64,000 nucleotides of DNA from Apostichopus japonicus. Taxonomy: Eukaryota; Echinodermata; Holothuroidea; Aspidochirotida; Stichopodidae. The notes under the pieces are model-generated. The model was not told the origin of the DNA. It saw nothing but the letters and a program-made list of their open reading frames with translations, and made no database searches. Shown in pieces: positions 1 to 64,000 of this stretch. Made by a program: the position numbers and the translations under genes. The DNA is taken from positions 6,615,001 to 6,679,000 of the forward strand of contig NC_092570.1 of the NCBI RefSeq assembly GCF_037975245.1, read 5' to 3'. The first letter of the stretch is position 1, and each line of letters opens with the position of its first letter.

Positions 1-350
1 TACAATAAGAATTCGAATACAACAAGAATTCGAGTACAACAAGAATTCGAGTACAAATAGAATTCGATTACAATAAGAGTACAACAAGAATCCGAGTAAA
101 ATAAGAGTACAACAAGAATCCGAGTACAATAAAATTTGAGTACAATAAAAGTACAACAAGAATCCGAGTACAATAAGAGTACAACAAGAATCCGAGTAGA
201 ATGAGAGTACAACAAGAATCCAAGTACAATAAGAGTAAAACAAGAATCCGAGTACAACAAAAATCTTAGTACAATAAGAGTACAATAAGAATTTGAATAC
301 AATAAAAATTTGAGTACAATAAGAGTACAATAAGAATTATAGTACAATAA
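1..350. repeat. Minisatellite of short AGAATnCGAGTACAA-type units
   Basis: About 350 bases are built almost wholly from variants of a 13-17 base unit (gagtacaacaagaatcc, gagtacaataagagtac and similar), and the array runs off the left edge. Units differ by point changes and small indels, so the array is old or degenerating. No open reading frame follows it. It lies upstream of the RNASEH2B exons and may sit in one of that gene's introns. Confidence 0.9.
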
Positions 351-869
351 GAATTGGGCTTGGTATAAATATGAGCACATGTGCAGGGCTGTATATGTAT
401 CGGTGCAAGTACAGGGAATATTTACTGTTCAAATCTTGTGTAGCAGTTTGGAAGGCTCTAAACTTTGTCTCAGATTAAATAGTATGGTTACTGTGCGGAA
501 AACCTGCTACACATGTTTGCACTTGATAGCAGCTTGCCCATTTTACATAGCATTTTGTGATGTGCTGACGGGGAAATTATTCACCATACAAAGTGTGTAA
601 CCTTGCACAAGTTCCTATACAGTGTTTACTCTAAGAAATTTCCCATTGAGTCAAAATGGCTAATATCTGAACATTTGACTGACCAGAATCCTATACTTGA
701 ATCAAGATACTCCAAGGATGAATTTAAATCCATCGAGCGGATTACGATTCTAGTAACTGAACCGACTCACTGCAAGTCTGTTACAAGCTATGTTTTGCGC
801 AATGTCATGTGACTAAGTACCCCAATTGTCTTGTCTTATCTCAACGCTTGCTCTGATATATCTACACAG

Positions 870-2112
870 AAAGTTAGAAAGTCATCTTCCGAACCCGATG
901 AAGATTACAGTCGATCGTTCTCAATGCCGGAAGTCAAAGCTGTGGTGAGTGAATTTTGAATATTCAAGAGAGACTGTAAAATACTTATTAATGTGCACAA
1001 CCAAAAACAAATTTCCCATAATCCTGGAAAATTCATCTGTTGCATAATTAATTGGCATCAAGCATCCTTAGAAGCTAATTAAAACAAATTCATATCAGGG
1101 AAAATTATGGCAGACTAGATTTTTTATGATAGATAATTGATTTCTGATAATAAGAGATTGCTGATACTGCAATTCCAGTAAGGTTCTTCATTGACAAACT
1201 GAACAGACTCCGGGCCAGTCGTCTCAAAGTGCTCTTATTATTACCTACAAAAAAACCTGAATCCTTCGTAAATGTGTTTACTTGTTTTAAAGTATGTTTA
1301 AACAAAAATGTTTTACTTCTATTTATGTCATGTTCCTGTGCCATCAATAGAACCAAGAGGTCTGTTAAGTTACATATTTGCCAAAATGGATTAGAAAATT
1401 GTTTGGCACTCACGAATCAGTAATTTCAAGTAGAAAGCTTGGCGATACTAGTCTCAACAAGTGGAAATTTAATTTGGAAGAATTCTCTATACTTTTGTTG
1501 GAACTGCTGTAAACTACCAAACAAATTTAATGTGCTGATTAAAGCCACATTTTTTATCAACTTCACTTTCAAGCACTTCGTTGGCTCAGCCTCATATCGC
1601 AACAGATTGCACTCAACGTTGCCTCATTGTATATTAAGATCGAGGTGGGCGGTGGGAGTTGTTTCTGGGTCATTCCATGCTAAAATCACCAGATTTTCAA
1701 ACATGTCTTTAGGTGTGACACTTACAAAGTTTGCTGCAACTCCATCAGAGAGATTCATTTCACACAAAATAGAAGCAACTCTAAACTCTGGCAACCTTAT
1801 GAACAAACAGTTAAAGGGACTCTTAAGAAGTGTTATGCAAGGCTGTTCACTTTGCACCATTTTCTCCAGATGTTGGTTGCTAATAATTGGTACAAACCTG
1901 ACCATTTATGGGAGATTCACAGCCGCATTTCAACATCGTATTTGACCCCTTTAGGTCATTTTTTTTGTGTGGGTACATTTAGGTTATTTTTTTTCTCATT
2001 TTTTTTTTTCATTGTGCAGCCAACATCTAAATTGACACCAGCCCAGAAAAGACTTGCAAAGGCTGACAAAACAGGCATGAAAAGCTTATCGAGCTTCTTC
2101 AAGAAGAAGTGA
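870..2112 (+). CDS. RNASEH2B: Ribonuclease H2 subunit B, last two coding exons (partial)
   Basis: RNASEH2B is a non-catalytic subunit of nuclear RNase H2, which removes ribonucleotides from DNA and RNA from RNA:DNA hybrids; its C-terminal PIP box binds PCNA. Two exons are visible: 870-944 (25 codons, acceptor CACAG, donor GTGAGT) and 2020-2112 (30 codons plus TGA, acceptor TGTGCAG). Both are phase 0 at the shared intron. The first reads KVRKSSSEPDEDYS, similar to the acidic linker of the vertebrate protein. The second contains KLTPAQKRLAKADKTGMKS followed by LSSFFKKK, which matches the conserved C-terminal helix and the PIP box (vertebrate form MKSIDTFF). The protein ends soon after the PIP box, shorter than the vertebrate tail. 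Upstream exons lie outside the window or were not recognised. The family call rests on remembered similarity, with no database search. Confidence 0.85.
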
Positions 2113-2603
2113 TTGGGATTTGGTAGGATGACATGAGGGGATTTCCCATTCTCGAGAGACCAAACTCCCAACGCTACCTTACTGTTGCTCCTTCGTGTGT
2201 GGAACCCCACCTCTCGAGAGATAGGATGGAAATTTGATTAACCAATGTATCCGTGAGACTTTTTTACGGAAATGGAGTGCAGTTTTGTGGATAACATTAC
2301 GTCACAGAATGGCCGAAATAGCATTGAATCGTTGGACTACTGCCTGTACCAGATATAATTGATCACGTGGCATTGGTTGGTCACAGAGTTCACAGTTTGC
2401 TTTTTCAAAGGGATCATCCGTCCATGAAGGAGTGATGGTGAGGATGTTGTGTGTGGGGTATCCCAAAGAAACTTCTTAATCTTAACAGGGAAGTTATTAA
2501 AACATCGCTACCCAAGCATGAAGTTGTTATAGGTTGCGATAACTCATTTTGACCTATAGAAGCAGAAAACCTTCTGCGAGTTTGTCAACTTCAGCTTCTA
2601 GAA

Positions 2604-2609
2604 AATAAA
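2604..2609 (+). promoter_or_regulatory. Candidate polyadenylation signal of RNASEH2B
   Basis: AATAAA lies about 490 bases after the stop codon. A second AATAAA occurs at 3021-3026. Either could end the transcript; the sequence does not decide. Confidence 0.4.
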
Positions 2610-3458
2610 TGCGGGATTTTGTAAAATTGTGAAATTAAATCATGTGTCTGTAGCATTGTATGTGCTACGGTTGTGCTATGCAGAAAAATACCTCAAAGTT
2701 CAATATTGCCTTACTAATGTATGCCAACAGCCTTTTGTACATTCTTGTTAGAGAAAATTGTGATGGCAGCAACTTAATCTGGAAAGGCATTGTCTCTTAC
2801 CAGCCTTTGTTTATGGTATGAATGGAAACACTCATGATGCATGATACAGCAGAGAAACAAACAACTAAATAACAATTAATAACTGGAAGTTTCAAAAGCT
2901 GTCAATCAAACATGTGATATTGGGATGGATTTACAAAGTGCCTAATTTTTTATCGATAGTGTGTCACAGTGTTCTTCAAATGGCGTAAAACTCTGCCTTG
3001 TGAATACTACATTTCTATGCAATAAATGATACTGGACACACCCTCTGTTCACGCTCTATTCACATTATTATGCTCTATTCATGCTCTATTTACGTTATTA
3101 TGCTCTACTCATGTTATTATGAGGAACGTTTAAACATAAGAGTAAAGTTACATTTCCGTGGTCATTCTTGAGTATGTTTTTACAGGCTCAGAAAGTCAGA
3201 AAAGCGGAACTTTACTAAATACGAGCTGACCACGCGCATAGTGAAATCGTTGGCTATTTGTCTCACTTAAACATCCCTGATGTAACATACTTTAGGGTTA
3301 AGTATCTTGTTTTGAATTCTGAACTTGAGGTGGGAAAATCATCTTTCACTCAGTTTTCTGTATTGCTGGACTCGCACATCAGTGTTGAAAGTTTTGATTA
3401 AGGTTATCGACATAATGAACACAATTAATGAGGAGCGACAGTTGATGAGTGGTGCTTG

Positions 3459-3741
3459 CAGTAGCGTACCTAGAATAGCAGGCCCCCGGGGCAGACCCTG
3501 CCATTGTCACCCCATACAGGGGATGCCAGTCTGGGGAAGGGATCTAAAGGGAGGAGGGTGTCCCCCTTTGAGAAAAATTTGTTGATGTAAGGTGGCTTAG
3601 ATGCAAAATGGTGCTATCTTTGTCAAACTGTGAATTGATTACACAATGATTTCCAGAAATAGGGGAAAAGAATTGGTGGGCTGTGGCATGGTATCCCCTG
3701 ACTGGTACCCGCAGTGGACCTCCCCGCCTTGTACGCCACTT
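3459..3741. mobile_element. hAT-type miniature element, 283 bp, exact 8-bp target duplication
   Basis: The left end begins CAGTAGCGTACC and the right end reads GTACGCCACTT, so the ends are imperfect inverted repeats. The bases GGTGCTTG flank the element on both sides (3451-3458 and 3742-3749), an exact 8-bp target-site duplication. That duplication length and the CAGTGGCG-like ends are typical of hAT-superfamily non-autonomous elements. No transposase coding is present. Confidence 0.8.
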
Positions 3742-3878
3742 GGTGCTTGCAGTCAAATTGGTTGTGACCTCTCAGAAATTTCTCAATGATTAAAATTGCA
3801 CAAAAAAATTGTACATTTTCTGGCGTGAATATCATGAACGAGGTTTCAAAATATGTATGTATGTATCTATGTATATTT

Positions 3879-4040
3879 AGATCCTCCTGCAAGCAGGAAC
3901 TCGCGAAGAAGCCTCATTGGCTTATTAAAGCCGCAAGCTGACCAAAGTCAGTCTCTTAGATTCATATTAAACGTCCATGATTATGAATTGTCAATTGTCA
4001 ACAATTCTGTAACTGGACGACATACATTAATCTTGGAGTG
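3879..4040 (-). mobile_element. Truncated copy of a tRNA-derived SINE
   Basis: This stretch is about 90% identical to 51700-51870. On the minus strand it holds the SINE body and a 3' tail of ATACAT-like simple repeat, but lacks the tRNA-like head that the other copy carries. Loss of the head (5' truncation) is usual for retroposed SINEs. Confidence 0.75.
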
Positions 4041-5912
4041 CACTCCACTCGAAATATTGAACATTCCTTTGAAAAATATGTTAGCAACATGATTATTTTC
4101 GGTAAAATTGTGATTTTTTTCAATTTGGTACCTACGGTATAATTGATAAGTTTAAAGACCTTTCATTGTTCATACTTGAATAGGTTATTCACAGAGCTTC
4201 AAAAGATTACCTGTTTTAAATGCAACTTTTTGCTATAAAGTAATTATTACTGGTAAGTTAGTAATCAAAATCATTTTCTGGAGAAATGTTGAAAAGATAA
4301 GTTGTCGGCTTGATCAAGTCAAAAATTATAGAAGAAAAATCTGGTTTAAAATACTTCTGTTCTCCCCTATTCTTTTTAGTGTTCACAAAATGTCAAACAT
4401 GATGAAATATGAAATTGATCAACGAAATTTTCTCCACAATGTCACATCACTATAAACTGAATAGTCAAACGTTTCGTAGAAATAATTTCTGCTTCTGAGT
4501 CAAAATATCAAATTGCCAAGCTTGCACCAGCAATCAATATTTTGATATGCTGTAGTTTGTAAGGATATACAAAAAAACAACCCAGTCAATCAGTCATGCA
4601 ATATTTCTCCCCAAGAAGATTGTTGAATTGCGTGAACGTTATTCATACCAATACAATCATTTAAAATTTTAACTTTTTGCTGTTTGACATAATGTCCAAG
4701 AAATAACATTGTTTTAGAAATAGTTTCTATAAAATTAATGTTTTTTGAAAATTATATTATAAGGCGATAAATGATAAATAAATGTGCCATCTTAGTTGGT
4801 CCTGGCAAACTGACGACTAATAAACTGACCAAGAAAAAGAACAATTATGTCCCTCATCTCCCTCCCTGCACCTTGCCTGTCCGTTGTTTTATCTAGTGCG
4901 ATGTTATACTTAACACCGCCTTTGCTTCTATTCCTCGCCCCCCCTCCCCACCCCTTTCATTGACTCGGTCAATCGAAATATGTTAATAATTCCCTCCTCA
5001 ACCCATCCTGGATTACATTGTCACAAAAGTTAAGCTACAAGCACAATTCTGATCATAACCAGGTAAATAGTAAAAACAGTCTAGCACATTATATTTATGA
5101 CTGTTTTCTATATGCACCACTATATCGGTAGTAACTTCAGTGTCAACCGTTGTCTCTCCCCCCCCCCCCCTCCCACATTTTGAAAAATCCTGCATCCGCC
5201 TGCCGCACATGTCCTTTTTTTCTGTCGGAAATGACATTCTGCCTTATCTAATGCCAAAATCAACAGCGAACGATTTTCGAAAATCATTACCAGCGTTTCC
5301 CTTGAAAATAATTATAGGTAAACCAATAATCACACTCGATTGTCTTCGATCAATTTGCAATACATTTGAACCTGTCTAATTAGTGTACATCCAGCATATT
5401 TCATGTGAATTTTCAAAGAAATTAGTACTAATTTATCAGTTTCAATATCACCATAATTAAAATATTCCGAAGAGAATAATACTAATTAACTTTACCTCCG
5501 AAGATCGACCATTGATACATTCACGCAATTACTGCACTCATGAATCTATAAAATAGCTATATCGATTGTAAGTTCTAATCAAACATTTTTGAACAACAAA
5601 CAACAAGGTATCATGTGTATCCCATCGTGACTGTGCAGTTTGTGATTCCTCGCCAGAGGTGACAGGAATCTATGCAATTGTGATGATGTGCACATACAAA
5701 CACGGTAACTTAAAAGTCATTTTTGAGTAACTTTATTCTTGGTATGTGGATCCGTTTTATTGGGTACGAGAACTTTATTCTTTTCTGTAAAAGTTAAAGG
5801 TCGTTCGAAGTCAACAGTGGTCAAAGTATGAAAACCATGTAAATACGATGACTTAAAAAGTACATCATTGTAGTAGTTCATATTCTTTGGTATGTAGATC
5901 CAGCTTGGTGAG

Positions 5913-6235
5913 CAGTGGCGTAGCCAGGACTTTCAAAGTTGTGGTCACGACTATCTGAGCGGAGCGTCAACATCGGTTAGCGCGGAGCATGGGGGGGGGG
6001 GGTTTACAAACCCCCCAGATGGCCAGAAACGGCCCATCCCGAGTGTTCATTCTGGTTTCCTGGCCTCTTGCTAACTTGAGACACCTCATTCAATATCACT
6101 TTTAAACCCAAAAAGGACTCTTAAACTCGTCTAGCAAGCTTATGGATTTGAATTATGGGTGTTTTAAAACAAAAGATAACTTGGCCAAAAAATGTGTATA
6201 GGCCCGTGCCTACAGTGCCACATACTGGCTTCGCC
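5913..6235. mobile_element. hAT-type miniature element, 323 bp
   Basis: Starts CAGTGGCGTAGCCAGG and ends CTGGCTTCGCC, an imperfect inverted terminal pair. Flanks are TTGGTGAG (5905-5912) and CTGGTGAG (6236-6243), a 7-of-8 target duplication. Removing the insert restores the satellite unit GATCCAGCTTGGTGAGTACA. Internally it carries GAGCGGAGCG and GCGCGGAGC, which resemble the reverse complement of a core in the elements at 43761 and 52420. A long G run lies near the centre. Confidence 0.75.
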
Positions 6236-6505
6236 CTGGTGAGTACAAGAAACGTATTGAAAATGGTAGAAGTCAGCAGAGGTCAAAACAACTCAAAATT
6301 TGTTGCTTGGTTACAGTCCTTACGTGAAACGTAGCTTCTCCTTGGTGAGTATTAGGATCCGATTGAAACTGGTAGATGCTAAAACCGTTTGAGGTCAACG
6401 GAGCTCAAAATCTGAATACCTTGTGAACATGATAACCCTTAATGTAAAGGGCTGGATGTACGTCATTATTGGTACGTTAGATCCACCTTATTGAGTACAA
6501 GAACC

Positions 6506-6872
6506 CAAGGGCGTAGGAACCGGGGGGTGGGGGGCGCCAGCCCCCCAGTGAAAAATGTGGAGGGGCGGAAATACCATTCCGCCCCCCCCGGTTCGCAGGT
6601 CAGAAAACCCCTTTTTCATTTCCAAATGAGAAAAAAAATCTCATTTGGAGCACCAAATTGCATCTAAGGCCAGTTGAAAATACAAAATTAAGTTTACAAA
6701 ATGGGTGGGTGGGTGTTGAAGTGTGCTATATTGCACCAAATTGCATCTGAGGCCACCTGGAAATGCAAAAAATTCCAAAGGGGAGGGGGACACCCCCTCC
6801 CCTTAGACCCCTCCCCCAGGCCGGCCATCAGTCTTCAGCCCCCCCACTCAAAAGTACCTTCCTACGCCACTG
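6506..6872 (+). mobile_element. hAT-type miniature element, family A copy 1 (367 bp)
   Basis: Starts CAAGGGCGTAGGAACC and ends CCTTCCTACGCCACTG, inverted ends of about 15 bp. CAAGAACC stands immediately on both sides (6498-6505 and 6873-6880), an exact 8-bp target duplication. The inside has two diverged repeats of the phrase CACCAAATTGCATCT(A/G)AGGCCA and GC-rich arms. Two further copies in the same orientation are at 18183 and 41115. No transposase is encoded, so any movement would need a helper. Confidence 0.92.
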
Positions 6873-8366
6873 CAAGAACCATATTCTTTTCTGTGGAGGT
6901 GAAAGGTCAAAATCTTAGAATTTTGTAAGCATGCACCCGATAACTTAAAAGGTTCACATTTCTTGAATTTCATTCTAGGTTAATTAAGGTCTGAAAACCG
7001 TGTAGGCATGATAACTCGCAAAAGTATAGCTACGATGTTGAACTTCTTACTTAATATATATGTAGGTCCGCATTTTAACAAGAACCTTGCCGATCAGTAA
7101 TGGTCAACACACAACAATCTTGTTTGTACTGTTACTATTTAATATTCTCATACAAACTGTGTCAAGGAATCACTAAGCACTTAGCGATTGGAAAACAAGT
7201 TTTGACAACCTTATCGAGTATTTTTCAAAATTAGACTGCAAATCAACGAACTGGGACATTTTTCGCCTATTTTATAACCAAACTAAAATAGCAAATAAGT
7301 AATGACCTCATTTTATTCCCGATACTTCGTAACCCAGAAGATACGGATATTAATCACAATCATTTTATACAGTAACTGAGAATTTTTTTCTTTACATAGA
7401 AATTTCTACTTTTATTCTTTGAAATTAATTTGATTACGGGTATTCAAGGCAATTTGCAATCAATCAATACTTTATTATAGGATCGAAATAAGAATAAGAT
7501 GCTTTTACCAAAATCGACTTAGAAAGCTCCTTTAAGCAGAACTCCAGAAGCCGTGGATCTGCATACACGACCAGCAAGTTGTCCTTGGAAAATCTATAAT
7601 CGTATTGGGCTCAAGCGATGTTACTTTATATGTCGAGGCCACAAACTTTGTTTGCATGGAATTATAATCAAGACCTTTATTAAATGGAAATTAAGCATCA
7701 AGGATGTGTATTAGTATGCCCTAGTGTCTTCCAGTCGTTTGTTTTTCTCTAAATACCTATCGCACTGACTTTTGCAAATGGGTGTACATTTTCCTTTTGT
7801 TAGAATTACTGTTCAGTACTACAGTGTCAAAGTTTCGTAAGTTCAGGTTTATGAATATTCATTAAGTTGTCCATCAAATTCAGCCAGTTGGAACAATTTC
7901 GTAACGCTAATACCTCTCTAAACTGTACTCCAATATCATACTTTCAAAGCACTGATATTGACAGTACAAACAGTTCCTACCTTGATCTTTTAGAAACATG
8001 ATATTCATACTGCTCGTACTGACAATACGAGTGTTCTGAAGCAGGACATGATACTACAGAAAAATTGTACCAACTGGGTGATCAAATGTTATAATAGAGG
8101 AGTAAGTTCCTTTGTTGGCTACAGTTATGAGTTTATAAAAAGGGCGTTGTGGGAGTGGGGTGGGCCAATTCTACCCGACTGATTTAGGGTAAGGACATGA
8201 ACCTTTCATGTAAGTGGCGGAGATATAGATCCAGGATGTGACAAGAGAGGTGGCCCTGCCATGCAACGGATGTAGGGGGATTTGGGGGTACTACGCCTAG
8301 GAAAAAGTTTAAATGTCAAAATGTGTAATCTGAGGCATATTTAGAATTTAAGTTAACGGTCTAAAC

Positions 8367-8737
8367 CAGTGGTCCTCAAAAATTTTTAGGCGACCGCCCC
8401 CTTCGGCCATCTTGAACTGTCCCAATGCCCCTTCCCTCGACCTACCGTTCATAGTCGGCCGCTCAAGCGAGCAATCAGACTGTCCGAAGATATGCATATA
8501 GGAATTAAAAAATATCCTACATTCCCTACAAGATGATTTTCTCTCAACAATAGTATTTGTTTTGGTTCCCAGACCCCATGGATGCCTTATTGTGCTCTAA
8601 ATCGCTGTAGTGTTTTGTCGTAATCGTCAGGGGCCCCCAAATCAGTGCCAATGCCCCCTACTCCCTGTGTACCCTGTAGCGCCCTTGAGACTTGCCAACG
8701 CCCCCAGGGGCGGCAGGGACCACTTTGGGAACCACTG
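8367..8737. mobile_element. hAT-type miniature element with CAGTGGT ends (371 bp)
   Basis: The left end is CAGTGGTCCTCAAAAATTT and the right end is CACTTTGGGAACCACTG, imperfect inverted repeats. GTCTAAAC flanks both sides (8359-8366 and 8738-8745), an exact 8-bp target duplication. The subterminal GCGACCGCCCCC and CGCCCCCAGGGGCGG segments can pair. This is a different family from the CAGTGGCG elements nearby. No coding capacity is seen. Confidence 0.9.
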
Positions 8738-10797
8738 GTCTAAACGCAAGGAATCTAGTTCCTCAACTTTATGAAGAAAATCCCTCGGCTGACGATGGTG
8801 GTGGGCAGGGGAGATTCCCGACAGCGCCACTGGATCATAACGTATGACATGTCAAAGGTCACTTGTCAATTCAATTTCACGCTGCTATCACAGAGATATT
8901 GTGAACTGAAAAAACCGTTTGGTCTCACATAAGCATCTTTCAACCCGGACCGATGAAATAATGATCATGAATTAAAAAGGTATTTGACACTGTGTTAAAG
9001 TTATCTTATTGTTTGATGATCGTTGCAATAATGCCTTCGTAGGCGGATTTTTTGTTTGTTTTTATAACGACTGATGGTTTTAACAGCTTAATTGCATAGT
9101 AAATGCTTGGATTTTTGGTTACGTCGAGAGTCAATGATATACACAACTATAGGCATGGATTAACAGAGTACAAGTACCCCCTCACTCACTCCAAATAATG
9201 AAAAACAATATCAATATATAAGTTTATATATTTGATAAACTTTTTGGCAAAGGAACATATGACCATGACAAATAAGTGTCCTCGTTTTCTCCAAAAAAGA
9301 AAGAAAAGAAATATCTGTCAATAAATTAACAAAGAAAATGTACAATGCGTGTCTTACATATATTTCATGTCATTATCTTCACCCAATAAACACCATATCG
9401 AACTTATTGAACAATATTGATCGTGTTGTCTACACAAGCACCGTGTACAAAAATCAATAAAGTTCTAACTAAAACTAAATATGGCAATAGTAAAAGAGAC
9501 AAATGTTTCTAGTCAAACCTGTGACACTGGCAGATGAATCTATATGGTACAAAGTTGTGGGATAGAAAGCTAATAATTAAGTTACTTCGGTAGTGGAAAT
9601 AGAAAATGAAAAATGACAATATAAATGGAAATAGAGACAACAGAAAGGAAATAGTTGTCATAGACTAAAGGAATAATGACAATAGAATGGGAAACAGTGA
9701 ATAGAAGGGAGATAATAAGAATAAATTTAATTAATAATAATTACAATAGAAAGGAGAACATGGACAATAGCAAGGGTATAATGTAGCGGATGGAATGCTT
9801 GCATTTGGTCTATAATTTCTGCTACCAATGATACAAACCGGGTCCTACGATCCTCGTTTAGTAGTAGTAGTTTAATTGAGTATATTTAAAAAAGACTTTT
9901 TCACAAAATGTCTAGATGTTCCTTCTTCTTCTTCTATTTTTTTAAACCAAAGTTAACGAAAAATTGACTAATTTCTGACTAATTCTTCGCTTCATATTTC
10001 GTACTTCATAACCGGTCGAATTTCTCATCTTTGGAGATAAAAAGTCAAGATTCCGACATAAAATGTTCAGATTATCGAGCAATGTAGTGGAAATTTTGAG
10101 ATACAATAGTTGAAACTTTCTGTTAAAGTTCGGTACAAAACTTTCAACTTTTTGTATCGAAAACAAATGAGTAAAAAAAAAACAAATGAGACGAAATAGA
10201 AGAAGTTTTGGTGTAACTCAGAGTTTCGAGAGAAAAAAAAATGACATTTGAACATAAGCATTTCAGATGTAATTCGAACTGTTGAAATAACGTCCACATT
10301 TTGCAGAAGATGATAAATTTCGGTAAACATAAGTCAATATAGATAATCGAAGTTTCGAGTAATAAAAATGGTCGAGATTGTGAACAAGTGGAGATTTAAA
10401 GAATAAAAGATGTAATTTCCAATTTCCCATCTGGTTCACAAGCTAAAATTATTCTTGGAATGACATTTTTGTGAATTTCTGAACAAAAGGACATTTTTTT
10501 AAATAGCGTCAGGGCACTTTTCCATTACAAACATGGCAAAAGTACTCTTAATAGTGACAAAAACAGGGACACCTAATTTAACTCCCAATTAACCAATGCC
10601 AAGCTTTACAATATCCAAGAATGAAGGATTTCGATCGAGAATTAAGCTTGCAATAAACAACCGCTGTAAGTTTATAGCATGCTCCACCCCCCCCCCCCCC
10701 ATCATTCCGCCTCGTTAACTCTAAAGTAACATTAAGAGTTCAAATCCATGGCTACCCATCTTGCACCGTCGAATATGTATGTATTTTTGTTGCATCC

Positions 10798-13050
10798 CTA
10801 GATGACAGTATTTTTAGAACTACGGGATAATCGCCGAGAATTGTTCGGTTGTGTCGACTGCGACTGTGAACGCCGACGTTCATCTCCGTTTCGTAAAATT
10901 TGTGATGTCATATCCATGCGCGACATTCTCGAGATCGCCCGTGTTTCCTGTATGTCATCATACTTGGTATCGTGGACGCTATTTGGGTGAATTACCCGAC
11001 CAGATTTCGTTACATACGGTGTCTGGTCCTCAACTCGTAACGGACGTTTCCTCCGCGATTTCGACCCCCTTCCATCCATAGTTCGCCTTTTCCACTTATT
11101 AACGGATTGTGGTACGGCAGTAGGTGCGGTCCATCCGCGAGGCTTGGCAGGGGATCGCTCGACGCTCTGCGGTGGCTCTGAGATGAAACTAGCAGCTGAG
11201 TTTGACGATGGACGCTTGTCAGTGGCAACACCACTGCCATCACCAGTCTCTTTCTCACGACCTTTCTGTGGTGTCGTTTCGTTCTCTTCTACTGCGTCAG
11301 ACTCCTTTGTAGACTTGCTTGAAGTGGTTTTCTTGGTTACGGTAGACACACTCACCGCTTCTGTATCGCTGTATTTTGATGGAGATGAACGCTCTTTTCT
11401 GAACTCTCTTTCTTCAAGTTCCTCCTCCTTTTTTGGAGGAGGTGTTTTACTGGGTGTTGAGCGCTTTCTTTCTCGGCGATCAGGCCTTTTCTCATCATCC
11501 CGTTTACTTTCATCAGTTGACAAATGTTCGCTACTCTCCTCACTCACTTTATCCTTACTGTGTCTTCTGATGCTTTTACTATCTTTACTATTTCTTCGAC
11601 TTTTCGCATCTTCTTTACTGTTTGTTGTACTAATCATTTCCTTAGCCAAAACTTGATTATCGCCACCTGTTTCACCGTCGTTTACAGTTAACTCTTTCTC
11701 GTTTTCCTTTTTATATTCTGCCTCCTTTACCTTTTCCTGTGCTTTATCATATCCCTGTTCTTCTTCATTCTTCCTTGGGACGGATTCATTCGATTCCGAA
11801 ATTGTTGTGTTTGAAGACTTTTCTCCTTGAGTTTCTCCATCTGAGATTGGATTGGTATTAACAGCTTCCTGTTTCACCTGATCACCTACTTCTTGGCTTC
11901 GACTATCTTTTCCCTCCTCTTTGATATTCTTTTCCTCCGAAATAGACTCTCTGCCCTCGTTTTTATCTGTACTTCCTCTTCGAGTTTCTATCTTATCATT
12001 GGATTTGTTATCGATATCATGACCTTCCTCTGGCTTCTCACTCTCAGGCGTTGCTGGTGCTTTATTTGCAGCAACACTTTTTGCTCCAGTATCGCCATTT
12101 GGTCCCCTATCTTCTGCTTTCACGTCATTTAAAGTTTCACTGTTAACATTTTGAGTAGCTTTATCACCATTGGACTGTGTTAACACACCCTCTGCATCCT
12201 TCTTGTCAACGATATCGCTTTTGACTTGTTCCTTTCCAGTCTCCTCTTGCTCTTTGCCTGCTTCCACCGGAATTTGTGGAGACGGAGGAACAGACACTAG
12301 TCTGGATTCATCACCATTTGATGAAGGTGATTTTGGGTTAGATTGTCTTGAGGGGTCATCTTTTGCACTTTGGTTTGAATTTGTGCCTTGTGTTTGCCCT
12401 TTTTGCTCAGGCAAAGTTTCCTGTAGACTTTCTTCGGGTAACATTTCAAGAAGGTGGTTTGGAACCTGTCCTAAGTCAACATTCCCGGTTGACGCCAGAA
12501 GAGAACATATTTCTTTGTTACGAAGTCTAGCTGCTATCACAATCGCCGTTTTAGAATTAAAATTTTCAACGTTTACGTCAACACGTTGTGAGTAGTCACC
12601 TGTAAGCAAAGTTCGCACAACTGGTACATTTTCAATTTCAATAGCTTGAACTAGAGCAGTATTACCATCTTCGTCTTGTAAATTTGGATCTGTTCTCGAG
12701 CATTCCATAAGCAACTTAACCATGTCCTCTTTCCCTTCTTCCCTACAAGCTAACATTAAAGCACTGCATCCGTGCAAATCGACCATATTCACGTCAGCGC
12801 CATTTTGGATAAACAACTCTGTCATGCCATCCCGAGCCGTTCTGTCGTCAACGAAACTAACCCTCATCAATGGACTTCTTTCTAAAGAGTCCCGGATGTT
12901 TATATTTACATTTTCCTCTAAAACAAGGGTTTTGACCTTGGCCAAGTCCTCGTTGCTTACTTCATCTAGCAATGACCGTTCGTGTGGACTTAAGATACGC
13001 AAATTGATGTTTGGAAACATTTTGTTCATTGGAAGTTGATCTTGTGGAAT
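10798..13050 (-). CDS. Ankyrin-repeat protein with long disordered charged tail (ANKRD34-like, tentative)
   Basis: One open frame encodes 743 residues from the Met at 13029. The N-terminal ~185 residues hold about four ankyrin repeats: SPLMRVSF near 52, then NGADVNMVDLHGCSALMLAC near 76-95, DPNLQDEDGNTALVQAI near 114-130 and KTAIVIAA near 160. Residues ~190-600 are rich in Glu, Lys, Ser and Asn and look disordered; the C-terminus is strongly basic (KWKRRT, KSRRKRPLR). A likely 3' splice site (TTTTACTGTAG) ends at 13051, 21 bases upstream of that ATG, and the frame stays open up to it, so an upstream exon exists and may or may not code. Spacing of the repeats resembles ANKRD34-type proteins, but that is only a guess. 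The role is probably protein binding; the partner is unknown. Antisense frames over this exon are shadows. Confidence 0.85.
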   Translation of the reverse strand: MPQDQLPMNKMFPNINLRILSPHERSLLDEVSNEDLAKVKTLVLEENVNINIRDSLERSPLMRVSFVDDRTARDGMTELFIQNGADVNMVDLHGCSALMLACREEGKEDMVKLLMECSRTDPNLQDEDGNTALVQAIEIENVPVVRTLLTGDYSQRVDVNVENFNSKTAIVIAARLRNKEICSLLASTGNVDLGQVPNHLLEMLPEESLQETLPEQKGQTQGTNSNQSAKDDPSRQSNPKSPSSNGDESRLVSVPPSPQIPVEAGKEQEETGKEQVKSDIVDKKDAEGVLTQSNGDKATQNVNSETLNDVKAEDRGPNGDTGAKSVAANKAPATPESEKPEEGHDIDNKSNDKIETRRGSTDKNEGRESISEEKNIKEEGKDSRSQEVGDQVKQEAVNTNPISDGETQGEKSSNTTISESNESVPRKNEEEQGYDKAQEKVKEAEYKKENEKELTVNDGETGGDNQVLAKEMISTTNSKEDAKSRRNSKDSKSIRRHSKDKVSEESSEHLSTDESKRDDEKRPDRRERKRSTPSKTPPPKKEEELEEREFRKERSSPSKYSDTEAVSVSTVTKKTTSSKSTKESDAVEENETTPQKGREKETGDGSGVATDKRPSSNSAASFISEPPQSVERSPAKPRGWTAPTAVPQSVNKWKRRTMDGRGSKSRRKRPLRVEDQTPYVTKSGRVIHPNSVHDTKYDDIQETRAISRMSRMDMTSQILRNGDERRRSQSQSTQPNNSRRLSRSSKNTVI

Positions 13051-13534
13051 CTACAGTAAAAGATAAAAAAAGAGAAAGAAACTGATTTATCTTTATCTGT
13101 TTGATAAAGTGTTTAACATGATATCCATGGACAGCAAATCAAATATTATCGCTATCTTTGGTGTGAAACTTGATTTCAGTGATTATTGTAGTGTTTGTCT
13201 ATAAATTAAGATCGTGAACGACATTGGAGGTTCAAAGGCTTTATCATTTAATCAAGCGCACGTCTTTTGTACGTGTTTATAAAACTCTAACACATCGGCA
13301 TCGTCAGAAAGCAATGGCATTTAGTAAACATTGAAACACAGATGACTCTCACGTACATGCACCAAAATCATGGAAAAGTCTGCTTCCTTCAACATTGCCT
13401 GACACAAATTAGTATACGCAACATATTTGGAAGCATAAAATATGGAAATATCAGACGGATTGAAGGAGATGTAAGTTCGATGGTGAAATGTGAATATTAC
13501 ATAACAAGAGATGTTTGAACTTCACTCCTCCCAG

Positions 13535-13675
13535 CTCAAAATCTAAAAGGCATGGTGCGTAACGTTGTCAATGCCATGATAGTCCAAGCCAGCTGTTTTC
13601 CAATTGATAGTTGGCCATATCAATTGAAGATAAAGTGTGTATAGGTCAATGGAGCAATTGATATTACTCTAAGTA
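13535..13675. repeat. Diverged dispersed repeat, related to 21097-21285
   Basis: Both places contain AGCTCAAAATCTAAAnGG, then GTGCCAT/ATGCCAT and CCAAG, and end with GTGTGTAnGTCAATGGAGC, ATTnAT. The order is kept but spacing differs, as in an old interspersed element. The class is not clear. Confidence 0.5.
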
Positions 13676-15022
13676 AGATGCCAAACTTAGTATTTATTAA
13701 CTTGCTGTGCGTCTGTTTTCTTACATTATCCTGAAAATCCTTTTAGAGCACTAGCCGTTCTTTACGTACTGACTAGGTATATTCATGTATCGCCATGGTA
13801 ATTATAGTACAGAGAATTAACATTATCAAATTCAGGCTTCTGGGGGGCTTTCAAAAGTGCTTGCACATTTTAGTTTGTACAAGATTTATAGGATTGTGAC
13901 TAAGATTTGCCAGAAAACGATTCTCCTTCCCATTTTCATTTAAGATCTGTGTCGTTTTACAGTGCAAATTGACCACATACAGCGTTCATCGGTGTAGCTA
14001 AATGTTCATCGTGTAAATGGTGCAATGAATACTGCATCGTCGAAATGGTCTTTGGGTAACTGAGAACTGAAACCCATTTATAAGACATTACAACAGCAAT
14101 CAAAAGGCATTTATGGCTAATGGGTCAGGTCAACAGCCTGCGGGACAAATAATTCCTCTTGTATATATTTTTTTCAGGAAATTTCATAACAAAAAGAACA
14201 AAGCAATACTTTTCATCTCTGCGAATAAGTGACTCAATAGCATTGTTTCTCAAATAAAATTTTCTTTACACAAAACAGAATAAAAGCCAACGGTTTATTT
14301 ATGACATTACATAATCAATAACTATTCGTAGAGACTTACTTTTTCATATCAAGATTCGCGTGATACGTCATTTTTCTCCAAATCTCGCTTTGGAAATTTC
14401 CGAAACATTTTCTTCGGTAAAAAAAAAGAAAAGAAAAAATAACATCAGACGTGAATAGTTACAGCATTCTGTGGTCCATTCAGAATCTCATATTTCCATA
14501 TTCCATCATATAGCACTGTCGGAGATACTGGAATCCCGAGCTGTAAGCCTAACCAAGAGTTTTGTTTTATCATAGTAACATCATCGTAAATGGCTCTATA
14601 TAATGACTGGTGCAAAAAACCCAAATGTTCTGTGACTTGTAGGCTACGTGACAATGAGTTGATTATTCATCCAAGGAAGATGTATACATGCTTGTTATCG
14701 CTGTACTGTATATAGCGAGACAGGCTTATTGCTGTACTCAAAACTATCGAATTGCAATATCAGCCTTGTACACTAGACTCACGTCAATGCTTGGCACGAT
14801 GAACTCAATAAAGTCGATATGACATTGTTGAGAAAGTATTGGATTCCCATGTCAATTATGATGCAGCCTGGCTATAACCTTGCAGACAACATCACCTTGT
14901 AAGACGCTCAATAACAGACACAGACCGTCACGCCATGAAAATATGCCACCGTGGCTTAAATCAACAATTTCGTTTCGTTTCCGCGTCGTTATTATTCACG
15001 TAATGTATACACAGAGGCATAA

Positions 15023-15023
15023 C

Positions 15024-15069
<46 letters not shown>

Positions 15070-15106
15070 CATATATATATATATATATATAAATATAAAT
15101 ATATAT

Positions 15107-15176
<70 letters not shown>
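15023..15176. repeat. (TA)n microsatellite with TACA interruptions
   Basis: About 150 bases of almost pure TA, with a few TACATA and AAATATAAAT interruptions. Apparent Tyr/Ile reading frames across it are artefacts. Confidence 0.97.
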
Positions 15177-15430
15177 GCGTTTCAGTTTCCACTATTTGAC
15201 GAGGTTACAACAATAGTGTAGTGTACAAGTTATGTATACGAACTGTATACGAACTTTAATGGATTCTTCTTCGCCCAACACTTCGTAGTAACGGCTGGTG
15301 GTTAGCCATCACCACTTGATGATATAACTTCACCCAGACTGCTATATACAAAGTAGTCTGTAAAGGTCTAATTCGATCAATCTTATATGAAAGAAAAAAT
15401 GCTGTCCAAGCCTATAGTTGCTTTATTATA

Positions 15431-15812
15431 AATTATAAAGGCTATACAATATATTAGAGATCCATAAAATTGTATTCAAAGCACAAGCATATATAGTGAG
15501 CAAAGCCAAGTTAAAGGTCAGCATTATTGCCCTCAAAATATGCTAGAAAGTCAAAAAATAACCACCCGTGTTTAAACTGTTTACTGACACCATCAGGACA
15601 CACCCCCTCACCCCTCTGCAAACACAACTATAGTTGTTCTCTCTAAAATTATAAAGGCTATACTATATGTTAGAGATCCATAAAAACGGATTCAAAGCAC
15701 AAGCCTATAGTGAGCTAAGCCAAGTTAAAGGTCAGCATTATTGCCCAAAAATATGCTAGAAAGTCAATTAATAACCACCCGTGTTTAAACTGTTTACTGA
15801 CACCATCAGAAC
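15431..15812. repeat. Two-copy tandem duplication, period 216 bp
   Basis: The segment starting AATTATAAAGGCTATAC at 15431 recurs at 15647. Both copies continue through AGAGATCCATAAAA, GCCAAGTTAAAGGTCAGC, ATATGCTAGAAAGTCAA and CCACCCGTGTTTAAACTG, then end in a C-rich run. Differences are few, so the duplication is fairly young. Confidence 0.85.
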
Positions 15813-16471
15813 TCCCCCCCCCCTCACCCCCTCTATAGAAATTTAATTACCAAAGTGAACCCGCCTCTATGACTGGGATAACTTGGAGAGATGTAACCTA
15901 CAGGAGGGTACTTTTGAAGACTTTCCAATGGTAATGAATGACACATTTGCAGCTGAGCATGGACGACGGAAGAGGATTTGAACGGGGACGAGATAAGGGG
16001 GGGGGGGGTACAAACTTTGAGGACCACAGGGAGGTGTGAATGTGATATTATTTCAGTCAGGGCTCAAACCACAAATTACCTCAGAACCTGGAAACTGTTT
16101 CCTTTTGGGAATTCCGCACATCAAATTCCTCCCCAATTAGCCCAGATATGTCGTTTACAAACCTACGGAGCACATAAAGATATTAACTACATACGATTTT
16201 TTTTTTGGGGGGGGGGCAGCTACGAAGCTTCACCCACACTATTTTCCAACCTTCTCCACTATCCAAACTACCCACCCATTTCCAAGAAAGACATGCCTTT
16301 CAACTTCCATTAGGTCCTTTAAGTAATAAAGATAGGGGAATAACATAGTGAAAATTACATGTACCACCTTGTGCCCTCGGCAAGAATTGCTGACTAAGCC
16401 AACATGTATAGATTTTGAAATCGAGAACAATAGAGAAGAGAGGATTCTCGAGGAAAGACCCCACAGTACAC

Positions 16472-16477
16472 TTTATT
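16472..16477 (-). promoter_or_regulatory. Polyadenylation signal of the coiled-coil gene
   Basis: TTTATT on the plus strand reads AATAAA on the minus strand, in the context CCAATAAAGTG, about 196 bases beyond the stop codon of the coiled-coil gene. Distance and context fit its 3' end. Confidence 0.6.
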
Positions 16478-16672
16478 GGCACCCTGTTATACCCGTGCGG
16501 AATGTTTCATAAATCATGTCCTGTCCATGTTCTCTCCTATATAGATCCTATATAGATATAAAACGTCGTTCAAGTGTGAATTTGCAGCATTTATCGCAAA
16601 TAACAAGATGAAAAGCACAAACAATAAGCGACATAAATCCTCTCTGAGGCAATATGGAAACGTTTTAGATCA

Positions 16673-19600
16673 TCAAACATCAGTCTCTAAAATATCCGCT
16701 TCCTGTGGACGGAGTAAAGCTACTTCCGCCTCTTCGTCCCAACTTTCCAACGTTTGAGTGTTCCATGTAAACATAGGCTCTGGTTTGTTCACCCTAGTAC
16801 GTCGTAAGTTCGTAGGGATCGATTCCGATATCATTAACTGTACTTCCTTCCTTTTACTTTCAAATATTTCGTCAATCTTAGTGTCGATGCTGCCCTCTTC
16901 AACACTCTCTTCCTCTGATTTGATCAGTCCGCGATACGTTTCCGTGAATCTCATTATTTCTACCAATGAGAATGCGTATAGCAAAACACTCTGTTTGGCC
17001 ATGATCGTGGATTTGATTCGCTTCAGGTCTTTATCGCTCGTGGCCTTGTTGATTTTGGCCAATACATCCTTTTCGAACCTTTCCAAATTTTCGGTCGCTT
17101 CTTCTTCCGAACCAAAGAATTCGTCTAATAGACGATTTTGGGCGTGGCAGTCTGGATTTTTGGGATGATTTGAATCCTCCTCTTCCTCCTCCTGTTCGTC
17201 TGCTCTCTCTTCTTCTTGTTTGGTCCCGTCAAGTTCACCATCTTCTCCACCAGTTGCCCGCCTTTTAGCTTTCTTCGCTTCTGCCAGGAGAGCTGTCATG
17301 TAAAATATTCAAAGAGCGTTACCTGGCAACATGATGATATAAGTTCGCTGATTGAAAAGTTTGAGTTTACTTTTTAATGAAATGCGTTAAAAAAAATCAT
17401 TATGTTTACATTCAGGATAGCCCGGAAAAACATTGTATAAGCTGTGCAATGAATGCAATCATTAAGCGTGCCATCGCCATTATTACATGATAACAGTCAC
17501 GTGATTAGAGTTCTGATCTAAATAGCTCATCGAACAAGAATATGGTTAGTTTCGCGGTCATACTATTTTGTTGTCATTCTTATTTGAGTCCTTTTTTGTT
17601 CTCTTGGCTTATTTTGAGTGATTTTTCTATTTAAAAAAGTTTTTTTTTCTGTCATTCGTTCTTTGCCATGCAATATTTAGGTGTCGCAATAAACACGTTA
17701 CACCGGATGAGAATAATGGGTTACTTTGGCTTTAATGCCGCCATGTTTGCTATTTCGTGATCTGTTTGCTTTTGCATGTGTTATTTCCTTACAAACATAC
17801 ACAGTACCGTTGGATAGTTTGATAAGCCGTTGTGTGCCATTATAAAAAAAAAAAACTAAAATCCCTACCTTTGCTAGCTTTGGTTTCCTTATCTATTCGC
17901 TTCCTCAGATTTTCGCGCTCATGTAACACACTCCGGTTTTCATCAATCACAGCCAAGAGGTGGCGTTCGACGAGCTCAACCTCTCTTTGCTTTTCTAGTT
18001 TTTCCAACTCCGCACTGAGCAATCCATTGTAACATCTAAAAGAATTAGGAAAAGAGCAAAACAGTAAAAGGTGACAGGTGATTTAATAGGTTAAGCCCAT
18101 GTTTATGGATGCTTCTTATTTCATCACACATACTGTGTGATGTCCTAAAATATATACGTACCTGTTCTGGAATGCATATAATCAAGGGCGTAGGAACCGG
18201 GGGGCTGGGGGCGCCAGCCCCCCCCAGTGAAAAATGTGGAGGGGCGGAAGTATCATTCCGCCCCCCCCCCCGCTCCGCAAGTCAGAAAACCCCTTTTTCA
18301 TTTCCAAATGAGAAAAAAATCTCATTTGGAGCACCAAATTGCATCTAAGGCCAGGTGAAAATACAAAATTAAGTTTACAAAGTGGAGTGGGTGTTGAAGT
18401 GTGCTATATTGCACCAAATTGCATCTGAGGCCACCTGGAAATGCAAAAAATTCCAAAGGGGAGGGGACACTCCCTCCCCTTAGACCCCTCCCCTAGGCCG
18501 GCCATCAGTCTTCAGCCCCCCCACCCACTCAAAAGTACCTTCCTACGCCACTGCATATAATATAAACCCACAGAGTCGATGTGTGACGCAATAGCCTTAT
18601 ATACAGATAGAAATAGAAACAGTTTATGTGGTCCTTTATTTATGAGTTACCGTATACACCTTAAGGAAGTCACGTTCTATGGGAACCATTACATATATAG
18701 CATGTAGTTCGTTGACCCCGTGACTGGTATTGGTCTATGAACAATTGCATAAATGTCACAGATGGGGTAGATCAAGGCCTGGGAGTGGGGGGGGGGGGCT
18801 GCACAATCTTCGTGAGTTTTCTTGACTCTTAACAAATGTACTGTTAATACATGATATGCTCAAAACAATCAGCACCGTTCGGCCGCGTGCGGGCTATCCT
18901 AACATTAAACCTTTACTTTCTTATACACCGCTAGTTCGATAATAATTTCGGTATATACCGATACTTGTCTTCTGCCGCAGCCCCTCTTCGTAAAAAGTCG
19001 TAGATCCGATACTGGGGTTACCCCCAGGATGGTTATCATTCTCACCACACCTTCCCCTTAATCAACTGCATTCCATTTTAATTTTCTCGTGGAATTTCTT
19101 TTCATACATGGTATAAGGATTTGCCATATTGGGTACAAGAATTCTGTTGCTTGTGAGGTCAAATCTCCTTTGAGGTCATCAGAGGTCAAACTGTGAAAAA
19201 CCTTTTACATGATATCTAACGATACCTCTAACACTTTGTGTGTGGATTCATAACATTGAGTAAAATATCCCTACTGTTTTTGGTGGAGGTGTGTATAGCC
19301 ACGTTCAGTAGACTGACCTGTGTTTATGATGCCATAGTGTTATTGTAGTCAAAATGGTGGTTCGGGCCATTTCTATTGTAACAGCTAGTTCTGGTTATAC
19401 TAACAAGCAGAAGTCTAGTGCACAGAAGTCATCGAAACCTCACTGCATTTTGCATTCTAGTTTGTTTTAATTTGCATGAGGGGTCATGGCACTATAAAAT
19501 GTACTCGCTCTATCGAGAATGTGTGATATTTCATGAGGCGCACACTTGTACATTTTTTTGTTGTGATCCAATATTCTGACTCTACATCATACATTAGTAC

Positions 19601-20348
19601 ATCCGGGTTCTCCAACACCCCAGTCTTGTAGCCCTCTTGTGTGTAACTCACTGGTGGCCTATTCTCTGTGTATTTTGATGCTATTAGCGGATTCTCCCAT
19701 GCCTTTGGAATTATGGTATACTACAGAACTTTCCTATAATTGGGAGGGTTTTGAGGCTTCTTGGTCGACAAACTGTAGGTTTTCGTTCAATTGTTGATCG
19801 GAGTTCTGAGAGAGAAATATCCAGTTAATATTATACAATACATTAACAATCAGGCAGTAACTCTACTAGCTCAATTAACTTTTAACACCAGAGTTAACAT
19901 GAATTATTTACTCAAGTTAACTTGGGATTAACTTGGGTTAAACTAGGAAAGTAATAAAAAGAGGCAACAAAAATGTTTATTTATAGATATTAGGAAAACC
20001 TATTATTTTGTTCCTTTCTCTTTTGATTTCTGTCTTTCGGTTCCCAAGATCAGAGTCCTGGGCCCCGGGCCTATCCGAACCTAGCCGTCAAACCGGCTCT
20101 CTTTATTACAAAACGTTAATCTAACTGCTCAAGCGTACCTGATTCTGAGAATTGTGCTTCAAATGTCACCACGGAGCTCCACTACAACTATACGGGGAGG
20201 GGTGGTGGTAAAACAAACCAGAAGCTGCTTCTTTTTATTTCTCTTAACTTTGGCAAATTAATCACGTTTGGAAAGCTAGAACAAAACAAGAACACAAAGT
20301 ATAGACAAGAAACACTAGATCGATGTAACAAGAAAGAAGCAAAAACCG

Positions 20349-20387
<39 letters not shown>

Positions 20388-23300
20388 ACGCCAGCATAAT
20401 ACAACCTACAACTAAGAAATTGGTTTGTTGGGTAAAACACAATGGTTCTTCTCGTTTACATATAATATACTATTGGATTAGTCACGAACTGCAAATATTT
20501 ACAAGTGTCATTTAAACTGATCATGGGTGTAAAGTTAACAATTAAAGGCTTATCTGTTCATATATGTACAGAGTTCAACAGTTTAAGGATTCTTGTTTGA
20601 CCTGATGTCTTGTCCTGAAATTTAATTTAAACGGAATTTAATGGAAGGTTTCTTATACACCTCCACGCACATCAAGTGTATATATAAAACTGAATCCATG
20701 AGTAAGCGATGTAAATACGTGGCGAAGAGCTCGGGGAGTACATAATCTGGACGAATCTGTTTTACGGCCTTCCTGTACTCTGAAAGCTTCCCTCTGTTCT
20801 TTATAGGTACCATATCACCATTAAAGTAGGGTATACATCCAGTCGAAAGGTTAACCATTGTCGGAAGAAAATGGGGCTAACATGACATAATGTAATACTT
20901 GTTTAAGCATATTATCAATTACCATTATGCTTTTTCTGCTTCTATGTGGAAGAGCATAATTTAAAGTACATGTGAACATAAAGAGGATTGAATGTGATAT
21001 AAACCATTTTAGAAATTCTTTGGTTAAATATTGATACTACTCCGAGAGAGCAGACGGAAGGGTTGGGGTTCAGTATGCTAAACTTGCTCCTTTTCTAGCT
21101 CAAAATCTAAACGGTCGTGCATAAGGAAATTTGCAAGTGCCATATATGACAGGCCAAGATCTCAGCTATCACGTGGTGGGTAAGAAATGCCAGTTGAAAA
21201 CTTCTATCTATGCTTTGGCGCGGGCCTTGAAAGTGTGACGAGTTTAGTGTGTAAGTCAATGGAGCGATTAATTGTGGTACGACCACCTTTAGAGGTAACA
21301 CGTGGTATATGTCGCCGACGTTACAGGGGACAGGAGATAGTCATTCTACATGCAGCGCATTCGACTGTGAAGTATACGTTCGGGTTATATGGGAATAAAG
21401 GACCGAGTAAAGAAACGTCCTAAACAGGGATCAAATGTTTAGTCGATATCGATCAACGGGGATCGATAAAGCATCCGAAAGGATCTTTAAATGCCATGAT
21501 TTCATTAGGAGGGTTCAGGGATCGATTGGGGATCGAACAAGGTATTGGGTGTCAAAGTTTACGACCATAAAAGAGAAAGTGTATAAAATACTTTTATTTC
21601 GAAATTTTGTAAGGTTACATGGGGGTGTGGGGGGGGGGCACAATCCTCCACTGGCATGTGACTTTGACATCAGGTGTCAAATTAAGAAGTTACCACAGAC
21701 TTTCCGAAAAATTTAAACAAAATGATACCGTTTGAAAATAAAACTCGGTTTTATATTCTCTCGCATTACAAGGTCCTGAAGGTGTCCAAATACGCACTAA
21801 CTGATTAAAGAAAGATAAACGTAGTTTAGAAAGACGTTTTGGGGAAGTTTATTTTCTTAAGATAAATCGAGAAAGATAACCCAGAAAGTTTAATGAGATA
21901 AACTCCCATTTGCTAGGATAGGCCTATATGTTCTCAGCCTCTACGACAGCCTACCGTCTTAGCCACACGAGAATTGGGACTTGTGCAATATACCACTACC
22001 AAAAGACTAAAACGGTTTAGATACCGTATACCGTCAGATATTTTCAACAAAGATCGGTTGCCGATTTCGATTGATATCGTGAAAATTATCCGGTGGATTT
22101 TTAATTCATGATTATCCGCTGCTCTGTACGCCATTTAAGTACACTGAATTGAAAAAGCCATTTCGAGATGTTTGAGCAACAGCTATGAGGTAAGTGTCTT
22201 CCAAAATATACAACATGATTAGTATACATTAATGGATTGAAATGGAAGTCTCTCGTAATTTGTTTGACAATAGAGGTATCTAATCAGTAGACAGCTTGAA
22301 ATATGCTTTCTGATAATTATTCATTATTGCAGCGTTGCCACTAGTATATTATCTCCAGCCCCCCCCCCCCCCTCCCAATTTCTCTCTTTCGACCATTCCC
22401 GGTTAGCTTATACCGTGGGTTGATAGCTCTCTGTCTTCTTCGCGTTCTAGTAACTATAACTTATCACCTTAGGTCCTCCCCCCCCCACACCCCCAACCCA
22501 AAGTATCGAATACGTCATGGTTAGAGTATACATGCCAACGGTATATATCGTGAGCTCAGCCTAATAGGAAGAAAACCGTGCGAAATGTTATTGCTTATTG
22601 AATTATTTCCAAGTTCGATCGGTTTACAATTTTAAAATACTTTTTTAATTTTTTTAATGATATTGATGTCCAACGTTCTACGAAGAATAAGAATGTATAT
22701 GTTACCTATACTGACACCTAACTATATATAACCAAGATACATGTTGTGCGAAATTTTTGTCTTAGGCCTATTTCGAACCATGCACTTCAGTATAACTTAG
22801 GACGTCATGGCCCAGGGGTTCTCAATAAAAAATATATACGAGGGCTCAGTAGACCTGGAGGTAAAGAATGGTTAGAGCAAAAGGACAAGTATAGAAGCAA
22901 AACCTCACTAAGCTTTATTTTGGTATACGGTAAATTCGCGATAGTTTGACCGTTAATGTTATTTTAAAGAAGATATCGATGACGACGATCTCGGTGATTT
23001 TGATCACTGGTTTAGTTCTGGTTTATCACTTTAACTATGTGATTTCATCGATGGGTCGAACTTAGATTCCACCAGAAATAAAAACAAATATGTCTATACT
23101 TTGTAAAGGTCGGGAGTCAATCTGCCCTAACTTCGCGCATGCGTAGGAAGTTTACCGTATAATTCCGCTAAATCGGTGGAATAATCCACGAAAGTGTCTC
23201 AAAATACAAAATTGATGTCTCCTTGTTTCACTGTGAACGGCAATTTTGGTCGTTTTCTGTAAACGCTTTGTAGATTCAAAATGCGATTAAAAATGTGGTT

Positions 23301-23757
23301 TTCAATTTGACAACCAAATATAGTGTCTATTAGTGCAACTAGCCCATATGTATAACACAGTAGGCGTTACCGCACACTATGTGATAAATAGACTAAGCTT
23401 AGGCCTAAAGGGTCCACATATCCGATTGCAAGGTTGTGGGTTTCGATTTTGGCGCCTTTCCCTGTCCGGATTTGGCTCACTTGCCGCCTATTGGCATAAC
23501 CTAGGCTAGGCCTATCCATGGTAGAGATGATAATTTCACCTTTCCTTTTCTACCGCATTCTGCAATTCCTTCCTGGTTTCCGTTTCTAGTTTCTGAAGTT
23601 CCTCGTTCGTGTGTTTCTGCCAGAATTTACGCGGCCTTTCAGGTTCACTGAGATCTTCACCGGTTGAGTAAGCATAGTCTACTTTGGACTTTTTCCTAAA
23701 GTTTAAAAATCGTTTCATCTCGTGGTCTAAAACTGGCCAACAATGGCGATGTTTCAT
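16673..23757 (-). CDS. Coiled-coil protein of unknown function, 334 residues, three exons
   Basis: Minus-strand exons are 23757-23540 (218 nt), 18035-17869 (167 nt) and 17292-16673 (620 nt). Their sum is 1005 nt, exactly 334 codons plus stop. Junction 1 splits an Arg codon (AG|A) and junction 2 an Ala codon (G|CT). Donors are GTGAAA and GTAGGG; acceptors are TTCTTTTAG and CATGACAG. The ATG at 23757 opens MKHRHCWPVLDHEMKRF. Residues ~45-145 are charged and heptad-like (NEELQKLETETRKELQ, ELEKLEKQREVELVE), so a coiled coil is likely. An acidic run of Glu follows near 155-170; the C-terminus is DEEAEVALLRPQEADILE. No signal peptide or membrane segment is visible. I do not recognise the family. 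The first intron is 5.5 kb and holds a family A hAT-type element. The gene start faces the laccase start 1.65 kb away. Confidence 0.85.
18183..18553 (+). mobile_element. hAT-type miniature element, family A copy 2 (371 bp)
   Basis: Same ends as copy 1 (CAAGGGCGTAGGAACC and CCTTCCTACGCCACTG). CATATAAT flanks both sides (18175-18182 and 18554-18561), an exact 8-bp target duplication. It lies in intron 1 of the coiled-coil gene, antisense to that gene. It differs from copies 1 and 3 mainly in the lengths of its C and G runs. Confidence 0.92.
19107..19300. repeat. Diverged unit of the satellite seen at 5741-7110
   Basis: The order GGTATAAGGATTTGCC, ATTGGGTACAAGAATTC, TTGAGGTCATCAGAGGTCAA, GTGAAAAACCTTTTACATGA and GATTCATAACATTGAGTA follows the unit of the 5.7-kb satellite. 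It shows that the repeat is dispersed as well as tandem. Confidence 0.6.
20350..20384. repeat. (TA)n microsatellite
   Basis: Thirty-five bases of pure alternating A and T, inside intron 1 of the coiled-coil gene. Confidence 0.97.
21097..21285. repeat. Diverged dispersed repeat, related to 13535-13675
   Basis: Shares the ordered segments AGCTCAAAATCTAAA, the AAGTGCCAT region and GTGTGTAAGTCAATGGAGCG with the other copy. This copy is longer in the middle. Class unknown. Confidence 0.5.
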
Positions 23758-25411
23758 TTCTAACCTATACTTCTTATTTCCTATCGTTATGCAATATATA
23801 CTCGAACATTTTTTTCCCGCAATTAAATGACCTTCTTATTTTGTCTTGATATAAAAATGATAAAGGACATACACAGCGAAGTTAAGTTAGTGCATGTTTT
23901 TCGAAAATAAATGCGTAGAACAACACATCAAATCAAATCGGAGATGGCGCACAAAATTACGTATTGAAAGTAATCGACCTCAACATGTTAACAATACGAA
24001 ATGGTGACACCCTTTCATCGCATCGCGCATTCCCTAGTATTCATTGCGCTTTCCTGGCCAGACAATGCGCGCGTGCTGCGTGGGTGTGCCAGAGATAATG
24101 TTACAGCGCTATACACAAAAATTTGGGGCTTTGTACACACACGCACACATCTACATATAAAATATGAAATATATACAGAATGTCCCAGATAAATGTCCTG
24201 CCGGACACTTTGTACATGGGACGAAATAAACTGCTACACAAGCGTGCGTATGTACTGGCTTCACCCAGAGATATGTTACAAAATGTATGGCTTCACCTCT
24301 TTGTTTGTAAGAGGTATAACCTATATATAAGAGTCATTCGATGCTATAAAAAATATCTTTGTCTTGAAATTGCTTTGGCGTGTTTCTAAGATGGCGACCA
24401 ATTTTTTTTTCCCTATTTGACCTACAGATTTAGGAACCGTGACAGTACGATTAAGGGATAAAACAACAAAAATAGGCACAATTAATTGCGACGTTATGCT
24501 TGGAATCTTGGGTTTCTTACAAAAGATAGGAATGTATTGAGGATTGAATAGACAATCGTACTAGAATATTCTAATTTCGGCTACCACGATATGATATACT
24601 CCGACAGCTCACCAAATCTAGAAGTTCCGCACTGATGATTTTGTTTTTTGCAACGCAGGGGGGGGGGGGGATTCAACCTCACCAGAAGAGGTACATTTGG
24701 GTAATTTTTATATCTTTAATTCGGTTACCAAACACCGTTTTAGAAAGCTTGAATCACAAGTTATATACGGTCTTGTGTGACATTGTCGAGGATATAAACA
24801 AAAAACAATTACGTCGGTATTTTACCAAGGTAGTATGCACTGAAAGCATCTCAATTTACAAGCTTCATTTACAGCACGACATTTGGGCAAGAGTAGCTAA
24901 TCCGTTGCTCTTGCTATGATATCGGACTGCAAGTTAATAAATACTGTAACAACGTGATTCGAACGGTTTCGTTGGAACCTATTTTGAATGCATCCACCAA
25001 CATGGCCTTTAATAAATATGTACTTTATTTTTAGTGCTGTCCATGGGAAGTAATTTCCATCTATCAGCCCACAGGTTATATCAATAAAGGAACGGAAAGC
25101 CAGGTAGATATCTCACGTCCAGAGCAACGTCACTGCATGTGTTTACGTGAGGTTACTGAGGCGTAACGCTAAAAAGACTATAGGGTCACTCCTGTACAAA
25201 GATTTCTATATCAGCCGGCGGTTTTTATATTTACAAGTCGCAAGTTAATTTTTAAATTTATATCTATTTTATTGATAGCAACAGAGACAGAAACAGCACC
25301 GGTGCCACACTGCGTATGAAGGTCAAACTAGCCTATATACGGGTATAGAAGTTAAGGCGTCTTGTACAATAAGCTAACTATCCACAGCTACATATTATAC
25401 CAACCGCCAAG
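23758..25411. promoter_or_regulatory. Head-to-head intergenic region between the coiled-coil gene and the laccase
   Basis: About 1.65 kb separates the two translation starts, which point away from each other, so both promoters should lie here unless there are undetected non-coding first exons. AAGATGGCGACC at 24389-24400 resembles a YY1 site. CTATATAC about 80 bases before the laccase ATG could act as a TATA-like element. These are weak calls from short motifs. No further coding exon is seen. Confidence 0.4.
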
Positions 25412-26442
25412 ATGTTCACCAACGGATTACGTTTGCTACCTCTGTTTGTGATATTATTGGCTTCATCGGAAGGTAATTAATTTCGCTTTTACTTTTCCTG
25501 TATTTTTTGACTAATCTTAAAATAATCGTAAAATAACTTCAATAACTTCTTCGTCTTGCAAGGATAGATAATTACCTAATGCAGCATGTTTTATTTGAAA
25601 TCTATATGACTTTTACATTATATCATGTAATATGGACTCTGAAGAATTGTTACATACTGTTGTGATATTCACTTTCAAGCTACAATGAAGCGCAATAATA
25701 ATAGTATGATACTTTTCACTTCAAACAATCAAAGAAATTTAAATGAATATATTTCTTTTTGAGTGGGGGGTTCTTTACTAATATTCTACTTTAGCCTAGA
25801 GTATCTGTGGAATATTTGAAACGATCGGGATAAAAAATCGTTAAATTACATAAGAAAGAAAAAGGACAGATTTTTTCAGTAATTAAATGCGTTAAACGTG
25901 CTCTTCATTTGATCAATAACAACTCTTGCAAGTAGCCCACAAGTGTGGCTAAATCTCAAATTTGATATATTCGTGAAACAGTTTTAACTACAATTTACAA
26001 CCAAAAAATACAAAAAAAACCATTTGGTTTTTAAGTATACAACTTTTTTCTATGAATAGTAATTTTCAAACCAAAAGTATCAAAGTTGAATACATCGATA
26101 ATTTATTCGCTAATTGTATACCTTTCCAAATCCATCAGGTATGGACTCTTTGTAATCATACTTGAGGCGTTATACAGTACCAAAGGTTAAAACGGTATAC
26201 TATTGCAGTTCACTCGGCAGTGCACCTAAGAACCCCCCCCCCCCTTTGGGGCGTGTACGTTTCCGTGTACAGGCTCCATACTGCATGGGGTCAGTACGAG
26301 TATCAGTATTTCCATCAGTTATCTAACACGATAGTATCCCATAATATTTTTCGAAAATGTCCGAGTACTCGAGTACAAATCGACAAGAGAGTATGAGTGC
26401 GAGTACAGGCATCTATTCTAGGACAAGAGTACCATGGATGCA

Positions 26443-26513
<71 letters not shown>

Positions 26514-26702
26514 ACGTATAAGTATAATCAGTAGTAGCAGAAAGTGCTCAATACCGTAGTAGAGCAATAATACCACATGTAACACAAGATATACAAATTA
26601 GGACGACGATCTTCAGGCCATTATGGCCTGAAGATTGTCGCTCTATGCGTGCGTGAAACCCAGGGTAGCAATATGGTGTAATTTGTATATATTGTGTTAC
26701 AT

Positions 26703-26765
<63 letters not shown>

Positions 26766-29700
26766 GGATTTACTACAAATATGACTGAAAGGAGGATGCC
26801 TATAGTATTATAATTAACACGGTAGTTTGTTGATGTTCGACTGTTAAATGCAAAACCACGTGATTATTATATTTACATTTTTTCGATGACTATATGATAC
26901 GTATATATGGATAGAGCTATATAGGCTTTCATCGTAATGTTATGATGTATGGTTATCTATAGGTCACCTGTTACAAGATTGTGTTGGGAGGGCAAATATG
27001 CAATTTTTTATATAAATAAGCCGTCATGAGACACACCTCACAATTTTTCAAACGCCCCCATCACGTTTGTTGACATGTTAGCCTTATATAATTTCGGCAT
27101 CAAGGTTAATCCATATCAAACCCACCTCTCTCTGAAATTCATCATATTTGGTGAGCCATATCAATTTGACCGTTCGTGTCCCATTGTTTACGTAACAAAG
27201 TCGATGGTCACTCGTACGTGATTCTTGTGGCCTGATTCGTCACACCTTGCTGACTTTCACGTCACGTACTTTGCCCTCCGGTCTCTAAGCAGGGATTTGT
27301 TATGGAACAACTCCCTGCTCTAACACTTTATCTTAATTCCACAACCAGAGTATTGTATTTTCATTATGTCCTGAAGGATAAGAAGTAACCACGTAACAAT
27401 ACACTTTCATCGCCCATTGTCCATGCAGTATGGATTCGGGGGAAGAGGGCGGGGGCGGGGGCGGGGGAGGTGGCGATGGCTTGAACTTTGGCGGAGATGA
27501 AGCTCCCATATTCTTCCACCTTTTACAAAAGCATTTGCTACCAACTGTTAGTGAAAATAATGTCGAAAGCAAAAAAGGAGATTATTAAAGAAAATCATTA
27601 ATTTAAAAAAAATTGCAATGTTAAATGCATAGTTAAGGTGAAGTTAAAGACAGGCCTTTACTGCAATCATTCGTTTAAAAATGCGATATTCTGTTATTAT
27701 CAAAGTTTGTTCTACGTTGACCAGTCTGACAAAGATGCAGCCTTTAAACGCAATTCCCAGTTGCTGAAAGTTATCATAACTTGATTGTTTCCTTTTCTGG
27801 TAATCTATCTGTAAATCAAGCGGGTCACTTCACCCCTGTGTCATATTTTCGTCACTTATACTTAAAGGGATATTCCGTTGGCTGAAATTCGTCATTTATT
27901 TAAATTTTGGGGGCTTTTTCGGCATCATATATAGGTAAAAATCAATTCCTTATAGCGTTTTATTTCTATGGTGGAGATACATATATAACTTTTTAATTTG
28001 ATGAAAATTATATGAACGAATCTGGCAAAGCCAGGTTAGTGATGCCATAAAGGCAGTTCGGACTTACATATGTCTTCGATTTTTTTCATAATGTACAAAC
28101 CTCAAACTGTTTAGCATCCCCCTCCCCCTCTTTTCCATATAAATGTCACATTGTCTGCAGCCACTGGAATAGCCATTTAACGACCATATCAATATCGACG
28201 CTGGATTTTTTTTGTATCTGTCAAAACGGTCCTAATAGTTTCCTGTTGTTATTCCGTTGTGTCCGATTTTGGTCTGTTACTTACAGAACTGTTTTCAAGC
28301 TAGTGCTTAATGTCTATACAAGTCTTATCACAGTGTGGTGCATTCATATACATCTGATATGCTTCAAGAATATATGCCGACTCGTTATCGTTCAAATGAT
28401 AAGTTACTTCTCAGGGAATCTAACTCCAACCATTCTTAGGGGGAGGGGGGGGGGTATAGATCTTTTTCAGTTGCTGCACCGCGAGTGTGGAATATGTGGT
28501 AACACTTAAAATCAAGACGGCTATAAGAGCGCTTCTCCTTTAAAAAGAAGCATAACACACAACTTATGTGACAAGCTTTCATGGACACTTGACATTAATT
28601 TTATGAGAGTTCATTAGTTTTTGCGCTTTGAGCGCCCTTTTCTGGGTGGATACGTGCGCATTATAAATCTTTGTTATTATTATTATTATTATCAGTAAAC
28701 ACTGTTGTAATTGTATAACTCTGTGGTTCCCCATTGACAAGAACAGGAATGCTTTCACGAAGTCCCCATCGTAAGGAGATGTATAAAACAAAGGCATGTG
28801 TCTACTACTGGTGTAGCGTTTCGTAAATGACAGGATTTTCTGCTGAGGTATAGGCTGTTCCTCTTTTACCGTAGATCTTACAGTTGTTGGCCTGTATATA
28901 TCCGACTTGTTGTGAAGAAGGGTAGGCGGGTGCGCCATGGGGGAGTTGGAGTAGGAGTGGTGGGTATAGGGAATGGGATAAAGCATTTATTCAAGACACT
29001 AATGTTACGTACTAATGTTATAAAACATTGCTTGAGCAACCCGTTGGTATAGGTGAGACTTATATACCAGTTTATACCAGTAACAATTTCTTCGCTGATA
29101 TACTTGTGATGGGCGGTTTAAACTGTAGCACTTGATGTAATACACTTGCAATTTAACTTGGGGTATGTGCTTCTATGAACACGTATGCTTGTGTAAACAC
29201 CGATGATAATTCTGAAAAGCAAACACAGACTCTCGGCAAGTTGCTGAATCTTTAAGTTAAAATTTTTCCTGTATTTGTTTACTTTGTCGTGTTAGGGTCA
29301 GAACACTATATAGCATTGTACACTGCACCCCGCAGCTACTTTATGGACAAATTCTTCCTCTATAAAGCCCACTGGTTATGTAGTTATACAATAGAACGTT
29401 TCCTGCCACCAGACGTACGTATAAGGTGCGGACTCTAATAGGGACCTTCCCCTTCCCTCCCCACCCCTCCCCCCCCCCCCACCGTAAACGTCAGTTTACT
29501 CAAAACAAGTTCCATACTAGGAATATGTCATACCTTTTTTTAGTTAAGGCTTTCCATGTCTTTAACCCAAGTTTTCTTACATATATGGAACGTTATCGTT
29601 GTTCTAATTTCGCTATGTTACGTCACTCGTCTCCCGGGCCCCCGAGAAATCATGGAACCGCCCACTAAATAAAACAACTCTCTCGCTCTTGTATTTCTTC

Positions 29701-32700
29701 TGATTTATAGGAGCACACAATGAGGACGAGGAACACGCTTGCTACCGTACATGTAAGTGGCCCCCCGAACCACTTACCTGCAATTATCATTTCGATATAG
29801 AGTGGTACTACTCCATGTCCAAAGCCTGCTACGATTGCCCGTACAATTTAGATGATTGTCGACGAAAACACTGCATCCCCCTCAACGGAGTGGAACGTCC
29901 CGTCATCGCGGTAAACAGACGCCTCCCTGGTCCAGGCATCCATGTTAGTATTCCAACTTTTAGGATTTTTCAAAGATATATATACTTCTTGAAATGGTGT
30001 CGATAAACTTGTTATGTCATAAGCGAACGGACGTAGGTGTTTCGTGACACCATGTGAACGTGAGGATGTGAAAATTCAAAACTCACTACTAACGGGGCGT
30101 ATTTTGTAATTTCGTTTACGAAGTGTCAATAGTGTAACAGAAAGGCATCAAAGTGAGGACGCACTTCCAATGCAAAGATTTAGTAAAAAAGTTTCTGTTG
30201 CAAGTCCTAATGAATTGTTCTGTCTATGGTTGTTGCATAATGAAAAATATTGAAATAGCAAACCACAACAACAATAATTCGATTAAATGTCTTGATGATG
30301 TCTTTTCAGGTATGTGAAGGTGATACTATCAATGTGACTGTAACAAACAGGCTGGAAAATGGAGAAGGGACAAGCATTCATTGGCACGGGATTCATCAAC
30401 GAAATTCACCGTATATGGACGGAACCGGACTAGTTACACAGTGTCCCATAGATCACGGGACTACTTTCACATATACATTCAAAGCGGATTCAGTTGGCAC
30501 TCAATTCTGGCACGCGCATGTTGGTCTTCAAAGACAAGACGGTTTGGCGGGGTCTCTGGTAGTTAGGCAAGCTGCAGAAGTAAGTATGGATGCTCTGAAA
30601 CAATATAGGGCCTACACAGGTGTAGTGCTGTGTACTAAAGCACTGCGAGGGGAAGGGGAAGGCAGCATGGATCATATCCCGGTGTCGATCGGTGATCCCC
30701 ACCCATCCCACAACCCACATCATGATAAGCTTCGCCAACCCTTCATCTTACACAAGAAATATACTTCTCTCATATGACTGGTAGAATACATAGCATTGAA
30801 CTATTTCACAAGAAAGTTTGCCCCTCAAAATAACTTAAACATAACTATATATATATATATATGTATGTAGCCTACATTCCTTAATTTGTCTAACTTTGTT
30901 CAATATTGTCTTATTTTCGTATGTGTAGAGAGACCTTCAGAAGGAAACGTACGATGTGGACATTGTGGAACATACCATTATCGTCATGGATTGGTTAGAT
31001 GCCGTCTCATTGGCCAAATTTATGGCGCATCACCATAGCGACGGTAGCAACAAACCAGAATCAATTTTGATCAACGGGAAAGGAAAACGAGCGACTTTTA
31101 CCCTAGAAACTGATCAGGGTACGATAGAACATTTTACGGAAAGAGCTCTATTTGAGGTCACTTCAGGAAAACGTCATCGCTTCAGAATGAGTAGTAACGC
31201 AGGTACCAATTGCGCGATGAGAATTTCCGTAGACAATCATACGTTATCGGTCATTGCTAGTGATGGACGGCCGTTTGAGTCAGTTACTGTAGATTCGTTC
31301 ATTATATATGGTGGTGAAAGATACGACTTTGTGCTTAATGCTAATCAAGAAGTTGGAAATTACTGGATGCGAGTGAAAGGGTAAGTGACACAAATTTTAT
31401 AATGAAAATCTGAGACGGCAGTAATTTCCTTCTTAAAGGGTGTGAAGACTCACAAAAAGAAACGTCTAATGCCGGTAATCTGCCCTAGTTTCGAATGAGG
31501 TGTAACAGAAGTGTTAGACACCACCATCGATCCCAGAAAATACACACACAGCTTGTTACCGTCGGTAATTAGACACTAGTGTACAGTCAGTACATACATG
31601 CGGTCAATACCCACAGCACAGTGTATAAACGATACAGCGATGGAGATCTCAGGTCCAGCTAAAGATAACAAGGTATCACGTTTCATTACTGTCTGCATTA
31701 TGTAGCGACACGAAAAAACGTCACTTGCAAGCGACAGAAAGTTAACTTTTTCAGATGGCCACACGCGGTTTGGGCGAGTCTTCAATGCCTTTAAACAAAT
31801 ATGCCAAATAGATTGATATAAATTGTCAGCGATGGGGGTGTTGTGTACGTGCATACATATATACCATTTGAAAATGTGCATAGTGAACATTTGAATTATT
31901 GACAACGTGTCTTGAATCAATCCGCAGATTGGCTGATTGTCGATTTCAGCAGGAGTTGGCGGTAGTTCGGTATCAAGGAGCAATCGAAGAGGACCCTACA
32001 GCAGACGAGAGTATAGATCGAGATGGATTCGAACTGAATCCGCTCAATGAGGTGCAGACTGAGTCGAACATGTACATCAGTAAAGTCAAGTCCTTAGGTT
32101 AGAACATTTATTGTTTACTTTAATATATACTCTGTTGTTTATAACGTTCGCTTGTCGGCCTTTTGGCTAAGATCTTGTGTAGTATCTGTTCCCTTTCGAG
32201 GGGAATGGTGAAGCACACTCGACGATGATCACACAGTCACAGTCCCGGTGCAAGGGGCTGGGGTTGAGAGCGGATTAGTCGTTCGGTAGTTTGGTTTTCG
32301 TGCCCAGGTTCTTTCCTGAGCGATTTTTCCTTAAAAAAAAGTTTATAACGTCCGATGAAAAACATCTCGGTATCAACAAGGTATTGTACGTATAGAAGTT
32401 TTGTCCTACCCTATGATAATAGGGAACCTATAACTCCGTTGGGGAGGGAGGGAGGGGGAGGTACACCTAGGTATCTTCTCTCATAAAGATCAAAACAAGT
32501 ACGTGTTTTTAATTTTTTTTAGTAGAAGTATTTTGGACAATATTTTTTCTTCGTATTCCTCTCTATAGAGCCAGATGACATATCTCTGGATCCAAGTCAA
32601 CCAGTTTCGACGTATTACTTAGCGATGGATTTTAATAAAGTCAACAGTGAACACTACCACGTGCCTGAGTATTACCCAATAGAAGATATAGACCGGTCTC

Positions 32701-34960
32701 ACCATCTCTACTCACCACAGATAAACCACGTCTCGTTTACTTTTCCCCCAACTGCGCTACTAACACAGCACAAAGATATCGACGAATCGAAATTCTGCGA
32801 TCCGTCCCAGGTGACCAAAATGGCTGGAAATTGTACTGCTGAATATTGTGAATGTACACACGTCATTACTGCAGATCTCGGTGAGGTAAGTAGGCCTACT
32901 ACTTAAAATTTACAAAAGTCAGAACGGTTTCGATTTAAACCAGCTCGAACAGGATCATACCCCTCCTCCCTCACAAACACACATACACACACAAACGGAT
33001 TCAAATGGGCTAACAGCCAGGAAAGTGGTAAAGCCATGATTTCCTAATCATATAAGGTGACACAGAAAGGACAACAGAAATGGTAGATTCGGAAATGTTA
33101 TTTGTCATCTCTAAATCTCGACGTCGAGATTAATAGTCGACTAAGTGAGTTCATATGTCCCTTGTGGGCCACCGTATTATCAATCTTGGCGTGTCTAATA
33201 ACTCCTGACTTTAAGCAATCACAAATTTGAATATTCCCCCTCCCCCCAATAAAAATATCCCTTTCACCCCACGCCACCCCACCCAGATCGGAATATTAAA
33301 CTCTACCATTCATTGCAGATCGTGGAACTAGTTGTTATAGACGAGGGCGTAACATTTGGTGCTAGCCACCCAATGCATCTTCATGGTTATTCCTTCCGGG
33401 TCATTGCTATGGAGAAACTCGGGTTATCCACATCTTTGGAAGAAGTGATGGAAATGGATAAAGCTGGGAATATCACGAGAAATCTTCAAGCAGCTCCTCT
33501 CAAGGATACCGTGATTGTACCCGACGGCGGTTATACAATACTCCGGTTCGAGGCTAATAATCCAGGCTGGTGGCTCTTCCACTGTCATTTGGAATTTCAT
33601 GTAGAGGTAAGTGAATCGTTTTGCTTGAAAGAACTCTTGTTTAAGGACCTCACCCAACCCCAAACGCCAACCCCAACCCAAAGAAATAGTTTACAATTAT
33701 ACATTCGTAGCACATTTCACTCCATTATCCAACAACTTTCACCCAGGCATCCTGTCCATGCCTTCCAATTGAACATTAAGAAATCTTCTTGCCTCAACCA
33801 CTACGGTACCATACGGTGTGAGGCTATAGTGTCAAAAACAAACCACATAATATACAAATAATGAATGGTTATGAGTGCAATAGTGCAAATATTTTATGAG
33901 TTGAAAGATGGAATGTTCCATTCCACCCGGCTGCGCCTCGTTGAATGGAACAAATTACATCTTTCAACGAATGAAATATTTGCACTATTACACGAATGGA
34001 AACCATGCATTATTTGTTTGATACAACATATTATATAAAGATGGGTAAAATGCACTCACGCAACAGATTGTTTTGAACAGACAGGTTTCTCTGCTCTCTT
34101 ACCATTGAAAAAAGTGCTACCAATAAAGTATAACCCATAGTTCTATTTCATAGAGTGGAATATAGCGGATTTTGCATGCAATCAACGAGCAATTGACCAA
34201 TCAAATGACCAGAATACAATTAGGTGTTGTATAATATGGAATATTATATAACGCATATTACTACATACCTCTGTTTGGAGTAGTATGACCAAGCGCTTAC
34301 ATTATTTTGTTAAAAAAACATTTCGCCCCCTTCCTCCCACCCACCTCAACCCCCGGTTGAGTTTAAAAAGAACCTGCATATATAATTTGAAAACCTTCTA
34401 TATATATATTTAAAGTCACACGTTATGAAACAACATAAAGTTATAAACAAGCAGTGAAATAATTCATAAACATTATCGTAGTTGCATTATTGATTCATAC
34501 TTTCAAATTCAGAGAATTGACGTAACCCTGTCAGTGATGGACATTTCATAGTGGATGTTTCAGGGTGTGTGGATCCCCCGCTGGGAAATGAAGAAAAACG
34601 TTACATATTTTGTTATTTGCTGTATTAATTTTCAAAATAGAACTCTCGAGGCTATCCGTTTTCCTGATTTTAAAGTTTGAAGGAGTAAGCTGTTCCTATT
34701 AAATGTTATTCTTTATTTACTCATTTTTCTTCTTTTCTATTGGTCGTATTTTATTTCAGATTGGTATGAGTCTGGTGATACATGTCGGCGATGATGACGA
34801 TCTACCGGAAAAACCCGAAAACTTTCCGAAATGTTACGATTGGCCACGAATGACATCTGATGCACAGGATAAGCCCGGATCTGGTGCACATCGTATTGTT
34901 AGCAATATATTGATATTATGCGCCACGATGATGTTTATTTTACAAAATAAAATAATTTAG
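25412..34960 (+). CDS. Laccase-type multicopper oxidase, complete, eight exons, 663 residues
   Basis: Laccases oxidise phenols and catechols and reduce oxygen to water with four copper ions; animal forms act in pigmentation, sclerotisation or defence. Exons: 25412-25472, 29711-29943, 30310-30579, 30929-31380, 31928-32097, 32569-32885, 33319-33606 and 34760-34960. They total 1992 nt and every junction keeps frame. Exon 1 is a signal peptide ([14 protein letters not shown]). Exon 2 has the Cys-rich animal laccase N-terminus ([26 protein letters not shown]). All four copper motifs are present: [38 protein letters not shown] and [12 protein letters not shown] with an axial Met. The ending [17 protein letters not shown] is like insect laccases. 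The last ~20 residues are hydrophobic after GSGAHR, so a GPI or membrane anchor is likely. Intron 1 is 4.2 kb. The physiological substrate is unknown. Confidence 0.95.
26443..26510. repeat. (TA)n microsatellite, left of a foldback
   Basis: About 68 bases of pure TA in laccase intron 1. It pairs with a second TA array at 26706-26764 on the other side of an inverted repeat. Confidence 0.97.
26575..26704. repeat. Foldback element with a palindromic core, between two TA arrays
   Basis: The outer arms are ACATGTAACACAAGATATAC at 26575 and its inverted partner ending at 26704 (TATATTGTGTTACATGT). The centre at 26604-26640 is a near-perfect palindrome around TTCAGGCCATTATGGCCTGA. It lies between two (TA)n arrays in laccase intron 1. 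It looks like a miniature inverted-repeat element whose TA target expanded, or a cruciform-prone site. Confidence 0.75.
26706..26764. repeat. (TA)n microsatellite, right of the foldback
   Basis: Fifty-nine bases of pure TA in laccase intron 1. Confidence 0.97.
27437..27472 (+). other. Potential G-quadruplex in laccase intron 1
   Basis: Five G runs of three to five, separated by one to four bases (GGGGGAAGAGGGCGGGGGC, then two more GGGGG blocks), meet the usual quadruplex pattern on the sense strand. On the complementary strand it would read as poly-proline, which I take as an artefact. Confidence 0.6.
31433..31794 (-). mobile_element. TTAA-flanked miniature element, copy 1, in laccase intron 4
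   Basis: TTAA stands at 31433-31436 and 31791-31794. Just inside are inverted ends: AGGGTGTGAAGACTC on the left and, read on the minus strand, AGGCATTGAAGACTCGCCC. The interior is about 80% identical, in opposite orientation, to 53386-53756. TTAA targets are typical of piggyBac and Kolobok superfamilies. No transposase is encoded. Confidence 0.8.
32137..32354 (+). mobile_element. Retroposed element with a U2 snRNA-derived head, in laccase intron 5
   Basis: Bases 32148-32191 match the 5' end of U2 snRNA at about 41 of 44 positions, including TCGGCCTTTTGGCTAAGATC and the branch-site recognition stretch GTGTAGTATCTGTTC. After that the sequence no longer resembles U2: there is CCCTTTCGAGGGG (a small hairpin), an unknown body of ~110 bases and the end TTTTTCCTTAAAAAAAA. 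A direct repeat GTTTATAACGTTCG (32137-32150) and GTTTATAACGTCCG (32341-32354) flanks the insert, 13 of 14 identical. The A-run and long target duplication show LINE-mediated retroposition. It is either a single chimeric retropseudogene or a copy of a snRNA-headed SINE family. It lies in sense orientation in the laccase. Confidence 0.88.
33854..34017. mobile_element. Foldback miniature element in laccase intron 7 (164 bp)
   Basis: The two halves are inverted copies of each other for nearly their whole length: ACAAATAATGAATGGTT at the left pairs with the minus-strand reading ACAAATAATGCATGGTT at the right. Both then run through AATAGTGCAAATATTT, GTTGAAAGATG and TTCCATTC. The loop is CACCCGGCTGCGCCTCG. 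No coding capacity is seen and target duplications are not clear. Confidence 0.8.
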
Positions 34961-35309
34961 CTATCTACTAGTCATTGCAGGTGTAACGATATTTACAGCG
35001 AAAGGGTATAAAGATAAATATATATTTGTAAACATATTTTCAGGGATTTTTTTTTAAAGAAAATATATATTCGTGGAACAATTATTGTTATATTCAAAAT
35101 GGCTAGTAACGTAATATTGTCTTTCAAAACTTTAGTTTAGCTTGTTGCAAACATATTAGAGAATTGATTAACAGAACAAACGGTTGGTCACTGGAGGTAT
35201 TCTGTTTAGCCCCCCCCCCCTCCCACCAATGTCGGCTCCATACATATCACGAAAATCATCAAATGTCTATAGCTTCATCTATCACGTCAGATGTGTATGA
35301 ATCCCTCTA

Positions 35310-35567
35310 TTATTATGTCAAATTTGTATATAGCTAGTCCTATTAGATCAATTGTGTATAGCTTCCTCTGTCCCGTCAAATGTGTAACAGAGCCATACAT
35401 AGTATACATGGCTCTGATAAGTATAGCTCCCTCTGTCTCGTCAAATGTATATAGTTCCCTCTGTATCGTCAAATGTGTATAGCTCCCTCTGCACCGTCAA
35501 ATGTGTATAGCTCCCTCTTCACCGTCAAATGTGTATAGCTCCCTCTTCACCGTCAAATGTGTATAGT
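35310..35567. repeat. Minisatellite, ~28-bp unit GTCAAATGTGTATAGCTCCC
   Basis: At least seven units of GTCAAATGTGTATAGCTCCC plus TCT(G/T)CACC occur. The rightmost four are almost identical and the left ones are diverged. Inside, at 35389-35415, is a palindrome (AGAGCCAT / ATGGCTCT arms). It lies ~350 bases beyond the laccase stop. Confidence 0.9.
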
Positions 35568-36503
35568 TCTATATCATTTTGCTGCTGCGAACTCGGGATT
35601 TTTCGGTGGTAGACAATGTGAAGACTTTATCGAAAAGGGAAAGTATTTCATTTAGTTATAACTGAAAGCAATACCTCATCTCAATATATTTGCTCCAGAC
35701 TCTAGTGATTGTTGTTTGAAGGCGACAATGTTTTCCCCAATACTACCTCGGTACTCTAGAAACGGTTTTCAATGTACGTATATAAGTTTCTTTTAGGATA
35801 AACTTGTATGGTTAACAGGATATATACAGAAAGAACGATGAACGCATTTTGATCTTAGTTGCCATTATTGTACCACTGATGGGCATTCTGTTCTCAATAA
35901 TTTTCAAGAAAGCTCCGAAATTTTAATAAATTTTTATATGTGTGATCAAACATTTCTTTTTGAGACGCATAGCATTGTATTGTCTTCTCTGCTTTCGAAT
36001 GTCATAAAGGGGTCATAAGCGGGACGAATTGCCTCAAGTTTCATAATGCTCTTCAATACCCTCTCGAATCCCTCTCGAATAAAGTATTTAATATCAAACG
36101 ACGCGGGGTATGTTCCTTGCCTTAGCCCAACGGTATAGGCCTGTACAGTATTAAAGCGAACAACCACGAGCGTAGGTTATGTAACATCAAGCCGGATTAA
36201 TACATATTCTCAACTGTTATAAGTGTTTAGCAGCCCGATTTCACGACAGTTAATTAATTTATGATGTTAGGTAGTTGCCGAAGTTGGTCCAGCATGGTGG
36301 TTTCAGAATCGAACCGTTCAACGGCGTTAATGCTTTGGTCTATGCCTATAGCCTATCAATAAAAATTATAACGCAATCGTGTTACCCCTAATGTTCCGTT
36401 TGCTGGACAACAGGGGTCCTGTTTTCGGCCTATTTCAAGGCAATAAGGATTTTTGTAAAAACCAAAAAAAAAAGATAAAAATTCTGTAAAAGTGAGTAGC
36501 AGG

Positions 36504-36915
36504 CAGGGACGTAGCAAGAATTTTGAAAGGGTGGAGCAGAATTTTATTACACTTAACGGAACGCCATGTAAACAAACATTTTTTGTGTGCCCAAAATCCC
36601 TCCCACATTACAGGCAATAAAACAATAACAAGAATATTGTATTACGTAGTAGACGAACTTCAGTGGAAAGATTGAGAAGGGTCGCTTAGCTTCCTTCAAC
36701 CTGAAAAGAGGGCTTAATTCAATAAACTTTCATGCTTTTACTTAAATTTTATTTTTCACGTGTAGGTCAAAAGTGGGAAAAAAGAAATCAGTACGGTAGC
36801 CTACATAATTATTTTATTATAATTTAATAATATTTCCAGCATTTGGTTAAATTTTATTTTTTCAGGATACTCAAAGATCGCCCCGTTGCCCCCCCCCCCC
36901 CTGGCTACGTCCCTG
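36504..36915. mobile_element. Miniature element with CAGGGACGTAGC ends (412 bp)
   Basis: Left end CAGGGACGTAGCAAG; right end CTGGCTACGTCCCTG. These are inverted repeats of about 12-14 bases. The flanks GTAGCAGG and TTGACAGG match at only 5 of 8, so the target duplication is decayed or absent. The ends resemble hAT elements. Confidence 0.65.
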
Positions 36916-37934
36916 TTGACAGGAAGAAAGCGGAAATGTCAAGTTTACAGAGTAAAGTGTCATAAGTATCCTCAGAGCAAGTGAGACACGTGGAGAGCAG
37001 CAATCAGTAATTGTGTCTGCATGCATGCGGCATAAATACAATGTACAATGTTGGAGACGTTTTGTAACATATACTATATTTGAAGTCACGGAAAGCTATA
37101 GCTGAAACAGTTTAAAAACCTACAATGCAATCAGGAACTGATTAATTTAAATTTAAAAAAAAATGCCTGTTTTGCGGTCAACATATTTTTCTTTCAGATT
37201 TTATATATATTTTTTTTAAAAGCTAGTAAGGAGGGTTTTTTCCCTGACAAAATGAAGGGCTACACTGAATTTTCATTTATTAATTTCATGCAATGTGAAC
37301 ATATAAAGACTTTTATGGCAAATTATGGAAACGCTACCTACATGTTTATCGTTCGTTATAGCAGTTACTATAGATATGTGGCTTCATATTCCTTCGAATA
37401 AGTTGTGACAGAACCTGTTCCTTCCCTATCAACGAATGATTATACTGCTTCGGTTTGTGTGTTGTGTTTGCGTGACTGTCTGGACTTTTGAACGGTTTGG
37501 ATGGTAAATATAGAATCAGATAAAGGGGGATTAGTTAGTCTCACATGTGGTGACTATACGAAAAAGGGGACAGGAAATGTAAGCGGTCATTTTCGATGAC
37601 CGAACAGAAAAACTGTATGTGCAAAATGATTCCACAACTTCCTTTTCCAAGCCCTGGTTCGTAAGCACACTGGGGCAGCTTTTTCCACTCGTCATTCTTC
37701 ATTTTTGTGAGCCAAATCTGCTCTAAAGGTTAAACCCTTCATTCGAGAAATGGCGGAGTCGGCAGAATTTGCGCTAGAAGTATTCTTCCAATTCCATAGA
37801 ACGCGATGGTTTTGTGAATGAGTTGTTTCAGACCATTTTGTGCGGTCTGTGTAGATCTATATGACCTTATAGACAAGAGAAAGATGTATACATAGATAAT
37901 TGATAGGATATGAATTGGTGGCGAATATGTAAAT

Positions 37935-37954
37935 AGAGAGAGAGAGAGAGAGAG
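37935..37954. repeat. (AG)n microsatellite
   Basis: About ten AG units. Confidence 0.95.
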
Positions 37955-38016
37955 TGGAGATAAGTGGTTAGGTTGGTAGGCAGTTTCTTTTTACCGTGTC
38001 GCTACGTATATGCATC

Positions 38017-38286
38017 CAGCAAACACAAAAACGTTTTTAAAACGTTATTAAAACGTTTCGTCTTTTGTTTTGATAACGTTATTTGTGGTGTAATAAATAT
38101 GTCACGAAAACGTTTTCAGGCGATTTCAAAACATTTTTTCGTTAAAACATTAATATATCATTAATATAACATTAATATCTCATAAAAACTTTATGGCGAC
38201 GTTTTTATAACACCACATTTAACGTTATTAAAACATATTTTAGAGGCCCTTTTAAAAAATGTTATGATAACGTTTTGTGTTTGCTG
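38017..38286. mobile_element. Miniature inverted-repeat element with AACGTT-rich body (270 bp)
   Basis: Starts CAGCAAACACAAAAACGTTT and ends AACGTTTTGTGTTTGCTG, inverted ends of about 18 bases. The interior has many copies of AACGTTATTAAAACG-like phrases on both strands. No target duplication is clear and the superfamily is not assigned. Confidence 0.75.
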
Positions 38287-41114
38287 TATAATTTGTCACC
38301 ATACAGGTTTGTCTCCCTCTCTGTAGCAACTGGCTCGTTAATCTTGCACATCTCTGCCCACGATCAGACACTGATCTGTACACTAACAAATCAGTGCGAT
38401 CAGACGGGAAGACGAATTGTTTTGAAAGGTTCGATTCAAGTCATTAACATGTTTTTTTTTTGCGACTGAATTCGGATGATTAGCTCGTCACTGTTATATA
38501 TCGTTAATGATAAGAAATCAGATTAACAGCCTCTCAAACAAATACTGTTTTTAGGCTTGAATCCGAATCATGAGACAATGGTCATTTGGCCTTGTGATGA
38601 AAAGAAAAAATAAGGACTAAAACCGCAACCCTTGAAATAGAAGGGTTTTTCCTGTGTAACAAGTTTTAGCACAAGTGATTGGCTTTTAAGTAGCCAGCTT
38701 TTCTGGTGTGGTATATGGACTTTTATTCTATACATGTCCTTTCAGAGAGACAAAATTTAGCCTTCAAATCAGTCTTCTGGAAACGTTGATGTTATAAACC
38801 AATACTTTCATCAAAAAGTCAATCTGAGCTTCAGTGGTAGTCTAAAAATATTGATGTACTGCGATTAAATTCATAGGCAACGGTCATGTGCATATACTTA
38901 AAGGATTTTTTTAGTGTCATTCTATTGGGTATATGAACAAAAAATCCATAACTTTTTCATCGCAACAGTCCTAGTTCGGGGATTTTTCATCCTATATTTC
39001 AGGAGTAGTGAATTTTTTAACCTCTCGCCAACTTAAATCATATATTTTGAACAGAGGAGAACGATGAGTGCTGTGACGTCATCGCGGCACTTCTTTTCGG
39101 GGGCTGCAGGGACGTTATCATTAGCAAGCTACACTATAGCGAGGAAAGTTCAAATGTGAGGCTTCCTGAGTTGCAGGCTTGGGTGCGCTTCTGAGAACAC
39201 ACAGCAGACAAATAGCCTTTCGTGTATGGAATGCCAATGAGAAGTCTTTAACCATCTTGAAAATGAAATACTTGCTATATTTATGGGGTTAACATCTTTA
39301 TGTCAAGTTGTCAACACATGCAAGATATACATGTCCAAGTTCTCTCCGATAATGCAACAGCTGTTGCTTATTCTATGTCAGAAATCTGCACTCACTTAGC
39401 ATCACACCATCAAAGAGAGTAGATATTTTCTGCACAATAAACATACTAGTCTATGTATGTTGTCGTTTTGATGATAAAGAATACTGACTCTCATCATGAA
39501 AAGTCAAATTGTGCACTGTACTAAGTGAATGTTTGAAATTTAACAAAATAATGTTAATTTGAAAATTTCGTTTGAGGGACTGAATATGTCCATCTCCTTT
39601 CTGTGTGAAGTGGTGACAGGGGTGAGGGCTGTATGGGGGGGGGCAGCAGTTGACTACAGCTACAGGCACTACAATAGGAATCAATTGAAAGAGACTGGAG
39701 TGATGCAAATTACGTATAGGTCTAACAGTTAAGTGCTTCACTAGACATGTATGTATGAGCTCGCTGACCAGGACGAAAGCGTTTGACTTTTGTCTTGTAT
39801 GCAAGAAAAGCAATTTTAATGCGTGTACTGTCTAATAAATGGTTCACATAGACTAGTAGGAATGCGAACGTGCGTGTATGAAACGTGTGTGTTGTCATAA
39901 ACATGCAGTCGTTTTCAACCGAAACATAATTATGTATGAAACGGCAAGAAAAGAAAACATGTGAACTCCACTCTTTCGCATTACTGACTACCTAATTAAA
40001 AAATTAATGGGAATTAATTATCAGTTCGCCAAATCTTGAATAATCATTTCATTTCTAATTACTTATGCTATTCAAAACAACAATTCTTACTACTTTAAAA
40101 CCACCCGATACTCATAGCTAGTACAGTAACTACTGTTCATGTTCCGCCACCGTGCATCAGTAACTACTGTGCTGTGTTCGCAACACGGTAACATGTATTA
40201 CAGGTGGCACAGTAGTTACTTCAAAGCTGTTAAAACTGATGAAACAATTCTCTTTCGCAAGAGTCGCCATTTTGTCATAAAGCGCCAAGGTTTGGCTCGG
40301 TTCATGTAACCTCCGTGAACGAATATTTTCAATACGTATGTCAAAAGGTATCTGCCTATATCGAAACCCGCCAACAAATATTATTTTGCAATTAGTCTTA
40401 GGTTTACCCATATTTTTTAATTTCAGATTGACTGAACTATATGTGAATGAAAGAGTCATGCAATCAAATGATTATTTATTCAACCGGATAAACATATATC
40501 AAGTTTCGCCTTCTATCTTTCTAGAATGCAAATTAAGTTAAATCTTGAAAAAAAATCTACGAAAATGGAAAATACATGAAGATCACAACAATGAAGAAAA
40601 AAATGACAGTTTCTCGAGACAGAACACTCCTTTGCCACTATAACGAAAATTAACGAGATAATCGTTTTATTTTGTATCCTAAATGGTTAAATGGTAAATA
40701 TGTTACACATGTGACAAACATGTGATCATCACATGTTCGTCACAGTAACATAGTGTAACATAGTATAACACAGTGTGAAAATATACATACAATAGAAAAG
40801 GTAGTCGTTAACCACAATTTATTATGGTGTGTGCGAATTAGTCGTTCCCCTCAATACACTAAAAGATAAAAAGGAACAACTCTTCCACAAACATATATAT
40901 CTGACATGCATATTTGAAGACATAGAGTTAAACAAATAAACAAATGGAGGTTAATCACATGCCACTGTAAACATATTGACGCAGCTCGGTGATTTTTCTA
41001 CATCTAACATTTTATCGGGAAGCCGCGAGACTGATCCGTTTGTACTTATTGAACCCATCGTGCTGGTGCAGTCAATCATTAGCGTCATGCATGGGGGACA
41101 GTGTGAAAATTAAC

Positions 41115-41489
41115 CAAGGGCGTAGGAACCGGGGGGCTGGGGCGCCAGCCCCCCACCCCCCCAGTGAAAAATATGGGGGCGGAAGTATCATTCCGCCCCC
41201 CCCCCCCCCTTCGCAAGTCAGAAAACCCCTTTTTCATTTCCAAATGAGAAAAAAAATCACCAAATTGCATCTAAGGCCAGGTGAAATGCAAAATTATTTA
41301 CAAAATGGAGTGGGTGTTGAAGTGTGCTATATTGCACCAAATTGCATCTGAGGCCACCTGGAAATGCAAAAAAAAAAAAAAAATCCAAAAATTCCAAAGG
41401 GGAGGGGGACACCCCCTCCCCTTAGACCCCTCCCCAGGCCGGCCATCAGTCTTCAGCCCCCCACTCAAAAGTACCTTCCTACGCCACTG
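41115..41489 (+). mobile_element. hAT-type miniature element, family A copy 3 (375 bp)
   Basis: Ends CAAGGGCGTAGGAACC and CCTTCCTACGCCACTG. AAATTAAC flanks both sides (41107-41114 and 41490-41497), an exact 8-bp target duplication. This copy lacks the second TCATTTGGAGC of copies 1 and 2 but has a longer A run (near 41370). Confidence 0.92.
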
Positions 41490-42384
41490 AAATTAACCTC
41501 ACCCTCGCCCCTCTCCAATACTTATGCCCTACACACCCACAATGCCTTGCACCATGCCATACACCCTAGAACTCCCCATGAGCAAAATGCTGGACTGACA
41601 GTATAATTAAAGCACGCTTAATTTTTGAAAGATCTATCCCCTGTTGCAAAAACAAAACGAAATATTTCTTTTCTTATTGGGGAGAAAGTGAACGGGGGGA
41701 GGGGATGGGGGTTACGATGTTGAAAGAATATGAAAAAAATAACTTTTGTAGACAAGGGGTAGATATTTTCCCCTACAAAATGGACTTTATTTCCCCCCCC
41801 CCTCCCCCCATTACGTCTTCACAAAGGAAAGAAATATAGGATTCTTTTAATTTAACTTGACACGCCGTTCATTGTTTTGTATAGATAATGACCCCTGAAA
41901 ATCACAAACATACATATTCTTTCTTCTGTTTTTTTTGGGGGGGGGGAAGGGGTTGGGTTGGGGATGGGAGGGAGGAGAGGATTTTTGTGGTTATAAGAGG
42001 GGGAATTACGGATTTCTCCAGAGGTGGCACACGCGGTTCAAAGTATACAATTTAACTTACCACGTTTGACTAAGTTTCGTTCCCAGGGGTAGAACCATAT
42101 GGGCCAAGAGGTGGCCATTTGAAGAAGACTAGCCTATTTCTAAGACCCTTTAATAGCTCAATGCATTATATTCCTCGATCTACTGTAAGTGGTTCTCTAG
42201 TATGACTGACCCTCACCTTTTCTCTATCACCATTCTCTGTTTGTATCAGACTGTATTGTTTTCAACCTTAATTAAATTTACGAAGTGATAAAGAATCCGA
42301 TAGCCCGACTAATAAGAGGTCAGACTATGTGTCTTAGAAAGATATGTTTTTTTTTTCAATTGAAGGTCTTTATTTGTTCCCTTG

Positions 42385-42788
42385 GTAGTATATGTCGTGT
42401 CACTTCACCCCCCCTCCCCCCCCCCCGGAGCATCTACTGGGAGCCTTCGCCAAAATTGTACTGGCTCCCGTTTTTCTTTTCTTTTTAGGGAGCCTTCGGC
42501 ACTTCTTACTTTGGGAGCCGTTTCGAGGGCACCCGTTTTTGTGATTACGCAACCTTCAAGCGGCACTAAACAAAGGCTCTTATCGTGTGTTAGATGTATC
42601 TACACAAACAGCAGTCAAAGTATACAATATAAATAAAAGTAATATAGTTATCTGTTTTTCGGGGGCTCCCGTTTTTTGTGAATAAATTATCCCCTGCTTC
42701 TGTTACAAACGGGAGCTCAATAGATGATAGCTCCCAGTAGAGGCTCCAAAGGGGGGGGGGGGTGTTAAAGTGGCACGACATATACTAC
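42385..42788. mobile_element. Miniature element with ~60-bp terminal inverted repeats (404 bp)
   Basis: The left arm GTAGTATATGTCGTGTCACT, a C-rich run and CTACTGGGAGC are mirrored at the right end, which on the minus strand reads GTAGTATATGTCGTGCCACT, a C-rich run and CTCTACTGGGAGC. The middle has repeats of GGGAGCC and CCCGTTTTT. The superfamily is not assigned because the exact boundary and target duplication are unclear. Confidence 0.8.
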
Positions 42789-43760
42789 TACCCTTGTTTT
42801 ATGATGGAAATGTTTGTTTTGCCCGTTTTGCCCGTTTGTTCCAGTTTTAAGGTTTATTCATGTCAAACATCGCATAACATTGAACTGAAAGTTATTTCCG
42901 ATAATCACTTTCAAAGTTTTGCAGAATATTGCCTCCAAACAGGAACCAAGATATAAAATTCGGAGGATTACATACTTCCTTAAAATTCCACTACCTATTT
43001 TAATCAATTTACCTGCGAAAACGAATAGCTAAATTTAACTTTATCCTCATTTATTGAAGTTTCCTATGCGATTATGGTAGTTTTGTTTTGAAAATAATTA
43101 TACAACATTTAGTGAAACCGCGAAGCGAAAGGAAAGGGTAAAAAAAGCATTTTGGTCATCATTATTACCACTAAAAAATGCTAGAAATTCAAATACTGGT
43201 CCACAATATTCAGACATCAAAGTGTATACTATTTGCACGCTAATATAACTCACTAAACTTATTTGCTTACTTAGTTTATACAAACTTAAATTAGACTATT
43301 CCTATATAGCGGTAATCTAAATGACAATTTCTTTGAGTTCAAAGAGTTATAAATCTACAGGAAATAGTTTGGTCACTTATCATTCTACATTTTGGAACCA
43401 AATACTGATTATCTTTACATTGTAAAAGACGTACCCAGTGATTGTTTATGGTACCCCCCCCCCCCGTACCACACACCCTTCCGTTCCTACATGACGGATA
43501 CTAAAAATTTGAAAGAACATCCCCGGGAATTAATCATGTCGGTACCTTCACATTTTGTAGACTAGGACGAATCAATGTCGTTGGGTGGACGATTGGGTTG
43601 CATCGTTAATGAGCTAATGGGAGTATACTCGCCGACTAGATTAAATTGCCCACGTGATGTTAATTCTGACAATAAGTGACTAACAAGTGCCTATATACCA
43701 GTTAATAACGCCACGGCATCATATAAACAGGTGATGTTCATGTCACGTGTACGTATATAG

Positions 43761-44635
43761 CAGTGGCGGCGGAACCGGGGGGGCTTGGGGGGGGGGGGCT
43801 GAGCCCCCCAATGAAAAAGTTGAGGGGGCAAATGCATGATAAGCCCCCCCAATATTTACCAAGGCTCCGAAACGTGCATCTGCCCATTTTTCAATGCATA
43901 CTTGTCGATCTGTCCGATGCACACGTATACTATATAGGTGTAATAATTTTAGTAAATGCTGGGGGACCCTCGGCCCGTCCCCTGGCTATAGACCACATTG
44001 TCACCCCAACCGCGTCTTCACGTCCCGTGAAAAGTGGAAGCAGTGAGTGTGAGTACCGGTAAGCGCAACACAACTTCGTCTTAGGCCAATGACTTGCCTC
44101 ATTTCAGCCAGTTCTCCAACATCCCCTGAAGGATTATTAAACGAACAAAAACACAATATTAGCATTTCACCTGTACTGTATAGGGTACATGCATTCGTGA
44201 CAGTGCTTGGTTCATAGAAATTTGTTGGCAACTGCACATGGTTTTGGAATTACCCATTTGTTGACATTAAGAAATGATTTCTGTTTTTTCTTATGACATT
44301 TATTTAATTATTGCATTTAATTGCTAGTAGTAATTTACTACACTCAAAAACGTCTTTGCGAGTACACTACGAGTAATAGCTACTCTCTTAAAACACCATC
44401 GAATATACAAATTACAATGTTTTTACGTGCAATCTGAGAAATTGCAGGCTTGAGACCCATATTTTAGGGCAAGGTATTCGCAGCATAAAACACTCGGGAA
44501 GTGCCGTTTCCGGCCATCTGGGGGTTTGAAAAACCCAAAATTTTCTTGTACGCTCCGCGCCAACTGATGGTGGCGCTCCGCTTAGATAGTCTCCACACAT
44601 TAGCCCCCAATAATTTTCCCGTTCCGCCGCGCCTG
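43761..44635. mobile_element. hAT-type non-autonomous element (875 bp), exact 8-bp target duplication
   Basis: Left end CAGTGGCGGCGGAACCGGG; right end CCCGTTCCGCCGCGCCTG. These are inverted repeats of ~18 bases. GTATATAG flanks both sides (43753-43760 and 44636-44643). Near the right end it shares TACGCTCCGCGCCAACTG and GGTGGCGCTCCGCTTAGATA with the element at 52420. It is longer than the others, but no transposase frame is visible. Confidence 0.88.
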
Positions 44636-45296
44636 GTATATAGGCTAACTCACAATGAATTTGATATCTTACGGGGACTAATTATAACCTAAAAACTGAT
44701 TTTTGCTTCTTTCCCTTCAAATTCAAACGAGTACATATAAAATCTGCAGAACAATACGAATGTGTGAAGGGGTGTTCTTTTACGTTAGTGTTCCAAACTG
44801 TCATGTGATCAGTGATATGCGAAATACCGATCCCTTTCATCTCAGCTCGTGAAGTCAAGCGAGTCTATAAATAAGGATGAATTAATTTTCATATTTTTTT
44901 TATTATCGTAGATGTGTTACCAGAAACCCGAGGAGGAGGTCCTTATTTAATTAATAACAACGAAACACGCCTAATTACCACATGCAGGAATGTATACACA
45001 TGGTATAACATATAGGTCAAATAAGCTTTTAAGTTCTACATGCACCTTTCAAAAGTGTAAGGTTGAAACACTGGTTTGATTTCTTCTTAGCCAATCAGAA
45101 GAACATAAACAAGATAAGAGTTAGTACCGGGTCAGGGTCTAAGGACGCCAGACATTTAGAGAGACTCATTTAAGTAAACCCGTTGCCTGTGGATTGATTC
45201 AGTTGCCCGGGTATACCTCGAGCAGGCTGTACTTGCGTTTTCAGTATACTTTACAGCAGTTCGTGATTGAACAGGAAACCAGCTTTGCCAACAACC

Positions 45297-46432
45297 ATGG
45301 AGGGAGTGGCAGCCATCATTCTCCTGGTGGTATTAATCAATATAACGAATGGTAAGTATATTTTTGCAATTAGTTTTAGTTTTAGTCTCTGACCCTCCAA
45401 ATTTTCCCTTTAGATTTTACTGATGTGTATAGTAAAACAAATAAACTGTCTCAATAGGAAAATGTTTTGCGGGTTGCACGCATAGGCTATATGCAGTAAA
45501 ACTACTTGTTGAAAGTTTGAGCATAACTGACTTTTTAGCCATATTTGGTGTTTATAATACTAAATGATGACCCTTAAAACTTCATAAACTTCGCACTTCT
45601 TCTTATGGTTTCTATAGAGTTATCATAATTTACAATGTTGAAAAATGCGAAATTTGTGTTGAGTTGAACGAATCATCATTTATATATAGACAGATTTCCA
45701 CCACTACATTGTAAAGCCGACTTTCTCTCCCACTCACAGATGAAATATTTTACGGATTTCAGATACACTACTTCTCGCCGCCGTATATATTCTTAGAACA
45801 ACATTGACAGTCTGACACAGGCTTACCGATATTTATCACCCCTCCTTTCCCCCTCCCGTTCCTTTGACGTACCCCTTTTCCCCCTCTCACTACCGGTGAA
45901 TTTTTATCATCGATACTGATTTGAGAACTATACATTTAGTGTACTTTTGCCAAAAAGAGGTGCCTTAATTTTGCCAAATTTTGTTATGCTGTTTTATTTC
46001 CAATCTCGTTACTTGGTACTGTTTACTCACGTGACAGGTCAAGATGCAGGTGTTGAAGACTTCACATGTATCAACAACCAGATAGGTCACACGACCCGTT
46101 TTGTGCCCAATCTAGTAGCTGCTGGGGCTGACATACAGCCAATAACCTTTGACCGATTCCAGACAACTGGTGGGAATCAAATACAGATGCCAGCCGGAAG
46201 TATGAGGTCCGAAGCCACGGATATAGCAGTCCGCCCCTTCGAGAGACAGAGAAATGTTCCCGAGGCTACCCGTACTGGTATATTTGAATGTCGAACCACA
46301 GATGGAAACAAAGACATCTCCATAGCTGTTCCCATATTGAACAGAAATTCTCGTAAGTTTGTATCAAATCTAATAAACAATTATGATCTATTTTACTTAG
46401 CGCGTAGTGCTCACAATGGGCAGTTAACATCG

Positions 46433-46470
<38 letters not shown>

Positions 46471-49400
46471 GATAGATAACGATATAAAGCCATATGAGAA
46501 CTTTATTGCCTGAAGGTAATGTTCACTGCATTTAAGTGACATTGTAGCTTTTGTGACATGGAAGCACAATTCAATGTAAGCCCACATGAATATTTTGATA
46601 CATTGTGGTCTTAATCTATTTTTTGGAGGAAAATGATGAAATAATTTCATCTTTTCATATTTTGCCGGTTCAACACGACTGCCAATAGGTAAAAGTAACA
46701 TAATAATTCTCAAGTCGTGTTGGCTTTCAGTCGGGATACTCAATTGGAGCGTTTAGGGCCTACGTTTTAACTGTCCAGCTTCACTAACAAATGTTACCAA
46801 TGGAGAGGAAACAAGTTCTTCGTGTGATCCACCCGGTCTGCTCAGCGACGCGAATAAGTCTCCCTACATAAAAATAGGAAAATGCTACGGCTGTTATACT
46901 TTCCTCCCTTTGTATATAGGCTACGCTTCACAGTAGAGGCCGGCGCAATCACATGAACGAATCGCCCAAGGCGTGATGAATAGTAAGGATCGACCCAGCG
47001 CAGTAGGCAAAGAAACATTGGCCGATACGCCAAAGGCTACCAGAGCCCCAGTCGTGAACGGAACACAGTCGTGCGCTCGCGTGAGTCGTGCGTTAGTACG
47101 ACTATATGATTACACGGCTATCAAAGATTGCGTGTTCATTCCTACTTAGTAAAGATTCCTAAATCCTATTGGTCCATTCAGGTCAGCTGATCGTGGTTAA
47201 TCCTGTGAGTAACGCACGGTAAAATTACGGGGCATCACTTTAATAAATCTTTGGTTATATGTAACCAAAAATGTTTTGTTTATGATTTTTATCCCCACAC
47301 AAATGGTAGTGTATGAATGAACGGGGTTAATCAACGGTCTAGCGTGCGTTACTCACATGATTAATGCACTCAGGGTGTTAATGCTATCGCTGGATGCACT
47401 CGGGCTCCGCCCTCGTGCATCGCTTGCATTATCCCCGATCGTGCATTATTCCTGTGAGTAACGCACGCTAAACCGTTGATTAAACTCTTATTGTTCAATG
47501 CTGTGTCTGACAACGTGCGATCGGCTGAACAAAGAGACCTAAGTATATTTTTTTAGCGTGGTCCCTGAAGATAGATCAAGCTTACAATTTTTGACCGCCA
47601 ATCGATCCATACTCTGACTTTCAAACTGAAAGCGTATAAATATTTGGGGGACTTTGTCAGTTTTCACATAGTTTTATTCTATAAATTTTGGGAACTACTA
47701 TATGCTTTAAACATTAATTTTAACATAATCCTGTGAATATTTATACATCAATGTATATCGATTTCTAACTTTTAACTATTCACATATTATTATTATATCC
47801 AGCACAATTAAAACACATGTTCTGCCTGTTTTCCGGTATTTTGCAGAAATATTACCTCGTGCGGAATTAACGAAAACCGTTAATAGTGGCGACGACGTAA
47901 CATTGTCTGTGAAATCCAAAACAAGAAAAGTCGAATGGACAAAAAATAACGAAGATTTACCGCAGTTTGCGCGCAAACTTGCTGTCAATATTAAAGGAGC
48001 CACTACGGATGATTCCGGTATCTACGAATGCTTTACCGACCGAAATAAACCACATGCAGTTATAAGGTTAATCGTACGCAGTAAGTATATGTTCACTTTA
48101 CTAGTCACCGAACTTTGAATATGAGACCATTACTTAATAAATTAATATCATAATCAAGCATGGTTTTTTTTAACTTCGTACAACAACAAAAACAGCAGTG
48201 CATTCTTGGGTCTCTTCCATTCATCAATTTTTTGTCATTGACTAAATTTTGTAAGGATTGTATAAAAAAAAATCAATTATTAAGGCCAAAAAGTCCCAAA
48301 TGATGTCAATGATTTTTGTTCTTTTATTGCTTCCAACAAACCATTCTGTTTCAGATTGTGTTTCAGACGTATAGTCAATACACTTAGATCAACGAATCTT
48401 TGATGATATCTCAAAACATGAAAATTAAATAGAAATACAATTTTTATTATTAGCAGTGTTTTCAACGGTCATGTCATCAAACTGAATACCTATTTACTTA
48501 CTTGGTTATAGTTTGCTTCTGTGTCGCTATTCAAGCTTTATTTTACAGTTGTTGGAGTGTAGAATTAGAACCGCACTTCTGTCAGTGTATAGTTTTAACC
48601 TCCTTAAAAACAGCTACAATTGTCACAATCTTCCAAAGAAGTATCAATTTGTGAACGACTCTGTGTGACCTTTAACCCATATGGTTACCATATGGTTACC
48701 CGAGATTTAAGAGGGGTATTCCTGTTTCTCTCATCACGACTTCACATACAATCTGGACCCCCACACCCACACCCACCCCACCCCCACTACAACCCCACAT
48801 GGTCGAATAACAAAAAGAACCGTTCGGTTATATAGCTATTGAACTTGCCAAAGTCGGAAAGTACGCGAAGCTTATCGTCGGTTCACTATACATGTCATTG
48901 AAGTCACACAATCCTCGTCAAACATTAACACACTATGTATATAGTAAAAAACGAACTATGTATTATTTTATAATGCTATAAATAAGTTGAAATGCATTCT
49001 GTTACAATTTCAGGTTGCCCAGAAAATCTCATTGGGGAAGCATGTGACGTTCCTTGCTTTTGCTATAATGGGGGCGTGTGTCGGGATGAAGGCGGCTGCA
49101 TATGTCCGCCTGGATTTTCCGGAGAGCTGTGTGAAGTCTGTAAGTTGATTCCCCTATATAAAAGAGTTAAACTTGCATACCCAGTTTTAAATTTCAGTCG
49201 CAATTCGTGAAATCTGGAGGATGGGGGATGCATCGATCCACCCACCCCACTCCACCCCACTCCACCCCACATCAAAGCTAGGCCAATTAATTGGCCTACA
49301 TCAACTGAATGGGACATGTGATGTTAAGGGAGACACCGTATTTTTTTCCAGTGCTCTTGCAGCTGATATATAATGCTATAATAGCGGGCCGCATGGGCCG

Positions 49401-52400
49401 GGGTCCTCACCTGCCCCGGTGTCCGAATCACCGGGCCGCATGGGCCTGGCCCTACCTGCCCCGGTGTCCGTATCGCCGAATGTCTCGGTACAATTACCAA
49501 CCGCATGACTGTTGTTGACTTCTACATCTTACGCAGTATAGAAACCCTATTAATTTTGACCCTGCTTTAATGCAGGTAGTCGTAATAGATTTGATTTTTA
49601 TCGACATCATTCTATGAGTGTTATTTTCTCTATCCATGTAGTGCATACGGCCGACAACTTTGGCAAAGACGGCCAATATAGCTGTTCGGATCCCGCAATG
49701 ACCACTCTTGGCTTCGAGACTGACTGCAGGGGTGAACTTTTCTGCCTGCAGGATCCATATGGCTGTTCATGCGCCCCTGGTATTAGGGGGATATTTTGTC
49801 ACTTAGGTAAGAACGTCTTGTGCGCTGCGAAAATGTTGCATCAGTCATTGCACTTTCACAGTTTGGTGGTGTTTTGTAGTGTCAAGTTTAATTTGCATTA
49901 TTGTAGGTGAAAGTTCGCTTCCGTATATTACTATAACTTTATGGCAAAATTTATAGTTTTTTAAGCTTGAAGAAAAGCAATGAATGGTGTTACACTACAT
50001 GTATGGCATGGAAATTGAGATGAAAATGCCGTTAACGCCGTGGTTATGTCATTAATTATTCCTTATAAGGTCATGTAGTTTTATGTACTCACTTTACTAA
50101 ATGTCATTAGTACGAGGTCAGTACCAAAAGCCCATGAATTACTTTTCCAGCTCTGAAAAAGTCCTAGCAACAAAGCCCACCCTTCCATCCCGGCTCCCAT
50201 TGCCTCAGTTAAAATTTAGTGTGGTTATGGAATTAATTCGCTCAGTGTTCCATATTCGTGCTAACAAGTCTCCTTGCTGTGTGCAAAAACATGGAACTGT
50301 CCAAATTATTTTCATTTGGTATTGTGCTGCTTTGTAAAGTCACCAAATTTTAGACTGAGGTCAATAAATGTCATTGTAACAGCACCTAAATACTAGTAAA
50401 GTTATCCAGGCACCTGTGTCTGCAATGTTACACCTGTTAGCCTAAACATCCAGTCGTTTGATCGAAGCCACCGACGTTATTGCAAGCCCCTCAACTGAGG
50501 ATTGCCGTGTTTTCTTAGATCCTGTCTATATGGATATGCTTCTTCGTTTGTGGGAAATAACTGAGCGATAACATAATATCGATAAAGAAACTGCTCTTCA
50601 TTTAGCATCAAGTCTGTCCATTGCGAGCAATCATGACACAGTTATGCGTGTTGCAGAGGTACTTTAGTGTAATTGTAAATAAGAGTTCGCTGTGGGCCTA
50701 ATTCACACTTCATACTCAGTCATAGCCGAGGTTGGGCTAGAATAACACACAGGCCTTACTTTTAGGCCAATTGAGTACACTAATAGTAGTATTGTAGCCT
50801 GCCGAACGTTTGCCTACACTAACGACTAACGTACATGTTATTCTATCAAAGTAAGCCCTAACCATGACCGTCCGTATACTATAACCTTGCGAGGTTTATA
50901 CTTCCATGCCCTAACAGTAACAGTCGAAAACTAACTTTGATTTGCTGATTATATGCAGCAGGCGTACTGTGAGGATACTGAATCCTGAAAATAAAATAGC
51001 AAACGTAGATCAAGCCCAGGCCTTAGTTACAGTTACTGGTTAGTTCAAAATTACCTTTAAGAATAAGAGGATGCGAATTGTAAAAGGTTCTAAATGATGA
51101 TAGTAGGATGGTGACTTCGAAGTTCGCCCACTTAAGACTTAAAACACCCCAAAACTAAATCTTCTGGTATAAATCATTTAAAAATATACTTCATATGGTG
51201 GGAGAATTTTGTTATAGTACGATACACGGCCAAACTTTCTTTCCTGCAAACTGTTTTCACGTTGTTTTCCAAGAAGATTCTTCGTGATTGTGGAACTGGT
51301 ATTTCTTGCTAGAGTATTGCGAATTTCGGCCACGCAACCTACAGTGTGGCGCTGGTAAAAATTGGTGGCGCTGTTGCTCTTTCAGTAATTATAACAGACT
51401 TCATAGATCTTCGTCATTTTATTGACAAATATGTAAGTAATTTCTTGCACACGGGTCATTTTGGAGAGAAAATAACTGTAGCTTCGTACTTTTTGGTGAA
51501 ATTTGGCTCTTCCTGTAGGTTTTCATGGTGAAAATCGTGTATTTCTTAGGGTGCCCGAACTTCGCAGTATGGCGAACTTCGCAATACTGACTATACTATT
51601 AGTAATGAGCCCTAACATTTATAGCATGGCCTAGACTAACCAGAGTATAGCAGTTTAAAAATTTTAAAAATTTCAGTGTCACATGTATGCATGTATTTTA
51701 GATCCTCCTGCAAGCAGAAACTCGCGAAGAAGTCTCATTGGCTTATCAAAGCCGCAAGCTGACTGAAGTCGGTCTCTTACATTCATATTTAACGTCCATG
51801 ATTATGAATTATCAATTGTCAACAACTCTGTAACTGGACGACATACATTAATCTTGGAGTGTCTCAAACCGGTGACCTTATGGTTGGAAGGCAACAGCTT
51901 TAACCACTGAGCTAACACTTCACGATTAAAACATGTAAACAAGGAACTTGCCATCTTGTCATCAACTTGATGTATTAAAATTAAAATTCAACCTCCAATG
52001 GTCAATTTCTCCAGGCAGACTGAATTTATAAATAACATCCTGCTCATTTTATTGAACAAATTTTCATGTGTCAGTTTTTGTAGCGCATACTACGTAACCA
52101 CGGTAACCATTTCTACTGTGGCTAGATTCCCATATTCTGTGTAACCATCTGCCATTACCATCAACTGCAGATAAACATTAAACCCTAAAAACAAATAAAT
52201 TTACACTATGGTCCTTAATTCCAGAAAAAAATTTTGATGAGGAGTTTTGCTAATTCTTCAAATCAGTAACACTGCTACAGTGCATTATAATTGACATCAA
52301 CTCATATTTGAACCTTTTAAAAACCCATAACCATCAAGGGTGAACTGGTTAGGGTTGGGTGGAAAACTGGCATGAAAACTGGGGTATAACTGGTCAGTCA

Positions 52401-55400
52401 GTCCATACATGGTGTTCATCAGTGGCGGAGCGTCCATACAGTCATCCGCCCCCCCTGACGGACTCAAATGGACTGCTGGCGCCCTTTTCAGCTTTTTACC
52501 ACGTTTTAATTATTCGCGATTATTGACTTTTTTTATCGCGCTCTCATCTTTCTATTGACATTTGTCACATTTTTTCGGCGATGACACATATTTGTTCTTC
52601 TTTTATCTGCAAATTGCAAGGAAAGGGTCATTTCCTGCGATCTCGGGAGTATCTTACTCAAAAATTTCGGTACGCTCCGCGCCAACTGTGGTGGCGCTCC
52701 GCTTAGATAGTGCCGGAAGCGCCCCTACAGACCATTCTCGCCCCCCTTCACCAATACCCTTAGCTCGGCCACTGGTGTTCATGTTTTGTACACATGTTAC
52801 CATGTAACAATGCATAAGGAAAATGACCTCCATTAATGATGTAATAATGGTTTCACAACTGGAAGGTGACCTACCTCTGTAAGATTGTTTTCTTCAAATT
52901 ACAAATATACAGTTATTAAAAAAACAAAAAACAGTTACTTTAATCTTTTTTTTTGTTTTGTTGGGCAAAGTAAGTATATGAACTAGATAGCACAGTTTAG
53001 TACAGTAATATAACACTGCACACTTATTTTTCATCCAAGCAGCCTGGTTCTCACAAACCTTCAACCACACAGAACAACTCAAGTGAACTTTGTGATATCA
53101 TATTCCATTATTGATCAATTCATATAATGGAAATATTTATTTAAAGTTGCACCTTTTAAACCATTTTTTTCTTCTCCACTCAGCTTGTCAAAAAGGAACT
53201 TTTGGAGCTGACTGCAAGCAGACCTGCCACTGTGCTGCAGGATCATCATGTGACAGTAAAATGGGGATATGTTCCCCTCCTGGTTGTGAAGATGGCTGGA
53301 CTGGTGAAAACTGTAATGGTAAGACAGGAGCAGATGAGTCACCCGCCCCCCTCCCCTTCCCCACAGAAAGGATTCTGACAGCACCTTAAAGGCATTGAAA
53401 ACTCGCCCCCAATCCGCATGCCGAGCTCTGAAAAAGTTAACTTTCCGTGGCTTGAAGTGAAGTTTTCTTCTTGTTGCTACAAAATGCAGACACTAATGCA
53501 ACATGATACCTTGTTACCTGTTATCATTCTAGACCTGAGATGTCCATTGCTGCTATGTACACTCTGTTGTGGGTATTGACTGTAGCTGTATGTATTGACT
53601 GTACACTAGTGTCTAAATACTGACGGTAGCAAGCTGTGTGTGTGTATTTTCTGGGATCGATGGTGGTGATTAACACTTCTGTTACACCTCATTCGAAACT
53701 AGGTCAGATTACCGGCATGAGACGTTTCTTTATGCACGAGTCTTCACACCCTTTAACCCTACTACTAACCTACTAAGCCTCAATCCTACTATATCCCAAC
53801 TTTATAAAAACCTCATACTTTTGTAACACAATTTCTATTGCCAATAGGTAAGATTGAACTGAAACTATCGTTGTTAGATCAAATTCAATGCGCAGGAGAT
53901 TGATTAGCTGTTGCTTTTCCAAGCAAGCCTTACGTTGCACAGGCTTAGCACCCTTTCGTAGCAGCAGTACCCAAGTCTATAACCTTCATTGCATGGAAGA
54001 ATTGTGCTGTCCTTTTTCGTTATTAGGTTCATTAACTGCTGATGTTAACTATTGATTATGTACCGTCCGACCACTTCTTGACCAAAAGCAACAAATCTTA
54101 ACAAACTTAGCATTTTCTACTCAACTATGGAAAATAATATAAAGTATCCCATGACTAAAGAGATACATTCACCTCTTGGTTTCATATCATTTCACACTAT
54201 TGGTTTGAAGTTAAAAAAAACTTTCTTGGAATTATACTATATTATTATATTTCACATGTCACACATGTCACATATTTTCATGGTTGATTCTAAAGGTAGT
54301 TTCAGTGTTGATTTGACATAGCGTAATAGTTGAGAGAGGTTTAAATGTTCCGCGGTCATCTGTATTGTTTGGCTCTCAATTTAAAACTATGATAATTAAT
54401 GCTTGCAATAAGAAGGGCCCTGACTATACGATGCACTCGTTTAACATGTGCTATAAGGCTAAACTCATATAAGTTTCATGTTCTACTCGAGATCTGTAGC
54501 CCAGATGATAGATGAACTTTTTGTAGGCGAGGTTTTGCATCTCAATGGAATTTGTACATACTACGGTACACAATAAGCCCTGCAGTTTCACAGATTAAAG
54601 AGATTAAGCACACATGACTGAAATCTAATGGATTTCATTTAGAATAAGTTATATAGTGTTAAAGTTTCCAAATAAAAACAGGTTTCATCACAATTCTTTC
54701 TGGAAATGGAGGTTTGGTAGGCTTGACCCTTTATGCCGGCTGCAGGTTGACTTTACGTCTCTCCTTCCCTCTCCCTCTCTCCCTCCCCATCCCTTTTACT
54801 CCCTCCACCTCTCCCTTCCCTCTCTCCTTCCCCCTCCATCCCTTTTCCTCCCACCACCTCTCTCCCTCCCTCCCTATCCCTCCTTCTCCACTTGTTGTAT
54901 TTTTGTTTATATTTGTCTTATCCTTGTGAGTGACTTTCTTTTGGTTTCTAGAGAGAATAACATGCAGACATGAACCGTGTGAGAATGGTGGAGAATGCGA
55001 AGATGTCGGCATCAATGACAGTTTCCAGTGTAATTGTCTTGAAGGATTCATTGGAGATACTTGTGAAGGTCAGTAGCAAAGAACACTTTACTTTATTAAT
55101 CAAAAGTTTGGCATTAAATATCATAGCAATATTTTTGCTAGAGTATCACCATGAAAATTCCTTCAGATGCTTGATCTGTTACCAGCAGCAAGGTCTATAA
55201 AGGAAATTGTCTGTTACGACCCTAAAATAGCTTGTAGTCAGTCTCAACATCCAAATCAGTTGCTGAACTGTTGGTAAAATCGACTAATTGAATGTATTTA
55301 GTCAATATCCTTACTTACATGCCATGGGCAAAAGATGTGTTTTGGTTCATCTCGTTCCAAGCAGTGTTCCATGAACAACCTCCCTAACTACCACAAAGTG

Positions 55401-58400
55401 GTCAATTATCATTTTTGCAGCACTTGGTATTCTCTTTTACACACACTCACAGAAACGAAACATTGGATTTTACTTTGGCTTGATATTATTTTGTACATCT
55501 GAAGCTTTTAGCAGTAGAATTTGCTAACCGTTTACTAGCTAGGGGCCTAAAATGTGTGTAAGGCAGATCATCCATTCGTGTGCCAGCTGTACGGATCAAT
55601 ATATTAGACTTAATTAACATGTAATGCAATTTGGAGAGTATGTGTATCACAGCGTCATGGTTGGTCTCCTACTTTCCAGTTCCGTTATAATCATTTTCTG
55701 AGCTTTTATTTAAATTTGTTTCAGTTCTTTCTCCTTGCTCTTCTGATCCTTGCCAAAATGGAGCCACTTGCACCGATGGAGAATTTGGAGACTACACTTG
55801 TGAGTGTGCTCCTGGCTTTGAAGGCACAAACTGTGACATTGGTAAGTATCATGGAATGAAAAATCTAATTGAAAATTGGAAGAAAAAAGCTGGGATGTTA
55901 TGTAGAAAAATAGAAAAGACAAACTGATTATAAATACCCTTTGAAAGACATTATTTTCACCTTTAGAGAGCATTCTAAGTATTAAAACATTTTTCATTGT
56001 ATCAACTACAGTATAATGGTGTCATGTTCCATATATATACAACCACGATAAACATACAAGTATGGCAAGATGGCACTATTCTGGGCCAATCAAGAAGCAG
56101 TGGTGAGTGGGGGGAGGGAGAGGAGAGGAGTTGAACAATACCAGTGTTGTTACTAAAAAAGTGAACTATTCAGTGTGGCAACTTAAAGAAGTGTCAAAAG
56201 TTATGGAAAGCGGTGTTAGCAATCAGTTACCGCAGTTGTTCTTTATAGAGTGTGTTTTGCACAAGAAAAACTGAATATGTCTTTATTATTCCAGCACCTG
56301 CTCCTTGCTCCTCTGAGCCTTGTGAAAATGGTGCTATGTGTACAGATGGAGAAGGTGACTACACCTGTGAATGCCCTCCTGGCTTTGAAGGCAAAAACTG
56401 TGAAACTGGTAAGCGATATGAATATATTTGAAAACAGCAAATGAAGGATGTGGACTTTGTTTCGTAACTGTAAACGGTTATGAAATGTTAGGAGCCTTGT
56501 CTAAAACAGTTGATGGTAGATTGTCTTTTTCTGGCTTTGAAGGTCAAAACTGTGAAACTGGTAAGCGAGATGAAAGTATTATTCAAGACAGTAAATTAGG
56601 CATTGGTCTGTTTCTTCTAGACGGTTACCCTGTTTGTCTGTCATGGTGTGTTGATTATATACTACACACGATCAGTTTCATTTTGTCTTTCTAAAGTGTT
56701 TCCGATGCGATGCGGCCCGTTATGATAATGACAGTTGTATGTGCGGGTAAATGAATTATGGCAAATATCCACCCATTGTCAGTTTGAGCTCTGGCTTACT
56801 TCTACTTAACTACTTAGGATGGTAGTAGTAGTGTCTTTGTTTTTTTGTGAAAGGCACTTTTTTGCTTTTTTTTATGTGGAATTAGGGATTTTGTCAGCTG
56901 TTGTTGTGATGGAATTTTTTTTTGTTTTCAAATTGTATACTTTTTAAATTCAAAATTATTGAACAGATTTTTTTCCCTCCCCCTCTCAAGAGTCCTGTAA
57001 CGCTGCTTGCCCTCTGATATATGTACCAGTCTGTGGTTCTGATGGAGTAACTTATGGCAATGAATGTGTCTTTACTTCTGGAGCCAAATGCAGAGATGAA
57101 ACTTTAACCTTTACAGAGGGTGAATGTACTGGTAAGTAAATTTTTGATGAAGTGAATACAATGGTCTGATATAGATTTCTCTAAGTTGAAATTTGACTTG
57201 TAATGTAGAATTTATTTGACCTTTCATCTTGAAAGTTTCGACCTGAAGATGAAAGTTGATTGTAAAACTGTTATAAAATGTTAGAAGTATGTGACTACTG
57301 GGAAAACCCTTCATCAATACTGTAGATTTGATTCATGATAGCAACTACTCCTTGCTCCTCTGTGCCCTTGTGAAAATGGCTCTACTTGTACCGATGGAAA
57401 ACTAGGAGAATACACTTGTGAATGATCAAAGATAAATTTTTGTGTTGGTGTACAAATTGAACCAAAAATAGATGGGAGAGTACAATATACGATTTGATGA
57501 AATATTTTGTGCTCAAGTCTGTTTTAATTCCGAGACTACAGAAACTATAAAAAGGAATTGACTGATTGATTAATTGATTAATTAATTAATAAATGAATTG
57601 AACGGTACATTCCAGTTCATTTCTGCCATTAACATTCCAGTCCGTCATTTACATAATTAGAAGAAACAAACAGAGAAGACAGAAAGAGAGAAAAAAGAAA
57701 GCAGTCTACAAATTATACAAAGTTATTAATTAAGTAGTTTTCTAAGGTTCTCTTGAAGGAAGATTAAGAATTACAGCACTGAATGTGACTAGGAAGAGGT
57801 GACCATTTTTAGATGGTTTTAAAGTTTTCCCCGTTAGTTGTTAAACTGCGGATATGGGGTGCACACTAAACCTGGTTGTGACCTTTCATAACCACACCCT
57901 GTGTAGAAGCCTGGTAAAATCACTAGAGAAACTCTACGGTTGGATGGTTTATACGAGAAACATACGATTAACTAATCATGTTTATAAGGGTGTTGTAAGC
58001 CAGATCTGCTCAAGTTTAGTTATAAGCCAAAAGCCATATTGTCAAATTATGGTTTTCTCATTGAGCAATTCATGGGCATAAAATCAAATTTCACTGTTTT
58101 CATGTTGTCAGCTCTGATATAACATCCATAATACATACAGTTGTTATACCTGAATACTGTTTGCTCACAGTTTAACGTTTTTACAAATTCATCAGATTTT
58201 GAATATTTTTCTTCAATTTGCCTGGTGCAAGGTTGTAAATATAGCAAATTTGATTAACTCTCTGCAAAGTCTACACTAAGTTAAAGATCAAAAAATTTAT
58301 TTCCATTGTTTCATGATCATAATCATGATCATGGTCGAAGAGATGTTTAAAATGAGCTTCAAATCCGATTGTGTTTTGTTCTTAAAATATTATTTATATA

Positions 58401-61400
58401 AGATATTGATTTCCATTGCTTTATGATCAGAAAACAGAATCATAATAATTTTTTTCTCTCTCTTTTTGTACTCAAATGTTAGGTGCTACAAGTAAAGAAC
58501 TGAAAGAACTTGAGAAACCAAATAGCTTAATAAATTTATGAACAGAGAAAGTGGTTTGAAAAATTATTAAAAATAAACAAAAGCAGAACAGATGATACAA
58601 AGAATAAAACACAAATTGCAGTATTACACAACACAAAGTCAAAGATATGTTTAAATGAGCTTAATACCCGAGCTCGTTTTGTTCTTAAAATAATTATATA
58701 ATCCCGTAAAAATTTGTATATGTTGTTTCCATTTGTTTATAGAAGAAGTATCATGTGATAAGCCATGTCCAAGGATTTTTGATCCCATCTGCGGCTCTGA
58801 TGGAGTGACTTATGAAAATGAATGTCTCTTCGAGGTAGCGTCTTGCAAAGATGAAACTTTAACATCTACACCTGGTGAATGTCCTGCTGGTAAGTATCTG
58901 TACCGGATTTTATCAATATAAAGAGTAGGTTATTCTCGGTAAGTTCAAGGATCCATTCTGTTTCACGGGGGTTTTTTCCTGGCAGCAGTTTAAATTCACT
59001 TGAGGGTAACAATTTTAAATCCTTGTAAATAAGGTAACTTGGAAAGTACAGCTTGGTTGAACTTCAAAGCTGATATGTAGATGACTGCTTGTTAGGTAAT
59101 TCACAAACATTATGTAAATAGAGGTCAAAGGTAGGATCCTACTTTTGGTCGTAGTTATTAGAATTTGATGTCATATTTTGTGTACAAATTGAACCAAGAA
59201 TAAATGGGAGAGTACAATATAATGATTTGATGAAATATTTTGTGCTCAAGTCAGTTTTCAAGATTATAGAAACTATGACTAGGAATTGATTGATTAATTA
59301 ATAAATTAATCGAACGGTACATTCCAGTCAATTCTGCCATTTACATTCCAGTCCGTCATTAACATATTTAGAAGAAACGAACAGATAAGACAATAAGAAG
59401 AGACAAAACAAAAGACAGAGAGAGAAAAGACAAAAGAAAGCAGCCTACAAACTATTCAAATTTATTAGTTAAGTAGTTTGTTTTTAAGTTTTTCTTGAAG
59501 GAAGATTAAGAATTACAGCTCTGAATGTGACTAGGAAGAGATGACCACTTTAAGATGGTTTTGAAGTTTTTCCCTGATAGTTGTTAATACACAACATAAA
59601 GTCAAAGATATGTTTAAATGAGCTTAATATCAGAGTGCGTTTTGTTCTTAAAATAATTATTAATCCCGTAAAAATCTGTATATGTTGTTTCCATTTGTTT
59701 ATAGAAGAAGTATCATGTGATAAGTCATGTCCAAGGATTTTTGATCCCATCTGCGGCTCTGATGGAGTGACTTATGAAAATGAATGTCTCTTCGAGGTAG
59801 CGTCTTGCAAAGATGAAACTTTAACATCTACACCTGGTGAATGTCCTGCTGGTAAGTATCTTTACCAGATTTTATCAATATAAAGAGTAGGTTATTCTCG
59901 GTAAGTTCAAGGATCCATTCTGTTTCATGGGTTTTTTTTTCTTGGCAGCGGTTAAAGTTCACTTGAGGGTAACAATTTTAAATCCTTGTAAATAAGGTAA
60001 CTTGGAAAGTACAGCTTGGTTGAACTTCAAAGCTGAGATGTAGATGCACTGCTTGTTAGGTAATTCATGAACATTATGTAAATAGAGGTCAAAGGTTGGA
60101 TCCTACTTTTGGTCATAGTTTATAAGAATTTGATGTAATATTTTGTGTACAAATTGAACCAAGAATAAATGGGAGAGTACAATATAATGAATTGATGAAA
60201 TATTTTGTGCTCAAGTCAGTTTCCAAGATTATAGAAACTATGACTAGGAATTGATTGATTGATTAATTGATTTTTTAATTAATAAATGAATTGAATGGTA
60301 CATTCCAGTCCACTTTGAAAGCTAGATGAGATTTTAATGCGATACTCTGGTAAGAGAATCAATTTTTGACAATTTAATATGGTCTCATCATTTTTGCACA
60401 TACAACAGTTTGTCCTGAAAATTATTGTGAAAATGGAGCGACATGTCGTGGTGATTCAGAGAGTTATACCTGTGAATGTCCTCCAGGATTTAAAGGCGAA
60501 AACTGTGAAACACGTAAGATGTTTATTTACAATTATTATTAATATTTTATGGGATGACTGTTTTCAAAATAGTCTGCAGATGAAGTTAGAGGACACATTT
60601 AGGCCTACCGACCAACATACAATTACCTAAACACAGGCTCATTTGATAAGCAAATTTGTTAACAGTATCTCTTTTGACTCTTTGACAACTCAAAATGAGC
60701 AGTTTGCTTCAGAGAAATGCATGACTCTGAATTGGATGAGATTTAATTATGAGCATGTATTTTGTTTTGTTTTGTTTTTGTTTTTTGGTAAGTCTAGAGA
60801 TCAATTGTATGTCAATGTGATTCTCCCCTTTAGTATTCTAGTCCAAAGTTTAGCTCGCTATAAGAAATGCTAGAAGTCTTCAAAATTGCTTTCCTAGTGT
60901 TTCGGATTCTCCAAATAAGTTGTAGTCCATTCAGGATCAGTTTTAAAATAGAACATTTGAAATATCTCAGTGTAGGAAATTAAATTTAATACATATTGTT
61001 TCTTGGGAGTTGAGGGAGGGGGGGGGGTTGGGGGGTATAATGAGGACATTTAATAAATCCAAAACATGGAAACTGTTAAAAGTATGCCCCAAAATTTCAC
61101 ATCGCAAAAGCATGTGTTGATAAATTGGTTGCTTGGTAGAACACCAAGCATGATTGTGTCAAGTCAAAGGTGAAAGAGTTGTTTCATCAGGAGTTAATGG
61201 AATAATCTGCTATGATTTTTTTTCTTTTCTTGTTGGAGAGAAAATAACTTCTGCTTTCGTTGGTTTCCTTGATCAGTACTTATTATATCTCTCTTTCTCT
61301 TCTCTCTGTCAAATATTTTACAGCTCTCCAATGTCAGTGTAACTTGTGGGTGGAGCCTCACCACTTGACCTTTGACGGACAAGAGTTCACATTCCAGGGA

Positions 61401-63712
61401 GAATGTGAATACGTCTTAGCGCAGCACACAGCCGAGCAGGCTGCAGATTCAGGCCTGCCTGCTTTCAATTTGATTGGACGTTATCACAAGGAGCGACCCG
61501 ACGACAAGATAAGTCTGTTGAATTACATCAGATTAGAAATGAGTGGGAAAGACTTCAAAATGCATAACCAGATTTTGTACGTCGACGGAGAGCAGGTCGC
61601 CACTCCTTACATGGGGGATGACATTTCTATTAATCTCTTGCCGGATGGTGCTTTTGTAAGTGTTGTTTTGTCATTTTTACAGGAACATGAAGTGGGGGAG
61701 TGGGGGTGGGGTGGGGGGAGTAAAGAGTCACATTTAAATGAGAGAGAATGATATAAAATGATACTAGTCGAATGCAGTGAATGATGGCAATGTTCAATTA
61801 GTCCCTCAATATGACAATATTTTGGTTGTCCCAGGTTCTCACAAAACTGAACAGATTTAAGAGAAATGTTTAGAGTAATAATTTTAAACCAGAAACTGTA
61901 CAGTGAGGTTTGCATTTTACCATATTTAGAAATCTATTCTTTGAGCTCCTAGAATTCCTTTATGAAGATTTTTTTTTATTTGGGGATAGAGGGTGGGGTG
62001 CTAGGGGAGGGTTGTTGTGGTTAATAGTGGAAATTTGTGGTGAAACCTGAAACCCACAAAAAAAAATTGTGATTTAGGTGGGGATGCGAGCAGGATAATG
62101 GAAGTGTGAACTTAAGAACTTTACCCTTTAGATTTCGAAGTGGACATGAAAATTACTCTGATGAAGTTTTTTTTCACGTGAATTTTCATCCAGTTCAGAA
62201 AGGAATTTTTGATGTTTGCTTTTAAAAGAAAGTTGTCCATATAGCTCTTGTTCTATGCAGTTCTGAATTCATCCTAATGGTAATTTGATATCTTAAAATC
62301 AAAGGAGCAGATATACCTATTATCAGTAGAGAATTAGAGTGATTAATATGATTGATTATTAACATGATATGATTAATATAATATACCATCCTAAGTAGTT
62401 AAGTAGAAGTAAGCCAGAGCTCAAACTGAGGTAGAAGTAATTCTTGTTACTGACCGGTAAGACTACAATAACCAGCTTAATGGTACTTTGTTGGTTGAGG
62501 ACATATTTTGGTTCACACAGAGCATTTCTAAGTACTCAACTGTGATTTAAGAAGGCAAAAATTTGCTTTGAAAATCAAGTTACAGAAAAATACTTCTTCG
62601 ATCCTGACATAGAAATGTGTGTCCCTTTATGTACATGTGTGACCATTTATTGATTGTAAGGTTCTTAACATGCATTAATGATTCACTTTAAGTAGAGTAA
62701 AAGAATCGCATTTCTGTTCTTTTAGATACTTGTCACAAGCTTCGGCTTGATGGTTAATTTCAAAGACACGACGGCTACTATAAACCTCAGCGCCACCTAC
62801 AGCCAGAACGTGGACGGCCTGTGTGGCAACTGTGATGGAGTCATCGAAAACGACTGCGAAGGAACTGTAAGTGATGTTTATCTTTTACTGTTAACTTTTG
62901 TTACTATTTCTCTCACTTGTCATATTTCACGAAGATGTCATAAATATTCAACACATCGCTCTGGATCGAGCCCCTATTCCTGTTTGATCTGTCAAATGGA
63001 ATTACTCACAAGCAATAGTTTGCCCGCATGAATTTAGAACAGGACAAAGTTATTAACTGAGTTTCTATTAATGTGTGTTGACTCTAATAATCACTACTTT
63101 CCCTACTGTGCTCACTTACTAATGTGATCCAGTTTCTGTGTTGTTAACAGTTTTTTGGGGGGTGATGACCCTGGGGAGTTATTCTCAGCTACCCCTATAG
63201 TCTATGTGAAAGTAGATAAAGCTCTCAATTTGTTCCTTCTTAACAGTAGTTAGACAGTATGCTCAATTTTTGTATTATTTGAAGTACCAGATTGAAGGTA
63301 TGGCATACATCTGAAGAGGCTACCCCCAACAGGGAACAATCCCTCCCATTTCCCCCGAGCTTCCACCTTCCCATGTTTTTACAAGTAGTTGATCACCTGT
63401 CAAAAATTTTTCTTCTGAGAATCAATAGATGGTATGGAGTACTGCACATGCTCTCGCCCATAATCCCCAACAGGGAGCACTTGCTCTCGCCCATAATCCC
63501 CACCCCTTCTTTCTCAATTAGTTTCTCAACAGTATCATGACACTAGTGTATTTATCTGCTCCTACAGGGCGCAAAAGCCATCAGTGCATGTGCAAAGGAA
63601 TGGGCTGCTCTTGATGAGTGTGCAACCCCAAAACCCTTCGACGCTTGCCTGGAGAACAAGGATAAGCGTGAGGAAGCCGAGAGATTGTGTGGAGAACTTT
63701 ATGGAACTGAGG
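45297..63712 (+). CDS. Large secreted/extracellular protein: Tie-receptor-like Ig and EGF domains joined to EGF, Kazal, VWD and C8 (partial, runs off the window)
   Basis: Exons: 45297-45351, 46038-46352, 47847-48080, 49014-49139, 49642-49806, 53184-53318, 54952-55068, 55725-55841, 56295-56408, 56991-57131, 58743-58889, 59705-59851, 60409-60513, 61324-61655, 62726-62866 and 63568-63712. All have AG/GT borders. Every junction is phase 1 except two phase 0 junctions inside the VWD part, and the frame never breaks. The total is 2536 nt, 845 residues, still open. Order: signal peptide (1-18), Ig-like 1 (19-123), Ig-like 2 (124-201), EGF1-3 (202-343), EGF4-6 (344-459), Kazal 1-3 (460-604), EGF7 (605-639), VWD (640-797), C8-like (798-845). 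No FNIII, membrane segment or kinase appears. One gene is favoured because no new signal peptide or stop lies between modules, but a two-gene model is not excluded. Function unknown; adhesive or protease-inhibiting roles are possible. Confidence 0.8.
46438..46467. repeat. (TA)n microsatellite
   Basis: Thirty bases of TA in intron 2 of the Tie-like gene. Confidence 0.95.
47326..47485. mobile_element. Foldback miniature element with ~45-bp arms
   Basis: The left arm GTTAATCAACGGTCTAGCGT, then GCGTTACTCACA, is mirrored on the right, where the minus strand reads GTTTAATCAACGGTTTAGCG, then GCGTTACTCACA. Both lead into ATTAATGCAC/AATAATGCAC. The loop is rich in GGGCTCCGCCCTCGTGCA. A loose fragment (CCTGTGAGTAACGCACGG) lies at 47199-47216. 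It is in intron 2 of the Tie-like gene. Confidence 0.8.
49384..49480. repeat. Two-copy tandem GC-rich repeat, ~47-bp unit
   Basis: The unit GGGCCGCATGGGCC, then ACCTGCCCCGGTGTCCG, occurs twice in a row in an AT-rich intron of the Tie-like gene. The origin is unclear. Confidence 0.75.
51700..51918 (-). mobile_element. tRNA-derived SINE, full-length-like copy
   Basis: Read on the minus strand the element starts with a tRNA-like head at about 51918. It has an A box (TTAGCTCAGTGGTTAAAGC), an anticodon-arm-like stretch (GCCTTCCAACCATAAGG) and a B box (CCGGTTTGAGACA). Then follow a body shared with 3879-4040 and a TAAAATACATGCATACATG tail. Box spacing and the body attached to the head show a SINE rather than a tRNA gene. 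It lies antisense in an intron of the Tie-like gene. Confidence 0.85.
52420..52774. mobile_element. hAT-type miniature element (355 bp), exact 8-bp target duplication
   Basis: Left end CAGTGGCGGAGCGTCC; right end AGCTCGGCCACTG. GTGTTCAT flanks both sides (52412-52419 and 52775-52782). It shares a core, TACGCTCCGCGCCAACTG and GGTGGCGCTCCGCTTAGATA, with the 875-bp element at 43761. It is in an intron of the Tie-like gene. Confidence 0.9.
53386..53756 (+). mobile_element. TTAA-flanked miniature element, copy 2
   Basis: TTAA stands at 53386-53389 and 53753-53756. Inside are inverted ends: AGGCATTGAAAACTCGCC on the left and, on the minus strand, AGGGTGTGAAGACTCGTGC. It matches the element at 31433-31794 in opposite orientation, including TGACTGTACACTAGTGTCTA and TTTTCTGGGATCGATGGTGG. 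It starts 67 bases after the EGF3 exon. Confidence 0.8.
54759..54890. repeat. CT-rich low-complexity tract before the EGF4 exon
   Basis: About 130 bases of CTCCCT/TTCCCT variants lie 60 bases before the 3' splice site of the EGF4 exon. It may have grown from the polypyrimidine tract. Confidence 0.85.
56530..56575 (+). pseudogene. Partial duplicate of the EGF6 exon end with its donor site
   Basis: CTGGCTTTGAAGGTCAAAAC, TGTGAAACTG and GTAAGCGA repeat the last ~30 bases of the EGF6 exon and the following donor (56379-56415) with one or two changes. There is no acceptor or upstream exon part, so this is a broken fragment, although the donor-like site remains. Confidence 0.75.
56779..56824 (+). 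repeat. 46-bp repeat, inverted partner at 62384-62429
   Basis: TCAGTTTGAGCTCTGGCTTA through GGATGGTA is identical, base for base over 46 positions, to the reverse complement of 62384-62429. The partners lie in two introns of the same gene, 5.6 kb apart. Confidence 0.85.
57342..57426 (+). pseudogene. Decayed EGF exon
   Basis: After an acceptor-like CATGATAG comes CAACTACTCCTTGCTCCTCT, a clear relative of the EGF5/EGF6 exons (CCTTGCTCCTCT, GAAAATGG, TGTACCGATGGA, TACACTTGTGAATG). One extra base in GTGCCCTTGTG shifts the frame and TGA follows at once. The 3' part, with the last Cys residues and the donor, is gone. It should not be used in the mRNA. Confidence 0.85.
57450..60345 (+). repeat. Locally duplicated block containing Kazal exons 2 and 3 (period ~962 bp)
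   Basis: From about 58627 the sequence ACACAAAGTCAAAGATATGT through the Kazal exon and its downstream intron is repeated from about 59589 (offset 962), at roughly 95% identity. Intron parts such as ACAAATTGAACCAAGAATAA, ATGGGAGAGTACAATATA and GATTGATTAATTGATT occur three times (near 57465, 59180 and 60150). An older copy therefore exists upstream, next to the dead EGF exon. Confidence 0.88.
61324..63712 (+). other. VWD domain and start of a C8-like segment of the Tie-like gene
   Basis: Exons 61324-61655, 62726-62866 and 63568-63712. The VWD start is canonical ([29 protein letters not shown]), as are the calcium-site and Cys motif region [17 protein letters not shown]. The third exon has Cys at [21 protein letters not shown] and RLCGELYG, as in a C8 domain that follows VWD in mucins, VWF, zonadhesin and SCO-spondin. 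VWD-C8 units often polymerise or bind matrix. The exon ends in phase 1 with donor GTAAGT at 63713, so more exons follow. Confidence 0.9.
62384..62429 (-). repeat. 46-bp repeat, inverted partner of 56779-56824
   Basis: The minus-strand reading is identical to 56779-56824. It lies in the intron between the two VWD exons. Confidence 0.85.
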
Positions 63713-64000
63713 GTAAGTTTGAGAAAAAAGAAAATTAATAAACTTTCAATTTACCTAATAAGCTGTTCATTTGATTCTCACAAGTTATCCACGGGGAGGG
63801 GGGGGGGGATTCATTAACATTAATCAGTTGCAAACCCGATGGGCTGGAATGAATCCAAAATACTTGCAAACTTGCGTCATTGTTTGAAGAGAATCTTATT
63901 TTCAAATGAAATTTTCATTATTACTCTACAATGTAGTATGTCATGATATGAAAATGACTTAACATTCAATGGTAAACAAATGTTTTAACTTTGACTGGTG

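Follow-up and report, generated by a model that had tools for sequence, protein, structure and literature searches.

Gene model and extent

Does the Tie-like receptor ectodomain encoded in this window (the whole stretch of 64,000 nucleotides analysed here) form a single gene with the EGF, Kazal, VWD and C8 exons that follow it, and if so, what might the protein do? Of the coding sequence of the gene modelled here, termed copy A, roughly the first quarter falls within the window and the remainder lies 3' of it. Our exon model is our own splice prediction, made from tight exon cores. It comprises 57 exons (window coordinates 45297-104578, C10:6660297-6719578) and a coding sequence of 10,839 nucleotides, which specifies 3,612 residues with no internal stop. 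The modules are arranged in the following order: signal peptide, Tie-like Ig1-Ig2-EGF1-3, three EGF modules, three Kazal modules, one EGF module, seven D assemblies and a C-terminal fibrinogen-like domain (FReD). We consider it very probable that 45297-104578 represents a single gene with this mosaic architecture.

The exons named in the original prediction (45297-63712, all on the forward strand) are real: they were recovered at the same positions as open, AG/GT-bounded and phase-compatible frames. The first of these (45297..45351) starts with an ATG, encodes a signal peptide (19 residues, with 11 of 12 hydrophobic) and ends with a GTAAGT donor in phase 1. Beyond the window, the model continues from 64250 to a stop at 104578, completing D assembly 1 and adding D assemblies 2-7 and the FReD; the FReD begins within the exon (102223-102543) that also encodes the final TIL-type E module. 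The six further D assemblies and the FReD, being outside the window, had no place in the first reading.

A hydropathy scan of copy A revealed only the signal peptide and one strand of VWD1 (1.63), with no membrane segment, and the model contains no kinase, in agreement with the kinase-less protein originally proposed. In the surrounding region (C10:6.66-6.72 Mb) there was no HRDLAARN match and, among the matches listed, none to a kinase family. The copy A protein is predicted to be secreted.

The Tie-like head

The Tie-like part is distributed over five exons. The Ig1 exon (46038..46352, phase 1-1) is 99% identical to that of copy B and 36% identical to that of the diverged paralogue, locus F. 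The Ig2 exon (47847..48080, phase 1-1) runs into the LIVRSC motif and is followed by EGF1 (49014..49139), EGF2 with its DPYGCSC motif (49642..49806) and EGF3 (53184..53318, donor phase 1); these last four exons all match Tie2 in the PDB. When the whole part was compared with PDB chains using phmmer, three Tie2 ectodomain sequences led the matches (E=1e-33, residues 33-323 of the 324-residue query), followed by an unrelated Ig protein (1e-10, no stretch passing alone) and an EGF protein (5.7e-6). The Tie1/Tie2 ectodomain order Ig1-Ig2-EGF1-3, which had been read from the sequence, is thereby upheld, with a weak match for Ig1.

The Ig modules are more diverged than the EGF modules in the comparison between copies. 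No Pfam Ig model exceeded its cut-off in copy A: Ig2 reached 27.6 bits against Ig_4 (cut-off 30.1), and Ig1 matched none. Ig_Tie2_1 was absent from the Pfam list for the N-terminal model, and a genome search with the same profile (PF10430) returned zero matches, the control profiles being equally silent.

Tie1 and Tie2 share with copy A the order Ig1-Ig2-EGF1-2-3 and the DPYGCSC motif in EGF2, but differ from it beyond EGF3, where copy A has EGF, Kazal, VWD and FReD modules. In the original account, Tie receptors continue after EGF3 with FNIII repeats, a membrane segment and a kinase; this layout omits a third Ig domain, which vertebrate Tie receptors have between EGF3 and the FNIII repeats. 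Neither Ig3 nor FNIII occurs in copy A, in which EGF4 comes next (no fn3 in the Pfam list for the N-terminal model), and the membrane segment and tyrosine kinase of the receptors are likewise missing from the model.

Tie receptors of the sea urchin are represented by SpTie1/2. In the present genome, a search for a separate Tie kinase gene, as had been suggested, located one on another chromosome, C2. Generic kinase-family searches alone did not identify it among the matches listed. The HRDLAARN pattern has 30 matches genome-wide, none of them at a Tie-like locus. Two other candidates were rejected. The C17 locus (34.14 Mb), a candidate for the true Tie receptor with a diverged Ig1-Ig2-EGF1, has no kinase match nearby, the kinase being on C2. 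The other, an open kinase frame at C10:6983519-6984259, close to where copy C ends, was considered as a Tie kinase exon, but lies on the opposite strand and scores higher with PF00069 (172.9 bits) than with PF07714 (116.2 bits).

Neck, stalk and C-terminal FReD

The modules predicted after the Tie part (three EGF, three Kazal, one EGF, VWD and C8) were confirmed by the exon chain and by Pfam analysis of the conceptual protein. Within the N-terminal 1,033 residues, the stretches above cut-off consist of three Kazal_1, five EGF and one each of VWD, C8, TIL and TILa. EGF4 (54952-55068), EGF5 (55725-55841) and EGF6 (56295-56408), which were covered by the Pfam EGF search of this N-terminal model, precede the first Kazal exon (56991..57131, Pfam Kazal_1). 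Kazal 2 (58743-58889) and Kazal 3 (59705-59851) are spaced 962 bp apart, and this is the unit that has been multiplied in copies B and C; across four copies the number of Kazal exons ranges from 1 to 32. EGF7 (60409..60513, same Pfam search) is followed by VWD1, encoded by two exons (61324-61655 and 62726-62866; Pfam VWD, 82.4 bits), and by the first exon of C8 domain 1 (63568..63712, Pfam C8), after which the gene runs on outside the window.

Each D assembly is composed of VWD-C8-TIL-E, with regular exon phases across all seven. Pfam detects seven VWD (1+5+1 in the successive parts of copy A), seven C8 (1+5+1) and six TIL stretches (1+4+1), and the exon pattern indicates seven assemblies. Four of the seven VWD modules (VWD2, 3, 5 and 6) contain GDPH, whereas VWD1 lacks it and VWD4 and VWD7 have GNPH and SNLH, respectively. 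The GDPH-bearing modules of copy A may undergo self-cleavage. In FCGBP, according to the part of the source consulted, GDPH occurs in 11 of 13 D assemblies, cleavage increases protease resistance, and a change from GDPH to GNPH stops it (PMC10880436).

Repeated VWD-C8-TIL-E is common to copy A, FCGBP, MUC2 and MUC5AC, GDPH being present in the above four of seven assemblies in copy A. Unlike FCGBP and the gel-forming mucins, copy A adds a Tie-type head and a FReD tail, and no cystine-knot or mucin-type model appears in its Pfam lists. Among secreted echinoderm mosaics of large size, the sea star footprint protein Sfp1 shares the VWD, C8, TIL and EGF modules of copy A, but is not known to carry a Tie head or a FReD.

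The C-terminus of copy A scores 193.8 bits with Fibrinogen_C. Its best PDB matches are FIBCD1 (2e-51), ficolin-3 (5.6e-45) and angiopoietin-2 (2.9e-44), such that this FReD is closer to FIBCD1 than to angiopoietin. A C-terminal FReD is shared with FIBCD1, ficolins, angiopoietins, tenascins and FREPs; in copy A, in contrast, it is joined to a Tie head by way of a D-assembly stalk. We found no description of such a Tie-head, D-assembly and FReD-tail protein in the literature, and the portions consulted of PMC13409769, PMC8870065, PMC12113024, PMC13228809 and PMC12631484 contain nothing on a Tie-VWD-FReD architecture.

One gene or two

The genome search revealed 12 loci with Tie Ig2 and EGF modules, nine of which continue with VWD1 and FReD on the same strand and in the same order. 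This linkage occurs on two chromosomes, with identities among the linked loci as low as 36% (Ig1), 48% (VWD1) and 42% (FReD); some of the nine are tandem duplicates of one another, and together they constitute at best three groups. The chain at locus F reads Ig1-Ig2-EGF1-3-EGF-EGF-VWD1-C8. A common phase would in itself be weak evidence for one gene, because such extracellular modules are usually of phase 1-1; the linkage at nine loci, including locus F, argues more strongly for the one-gene reading originally put forward. Copy A appears to be a member of a diverse family of related genes.

The critical interval is the predicted intron between EGF3 and EGF4 (53319..54951, forward strand), across which 53318 would be spliced to 54952. 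It might instead separate two neighbouring genes, co-duplicated as a cassette: a kinase-less Tie ectodomain ending with EGF3 at 53318, and a separate EGF-Kazal-VWD-FReD gene whose start lies at EGF4 or ahead of it. Tie and VWD-FReD modules can indeed occur apart, since two VWD-FReD loci on C1 (4.38-4.42 and 4.44-4.48 Mb) lack a Tie match and three Tie loci on C1 lack a VWD1 match. The interval also harbors two polyA hexamers. Signal-peptide-like ATGs occur there too, four that overlap one another, with four more in the equivalent gap of locus F. None of the four ATG candidates of copy A, however, has a phase-1 donor into EGF4 (one, at 53540, has a phase-0 donor), and such ATGs are equally frequent in other introns (eight in 45352-53183). 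The hexamer density (1.2/kb) is low for the locus, as compared with 0-3.1/kb in eight other introns. Moreover, the order is maintained at nine loci, with a distance from EGF3 to VWD1 of only ~1.9 kb at three of them. We therefore regard two genes as very unlikely.

Near-identical tandem copies are a known assembly hazard, and two C1 loci (17.14 and 21.45 Mb) give identical scores, as might be expected if exons had been joined by misassembly, or by chance in a pseudogene. Such an origin of copy A is nevertheless highly implausible, given 3,612 codons without a stop, linkage repeated on two chromosomes and a purifying pattern in both the A-B and A-F comparisons. Between copy A and locus F, dN is 0.37 for the Tie part and 0.26 for the rest, with dS saturated; the A-B dN/dS derives from few changes. 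These comparisons show that the coding sequence is under constraint.

Proposed function

Judged by its modules, the mosaic with its Tie head, D-assembly stalk and FReD tail is most likely an FCGBP/mucin-like secreted matrix protein. In the proposed mechanism, the head would be of the Tie-receptor Ig1-Ig2-EGF1-3 type and the neck of EGF and Kazal modules, the latter varying in number between copies and potentially inhibiting serine proteases. The seven mucin/FCGBP-type D assemblies of the stalk would form disulphide-rich, protease-hardened chains, with self-cleavage at the GDPH sites of four of them as part of the hardening. Head and tail may bind partners (FReD proteins, glycans or cells), such that the secreted protein would contribute both structure and binding in mucus, clot or matrix. 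A matrix or immune role, taken separately, has somewhat less than an even chance; the explanation as a whole, namely one gene for a secreted mosaic of ~3,600 residues that serves as a structural and binding protein of mucus, clot or matrix, is about evenly balanced.

The FReD is the domain through which angiopoietins, which also contain a coiled coil, bind Tie2. The Tie-like head could act as a decoy, a trap anchored in the matrix that would capture FReD ligands of the true Tie kinase, whether angiopoietin-like or not. The retained Tie2-type Ig2-EGF region, the presence of that kinase on C2 and the abundance of FReD genes, with FREPs as the most expanded family in the part of the source consulted (PMC5638244), are consistent with a trap. 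The greater divergence of Ig1 and Ig2 than of the EGF modules speaks against it, and we consider it unlikely. Still more speculatively, with receptor ectodomain and ligand fold on one chain, the head might bind the FReD tail of another molecule by the angiopoietin-Tie contact; this would create a head-to-tail assembly code for coelomic mucus or clot, in which the copy number of Kazal exons sets protease resistance. We view this as quite unlikely.

If expressed as modelled, the gene would represent a signalling-receptor ectodomain recruited into a secreted mucin-like protein within a diverse gene family, and the shuffling of domains among receptor, ligand-type and matrix modules could be tested on it. 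Where gene models or expression studies call such genes Tie kinases, they would then need correcting.

The protein is perhaps made by coelomocytes. In single-cell RNA-seq of Holothuria glaberrima, MUC5A, FCGBP, SSPO, FCN1A, MUC5B and TIE1 are all among the top genes of coelomocyte cluster C11, in the portion of the study consulted (PMC11244903). Fragments of a gene such as copy A would receive this set of labels, which provides a hint of expression, and the TIE1, FCGBP, mucin and ficolin labels of this one cluster may all come from a single type of gene. The labels may instead denote separate genes, and the animal belongs to another genus. In skin ulceration, genes labelled Mucin-2, IgGFc-binding protein and Zonadhesin-like are up-regulated and Fibrinogen-like protein A is down-regulated, as given by gene labels only in the part of the report consulted (PMC4906609).

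Modular organization of copy A

According to the splice model, the gene starting inside the window (copy A, C10:6660297-6719578) extends far past the window end. The sequence was read from 50 kb ahead of the window to 196 kb past it, and the model, computed by dynamic programming limited to exon cores picked by eye, comprises 57 exons (45297-104578 in window coordinates) and 3,612 codons without stop, beginning with a signal peptide exon at 45297. The original prediction had described a Tie-like ectodomain (Ig1, Ig2 and EGF1-3) spliced onto EGF, Kazal, VWD and C8 modules; all of these modules were found where it had placed them, with AG/GT borders and compatible phases. Its Tie assignment held in a PDB search with the 324 Tie-like residues that follow the signal peptide, which ranked three Tie2 ectodomain sequences first (1e-33; next entry, 1e-10). 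Examination of the conceptual protein by Pfam bore out the Kazal, EGF, VWD, C8 and TIL modules, with no Ig model above cut-off; the assignment of Ig1 therefore rests on the Tie2 alignment, which starts inside Ig1, and on the paralogues.

The model contains seven D assemblies (VWD-C8-TIL-E), all with one phase rhythm, and Pfam stretches summed over three submitted pieces amount to 7 VWD, 7 C8 and 6 TIL modules. The C-terminal end is a fibrinogen-like domain (FReD; Fibrinogen_C, 193.8 bits in Pfam), whose best PDB match is FIBCD1 (2e-51), with angiopoietin-2 at 2.9e-44. One exon holds both the last E module and the start of the FReD, such that their join is independent of splicing. An AATAAA located ~180 bases 3' of the stop codon is weak evidence, because such hexamers are common in this region. 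Hydropathy exceeds 1.6 only in the signal peptide and in one VWD1 strand (1.63).

Linkage of Tie, VWD1 and FReD modules

The weak link of the one-gene model is the join between EGF3 and EGF4 (53318-54952). This gap contains two polyA hexamers and four overlapping signal-peptide-like ATGs, of which none has a phase-1 donor and one has a phase-0 donor. Similar ATGs are also present in other introns of the copy A locus, and the corresponding gap of locus F, a relative on C1, contains four, one with a phase-0 donor. The positive evidence for a putative single gene is the linkage of Tie, VWD1 and FReD modules across loci.

With 118 of 708 candidates scored, the Tie query identified 12 loci, all on C10 or C1, that carry Ig2 plus, as a minimum, EGF2 and EGF3. 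Left out of this count are EGF-array-type open frames (C4 26.07 Mb) and the many isolated EGF3-like or Ig2-like matches on, among others, C2 and C16. Nine of the 12 are followed on the same strand by VWD1 and FReD query matches (FReD among the matches listed). These are copies A, B and C at C10 6.66-6.97 Mb (+; EGF3 to VWD1 ~8.0, 40.9 and 34.3 kb), D and E at C10 5.87-6.08 Mb (-; ~8.3 and 19.4 kb), F at C1 4.69-4.77 Mb (-; ~4.3 kb), G and H at C1 17.14-17.28 Mb (+; ~1.9 kb each) and I at C1 21.45-21.49 Mb (+; ~1.9 kb). The VWD1 query gave no match after the other three (C1 17.195, 17.287 and 21.508 Mb), and VWD1 and FReD matches occur without a Tie match at C1 4.38-4.42 and 4.44-4.48 Mb (FReD among the matches listed). 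The nine linked loci are non-independent and represent three groups at most. Equal match scores were observed for C1:17138851-17178481 and C1:21450534-21489984, 4.3 Mb apart (FReD among the matches listed), a pair that we read as a recent segmental or assembly duplication.

Divergence among paralogues and Kazal arrays

The module order of locus F, read directly, is Ig1, Ig2, EGF1, EGF2, EGF3, EGF, EGF, VWD1 and C8, without Kazal. Relative to copy A, synonymous sites are saturated, and dN reaches 0.37 across 308 codons of the Tie part and 0.26 across 339 codons further on; in this later set the second extra EGF of F was used three times, as the best match to EGF5, EGF6 and EGF7, and the Kazal modules and signal peptide were left out. 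Between copies A and B, the Tie part has 6 synonymous and 6 nonsynonymous differences (dN/dS 0.28), and the remainder has 18 and 8, respectively (dN/dS 0.11, with one B exon paired with both Kazal 2 and Kazal 3). The tandem copies A and B (the latter at 128.5-225 kb in window coordinates) share 16 aligned blocks of 92.8-99.7% identity. Over 72.5-86.5 kb identity is 99.3-99.7%, a stretch that looks like recent gene conversion.

A single Kazal exon used as query gave 81 matches. Kazal exons number 3 for copy A, 32 for B (31 at ~961 bp spacing), 23 for C (21 in an array) and 1 for D, with none passing 1e-6 at loci E to I. The matches in the arrays contain no stops. Since the tandem 961-bp unit (window 58743-59851; C10:6764735-6793672; C10:6911396-6930755) holds one phase 1-1 exon, the reading frame is kept at any Kazal copy number.

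Canonical Tie kinase and other Tie-like sites

A human TIE2 kinase sequence used as query matched short exons (64-73% identity) at C2 2.538-2.541 Mb (-) and C2 2.486-2.487 Mb (+). Fragments from the former site, joined by hand, matched TIE2 at 1.1e-73 and FGFR3 at 1.1e-45, and ~20 kb upstream lie Tie-like EGF1 matches in the same orientation (E 2.2e-5 and 0.037). A canonical Tie kinase, for which a genome search had been proposed, is therefore encoded on C2, separately from the window gene. The two inverted sites (C2:2485964-2487504, + and C2:2537857-2541397, -), ~52 kb apart, are probably the canonical Tie gene and a duplicate.

Genome-wide, there are 147 matches to further Tie-like Ig2 and EGF1 sites; the window gene therefore represents a single branch within a large superfamily of Tie ectodomains. 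Many Tie-like Ig2, EGF1 and EGF3 matches lie at C2 22-31 Mb, C16 14-20 Mb and C19 8.0-9.2 Mb, the last with tyrosine-kinase matches interspersed among some of them; some of the 147 Ig2 and EGF1 matches fall at C19 8.6-9.2 Mb, where tyrosine-kinase matches are also present. This abundance agrees with the expansion of tyrosine-protein kinase receptors described in PMC5638244.

Predicted function and known relatives

The GDPH motif occurs in VWD2, VWD3, VWD5 and VWD6 of copy A, and VWD4 carries GNPH. In FCGBP, 11 of 13 D assemblies contain GDPH, a D-to-N change stops cleavage, and cleavage raises protease resistance (PMC10880436). Together with this precedent, GDPH in four VWD modules points to a protease-hardened mucus-like chain as the predicted product of copy A. 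In single-cell data from Holothuria glaberrima, the top genes of coelomocyte cluster C11 include MUC5A, FCGBP, SSPO, FCN1A, MUC5B and TIE1 (PMC11244903). These names are those expected for pieces of a Tie-D-assembly-FReD gene, and we infer that they may represent one gene type.

The Tie head and FReD tail of copy A are reminiscent of the angiopoietin-Tie pair, but its FReD is closest to FIBCD1. No description of a Tie-VWD-FReD protein was found in the literature searched, which covers only a minority of subscription papers. At many C9 sites, matches to the E module plus FReD query include the E module as well as the FReD, frequently within a single open frame (among the matches listed), and the VWD1 query gave no match on C9. 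FREP genes on C9 may have a common origin with the C-terminal tail encoded by the copy A gene.

Elsewhere in the window, open frames at 30259-33861 (+) show, by eye only, the multicopper-oxidase-like motifs HWHGI, HLHGY and HCH, and a 750-residue open frame at 10798-13050 (-) appears by eye ankyrin-repeat-like, followed by a charged tail.
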